From Galaxea fascicularis (lineage: Eukaryota; Cnidaria; Anthozoa; Scleractinia; Euphylliidae): a stretch of 64,000 bases of DNA. The notes under the pieces were generated by a model. It was given only the letters and a program-made list of their open reading frames with translations. It was not told the origin of the DNA and did no database searches. This document shows positions 1 through 64,000 of the stretch, one piece after another. The stretch lies in contig OX419336.1 in NCBI GenBank assembly GCA_948470475.1, positions 34,939,415 to 35,003,414 of the forward strand, given 5' to 3'. Each line of letters opens with the position of its first letter. Within the stretch, counting starts at the first letter, position 1. A program made the position numbers and the translations under genes.

Positions 1-15598
<15,598 letters not shown>

Positions 15599-16079
15599 TC
15601 CTGGTCACAGATATCCCCTAAAGAATACTGATGGTCGTTTGCGCGAACAGAAAGACCACTTCCCTTCCGAATTCGACCTGTTCAGAATGAGGGGAAGAAG
15701 TGAAAGTTCGAACAGGAGTGAACTGTGAGCAAATCTACTTACTTTGGGGAGGGGTGCTGCGCGCTATAGGCTGAGTGAAAAACATCTTGAGCGTATACGT
15801 AACCAAAAACATCGACACAATTTTTTATCGAGAAACGTTTTGAAACGCAAAATTAACGATGAGAAGGCTGAATTATCTGAATGATCTCAAAGACAAGGAG
15901 TATCTTCGGATTAACCACCTTTTGTCGTCTCCCCTGCGAAATGCCGACCTTAGCCCTTAGATCCCCCTACCTAAACTCTTAAAGCTCCCCTCCCCCCCCT
16001 CCCGCTGAATTATACACGCATTTCCTTTTGTTTTTTATCGCTGACCACTTATGACGAGGGCACCTATCGGCTGTGTAAG
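15599..16079. promoter_or_regulatory. shared intergenic region between divergent USP47 and UFSP1
   Basis: The translation starts of USP47 (15598, minus) and UFSP1 (16080, plus) are only 481 bp apart and point away from each other. This stretch must hold both 5' UTRs and probably a bidirectional promoter. I see no clear TATA box. It contains a poly-C/CT tract near 15985-16004. The promoter function is inferred from geometry only. Confidence 0.6.
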
Positions 16080-19000
16080 ATGCTGAGTGATGTCCATGAA
16101 GGTTTGGAAATTCCTTCTCAAGTCGTAGATTTGGCGATTGTTCGCGGCAGATACGAGTTTTATCACTACAACGTTGACGGAGTTGATGACCGGGTAGGTG
16201 GGTAGCATTACCCGTATCATTATAATTTTCAAAGAAGTGGTGCACCGAGGAACCTGCTACAGTATAAATGTTCTCAAATACATGACAGTAATCGATCAAA
16301 CATAATTTTGGAAATAAAGGGGGAAATTGGGAACAAATATGTTAATGTGAGGGAAAAGAGATAATGAGAGCATGTTGGGCGCTCAGACAAGGGAAAAAAG
16401 TTGAAAATGGGTTTGGTTACAGTAGGGTGGGGGGAGGATTGTGCATGAACACCATAAAAAATGCACCTACCAATGTTAAGCCGCAGCGGGGGGGGGGGGG
16501 GACGGGAGTTCGGTCAACTGAGAACCTTGCCTCCCTTAATTGAAGCTCAATGGAAATTCCAAAGGGGAGGGGGGTGCAAAAGCAAACATTTTTAAAAGAC
16601 AAGTGCAACATATGGAGCTAAATTGGAATGTTGCGAGGGGTGCCCGGGGAGAGAGGGGAGGGTGCAAACCAAAGAACCTTCAATGGGAGGAGTATGGATA
16701 TTTTGTAATGACAGTAACTGAACTTTTTTGCAAGATTCCGTCATATTTGTGGAGATATGTACTGGTAATATTCCAGGCTTCTATCTTTGGTTGTTACAGC
16801 AGTTCAAAGTCGACCAAAATCTGTTTCATTTACTGTAATTTTAGTCGTGTTTGTTCCCCAGTCAAGATGGCCTCAAAGACCATGAAAAAACTCAAACCCC
16901 TCATTTGAAAGCGGGAGCTGGAACTTTGAGAGTTAAACTTTGTGATCATAGATAATGCTGTCTTTACCAGTGAGATTTAGGAAAGACCAGTAACACTGGT
17001 GTAATAGTTCATTCTCCTTAAGTTCCCCAGTTGACATTTTTAGAGTGCTATTTTTAAATCTTTAATAATAATTTATTACTTATTCGGCACAAATATGTAT
17101 ATGAATATATTCAAATGTGCCTTACAAGTTACATTGAAATAATAATAAAATAATAAATCTAATATAATAAAACTATCCAATCCATATCTAATATATAGGC
17201 TAAAAACTACACAGAGTCAAAAATGTAAAATTCTAAAAATAACAAGCATGCGCTTTCCTAAAAAGATGAGTTTTCACTAAGGACTTAAAAACGTCCATTG
17301 TCTTAGCATTTCTAATGTCATTTGGGAGACCGTTCCACAATCCCGGAGACACAACTTGAAATGCTCTGTCTCCCAATGTCTTTTTTGTTTTTGTAGCATT
17401 ATAAGGTTGTAGTAGTAGCTGTGACGATGATATTAAATTATAATTTGTTTGTTCCCTAGTTCTAATTAAATCTGAAATATATAGTGGAACATAGCCATGT
17501 ATTGCCTTATAGGTTAAAATTAGCACTTTGTATTCAATTCTAAAAGACACAGGCAACCAATGTAGCCGATAAAGAACAGGTGTTATATGTTCAAAATTAC
17601 AGGTTCAAATTTAGCAATATGTGTTTACTAAAACTGAACAATGAAATCTGGTGTTTTGTATTTGTTATGATGCTGTTGTAATTAGATAATTGTACAAAAT
17701 GTAAATTATACATTCAAGTATTAAGCTGTAACACTGCTTTGTATAAATAATTTTGTTGGGCTTATTAATAGTTACCTTGACAATAACTTATTGATAATAT
17801 TTAATGGTGTCACGACAGCTCTGAATTGTTAGTCAAAGAGTTATTGTTCATTTTTGCTTAGAAGTCAATATTTTAAATCTCATGGATTAACCCAAGATAA
17901 TTTATTGTGTGATGTAGGGTTGGGGTTGTGGTTACAGGACTCTTCAAACCATTTCTTCTTGGGTGCATCATGTTCTGAGATGCAATCAGGAAGTTTCACC
18001 TGTACCAAGTCTTCATGAAATTCAGCAGACCTTGGTGGATGTAGGTGACAAACCAGCTTCTTTTATTGGTTCAAGAGAATGGATTGGCTCTGTAGAAGCT
18101 TGCTTATGTGTGGATCAAATTTTTGGAGTAGGTTTATTTGTGGATTTAATTTACTGATACTCATCTCTTGTTTGTTTTGTACCACCAAGGCTGTGCTCTA
18201 AGAAAAGTAGTTGGGCGCCCAAACCTCTAAACCCTTGAAATCCAGGGCGCCCAGCATATAAGTTTGGTGCAAAAACTAATATTTCCTGGTCGCCCGATGG
18301 CAAAAGTAAGTCACCAGGGGTGACCGGGCGCCGCTAGAGCACAGCCCTGACCACTGAGATAATCAATACTATAAGTAGCTGAAGCACTGCTTATTGTAGT
18401 AAGCACTAAGCAGTCCTTCAGCTTTATTTGTAAGCTCTGCTCTCTTGAGCTTTAAAAATTAAAGATTAATGATAGCTCAGTACTAGCGATATAAGCTGAT
18501 TTGTATCTAAATAATGATCTTAACCATGATGTGTGCATTTTTGTCTGCAGTGTAAAAAAAATAAATCCCTTCTCATTGTTCCAGTTAACTTTCAGAGTTA
18601 GGGAGTCACGGAAAATTTTTAAGGGGTCATAAGACACGGGTCTTCCCTAATTTTCTTACTTAACAACTTTGCGTGTCGGGTCAGGGAGCCAGATTTCTCA
18701 GGTTTTTGACCCGAGACCCGCTGCTTATCTGGAACACTGCCTTCTGTAAACCAATAATTATGCATACATTGTACGTACAGTGTCTTACAATATCACGTAC
18801 AAACTTCCTGTTGTTTTTAAGGTATCTAGCAAAATAATCCATGTCTCCAGAGGGAACCATATTGAGCAGGAGGCTGCACTTATTCTGCTGGAACATTTCC
18901 AACAGTTTGGATCACCTGTTATGATAGGTTTGTTAGATAAATAAATAAATAAATGAATCTATTTACCCAGGAAGCTCCACTCACCGTGAAGGTGTTTTCA

Positions 19001-20904
19001 GGGAGACCCTGCATCCGGATCGAATTGGAATTTAGAAGTGTTGGTTTTTAGGGAGAGGGGAAAACCGGAGTACCCGGCAGGGATTAGGAAGAAAAACAGG
19101 CAAAGGAGCCCATGGCCCCTGTCATGGGAAAGTTATGCGCCATTTATAAAAAGTTTGGGCCATTAGGGTAATTAAACAATTGAGGTTAATAAAAGATGCA
19201 AATATGTTCAAAGCACGCAAAAACACTGAAAACACATAGTAAGAGCCTCGTTTGCAAGTAAAGTCCGAGTTGAGGATCTGGGGAGAAAAATGAAGCAAAC
19301 GCGAATCAAAGAGAGAAGGCACCGTGTTTTTTTGCTTGTTTATTCGTCTTTAAACTGAAAATTTTACAAATTAAAATCCTTTTTTACAAAGTAGTGTATG
19401 TTTTACTAGCTATTTCGCGGCTTGGGCGCATCACAGGCCCGGTAAATTCTTTTTTAATGCGCCATTCCGTAGCTTTATGCGCCATACGCGCATGGCACAC
19501 GGCCTTCGTAATCCCTGACCCAGAGAAAAACCTCTCGGAGCAGAGTAGAGAACCAACAACAAACTCAACCCACATATGATGTCGACTCCAGGAATCGAAC
19601 CTGGGCCACATTGGTGGGAGGCGAGTGCACTTACCACTGCGCCAACCCTGCTCCCCTAAAAAGAAAGAAAGTAATGTATTCAACACTGTGACCAGTAAAG
19701 TGTAATTTTTTATATTTTACTTCCTTTAAAAAATTAATTATTATTGTTACTCCACAGGTGGAGATGTGGATGCTGCTTCAAAGACACTGCTTGGAGTGTG
19801 CCAAACAAACAGAGGCTTTTACTTCTTAATTGTGGTAAGTGTGGGTCCTTTCCTTGTGAAGCTTCCTTAATTATCAGGTCTTTTGGTTCACTGCTGGTAG
19901 AACCACAAAATAATTTTCTTGGAAAACAAGAAATTTAAAGGTTATCGGGTCATTGCCAATAGGTCAGACCACAATTAACCTGAGAGCTGGTTGTATGATC
20001 AATCAATTTTTTCTGCCCCAGCTCAGATGATCATACCAGTGGACAGTGACGTTACTGGCCTTCGCTCTGATGCTTCCACACGTAGCAATTTCAGGGGAGT
20101 AGGGAGGGGGAACAGCTGTAAAAGGACCAGACCACATATTGTATTGGAAAGAGTAGGGAATGTGATGTGCCCTGTGCTTTAATATACTGTACATCTATGG
20201 CCTGGGTGTAGACTGGATAATGGGCCTCATCAATTGGTTACTGACACCAACAGCTGTTACATTACCCCTATGGATCAAGCCCAGCTTACAGATTATTTAT
20301 GTGAAAGGAAATAGGATTGAGTAAATGAATAAAATTTATTAATTTTTTAAGGAACTCCAAGCCAGCATCATAAGAAAGATCGAGGCAGAGAACAGTTGCA
20401 TGACAATAATAGTCTTATCAAAATGCATACAATAATTATTATGAATTTTGATAGTCTGACTTTTTGTTCAGTCATTATCTTGGGGCAAGCCCTTAAACTT
20501 AGTGATCCATGCCAGTCTTCTCCTGCTAAAAGATCAAACATGGAGGTCAAGATTGATGAGAGTAATGCTCACATGTTCTTTGTTTTTGAGGAGTACTTCC
20601 TTTACATGCATGGCGGGCAGCCCAGAATAATGTGACATTATATATATTAATTATGGTAAAAGAAAATATGAGTTTGGAGATGTTTGAAAGAATTGAACAA
20701 TGGATAATAATTTTATGACATATTATGGTAAGTGTAATGTCATGTTCTTTCACCCAGGACCCTCACTTTTATGGAAAGGCTGACAAATCACGGCTTCAAA
20801 GTAATGGCTGGGTTGAATGGAAGAGACTGGATGACGTGTTCAGTGCAATGTCATTTTATAACTTCTGTCTTCCTCAGCTAAGGTCAGGAACAAATTATGA
20901 GTGA
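16080..20904 (+). CDS. UFSP1: UFM1-specific protease 1, five exons, complete
   Basis: Cysteine protease (C78 family) that matures UFM1 and removes it from targets. Exons: 16080-16193, 17918-18127, 18822-18927, 19758-19834, 20758-20904 (TGA). The phases join without breaks and give 217 residues. Exon 1 ends with YEFYHYNVDGVDDR. Exon 2 begins GWGCGYRTLQT, the catalytic Cys box (Cys about 42), followed by GDKPASFIGSREWIGSVEA. Exon 4 has GGDVDAASKTLLGVC, which matches UFSP1 rather than the GGGVLAHTILGV type of UFSP2. Exon 5 starts DPHFYGK, giving the catalytic Asp and His (about 170 and 172), and ends with SFYNFCLPQL. The ATG at 16080 is the first in frame; the frame stays open back to 15975 without another ATG. 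Intron 1 carries an antisense LINE tail, intron 2 a small hAT-like element, intron 3 an antisense tRNA-SINE. An AATAAA lies at 21012. Confidence 0.93.
17225..17610 (-). mobile_element. 3' end of a CR1/L2-like LINE, antisense in UFSP1 intron 1
   Basis: The frame 17556-17233 reads FRIEYKVLILTYKAIHGYVP, then SSQLLLQPYNATKTKKTLGD, then RAFQVVSPGLWNGLPNDIRN. This is the conserved C-terminal tail after the reverse transcriptase in CR1/L2-type LINEs. It is 5'-truncated: no RT catalytic motifs are present. It is opposite in direction to the host gene. Confidence 0.85.
18187..18348. mobile_element. hAT-like MITE in UFSP1 intron 2
   Basis: GGCTGTGCTCTA at 18189-18200 is mirrored by TAGAGCACAGCC at 18335-18346. 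Flanks ACCACCAA and ACCACTGA may be a decayed 8-bp target duplication. Confidence 0.6.
19440..19657 (-). mobile_element. tRNA-derived SINE, antisense in UFSP1 intron 3
   Basis: On the minus strand it starts GGAGCAGGGTTGGCGCAGTG (A-box region) and continues with GGTTCGATTCCTGG (a good B box), spaced as in a tRNA. The body then includes GTGGGTTGAGTTTGTTGTTG and TCTGCTCCGAGAGG, shared with the copy at 10619. Confidence 0.75.
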
Positions 20905-22393
20905 TGTGTTATGGAGATTCTTACCTGTATAGAGCTGGCAGGATTATCCTTACAGTGGGAACACTTTTATCTGTCACCATGTCAACAACAAACAGTTTAG
21001 AAAGCAAGGAGAATAAAGAGGAGTTGGGTTGTCATAATATTATACATGAAGCTTATTTACTGACAGCCTTTGTTCTTCATAGTCCACTGGTAATATTAAG
21101 CAATGCATTGCACTGATATCGCGTGGTCACAGGTTCAAACCCCGTTGAAGTCCCGAATTTTTTTCAATTACTTAAATTGAGCTCACAGCTGTAAAGATCA
21201 TCCTTCATTTGAAAGTGTATTCTGTTCTTAAAAATCTTTTTTTTCTCATGGTGGGTAATGGTTTCATTAAAATATGAAATAAAAAGCATTTTCAAAATAA
21301 TCATTCAAGTCTAAATAATATAATTATAATATTGTTATTAAGATGGTTTGATGTGAGAGTTCTTCCCTTTAATTGTCCGATGAATAAGACTTTCCTTATA
21401 GTTGAAACAGGCAGTGGAATAACCAATGGACTGAAAAAAAAAAGAAAGAAAGTAATGGACATTATGGGTCTGATCAGTTGTTGAAAGTATCTTCGATTGC
21501 TTTCTTGCCTCTTGAACATTTTATAATCACAACAATATCTATGCAGGACTTTGACTAAATGGACATTTTCTTTGTTAATATTGGTCAACCGACTTTAGCA
21601 GCTTTCTTTTAGATTGGGCATTAATTCTGGCCAGGTTTAATTAAAGGTGCATAAGATAACATTTGTTTGTTTTACTGTGCCAAATTAAGTCTAACAGAGG
21701 GATGCCAAAAAGGAAATTAACTATTAAGGAAAACCATATCCTGTAAAAACAAAATTCCCCAGTAAAAGTAGTTGAAAATGAGAAAAGTGCTTGGAGAAGA
21801 GTCTGAATTTTCTTACACCCTCCCTTTGTAACTACAACGAGTTGCAAAAATACTCGAGACACTGTACGCCATTTGGCCTTGAAAGATGTTTCCATGATCT
21901 TCCACTTCCCCTCCCCCTTCCCCTTCCCCTCCCCCTCTTATCAAAGTTGTTAACGGTGCAACACCATGCTTGAAACTTTGAGGAACAACTTTGAAAGGGG
22001 GAGAGGGAGGGGGTGTGTATTGTATCTCACTGATTTGTTAGCAGTAGCGTTTTAGAGAAAGAAAAGATGTTTTTGATTGTGAATGTCTCAACAATTTTGC
22101 AACTGGTTGTAGTAACTGTTCCTCTCCCCCAAAAAATTATGTTCTCAGTTGGTATTGTTTTGAAACATTGGACAGGTTGCACAAATTAAAGGTTACCCAA
22201 TCCATGGCTTTTGTTAATTGTAGAGTACTCACACTATATAGAGAAAAACACTGTCTATTAGTAAATGCATGAGCAAAATAAGGTGCAACTCATAAATTTA
22301 ATACATGTCATCATTCTTGACAAATTCAAGTTGAAAAGTAAAACTAAATTACAAAATAGAACACAATGTCTTTCAAGAACAAAGTGAAAATGT
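20905..22393. other. intergenic, 3' of UFSP1
   Basis: It holds a candidate UFSP1 poly(A) signal (AATAAA, 21012) and a C/T-rich simple tract at about 21898-21940. I see no gene. Confidence 0.6.
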
Positions 22394-22424
22394 CCTAACC
22401 CTAACCCTAACCCTTAACCCTAAC
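22394..22424. repeat. interstitial telomere-like repeat
   Basis: About five CCCTAA units in a row, one with an extra T (CCCTTAACCC). The animal telomere motif is TTAGGG. The array is short and embedded in ordinary sequence, so it is not a chromosome end. Confidence 0.8.
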
Positions 22425-23037
22425 CAGGCTTTTAGCCAAACATTGGAAACTGGCTGTCCAGGAGGCACAGGGTCTGAAATTGTGCCTTCTTGGTCGCCAA
22501 TGCGACAAAAAATTGAGTGCTGGCAACCGGAATTTCATAGCTGGTCGCCTAAATTAGCTGGTTATTATTGTGGACTTTCAATGTTCAGAGAAAGTGATTT
22601 CTAAGAATAAACCTCAAAGCTATTTGCCTACAAGATGTCTTACTTTTTGTCCTGTTGATGTTTTTGAATTAACAGTGAAACAAACTTTCCGGTTAATCTA
22701 CCTCCACAACAGTACGATCTGCTACGATCAGTACGAGTTTTTTATGTTTTCTTGTATCGGAAACGAGAAATAGTGCAATTTTTCACCATAAAACTGTCCA
22801 TACCATGCATTATTTTAGTTTAAACTTTTTTTAAAAAAGGGAGGGGGAATTTTTGCGGCTACAATTTTCCCTATGCCGTCCAAAAATTTGTATTTGATTG
22901 CCAGTTGGCGCCTACGTTAAAAAAGTTAATTCCGGACCCTGAGGCATGTTTTCCCATAAAGTACAAGATATTAAATGAATTTTCCTTGAATTTCTTCTAA
23001 AAGTGGCAGTCCACAAGACCACCTAGCTAAAAGCCTG
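22425..23037. mobile_element. hAT-like element inserted into the telomere-like array
   Basis: The ends CAGGCTTTTAGC (22425) and GCTAAAAGCCTG (ending 23037) are perfect inverted repeats. The 8-bp duplication ACCCTAAC flanks it (22417-22424 and 23038-23045), itself a piece of the telomere repeat. No transposase is visible in the 613 bp. Confidence 0.8.
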
Positions 23038-23251
23038 ACCCTAACTCTAGAGAGAAAGATGCAGTCAAAGATAAACCCAATGAGATTCATCTTTCCTCTC
23101 ACCTAAAAATTCTTCTGTTGTCATTAATATTCACTTGATCCAATATGTTGTGGCATTTTGCATGTGCATTTAAACAGGTCTTATTTCTCTATATAGCATT
23201 GAGTAACCTTAAAGTAATGAAAGCCCAATCCATTATCAAAATTATTGATTT

Positions 23252-23402
23252 CAAGAAATACCCATGTGGTGCAGTGAGATGGTGGGATGTTTGAGGTGGG
23301 AGTTGCAATGCCTCATTTAAAAAATTATAATTCTTTAAATGAGGCGTTGCAACTCCCACCTCAAACATCCTATATCTCACTGCACCACATGGGTATTTCT
23401 TG
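23252..23402. repeat. near-perfect 151-bp palindrome (hairpin element)
   Basis: CAAGAAATACCCATGTGGTG at 23252 is mirrored by CACCACATGGGTATTTCTTG ending 23402. The inner arms GTTTGAGGTGGGAGTTGCAA and its mirror continue the pairing. Only a few mismatches break arms of about 68 bp around a short AT-rich loop. Confidence 0.85.
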
Positions 23403-24151
23403 TTATCGACTAATATTGTTGGGGAAAGTCATTAACTGATTGCATGGCTACACTAGGATGCTCTTATTTTTCAATAAACTTCCATTGAGTAACTGCAAGG
23501 GAGTTTGTTTGAAATCTTGGAAGGCATACAGTAGTAATATTGCATGTACATTAACTAACTATTTAAAACAAAGCCAAGAAACTGTTATTCATATCAAAAT
23601 GTTACAATGTGTTTAATCACTGTTTTACACAGAAACAAAGTAATATGAATTGAATATGAAAAACAGCAAGATTGCAAGATTTGGTACTTTTCCTAACCAA
23701 GCAAGAAAGATTCTTAAATGTTCATGGCATTACAAGTCTAAATAGCAAATACTATGGATGTTGTTTGCTCAGTGACCAGTCCTATGGGAACAGTTAACTG
23801 CGCATTTTTTTTTTCATTTCTGTGCGTTTCAAAGGAAGCTTCCATGAGTAGGCTGCTACTCAATTTTTCTATCTTAGTGAAAAACAGTTATTGCACATGT
23901 GGGTATTGCGTTGGTTTATTCTAAACTGCACAGGAAACAGAACAGTTTAACCCTTTAAACTCTAAGAGTAATCAGTATCAAATTTCTCCTTGTAATATCT
24001 ATGTTCTATAAAACAGAGTGGTGAAGAGAATTTAGTACAGGATCAAACAAGATGATTTGCTTGATATTTTGACACCTCCCCACTACTTCTATGGAAATTG
24101 TGTAGAGGCAGAAAATAAAAATTTACATTTTGACCTTAGCGTTTGAAGGGT

Positions 24152-24648
24152 TAAGGTGGCTTTCAAAGGTTTCATTGTCAGGGAATAATTAGCTTGATAA
24201 TACAATACAATGTTTTGCAAAGTTTAACAAATTGTAGGAACTGATTCACAGCCGCCTTAAATTTTTTTTTAATTTTTTTTAAAATAAATTAAAACAAATG
24301 TGGGTCGCCAAGCTTCTTTTTTAGTTATTGGTTTTTAAAGCTAGAATTATTTAAAGTTAAAATTAGGGGTGTTTCTAACAGGTTGTAGTGTTGCTATGGT
24401 AATTGTTTGAGTACAAAAAGTTTTCTTAACTCGTTCACCAATGATTGAGCCTTGGATTGAGCATTTGTTTGATAATAATACAGCATTTGTAGTGCGCAAA
24501 TTCCGTATGGATATGCTCAAATGCACATTACCATAAAAATTGAGAACTAACCCTAAAATTACATATGAAGGTAAAATTTGCCACTAAAAGATTAGCAGTG
24601 ATGATTGGTTGTGATGGAAATGACTGGAAACTGGTCTGAGCCACCTTA
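24152..24648. mobile_element. inverted-repeat element (AAGGTGGCT family)
   Basis: TAAGGTGGCT at 24152 is mirrored by AGCCACCTTA ending 24648. Inner parts (GTGTTTCTAACAGGTTGTAG, TTGCTATGGTAATT) recur, diverged and reversed, at about 42910-43000. The stretch 24649-25099 shows no gene. Confidence 0.5.
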
Positions 24649-25099
24649 GCAAAAGGACTTACTCACCGAACTACATTTTCTCTTTAACTAGAATCACATT
24701 GAAGAGCTGAGTGGTTACCCAACCATCTCAAAACAACATTCACGTTCTAAGTTTTCTTTTTCTTTTGGATTGCCCTTATTTCTGGTGTGTCAGTTCATTC
24801 AAATATTCCCTCGGAGTTTGGTCACGGCTTCTCGAAAAAAATCAATGTCAAAGTTGACTTAAGACAGTTGTGCACTCATCCCTCCAATCATTTTGGTTTG
24901 ACCCAGCTTACTGAGTCAGTCATTGAAAACATTCACTTAATCAAACTTAATTGTGCTTTGAAAACAGTCTTATTTAAATCTGTCTCCATAGAATTGTCTT
25001 GGTCTGAGAAAATTCATGCAGTTTATCCATGGGTTTTTGTTGTCAAAGTATGTTTTGCATTGGATGTAAAAAGTCCTCTTTCCACTCTCACAACAAGGT

Positions 25100-28000
25100 T
25101 TAGTTTCTTTTGGTATTATCGAACAGTTTCAATAGTTCCTTCAGGTTACGGAACTTAGCTTGCCTCTTGCTTTCAAGTCTGTTGGTTCCTCTGTTGTATG
25201 CACGCTTTGCTGACTTGGATTCCTCTTCCTCCTCCTCCTCTCCCGGCGGCTTCTCACTAGCTTCTTCTTCCTCTTCCTCCTCTTTTTCACCTTCCTCCTC
25301 CTCTTCTTTTTCTTCTTCCTCTCCCTCCTCCTCTTCCATCTCCTCCTCCTCCTCACCCTCTTTCTCCTCCTCTTTTTCCTCTTCCTCTCCTTCCTCTTCC
25401 TCCTCCTCTTCTTCCTCTTCACCAGCCTTTTCCTCTGCCTCTTCCTCCTTCTCTCCCTCCTTCTCCTCTTCCTCTTCCTCCTTCTCTCCTTCCTTCTCCT
25501 CCTCCTCTTCCTCTTCTTCCCCCTCTTTTTCTTCCTCCTCCTCCTCTTTCTCCCCTTCTTCCTCTTCCTCCTCCTCTTCTTTTTCACCAGCCTCTTCCTC
25601 CTCTTCCTCTTCTTCCTTACCCTTCTCTTCCTCCTCCTCCTCTTCTTCCTCTCCCTCTTCCTCCTCCTTTTCTTCTTCCTCTTCCCCGGCCTCCTGTTCC
25701 TCCTCTTCCTCTTCCTCACCAGCTTCCTCCTCCTTCTCTTCTTGATATTCACCTTCCTCCTCCTCCTCCTCCTCTTCCTTCTCACCTTCCTCTGCCTCTT
25801 TCTCCTCCTCTTTCTCACCCTCCTCTACTTCCTTTTCTTCCTCTTCTTCCCCTTCTTGGATTTCCTCTTCTTCTTGCTCTTTGCCTTCTTCAATTTCTTT
25901 TTCTTCTTCCTTTTCACCTTGCTCTATTTCTTCCTCCTCAAGCTTTTTTCCTTCTTCAATCTCTTCTTCTTCTTCCTTTTTGCCTTGTTCTATTTCTTCC
26001 TCTTCCTCTTTCTCTCCTTCCTCAATTTCTTGTTCTTCTTCTTTTTTTCCAGTTTCCTCCTCCTGCTCTTCTTCTTTTTCACCTTGTTGTTCTTCTTGCT
26101 CTTCTTCGTATTCCCCTTCTTCCTCCTCCTCCTCCTCTTCCTTCTCTCCTTGTTCCTCTTCTTCCTCCTCTTCCTTTTCACCCTCCTCCTCTTCTTGTTC
26201 TTCTGCCTTTTCACCTTCTTTCTCTTCCTCTTCTTCTTCCTCTTCACCAGCTTCTTCTTCTTCCTCCTCCTCTTTCTCGCCCTCTTCTTCCTCTTCCTCC
26301 TCTTCCTCCTCTCCTTCTTCTTCCTCTTCTTTTTCCTCCTCCTCGCCTTCTTTCTCTTCTTCCTCTTCTTCCTCCTCTCCCTCCTTTTCTTCTTCCTCCT
26401 CCTCTTCTTCTCCCTTCTCCTCTTCCTCTTCTTCCTCTTTTTCACCAGTTTCTTCTTCCTGCTCCTCCTCTTCCTCACCTTCTTTTTCCTCCTCTTCCTC
26501 TTCTTCTTCGCCTTCTTTCTCCTCTTCTTCTTCCTTTTCCTCGCCTTCTTTTTCTTCTTTTTCGCCATTTTCCTCCTCTTCTTCCTCCTCCTTCTCACCT
26601 TCTTCCTTTGGGTTTTCACCAGATTCCTCCTTTTCCTTTCCCTCTTCTTCGTCTGCTGCCTCATGCCCAAGTTTATCGAGGTCACGGTTCTCAGCAAGGG
26701 TTTGCAGCAGTTTATAGTCTGCCTTTAACAGTGGCTTTTTACTATGAGAACTGTAGGTACGGCGGTGCAGTGGGACATCACTCTCCTGTTTCTCATAACG
26801 TCTTGAGTAACCTGGAAGAAAATAACAAAAGCTGTTGGCTTTGTGTTTGAACCGGGTAAAGACTGCGTTTTGTACTGATTTTTGGTTTTTGTAACTACAC
26901 GGCTCGAAGATGAGTCAAGAGGTGTACCACGGGATAGGAAAAATGATCCAGAAGAAAACAAACAAACAACTATTAGACTTAGACCTTTCACTTGTGAACG
27001 ACTGTAGACGTATCGTTTTCACTTACGACGGAGTCAGAATCGGAGTCGTAATCAGAAGCACAGAACGTTACGATCTGGTGAAAATTAAACCGGCGGAGTT
27101 AAGACAAGACATGACAAGACAATGACCGGAAGCAGAAAACTGATTCCGCATATGACTCCGTCGCTTTTGATGTAGGGAAAACAAGATTGTCGAAGTCGCA
27201 AGCGCTATTTTGGTATCGAACTCCTGTCGGAACGTCTGAGAACTAATAATTCCGACTCTGACAGTCTAGTTTTGACTGGATCATAAGTGACGGAGACATA
27301 CGCGGAATCGGAAGAAAATGGGAACGTTCTGATTCTTCTGACTCCCGATTCCGTTAAACTTATGACTCCGCTTACGACTCCTATTTTCGATTTTCACTAG
27401 GTCGTAAGTGCTCTTACGTCTCCGACTCCGTCGCTAGTGAGGCTGTGCATTCAAATCTAAAGATGTTAACATTGTTAACTCTGGCGGTCTATGTTTTCCG
27501 CGAAACTGAAAACTCTTTGTCTGCACCTCATTGTAACATTATGGCTTAGTTTTGGCCTAAACCAAGAGTGAAATGTTGCGTTAAACATCTCAACTGAGCA
27601 CCATTCAACAGTCCAGTCGCATTAAATGCTCTACACTCTTTTTACGCCGACTTCTACTTTTTTGGCGATTTGAGCCTGAAAACATAGCCTTGACCAGGAA
27701 ATCTCAAGTTGCTTGTCACATGCTTGTGCGGCTTGCTCTGATACTCCGAGCAAGATGTTGCGCCAACCAACTCTTGGTAAATTTCCCTTTGCACGAAGCA
27801 TTGAACACAGAGGTTCACAACGCAAAAAAAAACAAAAAACAAAACAAAAACAAATGGACTCTCAACCTGGGTATGTCCTAACCATGTTCTTAAAATTTTG
27901 GCTTATCTCAGCCTCAACGTTCTTACAAAAAAAAGGGTCTTATGAAAAGAGTGTAGTGTACCTTTGTCATTTTGAAAGAGCAAACATCCTAACCTGAAGC

Positions 28001-29312
28001 TTTATAATTGTGTACTTTCTGTGAAAAGTGACATTCTCAAATAACACTTCTTAGAGACAGTTTGGTCTCGTCCACCTCTATTCATTGAGATTTATTTTAA
28101 AAGAAATCACGAACAATCTATTTCTTTATTCATTTTAGCTACTCCTCTAGTTTGAATGACACGTCAATGAAATCTCGCGTTTTGGCGAAAATCATTTGGC
28201 GAATCTGTTTCTAAATTTTTCTTTTGTTTGCTTCCAAGTCGTGCTTCAGTTGAGTTGGCTGTCAACGCTTTCCTACACGTAGTCATGGAAGCGATGTACG
28301 GTATGAAATGTTTTTCACGCTTGGTTGGTTCGGCCCTTACCCTAACCCCCTTCCCAAAAAACCGTTACGCTTTCGCACACCACCGCCCCCACCCCTCACA
28401 ATCGCAAAAAAATACGCCAGGCCTGGCAATGAACCGTAACAGTTAGGAACACCCTGAAACGCGCTTTGGAGTTTTGCAATCAAAACCCTTAAGTACATAC
28501 TCTGTTAGAGCTGAGGTGTATATCACCTGTTCGTTCAAAGATATTCAAAATGCATTTGTTAAAATGATAACCGTTTCGTCAAAACCAGCCTACAAAATAC
28601 TTTCTTATTTCCAGTTTTGTCGGCAATTGTTTACACCTGGGAGATTGAATGATTCGGACTATGAACCGAGTTTTTTTGGTTGGGCGCGCATTAAGTTGCG
28701 TCTTGCCTCGCCTGAACGTTTGCGTTCTCTATTTCCCAGAACCTCCAATTTCCCCTCTTAAAATATGACGTATGGGAGTTTTTCTGTGTTTTACTGAGGG
28801 TAGAATTCTTGAACAGTTCGTGACCTTGCTGTCATGAGCAGCATCAATTAATGAAGCCAATTTTAGCGTCAGCAAAAAAAGCAAATAAATTCGCTATCTT
28901 ATGTCATTCGAAACCAAAATGGTTACCTCAATCAGCACACACAGAGGAATTGGCCAGTTCATTTTTCCTGTTTTGGGAGAATTACGGACACTCATGTTTT
29001 ATCTTACAAATATCCTTACGTCTACGTTCTTCGCGGATTTTTAGAAGTTCAAAAATGCAAGAAGAGATTTGTTCGCCACCATAGTAAATCGGATGAAATG
29101 TTAAGCCGTCTTATTTCTTAAACGGAGGTCGATTAGGGTGTAACTTGTACTTATTTGCACATGAAAGGTTGATAATTTTTTTCAGCCTTGGCTAAAATGG
29201 TGAATAAGGCAAAAACATGAAAAACAAACTTACCTGCTCGATTACTTGGAAAAGCGTTTACTACTGCCAAGCAGGCGATAAGCAGAACTCCTAACACAAC
29301 AAAGCGACTCAT
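25100..29312 (-). CDS. secreted glutamate-rich (poly-Glu) acidic protein, two exons
   Basis: Exon 1 (29312-29234) encodes a clear signal peptide, MSRFVVLGVLLIACLAVVNA, then FPSNRA. Exon 2 (26811-25100) joins in phase and runs 569 residues to TAA, about 596 residues in total. After a basic segment (about residues 28-75) comes a tract of about 480 residues made almost only of Glu, with Lys and Gly spacers (GEKE, AGEEE, GEEEE types). I followed the Glu frame by eye and found no stop. The C-terminal about 46 residues are basic and contain the dibasic sites AKR, SKR and TKR. GAA and GAG are mixed, so this is not a pure triplet microsatellite. Extreme acidity plus secretion would suit calcium or mineral binding (coral skeletal matrix includes acidic secreted proteins) or an acidic prohormone spacer; neither is proven. 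The intron (26812-29233) holds a fold-back element at 26988-27440 and otherwise nothing I recognise. Confidence 0.77.
26988..27440. mobile_element. fold-back element with degenerate GACTCCG-rich arms
   Basis: The left arm (TCACTTGTGAACG, then CACTTACGACGGAGTCAGAA) is loosely mirrored by the right arm (CACTAGGTCGTAAGTGCTCT, then CGACTCCGTCGCTAGTGA). Many short CGGAGT/ACTCCG words repeat throughout. It is inside the intron of the glutamate-rich gene. Confidence 0.45.
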
Positions 29313-30220
29313 CTTGGGACAAGATTCGATCTTCGCTGCCTGTACCTACGAAGTAATTGAGCCGAACGACGCCAAAGGCTAAATGATTCTGGAATCTTTC
29401 TGCAATGTTCTTTTATTGAGAATATTTTAATTTTCCACTGCTTCGCTGGATATAGCGTCCATTGTTTGGAAGGGCGTTACGGGCGAACAATTAAGAAAAA
29501 TACCGAAGTGTTTGGAGGCTAAAAGGATCATTCTGAGACCACTTTGTGGCTGGGAAGGCATGCGTAAAAAACTCGGACAAATTTCTAGCTTACTCTGTCC
29601 GTTAAGTGAATCACTTACTCGACTTTTTTCACAAGAAACTATCGAAAATTTTGTTTCATACATCTGATGGAGTGAATGACTTTAGAGTGTGGAGAGTGTT
29701 GTGCATGCGTTAGTGTAAAATTTTGAGCATAAGTAATTCTGAAGAATGCAAATTATTTTCAAAAAGCTATATTTAATGATCCATAAAGATCACTTGAGAA
29801 ATTGTGAAGCTTGTTTTTCTTTTCATTCTTCGTCTACAAGATATGTTGTTAGATTTAAATTAATTTATGGTGATTAGAAATTCTGTCCCAAGAAATTCTG
29901 TTGGTTGAAACATCTGTTTCTGTATCACTAACCTGTGTACTATGCAGTTGATCTTTTCCTAGCTATATCTTTTACATAGAATTATATGAGTAGAACAATT
30001 TTGTTTTGGCTTGAATCAATCTGCTCAACCAAGTGAGGCGACATTTTTTTTTTAATTAAACAGGATTGATGTTTCCTATTAATTTTTATCGTGGCCAACA
30101 TAGAATGCCTAGCTGAGGCATAACACACGGTTAATACAAACAGCTTTATACACTGAAAGCCAACTTTTTAATTCTACAAACTAAGGTTTTATCCTATATG
30201 CCTCAGTTGGTCGATTAAAT
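29313..30220. other. intergenic, upstream of the glutamate-rich gene
   Basis: This should hold that gene's 5' UTR and promoter. I see no clear TATA box, no repeat and no further gene. Confidence 0.5.
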
Positions 30221-30723
30221 TTACCAAGATCTCTGGGGACGGTGAACACTCAACTCTTCGAGGCAATAAGAGGTAGTCATAGTGGTTGTCATATACGAAG
30301 CATTTTCGTTTTCAACCCAGTCACTTATACTCGCTTCAAATAATATTTTCGAGAAAGTTTCGTCTGTGGAGGTATTTTTTTCTGCATGGACAAGTACATT
30401 GTTTAAAATTTTAAGGGACGCCATGTACTTATATAAATGTTACGCTTCATTTGATTGTACTTTCGTACTCGGTGATCCGTGTGCGGCATCGCGTGCAAAA
30501 AATGATGATGTCGCTATCTTTGAACTGAAAATGCTTCAATAGCTTGAAATCGTTTTTTATATATATATTTTAATTTACCTTTTATAAATTGTGTAAACAA
30601 AACCCTGTCTTGTTCTTCCCAGTATTTCCAGATCTTCTTGTTTGAAAAACATTTTTCTATCACTCGCAACCGATTCAGTTCTTCTTTCGTTGTTAACGAA
30701 AATGTGTGTACGTTCCTGTACAT
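30221..30723 (-). CDS. possible small two-exon orphan gene
   Basis: Exon 30723-30579 starts ATG, with an in-frame stop just upstream, and ends AAAG before GTAAAT. Exon 30381-30221 follows a CATGCAG acceptor and ends in TAA. The phases agree (1 + 2), giving about 101 residues: a charged helical first half (KKIWKYWEEQDRVLFTQFIK) and an acidic/Ser-Thr second half. I recognise no domain and see no signal peptide. It may be the 3' part of a larger gene or a chance reading. The splice match and the lack of internal stops are the only support. Confidence 0.3.
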
Positions 30724-32807
30724 TTTTAAGTTTTATAGGAAAACATTTTGTTTTTTGGTTTTAAAAAGTGTAAAACTGACTTAAGCACGTCTGACTGCGT
30801 CTCAAATTATGCTATAAAAGCTGAAATAGAAAGTTCACTCCATGCACCTTGGAGTCGGCTGGTCTCCAAAGAAACTGTGTGCTGTGTCGGTTGGGGAGCA
30901 CAGTCAACTGTTGTGATGAAGGGATAACGCTCAAAAAACCAGCTTTTTCGCCTGTTGATGTTATTACTTCAGTTGAAAATACTTAACATTCACATGCATG
31001 CTAGATTTTATCTGCCCTTGTTTTTGTGTGTTTGTTGACCCGATGTGGTGCGGTTTTTGTAAGCTTCATGAAGCTTGAATAATACTCCAAGCAACTGAAA
31101 TGCGTCTTACATAAATTGCGCTGTCTTTGTAAGAGTGCCGTCTTCGTTAAAGGACAAAAAAGCGTTTGTTCTCTCAAAGTTGACACAAAACCTGATTGTA
31201 GTTCTGTTTTGTTTTGGAACGGAACATTTAACGAGGAGGAAGTGATGCAGAAATAAAGTGTGCATCTGTGGATCGACTCTTGAAAGAGCTCTAGCTATTT
31301 TTAATCCGGTACCCCACGGATTTTCGCTATATCCAAGAAACCGCAGTTGTATTAAAAATTAATAAAATAAAAGCTGCCATTTCTGCGTGGTTAAGTTGAG
31401 TCATTTCTTTGAACTCCTTGTTGGCCTTAATTTAGTCTTTTTCTCTCGAAAAATCGTAGCATCAAGGACGCGATGACTTAATCAGTAGTTCTTTGTTTCT
31501 TGACGACTGTATATGAAGTACAATAGAAGAATAGAGGCGTGAAGTTCTTTCTAATTCATCTGAAACAGCGTACGTGCTCATGCAGAAAAACACTTCCACA
31601 GTAGAAAATTAAAGGAAAATGTACAAAGATTATAGTTTTCAGATCTTTCTCCATCTGTAATATTGCCTTATAGTATTTGGCGGTTTATAAATAAGGTGTC
31701 TATGGAATTTCAGTATATAACATTCTGTTCATGAAAACTGAAGCGTTGTTTACAGTATGGGGGCGGTGACTGAACATTTGCAATTAAACTCGGCCAATGG
31801 AACAACAGAAAGTCAACAAGGAGTGCCCAATATTTGAGTTTCAAAACTTTTTATTACCAACTATTTAGTTGGTGTTTGAATTGTACTAAGTCAAGCCGTG
31901 TGATTATATGTGGTGTTTCCAAGAACTATTTAAAATTCTACTAGAAACAACACTTAGATTGAGAAAACAATTTTTACAATCACTTTGTAAATACAATTTC
32001 ACTTGGTTTAGCAAATTAATCTTATGCAGCAGACAATATAGAAAAGGGCGTCATGGCAGGAGTGCACTGAATGAGATAACGATTCATGATTTTTTTTAAA
32101 CAAGTTAACTTCTTGCAATTTTGGAGTTGTGCGCTTCTTTCAGTTTGTAACGCAGAGAGACCTTCCATTCGTGGCTGTGTTTATAAGAGTGACAGAGCAA
32201 ATACATTTTTGCTGTGATTAATTCAGTTTTTACCTAATGTTGCGTAAAAAAGAAAACAAGCCTCGAAATTACTAAAGCGAATTTTATGGACTGTTTAATG
32301 GATGATTAAAGAATATTTGCATTCCTGAAAACAATAATTGGCATCCAGTATAAGCACATGAAATCTAATTGCATTGCAAGACATGCAGTGTGGTTGTAAT
32401 TCGGTTTGAAGGCGCGTATAAAATTATGCTGGTGAAAAAATTAGAGTCTGCTTTGGCAGTCTTATTTTCGGATATGACCCTAACCGGGCTGAATTTTTGT
32501 TGAGTTCAAGATGACTCCACACCACAAAAGTGCTTTATGGGCAGTGGAACTTGTGCCCACTTCGTGCTGCTTAGCATCCCTTTTTCTTAAAGAATCGGTG
32601 AGCTCAACAGATGTTGTAATCGACCGAGTTGGCAGGACACCCCAACCGTTCTTTTAAAATCTTTTTTTACGCCAATAGCCCTTATGAAGGATTACGTAAG
32701 ATATTCAAATTCACCACCAAGCCTCGTTTGCACTAACTTTTTTTCTCATCCCCTGGACCTTCATACGGTTCGCACGTAGATATTCTTTACATGGGATTTA
32801 CAGTTCA
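30724..32807. other. intergenic stretch without a recognised gene
   Basis: AT-rich DNA. Only short chance open frames are seen, and no repeat with clear ends. A TATAAAA lies near 32419, without any recognisable gene behind it. Confidence 0.5.
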
Positions 32808-33166
32808 GGCCCCGGTTGTTCAAAGGCTGGATAGCGCTATCCACCGGATAAATCACTATCCAGCGGATTGGGAACGCTAATTGCACTATCCACTGGATAA
32901 AGATTTATCCGGTGGATAGCACTATCTAGCCTTTGAAGAGGGTCCCCTATACCACTTTGGAAAATGCATTCACGTAAAAATATTGAGACTGTTCACGCGT
33001 CACGGATAATTCCCAAAATTCGTTCACGTTCACGATAAAGCAAATATCGGCAATCACGAATCACGAATGATCAAATAAAACCTAAATCACGTTTCACGAG
33101 AAAAAAATAGTCCCAATCACGTTTCACGAAAAAAGTATAGGGGACCCTCTTTGAACAACCGGGGCC
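32808..33166. mobile_element. outer inverted-repeat element, split by a second element
   Basis: GGCCCCGGTTGTTCAAAGG at 32808 is mirrored by CTTTGAACAACCGGGGCC ending 33166. Its body repeats TGGATAGCGCTATCCACCGG-type palindromic words. The right arm is interrupted by the element at 32938-33149. Degraded relatives occur around 48893-48990 and 49600-49720. Confidence 0.8.
32938..33149. mobile_element. GAGGGTCCC-ended element nested in the outer one, 6-bp target duplication
   Basis: Ends GAGGGTCCCCTATAC and GTATAGGGGACCCTC are inverted. TTTGAA is duplicated at 32932-32937 and 33150-33155. The body is rich in TTCACG and CGTGAA words. It shares its ends and the ATGCATTCACGTAAAAAT segment with the 697-bp copy at 43589-44285. 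Confidence 0.85.
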
Positions 33167-33170
33167 AGGC

Positions 33171-33759
33171 TATAATTTACAAGCTTGAAAATCGTAAACA
33201 AGGTTTTCACAACGATGGTTGTGAAATTAGCTAGTGTGACGTATACACGGATAAGGGTATTGTTTTGGTTTTCCTTCCTGACTAAACTGCCTGTGGATAT
33301 GTGAGTCAAATTAGCCACATAGCTGGAGGCCCGCGGGACGGGCCCTGCGAGCTTGAATAATTCCGTGGATGCGCGGGTCAGTCTGCCCAACACATTGCGT
33401 CGTGCAGCTTCAAGGTTGTTAGTATCAATTTTCTCTAGCGTTTGAAAATAAACGAGGACTAATGATTCCTTAGGGGTAAGCCGTGAGAATGCTTTCAGGC
33501 CGATCAAACTAACTAATTCAGACTTATTCTGTCGAGACGACCGACAGAATTTATGCTTTGTTTTCCTATTTCTTTTTTTCAGAAAGTTTTTGATGGTATC
33601 AAGAGGCATTTTTCGCGCTGACGTGTTTGGCTCAAACTTTGTGACAAACACTCCATCGGTTTTATTTTTTTTTTCCTGGGTACTGATCTCGTTCACGTCA
33701 CTCGTACTGCCGTGCATTTCTATATTCAGCAACCTAATGCCATATAACCAGATAAACAA
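33171..33759 (-). CDS. hypothetical open frame, unrecognised
   Basis: A stop-free frame of about 190 residues that continues into the transposon to its left. No ATG lies at its outer end; the first inner Met precedes HGSTSDVNEISTQ. It contains a basic stretch (FLKKRNRKTKHKF), RLTPKESLVLVYFQTLEKID and ANFTTIVVKTLFTIF. Local GC is higher than in the flanks, which suggests coding. I recognise no domain. It may be an exon of an orphan gene or a decayed sequence; its 3' end is overwritten by the element at 32808-33166. Confidence 0.35.
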
Positions 33760-34143
33760 ATAATCGAACTGCGTCTTCGTTTTGACGCACGGTAAAGACA
33801 GTTTTAAAAGATAGGTCCTCAGCGAAAGACGTTGTGAGTCATAAGAGGGTTGCTATGTCTTGGTTCATATTAAATTAATATCATTTCGCAGTCGAAAGAC
33901 TTCCGTCGGGTTAAAAATAGGCGTACACGCTCGGGGCTGTTGATTTCGGCAAATGGAACGTCGAAGATGACTCGTTGTAAAGCTTTTTATGTCCCCGACA
34001 CTTGTTCAAGTCGAGTGTGGTGTTCCTTAATGATTTGAACGTTTGGGTATTTCTACCTCTAATAATACTTCCGGGACAAGACCTTTTCAATTGTCGGAAA
34101 ATTAATTTGCGTGTTTCTTTTTCTTAAATTAGAGTTAAGGATT

Positions 34144-34326
34144 TTATTTTAACCATGTTATTATGTTGAAACATTCGCTTGGCTTGCTAATGAGGATTTC
34201 CGTCCTTCTGTAAAGAGATGTCGGCTTAATTCTCATTTCTTTCGAGGAAGGCTGAGACATTTTGTCAAGAAATGAAAGCGTTTCATTCTTAAGAATATTA
34301 AAAACAGAGTTTACCACCTGAAAGCA
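34144..34326 (-). CDS. possible terminal exon of an unknown gene
   Basis: A strong acceptor (TGCTTTCAG) precedes a frame reading VVNSVFNILKNETLSFLDKM and ending FNIITWLK stop. No matching upstream exon was found: the nearest ATGGCG frame (about 34570 down to 34457, minus) has an incompatible splice phase. No family recognised. Confidence 0.22.
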   Translation of the reverse strand, partial: CFQVVNSVFNILKNETLSFLDKMSQPSSKEMRIKPTSLYRRTEILISKPSECFNIITWLK

Positions 34327-34359
34327 CGTATGAATAAAGGACTTCACCCACAGACTCAA

Positions 34360-35417
34360 AAAGTTAGAAGTGTAAAATTAATTTGAGACTTCTGAGTTAA
34401 AAGGTTCTATCCTCGAAATGTCATTGTCAATTTGCCGTGCGTAAAAAAAGTTACCTTATTTTTCTTCCGTTATCAACAAAAAGGCCACAGACACAGGCAA
34501 AATAAGTTAGAGCAATTCCAGTGGCCCCGTGACAAACGAAAAATTTGCTTCCAATGAAAAAATCCGCCATCACGATCAATCTGACGAATTTGAAATTGAT
34601 TCTTGGAGGATATCGAACTTAGTGGTGATCCCAAAACCATCTTTCGTTTCCACTAAAATGAACGAAAAAATCATGAATTTTAAAAAATCTTTTTCTCCTG
34701 GCTGCCCTTAAAAACCACTTATTATTTTCTTGGTAAATAATATCTTTTTTCCCCTTTATTCCGAGCCACATTTTATCTAACAGATGCTTTATACATTCTC
34801 AACAGCAAATTCAATTTTAAGTTCGGCCCTTATCAATGTTTTGAGCATCGGAGGTTTTTACGCGTAGGGAAATTAAATAAAAAGTAATAAAAATCCTCAA
34901 AAGATTACAAACTGCATTATTTTATGATTACGTTTATCTAAATCAAAAGTCCCGAGAGAGAATGCCGATATCCGCAATGATTTTCCAAGATTGTCGAACT
35001 TGTCACAGAATTTACATTGAATCAGAAAAGCACCTTAACTTAATTTACACTTAAATCACAACGTTCATAATAAAAACAGAATTTGCATTTTAAAACACAG
35101 CCTCTGTCAACACATCTTAAACATAAATAGCTGCAGTTTGAATTTTTTGCACGATAAATCCTTTTTTGTTTCGATCGCTTTTCAAGAAAGCGCCACCAGC
35201 CTCGAAAACCACGACTGTTGTGTAGACGGCACGTCTACTTAGCCCGTTAAGGCGATATAATCAGGCAGATAAAAGTAGGACTTAAGCACTTTCAAAAAAG
35301 TGACCGCTACTTAATTATCCAGCGCAAAAGCTCACTTTAAGGCTTCGGGGATTCTTGTTTGCCGACTACCGCTTCGCTCTCGCGATCTCCTCTTATCGAC
35401 TTTACACCAGTTTTGCC
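34360..35417. other. intergenic, upstream of the GPCR
   Basis: AT-rich sequence. It presumably includes the GPCR promoter and 5' UTR in its last few hundred bases. No repeat or second gene is recognised. Confidence 0.5.
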
Positions 35418-36590
35418 ATGTTTAACGAAACTTTATATGGTAACGTTGGTGCAACCTATACAGATTCTGCGTCTTGCCCGGAACCGAATGCCAACAAGTA
35501 TTTAAAGGGAGCTAAAGCGCTGGCTTACATCATCGTTATTCTGCTCTCGTTATTCGGTAACGTGATGGTCGTGCGTGTGGTCCATAAAAACCGACGAATG
35601 CGAACAATAACCAACTATCTCATTATAAATATGGCGTTGGCGGATCTCCTGACCACAGTGTTCAACATGCTGCCGACGCTGTACTGGATTTTCCGCGGTT
35701 TCGATGTGTGGGCTATTGGAGGCTGGATTGGCGAAATCTTTTGCAAGCTACTGAACTTCGCACAGTCCGTCTCTATAACAGTTTCCGTTCTGACGTTATG
35801 TGCGATCGCGTTTGATCGCTTTTTCGCAATTTTCAGACCTCTAAAACGCGTTATTACATTTCGCGTTGCCAAAGGTATCATTGGCGCGACATGGTTGTCG
35901 TCAATCGTCATTTCAGGCCCTCAACTTTACGTTTTGACAAGTACTGGGGAAAAGGGCCGTGCCCAGTGTGTGGAAAACTGGGGCCCGCCTTTCGACGCCG
36001 CCACTGCCCGACGCGATTACACCATCGCCCTTTTTGTTCTTCTGTACGCGCTTCCTTTGGCTGTCATCGCTGTGCTATACACAGTTATTATGTTAAAACT
36101 GTGGCGAAGACAAGCGCCGGGCCAAGTGCTCACTTTGAACCAGGAAAACAAGGACAAAACCAACAGGAAAGTCTTGAAAATGCTGGTAACCGTCGTAATC
36201 GTCTTCGCGTTATCCTGGCTTCCGTTATACGTGAGAATGTTCGTGATGTTTGCGGAGTCGCATCGATACCGTTGCGGTCTCCCCTACGACATGGACTTTC
36301 TCACGCTGTACCTCGGGCACGCTAACTCGGCTGTCAATCCTTACATTTACGTTATTTTCAACGAGAATTACAGGAGGGGCTTCAAAACTGTTCTGTCTAG
36401 GCGCAACAGGAGTAGTAAGAACTCATCGCAAACCACCTCACGAAGAACCAGATCGTCTCGCTTGCAAGACAAAGAAGTTATGCTTGCGTGCGCTGATTTC
36501 CACGAGGCTAACGCGGATGCGAGAAATAGCAAGAGAGAAACCGCAGCAGAGGAAGGGTTGCCATTGACTACAACGACTGAAAATCTGTGA
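35418..36590 (+). CDS. class A (rhodopsin-family) G protein-coupled receptor, intronless
   Basis: A 390-residue seven-helix receptor in one exon. Start chosen at the ATG at 35418 (gccATG), although the frame is open further upstream from a TTG. The N-terminus has one N-glycosylation sequon (N3). Hallmarks: TM1 LFGNVMV (about 45-51), TM2 NMALADLL, Cys109 at the top of TM3 paired with Cys184 in ECL2, a DRF variant of DRY at 133-135, TM6 FALSWLPLY instead of the usual CWxP, TM7 NSAVNPYIYVIF with NPxxY at 307-311. The cytoplasmic tail is Ser/Arg-rich with many phosphorylatable residues. The overall pattern resembles the peptide or amine receptors common in large intronless cnidarian expansions; the ligand cannot be assigned. 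GC content is higher than in the flanks, as expected for coding DNA. Confidence 0.95.
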   Translation: MFNETLYGNVGATYTDSASCPEPNANKYLKGAKALAYIIVILLSLFGNVMVVRVVHKNRRMRTITNYLIINMALADLLTTVFNMLPTLYWIFRGFDVWAIGGWIGEIFCKLLNFAQSVSITVSVLTLCAIAFDRFFAIFRPLKRVITFRVAKGIIGATWLSSIVISGPQLYVLTSTGEKGRAQCVENWGPPFDAATARRDYTIALFVLLYALPLAVIAVLYTVIMLKLWRRQAPGQVLTLNQENKDKTNRKVLKMLVTVVIVFALSWLPLYVRMFVMFAESHRYRCGLPYDMDFLTLYLGHANSAVNPYIYVIFNENYRRGFKTVLSRRNRSSKNSSQTTSRRTRSSRLQDKEVMLACADFHEANADARNSKRETAAEEGLPLTTTTENL

Positions 36591-37659
36591 GCTTTGTCGC
36601 GCGGTTCACCGCGAGTTTCGATACAGCTAGCTATAAACTTTTTCAGATCTTTTTAATCAGCTTCGGTCTTTCCCAAGGTTAACCAGACCTGTATCCTTAT
36701 GTCAAGTCTGTTATCAGCCCTCAGGGTCAGTCTATGCATCGCATATTAATCGCGGTCAGTGCAATTAAAGCGCGATAATACTGGAAAATATCGCAATGAA
36801 TCAGCCAATAACCACATAGGGAAAAAGTAACATGCTTTTCAAGGTCTAAAAGTCTAACTGACGGTGCAAATTTATCCAGCTCCTCAGTGCGGATGAAAAG
36901 TGACGGGTCGCCTGAATAAGTAACAACTTGGGAATTTCTCTCAAAATGAACAGAATTTTGTAAATTCAAGAAAATGTACACTGATTTTATGACGCAGTAG
37001 GGTTAATTTCCAACGTTTGATTCACGAAAATAGCTACTTAGTAAAGGATGCTAAATTAAACCGCTTTCCACTCGGTACTTTTGAGTGGTATACAACAGAC
37101 AAAATAAAGAAGTCGAAACAATTTGTCGGCAAAAAGCAATATCAAGGGACCGGCTTACGGGAATAGAACAACAACAGATAACGTCATAACAAATATCGAA
37201 GCGAATGAATAGTTAGCAATTGCCTGAAAGAATAATATTAATACCTTCTTATGTTTAGAAAACAAAAGCTTTTAATTTTGTAAATACTTCTTTTTTATCA
37301 TATAATTGCAGAAATGTATAATGAATAAGTTAGTATAGTTGACCCTTGGAGTTGGAGAAAAAAATATTCTCTTCTCCTTTAGACTATGTCGGGTTTTTTT
37401 TAGGACTTTGAAAGTCTTCAACCTGTACAGGAGAAAATTTAGAAAAAAATAAGGAAGTCACGACGTTTTTCTTTTTGGAAATAAAAAATAAGGAGTGTTT
37501 CCGTTACCGGTTTGACTCTTTACTCTAACATACGTCATGATCACAACCGTTATTCCTGAATAAATTGTCTTATTTATTGGCGAATGTCAATAGAAAATTC
37601 CCGTTATGTAGTGTATCGCCGTTTTTAGGGACTTTAGATTTCCTTGTATACCAGTCTTC
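36591..37659. other. intergenic, 3' of the GPCR
   Basis: No gene or clear repeat is seen. It ends in a (TAA)n-type tract at about 37668-37712 that borders the retrotransposon remains. Confidence 0.5.
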
Positions 37660-37713
37660 TGTCGATGATTAATAATAATATTAATAATATTAATAATAAT
37701 AATAATAATAATA

Positions 37714-40031
37714 GGGAGATGCTCTATCCCCGTGGCTATTTGTTGTCGCCCTGATCCCGCAAACTAGGATACTACAGAAGACTAAGTTCGGATACAATCT
37801 GAATGGTGTAAACATGAACCACCTTCTCCACATGGATGACCTGAACACGCAAGGTCAGAGAAAGGGCTAGTATCCTTGGTTCATACCGTGCGTATCTTGA
37901 GCGCAGATATAGGGATGGATTCTGGTGTTACCAAATGTGCCAAACTTGCAATCAGAAAGGGCAAAGTCGTAGCCTCAGAATGAATCAAGTTGCCAGATGG
38001 CAAAGAGATCAAGAACCTAGAAAAGGGAGACAGCTACAAGTATCTTGTTGTGCTGGAGTTGGATGAGGTAAAGTGTAAAGATATGAAGACGAAATTAACC
38101 AAAGAATACTTCCGGCGCGTAAGGAAACTGCTGCGGTCCAAGATTGACGGAGGAGTGCTACGTTACTCTGCGAGCTTCGTTAACTGGACCAGAGACGAAC
38201 TAAGAGTATTAGACAGAAAAACCAGGAAGTACCTCACCATGTACTGGGCGCAGCACTCCAGAAACAGTGTAGCAAGAATCCGGCTATATTCCCAGAAAGA
38301 AAGCTGGACGAGGCTTAATCTCGGTAGAGGACTGTGTGGACCAAGCTGTAATTGGTCTCTCTAGTTACATTGCTCAAAGCAATTAGGTGCTGCTCATAGC
38401 AGCGAGGGGAAACCTCCACAGCCCCCAGGAAACAAGCAAAGAGACCAGGAAGAGAAAAACCGAGGAAGGGATGCGTGAGGTGAAAGAGAAACAGCTACAC
38501 GGGCAATTCTTAAGAGATATGGAAGAAGTAGCAAGTGAAAAGAGCTGGGAATGGCTCGAGAAGTGTCACTTGCGGAAAAGTACCGATGGACTAATTATGG
38601 CTGCGCAGAGCCAGTCACTTAGAACAAATGCTATCAAGACGAAGATAGATAAAACTAAGAACGACCCTAGCTGTAGACTGCAAGAAAAACGATGAGACCG
38701 TAAATCATTTGCTTAGTTTGGGCCTCCACTTACAAATCTAACCTTGTTCGTCTTGAAATTCTTCAGAAGCGAGTGGTGAGAACTATAGCGAAAACCCATT
38801 TCTATGCACATATTGATCCAATCTTTAGAAACCTTGGTATTTTAAAATTCCATGACATACACCTACTACAATTAGGTTTATTCATGTACTCTTACCAGAA
38901 CCGTTCCCTTCCTTTAAAATTTGACTGTAAATTCACCTTACAGAAAGAAATTCATTCGTATCACACCAGAAACTCTCATTTATATCGCTTGCCTTTTTGT
39001 CGAACTAACATCAAACAATTTTCCTTTTTTTACCAAGGACCTAAATTTTACAACTCCTTGAGTACCGAAATCGTCAACTCGTCCTCCTCTGTCTCCTTTA
39101 AAAAAGCACTTAAGGCGTTTTTCTGTAATAACTACTGGTAGTTTTCTTATAAATGTGTTTAAGTATTAACTTTTTTGCAGGTTTTCGTTTTTTTTTTGTT
39201 TAATTTTTTCGTATCGTATCCTTCCGTTTGACATTGTAATTGTATGTAATTCTAATTGTAATTGTATCCGTCGTCATATTCTTATCTTCTTTTCGATTTC
39301 ATCTTGTAAAACAATAACTGAGGAGACCTAATTAATATAAGCTTCATAGTTTCCTTTAGGTCTCCTCATTCATTATATTTGTTGTATGGCAAAATAGATA
39401 AATAAATAAAAATAAATAGTGAGTGTCCGAAATTAGCTCAGATAGAGTACAAGTGCCGACATGATAACGTGGCCAAAGGGATCCATTGGGACCTGTGCAA
39501 ACATTACGAAGTTGAATGTGGTGATAAGTGGTACGAGCACGTCCCAGAACCGGTGGTGGAAAGCTCAGACGTCAAGATATTGTGGGATTTTACCATCCAG
39601 ACGGATAAGAAATTACCGCACAATAAACCAGACATTGTGGTTGTCGAGAAGACCAGTACTGAGGACATGCCATATCATTGACGTAGCATGCCCCGGTGAC
39701 TGCAGAATCAGACTGAAAAAGGACGAAAAGGTCAACAAATATCGTGATCTAGCCTTTGAAGTCAAAACCCTCTGGAAGCTAAAAAAAGGTTACCACCACA
39801 CCAATTGTTATAGGCGCATTGGGGACCTTTACAGACAGACTGGAAAAATACCTAGAGGATATCCATGTTGGGCTTCAGGCCCACATAATGCAAAACACCG
39901 TGCTGTTGGGCTCAGCACGGATCCTGAGACGAGTTTTGGATTGCTGAGGCTGCTTGTTGCAGCTTGGGCCAGAACCTCCAGCATGACAATGTTGTGATCT
40001 GGGACATAATAATAACAATAATAATAATAAG
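37714..40031 (+). mobile_element. R2-clade non-LTR retrotransposon remnant with restriction-like endonuclease, split by another LINE
   Basis: In order: RT motif GDALSPWLFVVALIP, then HMDD in place of YMDD (about 37728-37840); KLTKEYFRRVRKLLRSKIDG and LRYSASFVNWTRDELRVLDR (about 38085-38220), the RT thumb/linker typical of R2-like elements; HGQFLRDMEEVASEKSWEWL; then a zinc knuckle of CCHC type. After the inserted LINE (38718-39416) come SECPKLAQ-like, WYEHVPEPVV, ILWDFTIQTDKKLPHNKPDI and IDVACPGD, which match the PD-D core of the R2-type endonuclease. Frameshifts and stops (for example 37869, about 38670, about 39680) show it is dead. It ends in an AATAAT-type tail near 40005-40031. Confidence 0.8.
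38718..39416 (+). mobile_element. 5'-truncated CR1/L2/jockey-like LINE nested in the R2-like element
   Basis: The frame 38745-39141 (stop) encodes a C-terminal LINE tail: LEILQKRVVRTIAK, ILKFHDIHLLQLGLFMYSYQ, YQGPKFYNSLS. The 3' tail is (AAATA)n. TAGT is duplicated at 38714-38717 and 39417-39420. Removing the insert rejoins the codons for HLLS and ECPKLAQ of the host element in frame. A hairpin (GAGGAGACCTAA / TTAGGTCTCCTC) lies in the 3' UTR at about 39321-39366. Confidence 0.88.
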
Positions 40032-40269
40032 AAGAACTTTATAAACAATACAGGAACAAATAAATCACATCTTTCACACAAAAAAAACTTTTAAAAAACT
40101 ACTCCCTAGGATTGTAATAGGCAAAGAGCAGTTTTAAATTACAGGTACTATGATAATTGTGATGATGATGATAATTTATTCACTCATATATAAAAACAAT
40201 TATTTACAAAAATAAATTTGGCAAAAAAAGTTCAAGTAACAAGATAACAACTTTTATTTACAAAGAATT

Positions 40270-40990
40270 TATTTTAAATAAAATCTTAACCCCAGAGTCC
40301 AGCCAAAAGAAATGGCTCAGAGATTGCTGCTTTCCAGATAATGAAAATATTAACTGGTCAGCAGCGTACATGCTGGCTAAGAAGTGTACAAGGAGCACCA
40401 AACTTATCGAATTTCAATTTAAATTCTTACACAGACGAGTGCCAACTAATACCTTCCTTTCCAGGATTGGTATACAAGAAAATGAAAATTGCTCATTTTG
40501 CAATATCTTTCCTGAATCCGGCTTTAATTCATCTTTTTTGGTCTTGCACAAAAACAACTTTTTTTGGAAGGAAGTGATTAAATGGCTGTAAGAAGCTAAT
40601 TTACTTTCTAACGATTTCTCTCTGACATATACCACGGCTTTGGGTCTGGAACCAATCAAATCTAAGTTTTCAATTCAAATTAACTACTGTATTCTTCTAG
40701 CACGATATCACATATGGATTTCCAAAACCAAGTTAACAAATTATCCCATTTTTAAATCCTACCTACGCTCTCTGAAATCACGCTGTAAGAATCAAAATTC
40801 AAAAGCAGGCGAAGCAAAGAAATGGGAACCTCCATTCAAATATATAAACGATTAGTTAACACTCATCCCCTTTTCTTTCCTGCTCCTTGATTTTCTGAAA
40901 CCAAACTTTTACCGCAAACCTCACGCCTCTCTATGCTCTCCTATTGTTTTAATGTTTATCATGTACCGTAAATAGTGTAAGTGTCGATGC
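40270..40990 (+). mobile_element. 3' end of an L1/Tx1-like LINE
   Basis: The frames read FQFKFLHRRVPTNTFLSRIG, ENENCSFC and FLVLHKNNFFWKEVIKWL, the post-RT C-terminal region of L1/Tx1 LINEs (FQ..LHR...TN.FL...G, CsFC, FW..v..W). A stop follows at about 40588, and the tail frame resumes at 40640-40852 (LARYHIWISKTKL). It is decayed and lacks RT. Confidence 0.75.
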
Positions 40991-41002
40991 TGTGTGAATA
41001 GC

Positions 41003-41334
41003 TAGACCTTTTTACCGATACGGCGGCCATCTTGAATTCTATTGTTTTGACCGAGAAATTATGGGCTGCCGAGGGGGCAATCGGTGCAAAATGTATCGTA
41101 TACACAGCTTTCAGGATAAATTTTTACTGCTTGTCTCTCGTATTCCAAAACAAATATTACAAGCGTTACGTCTTTCTGTCACGGTATTTGACAGTGGTTT
41201 CTATGGTTAGCGAAAAATTATTGTTAAAAGTTATCACGCCACAGTATTCTTTATAATTATTTCTCATGTGCCCCCTGGGTATCCCATAATTGCCTCGGAA
41301 TTCAAGATGGCCGCCGTATCGGTAAAAAGGTCTA
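41003..41334. mobile_element. TA-flanked inverted-repeat element (Tc1/mariner-like MITE)
   Basis: A perfect 37-bp inverted repeat: 41003-41039 (starts TAGACCTTTTTACCGATACG) and 41298-41334. The outer TA on each side fits a TA target duplication. The arm contains GGCGGCCATCTTGAATTC. A short open frame inside is not convincing. Confidence 0.8.
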
Positions 41335-42202
41335 TTGTTTTTGGAATGCAGCTTATGTATTGTTAAATAAGGATGGAAATGATAAGCAGCCGGACGTATT
41401 TAAATTACTTTTTATTGTTGTCCTGTAATTTCTGAAAATGAAATAAAAAAAGTATAAAATAACTGCTAAAAATTCCCTTACTTACAAAATAAGGATAAAG
41501 ATAGGTCTTACGGCCCTTTTAAAACTATCAATCGAGATAGATTTACGCAATTCTCCTATTTTGAACGAAACACTTGGTGAACCCGGGTTCCAACTCCAGC
41601 AAGTCACAAATCGTTCTGTTCTTTTGCGTTAACAGAATTACATTGATCTAAATAATTTAATCTATCACATTCAAGTCGAGTGGAACCCCATATCCATTCT
41701 AACCCACGTCTGTTCCTCTTTTCTGTCTTTTCGACCGACGGCACTACATTGTGGCTAGGGGCGTCATAGTCCGGGACTCAGAGGGTGCCAATTTGTCCAG
41801 GAAGCACAAAACTCATTTAAAGATTGAATTTCTTACATCTTTGAATTGCCTTATCATTGACTGCAAAATTGTCGTTTTTCCCACAGCTCGTAATTCAAGC
41901 GTTTTCCAGGGAATGGTTTAGGAACCGAAAACGGAAACTAACTCCTAATCGCAGGACTTGTCTCCTTTTATTTTTTATTTTCCCCAATAGTCTCACGCTT
42001 TCTTGTTTGTTGGGTTTTAACCACAATTTTTTTTTGAAAACAGCAAAATTGAAGAAAGAAAGGAAAGAACTTGAGAAAGAGAAAGACCCAGCTCCCGGAT
42101 GTTGGCCCATGCATTCCAGTCTTTCACTCGGTTGAGGTTTCCCGGAAATCGGGTGAAGTGAAGGCGTAACTCCGGAGGGCTTTTGAAGTGTAGGCCACTG
42201 CA
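41335..42202. other. spacer and probable promoter of the DED fusion gene
   Basis: No gene or clear repeat is seen. The ATG at 42203 lies in a GCAATGG context. Confidence 0.45.
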
Positions 42203-45111
42203 ATGGAATCGGGAGAGACCAGAGACAACAATTTCAGACTAAAATTAGCGAAAGTTGCCTCGCATATAGATGTAGAAAAATTGGAGAGGTTGAAGTTCTT
42301 GTGCGCTGATTTAATTCCAGCGGGAGACAGGGAAAAAATAAAAACCCCTGAGCAGCTTTTCTTGGAACTTGAGCAAAGGAAAGAAATAGCGCTGAATAAA
42401 CTTACATTTCTCGTAGATTGTCTGGTAGACATCGGACGGAAAGATCTAGCCGATGATCTAAAGAACTATGAGCGTCAACATTTACAAGGTAAGCAGTTTT
42501 GGTCAAACATCGTCCTAAATAAGATATTTATTTTTGTGCCTACAAAGTGTTTGTGACGTAAATGTCGCATATACCGTCTACTGGACCATCTCTAGACAGT
42601 CCAGTTAAGCTCATTCGCTTTTTCGGCTAAGACGGACAAAAAAATGATATAGTTACTGGAAAGAACCTCAAATTTGTTGAAGAGAGTTTGGTAAAACCGC
42701 CTGTCCGCTCTTCCAAAAGAAGAACTTTCTGGAAAACGGCCTTTCATTCTGGATATTTCCTAATTACCCCATATATTAATTATACATGCATTTTGAGACT
42801 TGAGGTGGCTCAAAACAGTTCCCAGCACTTTCCTAGACGCAGATTTTGATGGGTCATTAATGCCACTCTTTATCAGTTGATGTTACAATCAAACTGCCCA
42901 ATCATTGGTGAATACGTTGGTATTGTTTTTGTGACACCATAGATTACCATAGCAACACTATGACCTGCTAAAAACACCCTTAATTTCAGCTTTAAACGCT
43001 TATATTTCAAAAACTGCACGGTGAAATTTTTTCTTATTATAGAATTTTGATAAGCAGGATGAGATGCAACTTTACATGTACAAATTCTGTACATGGGGTT
43101 CAGAGTCACCTTAAATTTTCGAAAATTTAAGGTGGCTCTGGGATGTGTCCCTGAAATTACCAAAGAAAGATGCCAAAAACCTCTTATTAACTGATTATAT
43201 ACCCCTCTTTCCTCCCTCCGTCCAATTCAACTTCTTGTCCAAATAATTCGTTCCTGATTTCTTCCTCTCTCATCTTCCAAATATTCCACTGACAACAGAA
43301 CTTGAATGAATTTCAGCCACCAACTTCGCAACTCATTGTCTGCCATATTTGTCACTGGGATTTGCTGAACAGGAGCCTGGGCTGAAATGTTGCGTTAAAA
43401 ATCGTCTCAATGTAGCATAGTGTTGCTGCAACAAAGTTGCATTAAAAGTTGGCTCGTGTAACACGGATTAAAAATCAGCATCAAAAATTGGTGTTAAAAA
43501 TCAGCTTGTGTAACATCACCTTTACGGGACAGTACTACAGTCGTGTGAGGAGCCAGTTTTTGTGTGCGCGAGCGCCTTGAGCTTTATGGAGGGTCCCTGA
43601 AACTTTTTTCATGAAAGTTGTTTTTTATTTATCCATGATTCGTGATTGCCCATATCAAGACCATTATTCCGTGTGCATGAAAGTGTTTTTTTTTACTAAT
43701 TAAGGAAGGCTTGAATTAAACGTGATTCGATCATGAACAATCTTGTTTTGCATGAATTAGTTTTAAGTTAGCATTTAAGGAGCATCACTATCAATAGGAG
43801 CATATTATTCTAGTCAAACATAAGATTTTGTTAGATAGTGCAACAGTGACTGCCCACGCTATTCTTGATGCTATAAAATATCTTTTAATCTTTGGTACTG
43901 TACTAAGTCATCAATCACCTAGGATCAGTCGAGTGGTCCACAACCCTCAAAAGTTTAGTACAAGTTCTGTCCCACGAAGCCTTGGCATCATTACAGGTGT
44001 TGCCCATAACCAAGCATTTGTTTGAACAATTGTCTGCAAAAGGCCATGAAAATTAGATTACAAGAAAAATGAGCCACCTTTGAAGTGTAATCAGCCTGAA
44101 GAAGTTACTCGACAGGGACTATTAATCCGTGACTTTACTCTTCAATTATTTAAAGTGAAATGTGAATTACTCGATTTTTGCATGAACGTGAAGGAATTTT
44201 TGGAATTATAAAATTATCCTCGATATGTGAAAAGTCTCAAAATTTTTACGTGAATGCATTTTGCAAAGTGGTATAGGGGACCCTCTTTATGCTAATTAGC
44301 CTATGTATTGTTATGTATATAAAATTAACAAGGGAGGCAACTTTTTCAGGAAACGTTTTGAACACACTCTGAAAAATAGCTCTGAAATCTTGACCTCTCT
44401 GCCACTTTGCAACCAAATTCGACTCGAAGAAAGCTGAACAATGATGGAATACTCTCACCTGTCAGAATTCCAGGAAAAAATTTTGGTGTAGAATTTTAGC
44501 TTACTTTTCGATGTTTTGCGCTGGGATTATTTTCGTAACAGCTGCCGCCAGTTACCTTGGCACAGTTGTGACCGATTTTAGCACCATCAAGAACGTAATG
44601 TTGCCTCTCCCTCCCTCACAGAGATGTTTTGCACCACAGCTGAAAACGGCAAAACTTTTCACCCCCAATGTCTTCACAAAATTCCTCATAAGCAAGGGTC
44701 CCCTTCCCCACCCCCCACCCCCCACCCGTATTCCAGGCATTTCTGTTAAGGCAAGTAAATATTTTTTATAAATTGCTGCTTTTTCAGGAAGTGCAGACTC
44801 TAATGATGCAGCTTCAGCTCATCTTCTAAGAAAAGCAAAGGTACAGCACAATATTATTATTTATATATATGTATTATTTTAATTTTGTGTTTTTAATTAT
44901 TAATAAAATATCCAATCCTCAGTGTCAGGGAATTGGGGTCTCAAAAGGCCAAATTGTTAGCAAGGATGAATTGCATGTCTTAAGCAGTTTAACCCCTATT
45001 GGCAGCTTCCCTTGAGGAAATCGAGATTGGAAGAGCTTTATATAACTCACTGGGACTTTGATTACTGCATGGCCATCTTACTGAAGTTCAGCTGTATCTG
45101 GATTTTCTAAA

Positions 45112-45145
<34 letters not shown>

Positions 45146-48100
45146 AGACTAGTAAAAATTCCGATTTGGCTAGTAGGTTTTGCGCTTCACTAGCTATTTT
45201 GGCGAGTGAAATGTCACCACTGGAGGACCAGTAGAAATCACTGGTTGAAGCATGCAGACTTTGAAACATCGGCTGTATATAATTGGTTCACATGATTTAT
45301 TGCCTCAAGCAAGAACTTAAGATTATTAACAAGCGAAAGCATGATTGAGTTTTTCGGTTGTTTTTTCTAAAGCACCAAATGACAAACAAACTGTTTGCTG
45401 CAAATGAGAAGTTAGGGAAGTTTAGGGATAAAGTTTCATGCTTAAAAAAAGTCGGTTTTCTTTCAATTACTTCAAAAACTAAAAAAAAATCTGAGTAATT
45501 CGAGTGATGCCTATTTAAGATTGATGTCTATGTCTGCAACTCTCCAAATAAAGTCATTGCACTTTGAAGTTGTTTAGTGTACTTTAAGTTACACACAGGC
45601 TAGCATTTATTTGACGTTTTAGTTCAAGCCCCTTAAAATCAGATTTTTTGTATTTAAACTGTTGCGATGATAAACTCATCATAACACTTTCAAACGTAAA
45701 ATAAACCTATTCTAATAAGCTGATAAGTTCAGTTCTTTCATCTCTGTACTGTGGTTGGAAAAAAAGGTACTGAAACTGCTTGACAGGATGAAAAATAAAA
45801 TAACTAAGAAACATTAGTCTGGGTAGTGAAAAATTTGTTTTGGCTAGGGAATCAAACGTGTGCACTAGCCACTGGGCTAGTAAGCTGAAAAGTTAGTCTC
45901 AACCCCTATCTAAAACTGTAGAAGGTGGCAGCTGGTGGAGGGAGGAAGGTCATGAGAGAGCAAAAGGATATAGTGTGGCATAATTTGCATCATAAGAATA
46001 AGAAGCATTAAATCTTTCTATATTTATTTACCAGTTGTGTTCAAGTATTTATGACTTTCCATGTACCAGACTCAACTAGAGGCCAAATGTATTGTAATAA
46101 TGGTGATACATCATTTACTGTCACCCCAGTCTATCATTGTGAAACACTCTCAGCTGATAGTAATTGTCTCTACAAAATTAATGAAAATCAAACTTGTCAA
46201 TAAGAGTGCTGCAAGTTTTGAATAAATGCAGTGAAATATTATAAGTACTGGTTTCCTGATACTGAGTTTTGTTGTTTTAATTGCTATATTGTTTATTTGT
46301 TAACTATTAATAGGATTCCATTCAAAGAGCGGAGAGTTACAACAACAGAGGAAAGGTAGAATTTCAAGAGGGTAGATATGAGAATGCATGTCAGCAGTAC
46401 ACATCTGCTCTTAAAGCAATTGGATGTCTTCCTCAAGACCAGGAGAAAGATGCAAGAGTCAAGTATCTTTGTAACCGAGCATCTTGTTATGTAAAACTGG
46501 TAAGTTGCATACTGGTATTAGTTTTTACCTAATATGCAATGTTATCTGATGTCGATCTTGCCTTAAAGTACTAGGAAACAACTAGTGCATTTGCTTCTGA
46601 GTCACATGTGGTGTACCATAACAACCAATACTGGTACATTATATTTCTCATGTTAATCAATGATTTCCCCAACTCCTTTACTTATTTTCTCAACCAGATT
46701 ATCAATGTTATGTAGACGATACATCTCTGGCTGCTTCTGGATGCTAGCAATCTTGATGTTTTATTACATGAAATAAATATTATCATTTGCCAGCCTTCTA
46801 CAATAGGTTATGCAGTAACAAAGTAACTTATTATAAAGATGACTAAAACTATTTGGATCATGTGTATTTTGTGCACCCCTCAACCCATAGTAGACCGATA
46901 TATCGGTCGACATATCGACCGGCACTCGACCGATATGTCGACCGAGGGGTGCACAAAATACACATGATCCAACTATTTTTATGAAGAAGATTTAGAGACT
47001 AGAAACTTTACTTCTGCTACTGCCTAGGGAAGAAATACAAAAGCTTGCGAAAAAAGCAGTAAACAAAAATACAAACAAAACAAGGTCTCTTGTGCGTTAC
47101 TGAAAATTTCTGGGCTTCCATTAGAACAGTGATCTTTCACACCACCAACATAACACCACAAGGTTTAAAAATCTTGTGGCATTTCCTTGCACATGGCAGA
47201 TATAGATCAGTGTTGATCTGCCACAGGCGCCATTGTAAAGCTGTTTGCAGAGGAGTGGATTGCAGATTTCTTGTTGCATGGAGTTTAGCTGTTCTACTGA
47301 AACAGAATAGTTGCGTTGTATAGAAACTACCCTATTTTTAGTCGATCACTTGTAAACCCTTTGACTTTTGCAAGGTTTAAGCTTTCTTTAGCTTGAAAAT
47401 GAACTGCCTTTTTTGACAGTTCTTTTATGTTGGTCTTGCAGAGGAAGTTCAAGGAGGCACATGAGGACTGTGACTCGGGTACGTATTCCTCAATCCTGGC
47501 ATGCAGCTGCTAATTGTTGTGAGATCTAGATGGAATTTTGAAGAGAGGATAATCTTTGATAGGGTAATCACTGTGGCACTACACAAGAGTCAAGACCCTC
47601 ACAGATGACAATCAGTGCAAGATAAAACCACAAAATTATGTGCAACCATTTATCCCCATAATGCGATATTGCAAGAAATACATATAGCTTAGTAACTACA
47701 GCACTCAATCATCAAAGCACCATTAATTTTCAAGGGTAAACTATGTCCAGAATTGAATAATAAATGACATTCATTCTTTTTGTAGTAGACATCACAAAGT
47801 GTCTCTCACCCCCAAATTTATCCTCTCTTAAATACAAGCAATTTAATCAAAATATGAAGGTTAGTGAAATAAATAACTGTTTGTAGAGTTTACATGCATT
47901 TCTGGCCTCGTTAGTGCTATAAGGGTTGCTGCTGTGTGAGCTTTGATCTCTGTAACTGACTGGATAGTTGTTTCTTGGTTCAATGCAAGTTGCAATCTGT
48001 TGTCCATACTTCATTAATGATGGTAATGGTAGTGAGTTTTAGAGGACTTGCACAAGCATTTATGAGGAATGTTGCATGCTCTGCATTAGGTGGAAAACCC

Positions 48101-51100
48101 TCTTTCTCATGTCTGCATGCACAGGTAGGCTAAGTGCTTACTTTATACTTAATCCATGTTGTGTTGAACTAGTCTGCAATCTGTATCATTTCCAAGCTTT
48201 AAAAGTAGTCCTCATTGCAATTGCCAGTCAGTGATCAACCATCAACAGTCCATAGTCAAACTTAAAGCCGCACAAATAGTATGTAATTCAATCTTTCTTT
48301 TTCTGTTTTCTAGCACTATTGCTAAATCCTCATCACACAAAAGCCAGGTATAGGCTGGTTCAGTGCTTGCAAGGTGAAGAAAAAATTGCTGAGGCCTTCA
48401 TAGAGGTGACAAGTTTACTGCAGAAAGATCCTAAGGTGAGCATTTGCATTGGATGTAATTGTGCACTTCACATGCCATACAGTATAAGAGATTAATATGA
48501 CAGCAGCTTTCTTGTATTCGTACAGTATATGACTATTTGACATGACTATATGTCTTTTCATCTTATGAATTTTTTTTATTTATTGTGTGGTTGGAGGAGA
48601 TTTAAATTAAAAAACCTGTTAGTGTACCCACCCCAGTTTTGATTTTCTGCATGGGAGCAGGGTTCCAAATATCCTATGAAGTACTAATTTAGAATTTCTG
48701 GAGGGGCAGGGGACCCGGGTTCAAATGAGAAACCCCTTTGTGAGAAATGAGAAATTAAGTGACTTTGTATTTTTTCAGGAACAACATGTTGTTTCTTTTC
48801 CTTATTTGTGTGCATGTAATTTTAGACAGCTCAATAATTATTGTTTTCTTTGAAATTGTACATTGTTGTATGCACTTGATGTCCTGGCCCTGGTTGTTCT
48901 ACATATCAACAGATAACTCAATCTTATCCAGCAGATTATTGAGCTGTTCTTCGCAGACAGTGGATATAACAGTATAATAGCAGATATCTACTGGATAAAA
49001 CTGCTGAAAAACAGACTTGGCTGTCAATTTGAATAATCAACCATTTATTTGAATAACTGAAACAAGATAACTGGAAGAACCCACAGCTGGATGGAAAAAT
49101 TGCAAAATGAAATCTCTAACAAATTATTGATTGATTTTACAACTTGTATTTTAATTTCTAGGAGATTAATGCGCTTTGTTTAGGCTTTTTTGGAGACTGA
49201 ACATCAATAATCAGGACCTTGTACTTTTCTTCAAAGATATATTTAATTGACAAAATTAAGCATTATTTATTGATTGCTAGCCAAATATCATCAATAAATT
49301 GTCTTCAACTTTGGTTTGTCACTGAATGTTATGTGGTCAAATGCTTTGTCATTGTTTTGCTTGTGATTCGATGCAGACAGCTACCAGGGAAACATGCAAG
49401 GCTTTGAATGAATTTTTTTGTGTAAATGAAATTGACTTCAGTTGATTTTTTTATCATTTTCTAATGGTTTATCAGATAAAAGAGGCATGGTAGTAAGAGA
49501 AATATACTACCATAAAACTTAAGGAAGAAGTTGCTAAGTATGTCAGTTCTAAAAAAAAATTGAATTTCAACCCAAGAAACCATGATCTTTTGTTGTCAGT
49601 GTTCATTTCCAACATGTGGATCAGCTCTTTGCAGGATAACTATCCAGTGGATAACCATTTTTTGCGGTAAATGGGCCCTGGTCCAGTGAATAAATTTATC
49701 TGCTCTTTGAACAAGTGCAGCCCTATTATATATCAGTTAGTTTTTGCCTCTCAACAATATATTATTATAGTCTGAAAAACTAAAAAGAGGTATTATTTTT
49801 TCTCCTGAAATAGAACTCAGCTGTTGCTCAGCTTGAGAAAACATTGAGAAAGGAAGTTGAGGTAAACATTAAATGAATGAAGCGGGTTAAAGAAATGGTG
49901 GTACTGTATCTGTTAGTGAGTGGTGCATAAAAACGTAGTTTTATCAATGAGTTTATAATGTCAGTTGGCTGCCATAAAGGGATTAAAAAAGCAGATATAT
50001 TTTCAGTGTTAGCCATTCACTTAGGCTCGATTACCAGCCGCTGCTTCAGGAAATGAGCCTGCGCTCATCCCCCGAAGAGACTCTTCTCGGGGGAGAATAC
50101 TCCCGACCCGAGTGAGCAGCGGAAATCGAACCTACCATTCACTCAGTTAAAAAAAAAACCAACCAACCATTAGGTGCCAATTGGCACATAATGCCATAAT
50201 TGTGGATTTTTGGTTAATTGTTAGATGCATGTTCAGTTTCATTGAATCATAATTTGCACCATGTTGTCTTTGAAGCTGGTTTTATTTGCAAAGTGAGCAA
50301 GGTATTTACAAGAAAAAGTTAAAATCTGATTGAACAGATTGAGACATTTAGCTAAGACTGCTACACCTAGCTGTAAAATCAATGATTTGTGTATGAGCAA
50401 GCAAAGCACTACAGGAGAGCCTTAAAGAGTGGTACATTGAATATTTTTTCGTGGGCCACTAATGCTGTGGCCAGTGGCCACTGCACTTGCATGCTTTCGC
50501 TTTTGTCATCTCTTGAACAAAAACTGATTGAAATAAAATAAAGATGGAGTTATATTTTCACTAAGCCTCACACTTGTATAGAAAAACATGGGTATTTCAA
50601 TTCATACATGTAATAAATAAAATGATGCCATTTTTTGTGCCCAAAATAATTATGATCTGTGATATCTGTCAGGGTTGCACCCTACCTGATAAGTTTCAGT
50701 GCAATTTAAAAAGATGCACATTTGGAGATTTCAGTTTCATTTTGTGCTGTTGTGTGTCAGCTATGTTGTATGATCTTAGCATTAATTGGAACAAATATAA
50801 TTGTAATATTTTGTTATTTATCTGTCAATACAGGATGCCAAGCAAAAGGCAATGGAAAGGAAATCACAAGGGGAAGCTTGCTTTCAAAAGTCAGACTATA
50901 ACACAGCTATCAAAAAGTATTCAGAGGGAATATTAATGCTTCCAAAGCTGGACTTGTATGCAAGGGAAATGAAACAGTTTTACTGCCAACGAGCTGAGTG
51001 TCACCTAAAAAATGTAAATACTTCATTTTTAATCTGTTTCAGTTAAACTATGTATGCCAAGGGGGGTACTCCGGATTTCAAGTAATGGGGATGATCAAAT

Positions 51101-51407
51101 GATTTTTTGGGGTATGAAATTTTCAATTCTGGGATGTTTTGGGTTGGAGAATTTAGCAAGTATTTTTTGTGTGGCTTGATTGAAGTAGGGATTTTTTTGC
51201 AGTATTCAAAATAATCTGAATATTTGGGTAGTGCCAGTGCATCCAGGCTGGGTTTTGATTTTTGTACCCATTTGATCTTCCCTGTCACTTTAAATCTGGA
51301 GCCCCCCCCCCCCCCCCCCCCCTCCTGGGTATGTATGAAAGGTTTTGAGTTTCATGATGGATGCATTTGCATTGCCATGGCAATGATGATGATGTTGATG
51401 TTGATGG

Positions 51408-51438
<31 letters not shown>

Positions 51439-54400
51439 GATGATGGTGATGATGATGATGGTGATGATGATGATGATGTTGATGTTGGTGATGGTAATGT
51501 TTTGATGGGATTATTTTCCAGAAGTTTCATACTATATTGAAATATCGCTTATTACATATCTGGAGCAATGCTAAATAAAAGTTAGATTACCTGTCATGAA
51601 TTGCTGTCCTTTTGCCTCAGAAGTGATGTTTTAAGAGATTTTTAAGGGTTTTGAGGACGCCATTGACTGTGCCTCAATTGTGCAGGCTCCCCGTGAAGTC
51701 AGCAACCGCCGACCGGTTGGCTCAGAGGTAGAGCACCGGACTGCTGTGCGGGAGGTCGGGGGTTCAAGCCGGACCAACACTCAGGGTCTTTAAATAACTG
51801 AGGAGAAAATGTTACCTTTGTAATGACATCTGCAAATGGTTAGACTTTCTAGTCTTCTCGGATAAGGACGATATAACCGGAGGTCCCGTCTTACAGTACT
51901 GGTGTGGGATGTTAAAAAACTCACACACTGATCGGAAAGAGTAGGGAACGTAGTCCCCGGTGTGATGGTCTATAACTTATTCTGTTCTGGGGGCACCTGT
52001 GTCGATCCTACTATTCATTCAAGTAAGATTGTAAACTGCGTGGCTGCAATTTGCGCCTAGAAGCAGTCTGGCAAAGTCCCCCAAAAAGTGTTGTAAAACG
52101 CTTTGAACCCTTTGGATAAAAGCGCTATATGAATCCTCATCATTATCATTATTGTTATCAGCATTATTAAGAGTAGGTTACATTGTGGGTTTAGGTTTAG
52201 ATTAGATTAGTTTAGGTTTACTTATTTCGATAGGTTACACAACTCAAGTCCCAGCCCCCCTTTTTTGGCAGTCTGAAATAAAATCAAATTTTAGTCTGAA
52301 ATTGTTTGCCCTTCAAAAAAAAAAACATCCCAGGAACATTTAAACACTTCAAACACATCAAAATTTTAAGTTACCATAATAAACCGTATTTTTTTTTGTA
52401 TATTTTGAAAATACATGAATGGGTGTTTGTTCCTTCCTTATTCATATTTAGAACAATCTGGAAACTGCCTTGAGAGACTGCGATGAAGGTAAAAATTTAA
52501 ATAATGTCCTTGCATTTTGATGCTGGTTGCTGATGTGCCATTTTTTCTTGCATATGCTGGTTGATAATACTAACGTGAATGGAGAATGTGTTAAAGCTAG
52601 ATTTTTCGAGGTATATTCAGGGTTTTCAAAAAGTGACGGTGACTGGCGATGTCGCCAGGTACTTCAGCCAGTAAAAGGAAAAATATAAGGGAAGCATGGC
52701 GCATGTTGTTACCTCCTGAGTGTCGTCTTCTTTCCCAGATTCTCCTTCTACTTAAAATCTTGACAACCCTCTATATTGTTAGGACGTTGTTGGAAGCGGC
52801 AACTTGTCTGTTGTAATTGGAGAGGTACCAAGACTCTGCAACTGTTACATTTTGTATTTACTTCTTCAACCACGCTTTAACATTCTCTGTTCTCTGATCT
52901 CTAATGGAATACTAAGAACCAAACTGAAGATTGAAGAGTAAAGACTGAAGTGTACTGAACTGAACTGAATTGAAGAACTCTACTCAAGCTTGTTCGTTCA
53001 GAATTAAATACTAAATCTGTAGCCTTGTTTGGGTTTATGGACCTTGGGAATACGGAGGATTCCAGACATTGCTTATTCCCAAATGGCTAAACATACCAAC
53101 GCGACCACTCGAACGATCCAATATTAATTTTTTGGAAGAGTTCCTCATGGACGATTTACCGTAGCAACAGCTTATTCTAGGACCAGAAAATGAAGCAGCA
53201 GCATTGAACGGATGGTAAAGATGAAGGCTTCAGCAAATTAAAGAAATCAAAAGATCCATTGCATTATTTACCATTCGTGAACTTGTGAGGCAACAAGTGT
53301 GGCTACGAATGTCTGCTGTTTACGTTTGAAATCCGTCTAGCATTGACGAAATTTGTGTAGCTTTGAAATATCTCCTATTTAATCATGATTATCAATGAAC
53401 TTCTAGATGAATTCTATGACGGAATTAAGTGACATTGAAAACCTACCTTGATGGTTCGCCGTGTTTGGTGGACTTTTCATGAGAAAACCGCTTGCCCAAC
53501 GTACTTTTTTTTTCGAATCCGTTCCCCAAGGAAACGCACGGATCATGAATCCTAAAAATCCGGATTTAGATTGTATCTAATGATTCCACTCGGAGTATGG
53601 ATTCTTCAGATTCATGATCCATTTTTGGATTTTAGTAAAGAAACGCAAAATCCGTTGTTAGATCTAAGAATTCGGATTTGGATTTTCCCAAAGAAACGAA
53701 CCCTAAGTGCGTGATTTATCCTTTGTTTTTCAACGCATGTTGATTTTTTTTTTCTCGTGTTGGGAATTTGATGATTGCTTGACAACACAAAGTTTTCCCA
53801 ATGAATCTCGCGCTAAAATCACTCACTCATGATAGAAATTCGTTCAAAAAACAGATATGTTTCTCTCACAATGTCCCAAGTTTGATTACAACACATTTTC
53901 GATTTTCTTGAACAAAAAACAAACAAATTGTGCATTGCTTTTGTTAGATTGGTCACAGTTAACTAATGATGACAGATTCGATGCAGGCCTCTCCTTTTCC
54001 AGTCAACTGAACAATCAACTTTAAACATGTTAAAACGGTTTTGCTAATAGAAAGATTATGTAAACACACTCGTACCACACGAATTTGAATACAGGAATTT
54101 TATATTAGTTGTAAGTGTACATAACTTAGGTATGCGTACGATTTTATTAACAGTTTAATTTTTTTTATTAAAAAATGTTATTATTATCATGCTGGTAGTT
54201 TGAAAACGTTTTATGTATTCATTTAACTGTTAACTATATCTATATTTTATTTATTGTGATTACAATTATTATCCTTTAGCACCTGCCTAGATTAGCTTTT
54301 TGCTGTTTGCATTTAGTAGTATAAAAAAAGTAGTAAGGAATTTGTTACAAATAAAGGTTGTTTTAATTTTGTTTGACAGCCGATCGTCTGGTTGCTGAGG

Positions 54401-57400
54401 ATGTAAATGTGCTTGTGCTGTACACGAAAATGCAGATCCTTGAGAGGATGAATAGATGCAAAGAGTGCTTTGCCATTTGCAACAAGCTAGTTGAAAGGAA
54501 CTTCAAGGTATTGTGTAGTAAGCTGGTATACTTCAAGTTATGAAACACTATGAACTTTGAACTTGCAATTCTTAAGGGTACATTTTTAAGTTTTTGTAAG
54601 CAAGTGACATTCAATCTATTGTTTTGGTTAAAACATGTATGGCTTTTGGTAACCTTGGTTTAATTTGTTATTAAAAATTTCATCATTGAAGGGTAATTAT
54701 TGTTTTGTTGTTGTATTGACTAACAGGTCACAGAAGCCAAGGAAACCATAAAGCGATTATTGCCCAAGGTATGGTGGATTGTGTTGCTTCTGAAAGCAGG
54801 AGGGATCCATAGCCTTATTCAAATTATTCACAGCCATGCTATCCTCTCAAAAGTATGCAGAACTGTTTAACTGCCTAGTTGATACTGTGGAAAACAAACT
54901 AGGACCAGGAAAACTTGTCATCTGTAATACGTATAATACCTCCCACCAACCCGAAGTAAAAAGAAAAATGAACAACTTTATGTTGGCTTTAATAGTAATG
55001 TATAGTGTATATTAAAGGGAAACCCGTTCCATTACTGTCCGTGTATTTAGAAACGTTTTATTGTGTATTTTGTACCTCTGCGTAATTAAGATTATGAGAG
55101 AGGATGAACAGTCTAAGAAGCCGGAGGAACCAGAGTTGTCTCAAGGTGCAGAGGCCACACCAGTTAAGGTATGAGGACATTTTTTCATCGTCCCTTCTGG
55201 GGAGCCAAAAAAAAAACCTCGTCTTTTTTTAAGCGGAAAGTAGCTGTCATTTTTGAGTTGTAGGTGTGGGGCAGATTTTGCTACTTGGATTCGTTATTCC
55301 TTCGCTCGTTCGCTTCCTGTTAAACATTTTATTAATCCGTTTGGCATATACTCCGCATTGGCGTGAAGCCGCCGTCTTACTCAATGATCTTCACTGGGTA
55401 AGACGGCGGCTACAAACGCATGACAAGTACGTCACGCCTTGTGAAGTCACTTGGTTGGGATGTAGTAATGTTAGGGACACTGGAAGAGGGTCTTCAAATC
55501 CCAGAATTTTTACCCAGGGACTACTGGGTACTAGATTCTTCTGTTAGTTTTTAGATCAACATTCCTGCTTTTAGCTTTTTATTAAGTATTTTATAGGTTT
55601 ATATTTCATATTTTAAATTAATAACTGCTAACATTTTTGTTAGTTTTTCTCAATTGTTTTACATGTATATATTTTACTGTGACGGAGTTAACATGCACGA
55701 CCCCACAAACTTGTAAGCTTTAGATCTTATCATGTTTAGATAAAGGTCTTTTCTTCATGTTTATGATTATGTTTATGTTTTACCTTGATGTAGTGAAAAG
55801 CCGTAGATAGCCTTGTGTTGTTTGTGGTGGTTATGGAGATTAACATGACGAGCGTCTGGCTTGGATGCAACCTTGTCATTCTTCTGAACATCGCGAAGGT
55901 GTTCGCGGAATCGGTCTCCTTGTTGTATTCGTGTCTCGCCAATGTGTAATTTTTAATTTGCACTGATGTCCTTGTGCCATATATTATGCGTAAATCGTTA
56001 TCTTGCCATTACTCGATGATGGGCAACATATCCTTTTGCACTGGAAAATGTTGTGTAACATTTTCCAGTGCAAATGGCTATGGAAGTTAATTTTGGTGTT
56101 GACGAATTTCAGTGATTTATGCAAGACATTGTGCACGCAGTAGTCCATGAGTTACAATCAAAGACATCCAAGCATTCCCGTCGTTAACGGACTAAATTGA
56201 TTCCGTTCGTGGATTTAATGACCCGTTCATGAAATAAATAATCCAATATTCAAATTGAGCCTCGATTCAATATTCGAATGTTGACTGGATTAATGAAAAC
56301 ATGCCTTACCAAATGGACGACAAATCAAAGCATGGACGACTCCCCCGATCGATATTTGCCGTTTCTTTTGTGAATATTTACGAAAGGACCAGATTGATCT
56401 TACTTGTCTGTAATGGTCGACAATTTTGTTGAACCCTCGCACTGTTACCTTTAAATCCTTGATATATCATTTGCATTGAAACCCTGATTGTTTAACTCTA
56501 TAATTTCTTCTCGAAAAGCGCCAGACGGAGCCTTCCCTGTCTCGTAAATACGTTTCAAACTATCTCGTCTGTCCGCCATCTTTTCCTTAACTGAGGAAGA
56601 GTTGGAACTTATTATGCTTATATGGCAAGGCTTTTGTTCATTAATCTAATCAACATTCGAATATTGAATCGAGGCCCAACGGTATCAATGTGCGTTATGA
56701 ATTCATTAACGACAGGAACGCTTGGCTGTCTTTGACTATAAAATTATGGAAAAAATCATTTATGAACTGAATGCCTGTCACAGCACAAGGCTGCAAATAA
56801 CAGTCGGTCATCGGACAATTGTGCCGGTAAATTTGACGTTTTGATCGGCGAAACATTAGTCTGGTCTGTCATTCTGACCGGGCACTTTTGATCCAAATTA
56901 ACCTCTTATTACGAATTCTTAATTTTGCTCTTTCACTTAGAATTTTTTTTCCCTGTCAGGTCAAGTCTGGTCTCTGACCTGACAAATGACCTACTTATGA
57001 AAATAAATTATTTGCAGCCTTGCAGCAGACTCAGTTCAGTGGCCCCACCCTTTCAAAAATTCATTTTCCGAGTTCAGTGGTTCATAGCCACCTTGACTTA
57101 ATTATAATCGACTCTCTCTTTAGAGACTAGACTTTGGATTAGAACATTTGATCCTTAGACATGTTGATTAGTTAGAAGAGAGAACTAGATATACTGTATA
57201 ACGGAAAGTAAATAGGCGATTTGGTAGTGATCGTTGATGAGTGGAGGTGGCTGCTGTAGTCCCGGCATAGTAAATCGAACGTTCGAAAATCGAACTCAAT
57301 CGAACTCAATCCGTGGATTGAGTTCGATTGAGTTCGGCAATCGAACGAAATCGAACACCACACTTTCAGTGAGTTCGATTTCCGAACAAATCGAATTCAA

Positions 57401-60400
57401 TCGAACAAATCGAACTCAATCCGTCTGATTGTGTTCGATTGAGTTCGGAAACCGAACTCGATCGAACACAATTAAATGGATTTCGTTCGATTGGCTCTGG
57501 TGAATCTATACAAAGCAAGCGCAAAGCAAGCCCGTCAAAGCAAGTTTTTCTTGCGCTTTTTTTACTATTTATTCAATAACACAAACCCCATTTATAAACT
57601 GTCCACGGCAGTTAAAGCCTGGTTTCCATATGATCGTCCGGATCGTCCCAGTCGTCTCAAAAAATGTTCAGACGATCGGGACGATCATATGGAAACGCTA
57701 CTCAGACGATCGCAAACGACCCGGACGACTGAGACGACCTCGATCGCTTGGATAGAATTGAGTTCTATCCGGACGATCGGGACGATCGTGTAAATTTTGA
57801 AGCGATCATATGGAAACGCTCTCAGACGACTGGGACGATTGGGACGATCCGGACGATCATACAGAACAGAACAAAACAAAGCTATCATTATTCCCGCGGG
57901 TGTATTTCGAAACTGTCGTACCCTTCCCTTTTTTTAGCTAACTTACAATAGCAGCAAGACAACTCGAAGGATTACTTTTATGCAAAAATACAAGCATACT
58001 AACCGCGAAACAGGCTACGGCATAAAGTAGATGGATGATTATGAAAAATATCTTACTAACGACACTCGGGGTTGAAGTAACTCGAGCTTCTAAGATCTGG
58101 TAATGGATTTTCAACGTCTGTTTTACATAAATCACGGGTTCGAAAATCGAACGTTCGATTGGGTTCGATTGATTTTTTTTCTTTTCGGTGAGTTCGATTT
58201 CGTTCGATTGCCGAACTCAATCGAACTCAATCCACCGATTGAGTTCGATTGAGTTCGATTGAGTTCGATTGAAATTTAGTTCGATTGGGTTCGATTTACT
58301 ATGCCGGGTGTAGTGACGGTGTACTTTTATAATTTTGTACTTTCAATTTATTTGTATGGGGAAAAGGTAGAAAACTGCCGATTTAATTCTTTTCGTCGCA
58401 GAAGAGTAAGAAGAAAAAGAAGGGAAATAAAAAGAAGAAAGCGAAGGAAGCAAACAAAGGTATCGGGACTAGATTAGTGAGCAAGAGTTACCTCTTTGAA
58501 TTGCAGTCGTAACATCATTTGCTGTCTTTGACTGTCAAGAGGCTGATAATTATAATTATAGTGATAATGATAATGATAACGATAGTTAAAGATGTTAATG
58601 TTACTGGCAAAACACTTAGCATAAAGTTAAAAGGAGACTGTTCGCATCCGTTTGTCGACCGGTTTCTTGGAATGTAGTTTAAGTCGATCGTAATTCTATT
58701 TTGTTGACATTCTACTTGTTTGTTGTAATTTGCTCCATACCTTGGAAGCAAACACGAAAGAGCAGTTTCATTATAAACTAGAACTGTTTAGGTTTTATCA
58801 AATCATCTTGAAGTCCGTAACCTGGTTTGAATTTTTAAGCGGAATTTAGCCCGTGTCTTGGAGGTGAACACCATTTGCAGGTCGTGAGCTCAGAAGGGAT
58901 TTCCTGTTTTAAGCCAATTCAGTGTTTATTTTACCTTGACAGTTTCTATGATCTCAGATAATTTAGAAGAAAACCGAACTTCACCTACAGCCGATGACAG
59001 TTTAACCACAGTACACAGGTAAACCCTTGCCATTCGTCAATAAGATGATTAATAACTGAAATAACATTTCAATCTTTGGCGTTTGGTTATTTGATGTATA
59101 TATGTAAATTTAGAGGGTATTGCCCTGAATAGGGTCCAGGTAACATCAAGCTGACCTACCCAAACTTGGTTGCAGGAGCGAAAGGTCTTCCTGTACTGAG
59201 ATAATTGTTCAATTAGATCATGGGTAGGAGTAACATTATCGAGAATAGTGGAAGTGTGTTATCTAGATAGTAAGGCGAAATCTTTAAAAGCCAAGCGCTT
59301 TGTTTTTTGGCAGTATTCCCGTAACTCGAGCATATCTTGTTTGCTGAATGCCCTTTTCCCTCCTGAGGGGATACGTACTTTGAGACGTCTACACCGCTAA
59401 GATTCTGGAAGGCCTAAAACAAAACGTTAATCCAAAGCATTCGGCATAGAAGATACACTTGAGTTACGGAAATGATGCCGAAAAACAAAGCGGCCGGCTC
59501 TTCGCTCTACCTTCAAATTTGTTTCTGGAAAGGGGTACGAACCTTGTAAGGTAACTACATTTGCTTATAAGACAACAAAGTAATTGTTAATTCTAGAAGC
59601 TTGGTAGGAAGACTAAATCCTAGTTTGTTCACATAAAGTATCAGCTGGATACTAGAGTTTTTGCGTTGTTTCGTGTTTATCAAAAACATACCAAAGACAG
59701 TAGATGTTCTCCAAAAATTGTGTTTTTCTGCCGTGAGTACAATTATTAACCAAGGTACATGCATTTAACAGCAACACCACTCCGTCACTAGTAGATGAAG
59801 GAGATGGCGAGGAAGAAGAGGGAACAGTCTGCAATGTGGCTTCAGAGACGTGTTTTAGTGGTGCTGGGTCGGCACAACAGAGCGAGAACGAATTGTTTAC
59901 TTTGAGAGAGGACGTTGGGCTTTTAGACAAAGAAGCATTAGTTAACACTGGAGATGATGCTCAGGAGACAGAAAACGTTTCCTTTCTTTCAAAACCTAAG
60001 GTATTTAACCGTAGTTTGTGTTTATTTAAAGGTGAAACTGTGAAGCTTGCGGGGAATGCCCTATAGAAATGGCTTGTCACTCAAATTGATTGGCTACCCG
60101 AGTGGGCAAGACGGACCTATCTTATCTGCTTGGGATTACTAGTACCCCGTTCGCTTCTCGTCATAAGTAAGTCATGCTGCAAACATTGGAACCTTTTTCA
60201 TTTTGTTTCTAGACTGCTAAAACGTGTAAAACCGCTCTTGATACTTCTACTAAAAAAAAAGAAAAGAGAAGAAAAGAAAAGAAAACGAGCGTAAAATCTC
60301 TCACTTTCTCACAACCCCGTCGCATTTTTCTTGACACGTGTATCCTAAATAAGAAATCTTGAACGTATTAAAATGATTATTCTACATCAATAGACGTTTT

Positions 60401-63400
60401 TCCTAGATGAAATTCTCGTCTCAGTTTTCGTTGTTGCTGTCAATGACTGTTTACAGGACAAAGAATCCCTCGACAAACTAGAGGCCAGTGTTCTGATGGA
60501 TGTAAACAACACCTTTATGGAGTCTTCGTTAGGTGAGAAGAAAACATTAATACATTATTTAAATGTCTTAAGGCGTAGGCTCACGTAGTCTCCCTGTTCA
60601 ACTCAAGGTGTCATATCCCATCTTTTAAGTAACGTTTTGATGCTGTTTTTAAATTACAGAACTCGTGTTTATCGTAGCCTAGCGTGAAAAGTGCAAGAAT
60701 AGTATCGCCTTCCATAATTTGGAAATCGCCATTAAAGCGTGCTTTGAACTCAAAGTGTCTCCTTGAAATTACCTGTGTTATTCATGTCTTTGCTAAAAAT
60801 ACCTCTTTTGACCTACCAGCATTTCATGAGAAATGAGGCTAAGCTAGGCAGGGCGAAGGGTTGTCAATGATAATTGCGTTTTGATGTGCAGGTGAGGCAT
60901 ACCCACGTCGAATTCTTCTGATATGTGACCGATGGTCGTGTTGGCATCGCAGCGCGTGTGCAGTTAACAAGCAGCTCAGTCGAAGTTTTGCAAAAAATGA
61001 AGACGTGCACGTTGCCTGTTTAGTTCTTGATGCGACAGTCCAAGATACCATAGCAGCAACAAGAGATGGAGTGAGCCTCATTAAGGCCACACCCCAACCT
61101 GGGATTTGCCAAGGAGACGAACTCCTTCTTCACCTTCACAGTGATTTTCCGTTCAAGGCTGATTTGGTCATTGGCTATGGAAGAATTTCAGGTACCGCAG
61201 CAGCCATTCAGTCAAAACGTTTACATTGTAAACGACTGCACATATATCATAATTTGCCTGGGGAAGATGAAGACGAAGAGGAAACAGTGAGAGACCTGGG
61301 CTTAAGTGCAGATTTTGTTGCTGGGATAGGTCCACTGGTGGTTGAGCAGTGGGAAGCTATACTGAATCGTGAGATATTCACAATAATCCCTGGGCTTCCA
61401 GATGTTGCTCCTCGAAACCCAATTATGACGCCACAGAGTAGATGCCTTATTCTAGGAAACGTGGATAATCCAAAAAGGGGTGGTCTTGATTTGATTACAA
61501 ACGCCCTTTCAGAGTGCAAACAGCGGCAGCATTTTATCCATCTGACCGTGTTAGGTACTGAAAGAAAAAAGGTTTCAGTTTTGAAAGAAAACATACTGAA
61601 TGACGTTCGTTCATCTAGAGTGGCTGTTGTGGTCAAACCATTTGATGTCAGCCAGGAAGCTGTAAGCGTTGAAGTACGTGGTGTTTCTCTTGTGTTGATT
61701 CCATCACCGTCAGATGGGTTTGGTGTGGAGGCACTTGAAGCCATTGCTGCGAAGGTTCCAGTTTTAATTTCCTCTTCGAGTGGTATTGCAAAGTTCCTCC
61801 ACCAAGAGTTTGGTACTGATTTCCTGAAATTGCTGTGTTCATCTAGAGATGACAATGATTCTACCGATGCTTGGGCTAGTGCCATAGATGGCGTCCTGGA
61901 TGACCGTCAACAAGCATTCAGTTTGGCGGCATCTCTTTGGAGCAAATGGAATTCAACGTTTACGTGGGATGTAGCTGTCCACAAGCTCTTACAACACCTG
62001 AGCAGTTCTGGTGTTTTCTCTGTCTCATCACCTTCTGCCAATAAGTCGATTATCCTGCCATCTCAATGTTCAGTTGCAGCTATAAAGTTTATTGAACGGG
62101 AGGTAGATTTACTGAACAAACGCCGGAAACACGTCCTTTTTCTTTCTCCAGAGAATGTGAAAGAGTCGCCTTTTATCCATTATTTTGCCCACGTTCCTTG
62201 GGCTGCGGTACTAGATTTTGACATCAACAGCGTCAAGAATGGCTACCTTGCAAGCTGCGAGACCTTTTGCGAAGATATGGGCATGAAGATCTGCAGAATC
62301 CTTCCACCATGTACAGACGAAGATCGCAAAAAGTTTCCGGCTGGTACACTAACCGGCATCCCATGGGTTCTGCTAGAGGGTATACCAGAAAGCAAACGTA
62401 GCATCAAAGGGAACTTGGACTGGATAAGGGAGTTTTTCTTGGCTCTTTGTAAGACGTACCAAGTCCCTATCACCTTCTTAGTGCTTTGGGAATCGTCTAA
62501 CGAAACGGAAACATTGTGTAAAAGCCTCCTCAGGATACTCACAGTTGTGCAAGGATCCCCTATCGTAAACCAAGTGAAGCTAGTCATAGTATCCACTGGA
62601 GAAACGGTGAGCAGTCATCTCGAGGACATTGCTGAGTACTGGGGTGTAGAGGTACAAAGAATGGGTCTTGAAGACTTTTGTAATGCACTATGCCAGTGTG
62701 TCAATTCATCGCCATTTATTTTACAAAACCAAGACTTTTGCCTCCCAGTGGCTGATCCAGATGACCCTCAGAAAGTGACTTTTAAGGTTTTGCCTCCTTC
62801 GTCACGCTGGATTAATGCTGATATGGAAGTCCTCTTTCAGTCAGTTGGAAGTACGCCACAATTTGAAACGGGTGACGCTTGTCACTTCTATCGTGGTGGT
62901 TTGATCTCCTGGTATGCTCTTCAAATGGGCTATGCTGTTGAACGTGGGAACTGGAAGGCATTGAAGATGAGGGTTGATGAACTTCTGGTTAGAGCGGGGT
63001 CAGTTAAACTGAAGATGCCCCATCAGAGAGGAGCTGGTGGGACTACTTCTGCCCGCAGAATTCTTTTTGACTATCATGAGAAATATCCTTGCGTTTCACT
63101 TAAGTCCGTTGGCCATGCAGAAGTAGCTCAAGGAATCAAGGTTTTGGCAGAATTTTGTAAGTTGCCTGTCATTATCCTCGTTGATTGCAAGCAAACACAG
63201 GGTGATGAATTTGACGTAGACACACTCTACAATGTTTTGTCAAATGACAGAATACCCTGCGTGATTTTGGAAGTGATTCACCAGAGTGAAAAACAGGCGT
63301 CGAATTCTTCACGCAGCTCAGAGAGGTCTGAAAAGACTCCCCCAGTCCGCCTTGCAGATGCTCTTGATACTTGCGAAGCAAACGGATTTGTGGAGACTTA

Positions 63401-64000
63401 CAGTACTCAAAGAAGAGAGAAATTGAGTATGCTTCGTTCTCTTCTTCATCATGGACCAAGGCAACTTCAAATACCCTTTTTCTATGCGCTGACTACGTTT
63501 GAAGACCGTTTCACTGGTCTAGAGCCATTTGTAAGAGATTGTCTTCAAGATCTTAGTTTGACGGAGCAGAAAATACTTCTCTTCTTGGCAATGGCTTACC
63601 ATTATGGGCATAATTCCTTATCAGCCAATGAATTTGCTGGATTGTTGCAAGCACCACGCCGGGACGTCATTTCACTAGAGTCGGTTCTTCCGGAGTTGTC
63701 AAGAGAGCTGCTTCTAGAAGAGGATGACAAATGGAGGCCAAGGCACGACCTCATTGCGCTGGAAATGCTTCGTCAGCTGTTGACCATGACACGTCCCAAA
63801 GACACACCTCCCGTGCACCTTGACAATTGGACAAGCCAGCTCGCTGAGAAAGCGCTGGATTTCTTTGGGTACATGTCAGAGAATGTCGTTAATGACGTGT
63901 TACTCAGTCGTATTCCTGACGACACAACACATCAGTACATCTCATTCTCTCAGCTGGTATCTGACATACCATTTGAGGAAGATGCAGTTAAGCTCTTTGA
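42203..64000 (+). CDS. DED-TPR-glycosyltransferase-like-SAMD9-like NTPase fusion, 5' 16 exons (3' end outside window)
   Basis: Exons: 42203-42488, 44788-44840, 46314-46499, 47442-47478, 48314-48435, 49814-49861, 50834-51013, 52452-52488, 54380-54507, 54727-54768, 55091-55168, 58402-58459, 58958-59018, 59772-60000, 60457-60532, 60892-64000 (open at the edge). All phases agree; at least 1,576 residues. Residues about 8-92: death-effector domain (LKFLCADL, LFLELEQR, IGRKDLADDL). About 114-240 and 245-373: TPR blocks (NNRGKVEFQEGRYENACQQY, LLLNPHHTKARYRL). About 399-418: Lys-rich. About 541-880: GT-B/GT4-like, with DGFGVEALEA at 815 as a D-x7-E version of the E-x7-E sugar-nucleotide motif. About 1080-1576: SAMD9/SAMD9L-like, with FYRGG (1206), P-loop-like GAGGTT (1253) and LPVIILVD (Walker B). 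SAMD9 proteins are vertebrate antiviral, translation-blocking factors; an innate-immune role here is inferred. Introns hold several transposons listed separately. Confidence 0.88.
43589..44285. mobile_element. 697-bp GAGGGTCCC-ended element, 6-bp target duplication
   Basis: GAGGGTCCC (43589-43597) and GGGACCCTC (44277-44285) are inverted. TTTATG is duplicated at 43583-43588 and 44286-44291. The right end (TTTTTACGTGAATGCATTTT) matches the small copy at 32938-33149. It lies in intron 1 of the DED fusion gene; no transposase is recognised inside. Confidence 0.85.
45112..45908. mobile_element. long inverted-repeat element (hAT-like)
   Basis: CAGGGCTCGAGACTAAC at 45112 is imperfectly mirrored by GTTAGTCTCAACCCC ending near 45905. 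Subterminal words repeat in both arms (GGCTAGTA, CACTAGCC, CTAGCCAC). Flanks TTCTAAA and ATCTAAA may be a target duplication. It lies in intron 2 of the fusion gene. Confidence 0.6.
46855..46970. mobile_element. 116-bp hairpin MITE with 8-bp target duplication
   Basis: GGATCATGTGTATTTTGTGC at 46855 is mirrored exactly by the right arm (26-bp perfect arms), and the centre is again palindromic (GGTCGACATATCG / CGATATGTCGACC). AACTATTT is duplicated at 46847-46854 and 46971-46978. It lies in an intron of the fusion gene. Confidence 0.88.
50022..50134. mobile_element. 113-bp fold-back MITE with 9-bp target duplication
   Basis: TAGGCTCGATTACCAGCCGC is mirrored by GCGGAAATCGAACCTA ending 50134; the centre CCCCCGAAGAG / CTCTTCTCGGGGG also pairs. 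CCATTCACT is duplicated at 50013-50021 and 50135-50143, a length seen with Mutator-like elements. Confidence 0.8.
51057..51330. repeat. GGGGTACTCC-type MITE ending in a 21-base C run
   Basis: GGGGGGTACTCCGGATTT near 51060 is mirrored by AAATCTGGAGCCCCCC near 51292. The right end has expanded into 21 consecutive C bases (51302-51322). Confidence 0.6.
51385..51495. repeat. GAT/GTT/GGT trinucleotide repeat
   Basis: Impure runs of GATGAT, GTTGTT, GGTGGT and GATGAT. This is a simple repeat in an intron; the open frames across it are artefacts. Confidence 0.85.
51703..52160 (+). mobile_element. tRNA-derived SINE with microsatellite tail
   Basis: It starts with a tRNA-like head: GGTTGGCTCAGAGGTAGAGC (A box), then GGGGGTTCAAGCC (B box). 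The long body ends GGATAAAAGCGCTATATGAA and an (ATCATT)n-type tail. It is distinct from the SINE family at 10619 and 19440. It lies in an intron of the fusion gene. Confidence 0.82.
55367..55411. repeat. small inverted repeat
   Basis: AGCCGCCGTCTTAC and GTAAGACGGCGGCT form a 14-bp perfect stem with a 17-base loop. Confidence 0.8.
56035..56074. repeat. perfect 18-bp stem hairpin
   Basis: TTTGCACTGGAAAATGTT, a GTGT loop, then the exact mirror. It is isolated in an intron, with no terminator-like or RNA-gene context. Confidence 0.85.
57261..58308. mobile_element. 1,048-bp element built of TTCGATTGAGTTCG palindromic words, 6-bp target duplication
   Basis: CCCGGCATAGTAAATCGAAC at 57261 mirrors GTTCGATTTACTATGCCGGG ending 58308. 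TGTAGT is duplicated at 57255-57260 and 58309-58314. Both subterminal regions are arrays of GAGTTCGATT and its complement. The centre (about 57617-57865) holds a different element with ATGATCGTCCGGATCGTCCC-type inverted words, apparently nested. Confidence 0.85.

Follow-up and report, generated by a model that had tools for sequence, protein, structure and literature searches.

Two described groups of proteins come closest to the gene analysed here. In the SAMD9/SAMD9L family, as set out in the main text of Mekhedov et al. 2017 (PMC5445408), the signature is a GGT/S P-loop in place of GKT/S with an upstream histidine, the Walker lysine being absent. According to the same text, the SAM domain is restricted to vertebrates, the AlbA_2 domain has been lost in some members, and some animal members carry Death-superfamily domains, those named being CARD, Death, Pyrin and FIIND, without DED. 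The N-terminal domain of SAMD9 is described in passages of PMC12331169 as an effector tRNase, within an NLR-like architecture. The second group is that of the metazoan GT4 conflict domains (Kaur et al. 2021, PMC8195603; PF20706), whose main text reports that Acropora digitifera has more than 500 GT4 paralogues, combined with conflict domains in variable architectures, and that GT4 is fused to STAND in bacteria. Both the Death-superfamily domains of SAMD9 relatives and the GT4 domains of coral conflict proteins had already been published in these texts.

The word "SAMD9" does not occur in the main text of PMC8195603, whose Figure 6A may draw the architecture, and "glycosyl" does not occur in that of PMC5445408. 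The open-licence literature, which excludes most subscription papers, yielded no paper with "SAMD9" and "GT4" as whole words; it yielded none for "GT4-conflict" and none for the locus names of four relatives. Among the matches listed for SAMD9 with coral, the titles and abstract openings were unrelated to coral SAMD9.

The predicted gene joins these two published lines. It lies on the + strand of the window, a stretch of 64,000 nucleotides of Galaxea fascicularis DNA, and its sequence encodes, in order, a death effector domain (DED), two TPR blocks, a lysine-rich linker, a GT4 domain and a SAMD9 core. It resembles SAMD9/SAMD9L in its collinear core, its GGT P-loop with upstream His, its variable N-terminus and the Death-superfamily domain known from some animal members, and differs from them in having GT4 at the AlbA_2 position, with DED and TPR ahead. 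With the GT4 conflict proteins of PMC8195603 it shares a common GT4 family, whereas its GT4 is fused to a SAMD9 core and has most donor-site residues replaced. The best overall reading, to which we give a probability of roughly 0.48, is that of a hexacorallian SAMD9-family protein with a STAND-like switch that would signal through the DED, with a GT4 that would bind or scaffold without catalysing a reaction.

Gene model and coral relatives

The model comprises 16 exons, listed below with the residues identical to those of four coral proteins (P0011, P0020, P0027 and P0037).

42203..42488, +, exon 1, death effector domain (DED at 42233-42478); 40-63 of 91 aligned residues
44788..44840, +, exon 2, linker, GT-AG and in phase; weak, 3-7 of 13-14
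46314..46499, +, exon 3, TPR block 1 (TPR families); 42-44 of 59
47442..47478, +, exon 4, TPR block 1; 6-10 of 12
48314..48435, +, exon 5, TPR block 1; 20-27 of 41
49814..49861, +, exon 6, linker joining the two TPR blocks; weak, 4-6 of 16 in three, missing from P0027
50834..51013, +, exon 7, TPR block 2; 18-34 of 60
52452..52488, +, exon 8, TPR block 2; 7-9 of 12
54380..54507, +, exon 9, TPR block 2; 18-30 of 40-41
54727..54768, +, exon 10, end of TPR block 2; 8-10 of 13-14
55091..55168, +, exon 11, linker; 6-10 of 18-26
58402..58459, +, exon 12, lysine-rich linker; 9-11 of 14-19
58943..59018, +, exon 13, linker; weak, 4-9 of 19-21
59772..60000, +, exon 14, acidic linker; weak, 18-28 of 72-77
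60457..60532, +, exon 15, linker to GT4, splice phase consistent; 6-10 of 25
60892..64000, +, exon 16, GT4, Sir2-like region, STAND-like P-loop and start of the following part, continuing past the window; 661-761 of 1,027-1,033

All 15 introns are GT-AG with consistent phases, and the open frame runs through 1,581 codons without a stop until it is truncated by the window end, the gene extending beyond base 64,000. Protein P0003 is 99% identical across the final exon and continues for 437 further residues, so the full protein would measure about 2,018 amino acids. The sequence-only reading had proposed these exon joins for one predicted protein, and they hold. Its modules were also recovered: the DED at the front (PF01335, 73.9 bits, cut-off 35.9, profile positions 1-82 of 82), the two TPR blocks (TPR_1, 58.1 bits, cut-off 27.8; TPR_BSK1_C in block 2, from exon 7, 44.3 bits, residues 242-321) and the glycosyltransferase-like module, which belongs by sequence to the GT4 family (GT4-conflict domain PF20706, 235.9 bits, cut-off 26).

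Exons 1, 3-5 and 7-10 are 30-83% identical to the four coral proteins and exon 16 is 64-74% identical, the linker exons 2 and 11-15 matching weakly (21-64%) and exon 6 at 25-38% in three of them. Each of the four contains DED, TPR and GT4 in a single annotated protein: P0011 from Acropora palmata, P0020 from A. muricata, P0027 from Montipora capricornis and P0037 from Stylophora pistillata; for P0011 and P0037 this content was seen again on a domain rescan. In Nematostella, P0044 has DED and GT4 without TPR. The proposed cnidarian origin is supported, as is the assignment of the exons to one gene. A model in which two adjacent genes have been wrongly fused would accord with the weak conservation of linker exons 11-15 and with the lack of a DED call in models P0013, P0019 and P0043, but the presence of the fusion in four annotated proteins of three coral genera, and of DED with GT4 in the Nematostella protein, makes such an error exceedingly improbable.

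Chance joining of exons was rejected because independent coral models match them, and contaminating bacterial DNA because the gene is modelled with 15 introns and there are annotated relatives in corals. No second gene copy was found within the window by tblastn with P0011 and P0044 as queries (E 0.01).

The SAMD9-type core and the slot in front of it

Three features of the core lie within the window; the part beyond its end was read from relatives.

62055..62804, +, region matching the Sir2-like part of SAMD9, at the start of the SAMD9 core, with borders set by hand
63021..63047, +, P-loop HQRGAGGTT, in which GGT replaces GKT, with His upstream
63165..63197, +, Walker-B-like PVIILVDCKQT

As a single sequence, the P-loop region matches solved SAMD9 chains in phmmer with E 2.8e-4. 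A profile (A3) built from 19 members of the 44-protein cnidarian set matches the same chains with E 3.5e-16. It was used in place of the match of a second alignment, A1 (E 2.4e-57), which was set aside because the 43 rows of A1 include animal SAMD9-like proteins: they consist of the last exon of the window, 34 of the 44 cnidarian-set proteins and eight outside relatives. The P-loop His, both glycines and the last Thr are invariant across all 43 rows of A1, the position that follows the glycines being Thr in 28 and Ser in 15, and the Walker B acid is Asp in 39 and Glu in four. The absence of the Walker lysine, shared with the SAMD9 signature of PMC5445408, makes NTP-driven switching uncertain. 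Pfam STAND models stayed below cut-off on the window protein (nSTAND_NTPase7, 11.2 bits against 27).

Between GT4 and the P-loop lies a segment that had earlier gone unnamed; its position matches that of the Sir2-like region described for SAMD9 in PMC5445408. A Sir2 profile gave no match on the window protein, and the Sir2-like and OB labels rest on position. A core profile of nine cnidarian proteins, starting at this region, aligns to bacterial and lamprey proteins of the AlbA type from profile position 6-19 onwards, covering positions 6-1076 in the bacterial L002, 17-1076 in L003 and 9-1075 in the lamprey P0049. By this collinear core, in line with bacterial and animal SAMD9 relatives, and by the diagnostic H...GGT P-loop, the predicted protein is a member of the SAMD9 family, as had been proposed from the letters. 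In the tree, the GT4 proteins of cnidarians, nine in number, group together (100/100), with lamprey and mussel as their sister group (86/98). The Physella row has a long branch and is placed apart; a clade uniting the animal proteins is not rejected (p-AU 0.376).

Across bacteria and animals, the slot in front of the core accommodates different modules: GT4 here, and in relatives AlbA_2 (the tRNase of SAMD9), a metallophosphatase or a kinase-like module. AlbA_2 is absent before the Sir2-like region of the window protein; the domain is not strictly required for membership, since some members described in PMC5445408 have lost it. The sequence-only reading had a DED replacing SAM and a GT4 being added. 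The DED front and the GT4 module stand; the GT4, however, fills the AlbA/tRNase slot, and SAM, which has no match in the window protein, is vertebrate-limited.

Fifteen bacterial SAMD9-like loci (L001-L015), found by one genome-contig scan with a single peptide pattern, have a homologous core with a swappable N-terminal module; in the AlbA and metallophosphatase types the core is collinear over its whole length. Their N-termini comprise two AlbA_2, one metallophosphatase and 12 TCAD9/kinase-like modules, eight of these 12 calls lying below the Pfam cut-off. They differ from the coral protein in that none of the 15 has a GT4, DED or TPR match in its first 800 residues (E 0.01). A bacterial GT4-SAMD9 fusion as the source of the gene thus found no example among these loci, which, coming from a one-pattern scan, do not amount to an exclusion. 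In a search for a canonical AlbA-type SAMD9 in cnidarians, 86 proteins were listed at E 1e-10 for a query from mussel, and every species-named match among them was a mollusc.

The GT4 domain and its active site

60915..61988, +, GT4-conflict domain, residues 11-368 of P0001, profile positions 1-385 of 385
61458..61739, +, altered donor and catalytic sites: Asn for Arg at 61458, Gly for Lys at 61479, Asp for the first Glu at 61713; second Glu kept at 61737

The sites were placed by alignment to four comparison GT4s, which were all the non-cnidarian matches of the GT4 search: P0055 and P0056 (AAA/TPR/GT4, probably bacterial) and the lancelet P0057 and P0058 (LRR/GTPase/GT4). They share the GT4-conflict domain with the coral protein and differ in their NTPase domain and in their intact hallmark residues, all seven being kept, among them Arg, Lys, both Glu and the Gly-Gly loop in four of four. 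The solved GT4 3c4q aligns to P0056 with identical Arg, Lys and E-x7-E letters. We take the Arg and Lys to be donor-site residues and the E-x7-E pair to be catalytic.

Residues were counted in 43 of the 44 cnidarian-set relatives, P0041 being left out for want of the region and the window protein not being counted. The donor-site Arg is found in none, with Lys in its place in three, and the donor-site Lys in one; in the window protein an Arg directly precedes the Gly at the latter site. The first Glu of E-x7-E is kept in five, with Asp there in 37, the second Glu in 32, and an acidic pair at the two sites in 36. The Gly-Gly loop is absent from all 19 relatives that cover it, and the His is present in 41. 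Relatives on the anemone side are less worn: P0043, P0045 and P0046 combine Lys at the Arg site with Glu at the first-Glu site, and P0042 keeps both Glu. By alignment, the GT4 has lost most of the expected active-site residues in this lineage.

The sugar-nucleotide reaction suggested earlier is therefore weakened, since the window protein and nearly all relatives counted have other residues in place of the donor-site Arg and Lys and the first Glu, although the acidic pair speaks in its favour. Weak or altered catalysis may persist, as the domain is well conserved (60-74% identity to the window protein in six relatives) and the His and the acidic pair are mostly kept. An active effector enzyme that, upon firing of the SAMD9-like switch, glycosylates molecules of the invader or the host would fit the slot held by the effector nuclease in SAMD9 and the activity proposed for metazoan and bacterial GT4 domains generally in the text of PMC8195603; it would also fit the retained His, second Glu, Asp and acidic pair and the occasional Lys at the Arg site. 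The loss of the Arg from every relative counted, of the Lys from 42 and of the Gly-Gly loop wherever covered makes it unlikely.

A stronger version of the non-catalytic reading can be put forward, although it seems somewhat doubtful. In hexacorals, a captured glycosyltransferase would have lost its catalysis and become a receptor or decoy within a SAMD9-type immune switch; the effector slot would have been emptied of enzyme activity, the DED would have taken over signalling, and the GT4 pocket would read a ligand. The ligand may be a glycan from a microbe or symbiont, a nucleotide, or a glycosyltransferase-targeting protein of a pathogen.

Death effector domain, TPR blocks and predicted signalling

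The nearest solved chain to the DED is the first DED of caspase-8, in its prodomain (E 3.8e-9); the DEDs of PEA-15 and cFLIP, which do not act solely through caspase activation, match too. Because the GT4 has lost most expected active-site residues and is joined to a DED, the protein may act in innate immunity as a sensor and not as a functional sugar-transferring enzyme. Both its immune role and its coupling to caspases are suggested by analogy, from the DED and from SAMD9 biology. The SAMD9 core would be an autoinhibited switch that oligomerises upon sensing infection or damage; clustering would gather the DEDs, which would nucleate an assembly with caspase-8-like or FADD-like partners. The TPRs would recruit or position partners, and the GT4, no longer transferring sugar, would serve as a ligand-binding, scaffolding or decoy module. 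A DED acting as an assembly module only, with a transcriptional or inflammatory output of the NF-kappaB type and no caspase step, would agree with the PEA-15 and cFLIP matches; the better match to caspase-8, though not decisive, points the other way, and we consider this output quite improbable.

The proposed signalling through the DED after activation of a SAMD9-type switch leads to a testable prediction: output in corals should pass through the DED, the GT4 part acting as sensor or scaffold. If true, it would place a pseudoenzyme within a cnidarian cell-death sensor, with a bearing on coral disease and symbiont tolerance.

The Stylophora protein P0037 carries the source name Mitochondrial import receptor subunit TOM70. 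This name and the clear TPR blocks would suit a housekeeping role as co-chaperone or in import, but the DED, GT4 and TPR content of P0037 equals that of its relatives, and we know of no TOM70 with DED and GT4, so such a function is very unlikely. The name probably follows TPR similarity.

Gene model and relatives of the window protein

The 16 exons proposed by the sequence-only reading could be rebuilt from the sequence, with GT-AG borders in 15 of 15 introns and consistent phases, and once joined they run for 1,581 codons without a stop up to the window end. A relative with 99% identity over the last exon (P0003), probably from the same species, extends 437 residues beyond that end; added to the window frame, this would give a complete protein of about 2,018 aa, near the 2,015 aa of P0011 from Acropora palmata. 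The closest solved chains to the death-effector domain (DED) are caspase-8 prodomains, and from this domain we infer signaling to caspase-8-like partners. TPR families and the GT4-conflict profile were also matched, the GT4 ending at residue 368 of P0001, the last-exon part of the protein. A profile built from 19 of the 44 cnidarian-set proteins matched the solved GT4-type glycosyltransferases 6kih, 2iv7, 6tvp, and 3c4q (E 3e-5 to 5e-4), and SAMD9 chains over the P-loop and the region behind it (E 3.5e-16).

A protein search with residues 546-1581, its scoring confined to the 7,999 candidates with the most words in common, matched at least 52 proteins at E 0.001, and among the candidates scored the closest named proteins are from stony corals. 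The cnidarian set (P0003-P0046, n=44) comprises eight proteins with cnidarian names and 36 assigned by identity alone (37-99%). Domain calls gave DED, TPR, and GT4 in four of the eight (P0011, P0020, P0027, and P0037), DED and GT4 without TPR in P0044 from Nematostella, TPR and GT4 in P0013, and GT4 as the sole call in P0019 and P0043; 25 of the 44 stop short of the Gly-Gly loop near the GT4 start and are uninformative on the N-terminus. P0037, from Stylophora, is named TOM70 in its source record despite its DED and GT4. Support from exon-wise alignment against the four proteins with all three domains is good for exons 1, 3-5, 7-10, and 16 and weak for exons 2, 6, and 11-15.

Residues of the GT4 active site

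In retaining GT-B enzymes, the donor-site and glutamate residues compared here bind the donor and serve catalysis. The four GT4s used for comparison, of which two are probably bacterial and two come from lancelets, make up every non-cnidarian hit of one search and retain all seven hallmark positions. In the alignment of P0056, one of the probably bacterial pair, with 3c4q (listed as a predicted glycosyltransferase, and which we take to be MshA) the Arg, Lys, and E-x7-E coincide. Among 43 cnidarian-set proteins, the Arg is kept in none, the Lys in one (P0040), the first Glu in five (Asp in 37, Ser in one), the second Glu in 32, and the His in 41; of the 19 proteins that include the Gly-Gly loop, none keeps it. 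At the Arg, Lys, and two Glu sites the window protein carries Asn, Gly, Asp, and Glu, with an Arg immediately preceding the Gly, and few gaps are needed near these sites.

Some observations speak against a dead enzyme: 36 of the 43 proteins hold an acidic residue at both Glu sites, and the GT4 is still 60-74% identical to that of the window protein in six relatives, slightly under the P-loop region (68-89%). In the same direction, Lys occupies the Arg site of P0043 (Actinia), P0045, and P0046, whose two Glu sites hold Glu and Asp, and P0042 has both Glu. Reef-coral rows have therefore lost more of the site than those on the anemone side. The less worn site of P0043, P0045, and P0046 could represent an intermediate stage or a form that is still active.

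Acropora GT4 expansion and cnidarian conflict proteins containing DED have already been published (PMC8195603). The union of GT4 with a SAMD9 core, and the GT4 residue loss, were not found in the literature searched, which took in text passages of PMC8195603.

The SAMD9 core and the preceding module

In an alignment of the last exon with 34 of the 44 cnidarian-set proteins and eight outside relatives, the P-loop His and both glycines are present in 43 of 43 rows, and the Walker lysine in none; as the acid of the Walker-B-like motif, 39 rows have Asp and four have Glu. This pattern of His and Gly-Gly without the Walker lysine is the published SAMD9 signature (PMC5445408); with it, the domain may or may not hydrolyze NTP. 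No Sir2 profile matched the window protein, and the name "Sir2-like" is assigned by position after the same source. By analogy with SAMD9 and STAND proteins, the window protein may undergo autoinhibition and oligomerization and act in sensing.

Nine cnidarian proteins were used for a profile of the core, with its start set by us at residue 391 of P0001. Over almost its full length this profile aligns with the AlbA-type L001, L002, and P0047, the metallophosphatase-type L003, and the lamprey AlbA-type P0049. The match starts at about position 190 or later in the bacterial-type L004, L006, L007, L013, L015, P0050, and P0053, and ends early in some bacterial-type rows (at 765 in L012); P0048 entered as a fragment. 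The slot before the core is a tRNA nuclease in human and rabbit SAMD9 (PMC12331169) and a GT4 in the cnidarian proteins, the aligned core of the window protein starting a few tens of residues after the GT4 end. Among 15 bacterial loci from a single scan, the N-terminal module is AlbA_2 in two, a metallophosphatase in one, and TCAD9/kinase-like in 12 (four of these above Pfam's cut-off), and no GT4 was found in their first 800 residues at E 0.01. Kinase-type members from bacteria and Death-fold members from animals were described in 2017 (PMC5445408). The metallophosphatase protein (L003, 5056-9354; PF00149, 41 bits) carries a slot module unnamed in section 3 of that paper.

A tree from 32 rows and 1,036 columns places the nine GT4 proteins of cnidarians in a single clade (100/100), with lamprey and mussel SAMD9 relatives as sister at 86/98, under the starred level. 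P0054, the sole gastropod row, is placed elsewhere on a long branch, and a clade uniting the animal rows is not rejected (p-AU 0.376). We take the tree as weakly favoring a swap of modules on a SAMD9 core of animal origin over a separate capture.

Other features of the window

115-990, plus strand: frame similar in part to DEAD helicases (PF00270, 38.9 bits)
25103-26914, minus strand: long low-complexity arginine/lysine-rich stretch, several frames open
35304-36587, plus strand: rhodopsin-family 7TM receptor, single open frame (PF00001, 184.6 bits)
37984-40588, plus strand: retroelement-like frames, by eye
46893-46945: intronic 12-base array, palindromic-looking
51383-51493: intronic ATG-triplet array
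51700-51780: tRNA-like box motifs in an intron, by eye

The box motifs are perhaps a tRNA-derived SINE; ARAGORN found no tRNA in the window. The sole profile match in 37984-40588 is zf-RVT at 40175-40588 (22.4 bits, under the cut-off of 27.5). The arginine/lysine-rich stretch sits in a block of strong GC skew (-0.346 in 24001-28000).
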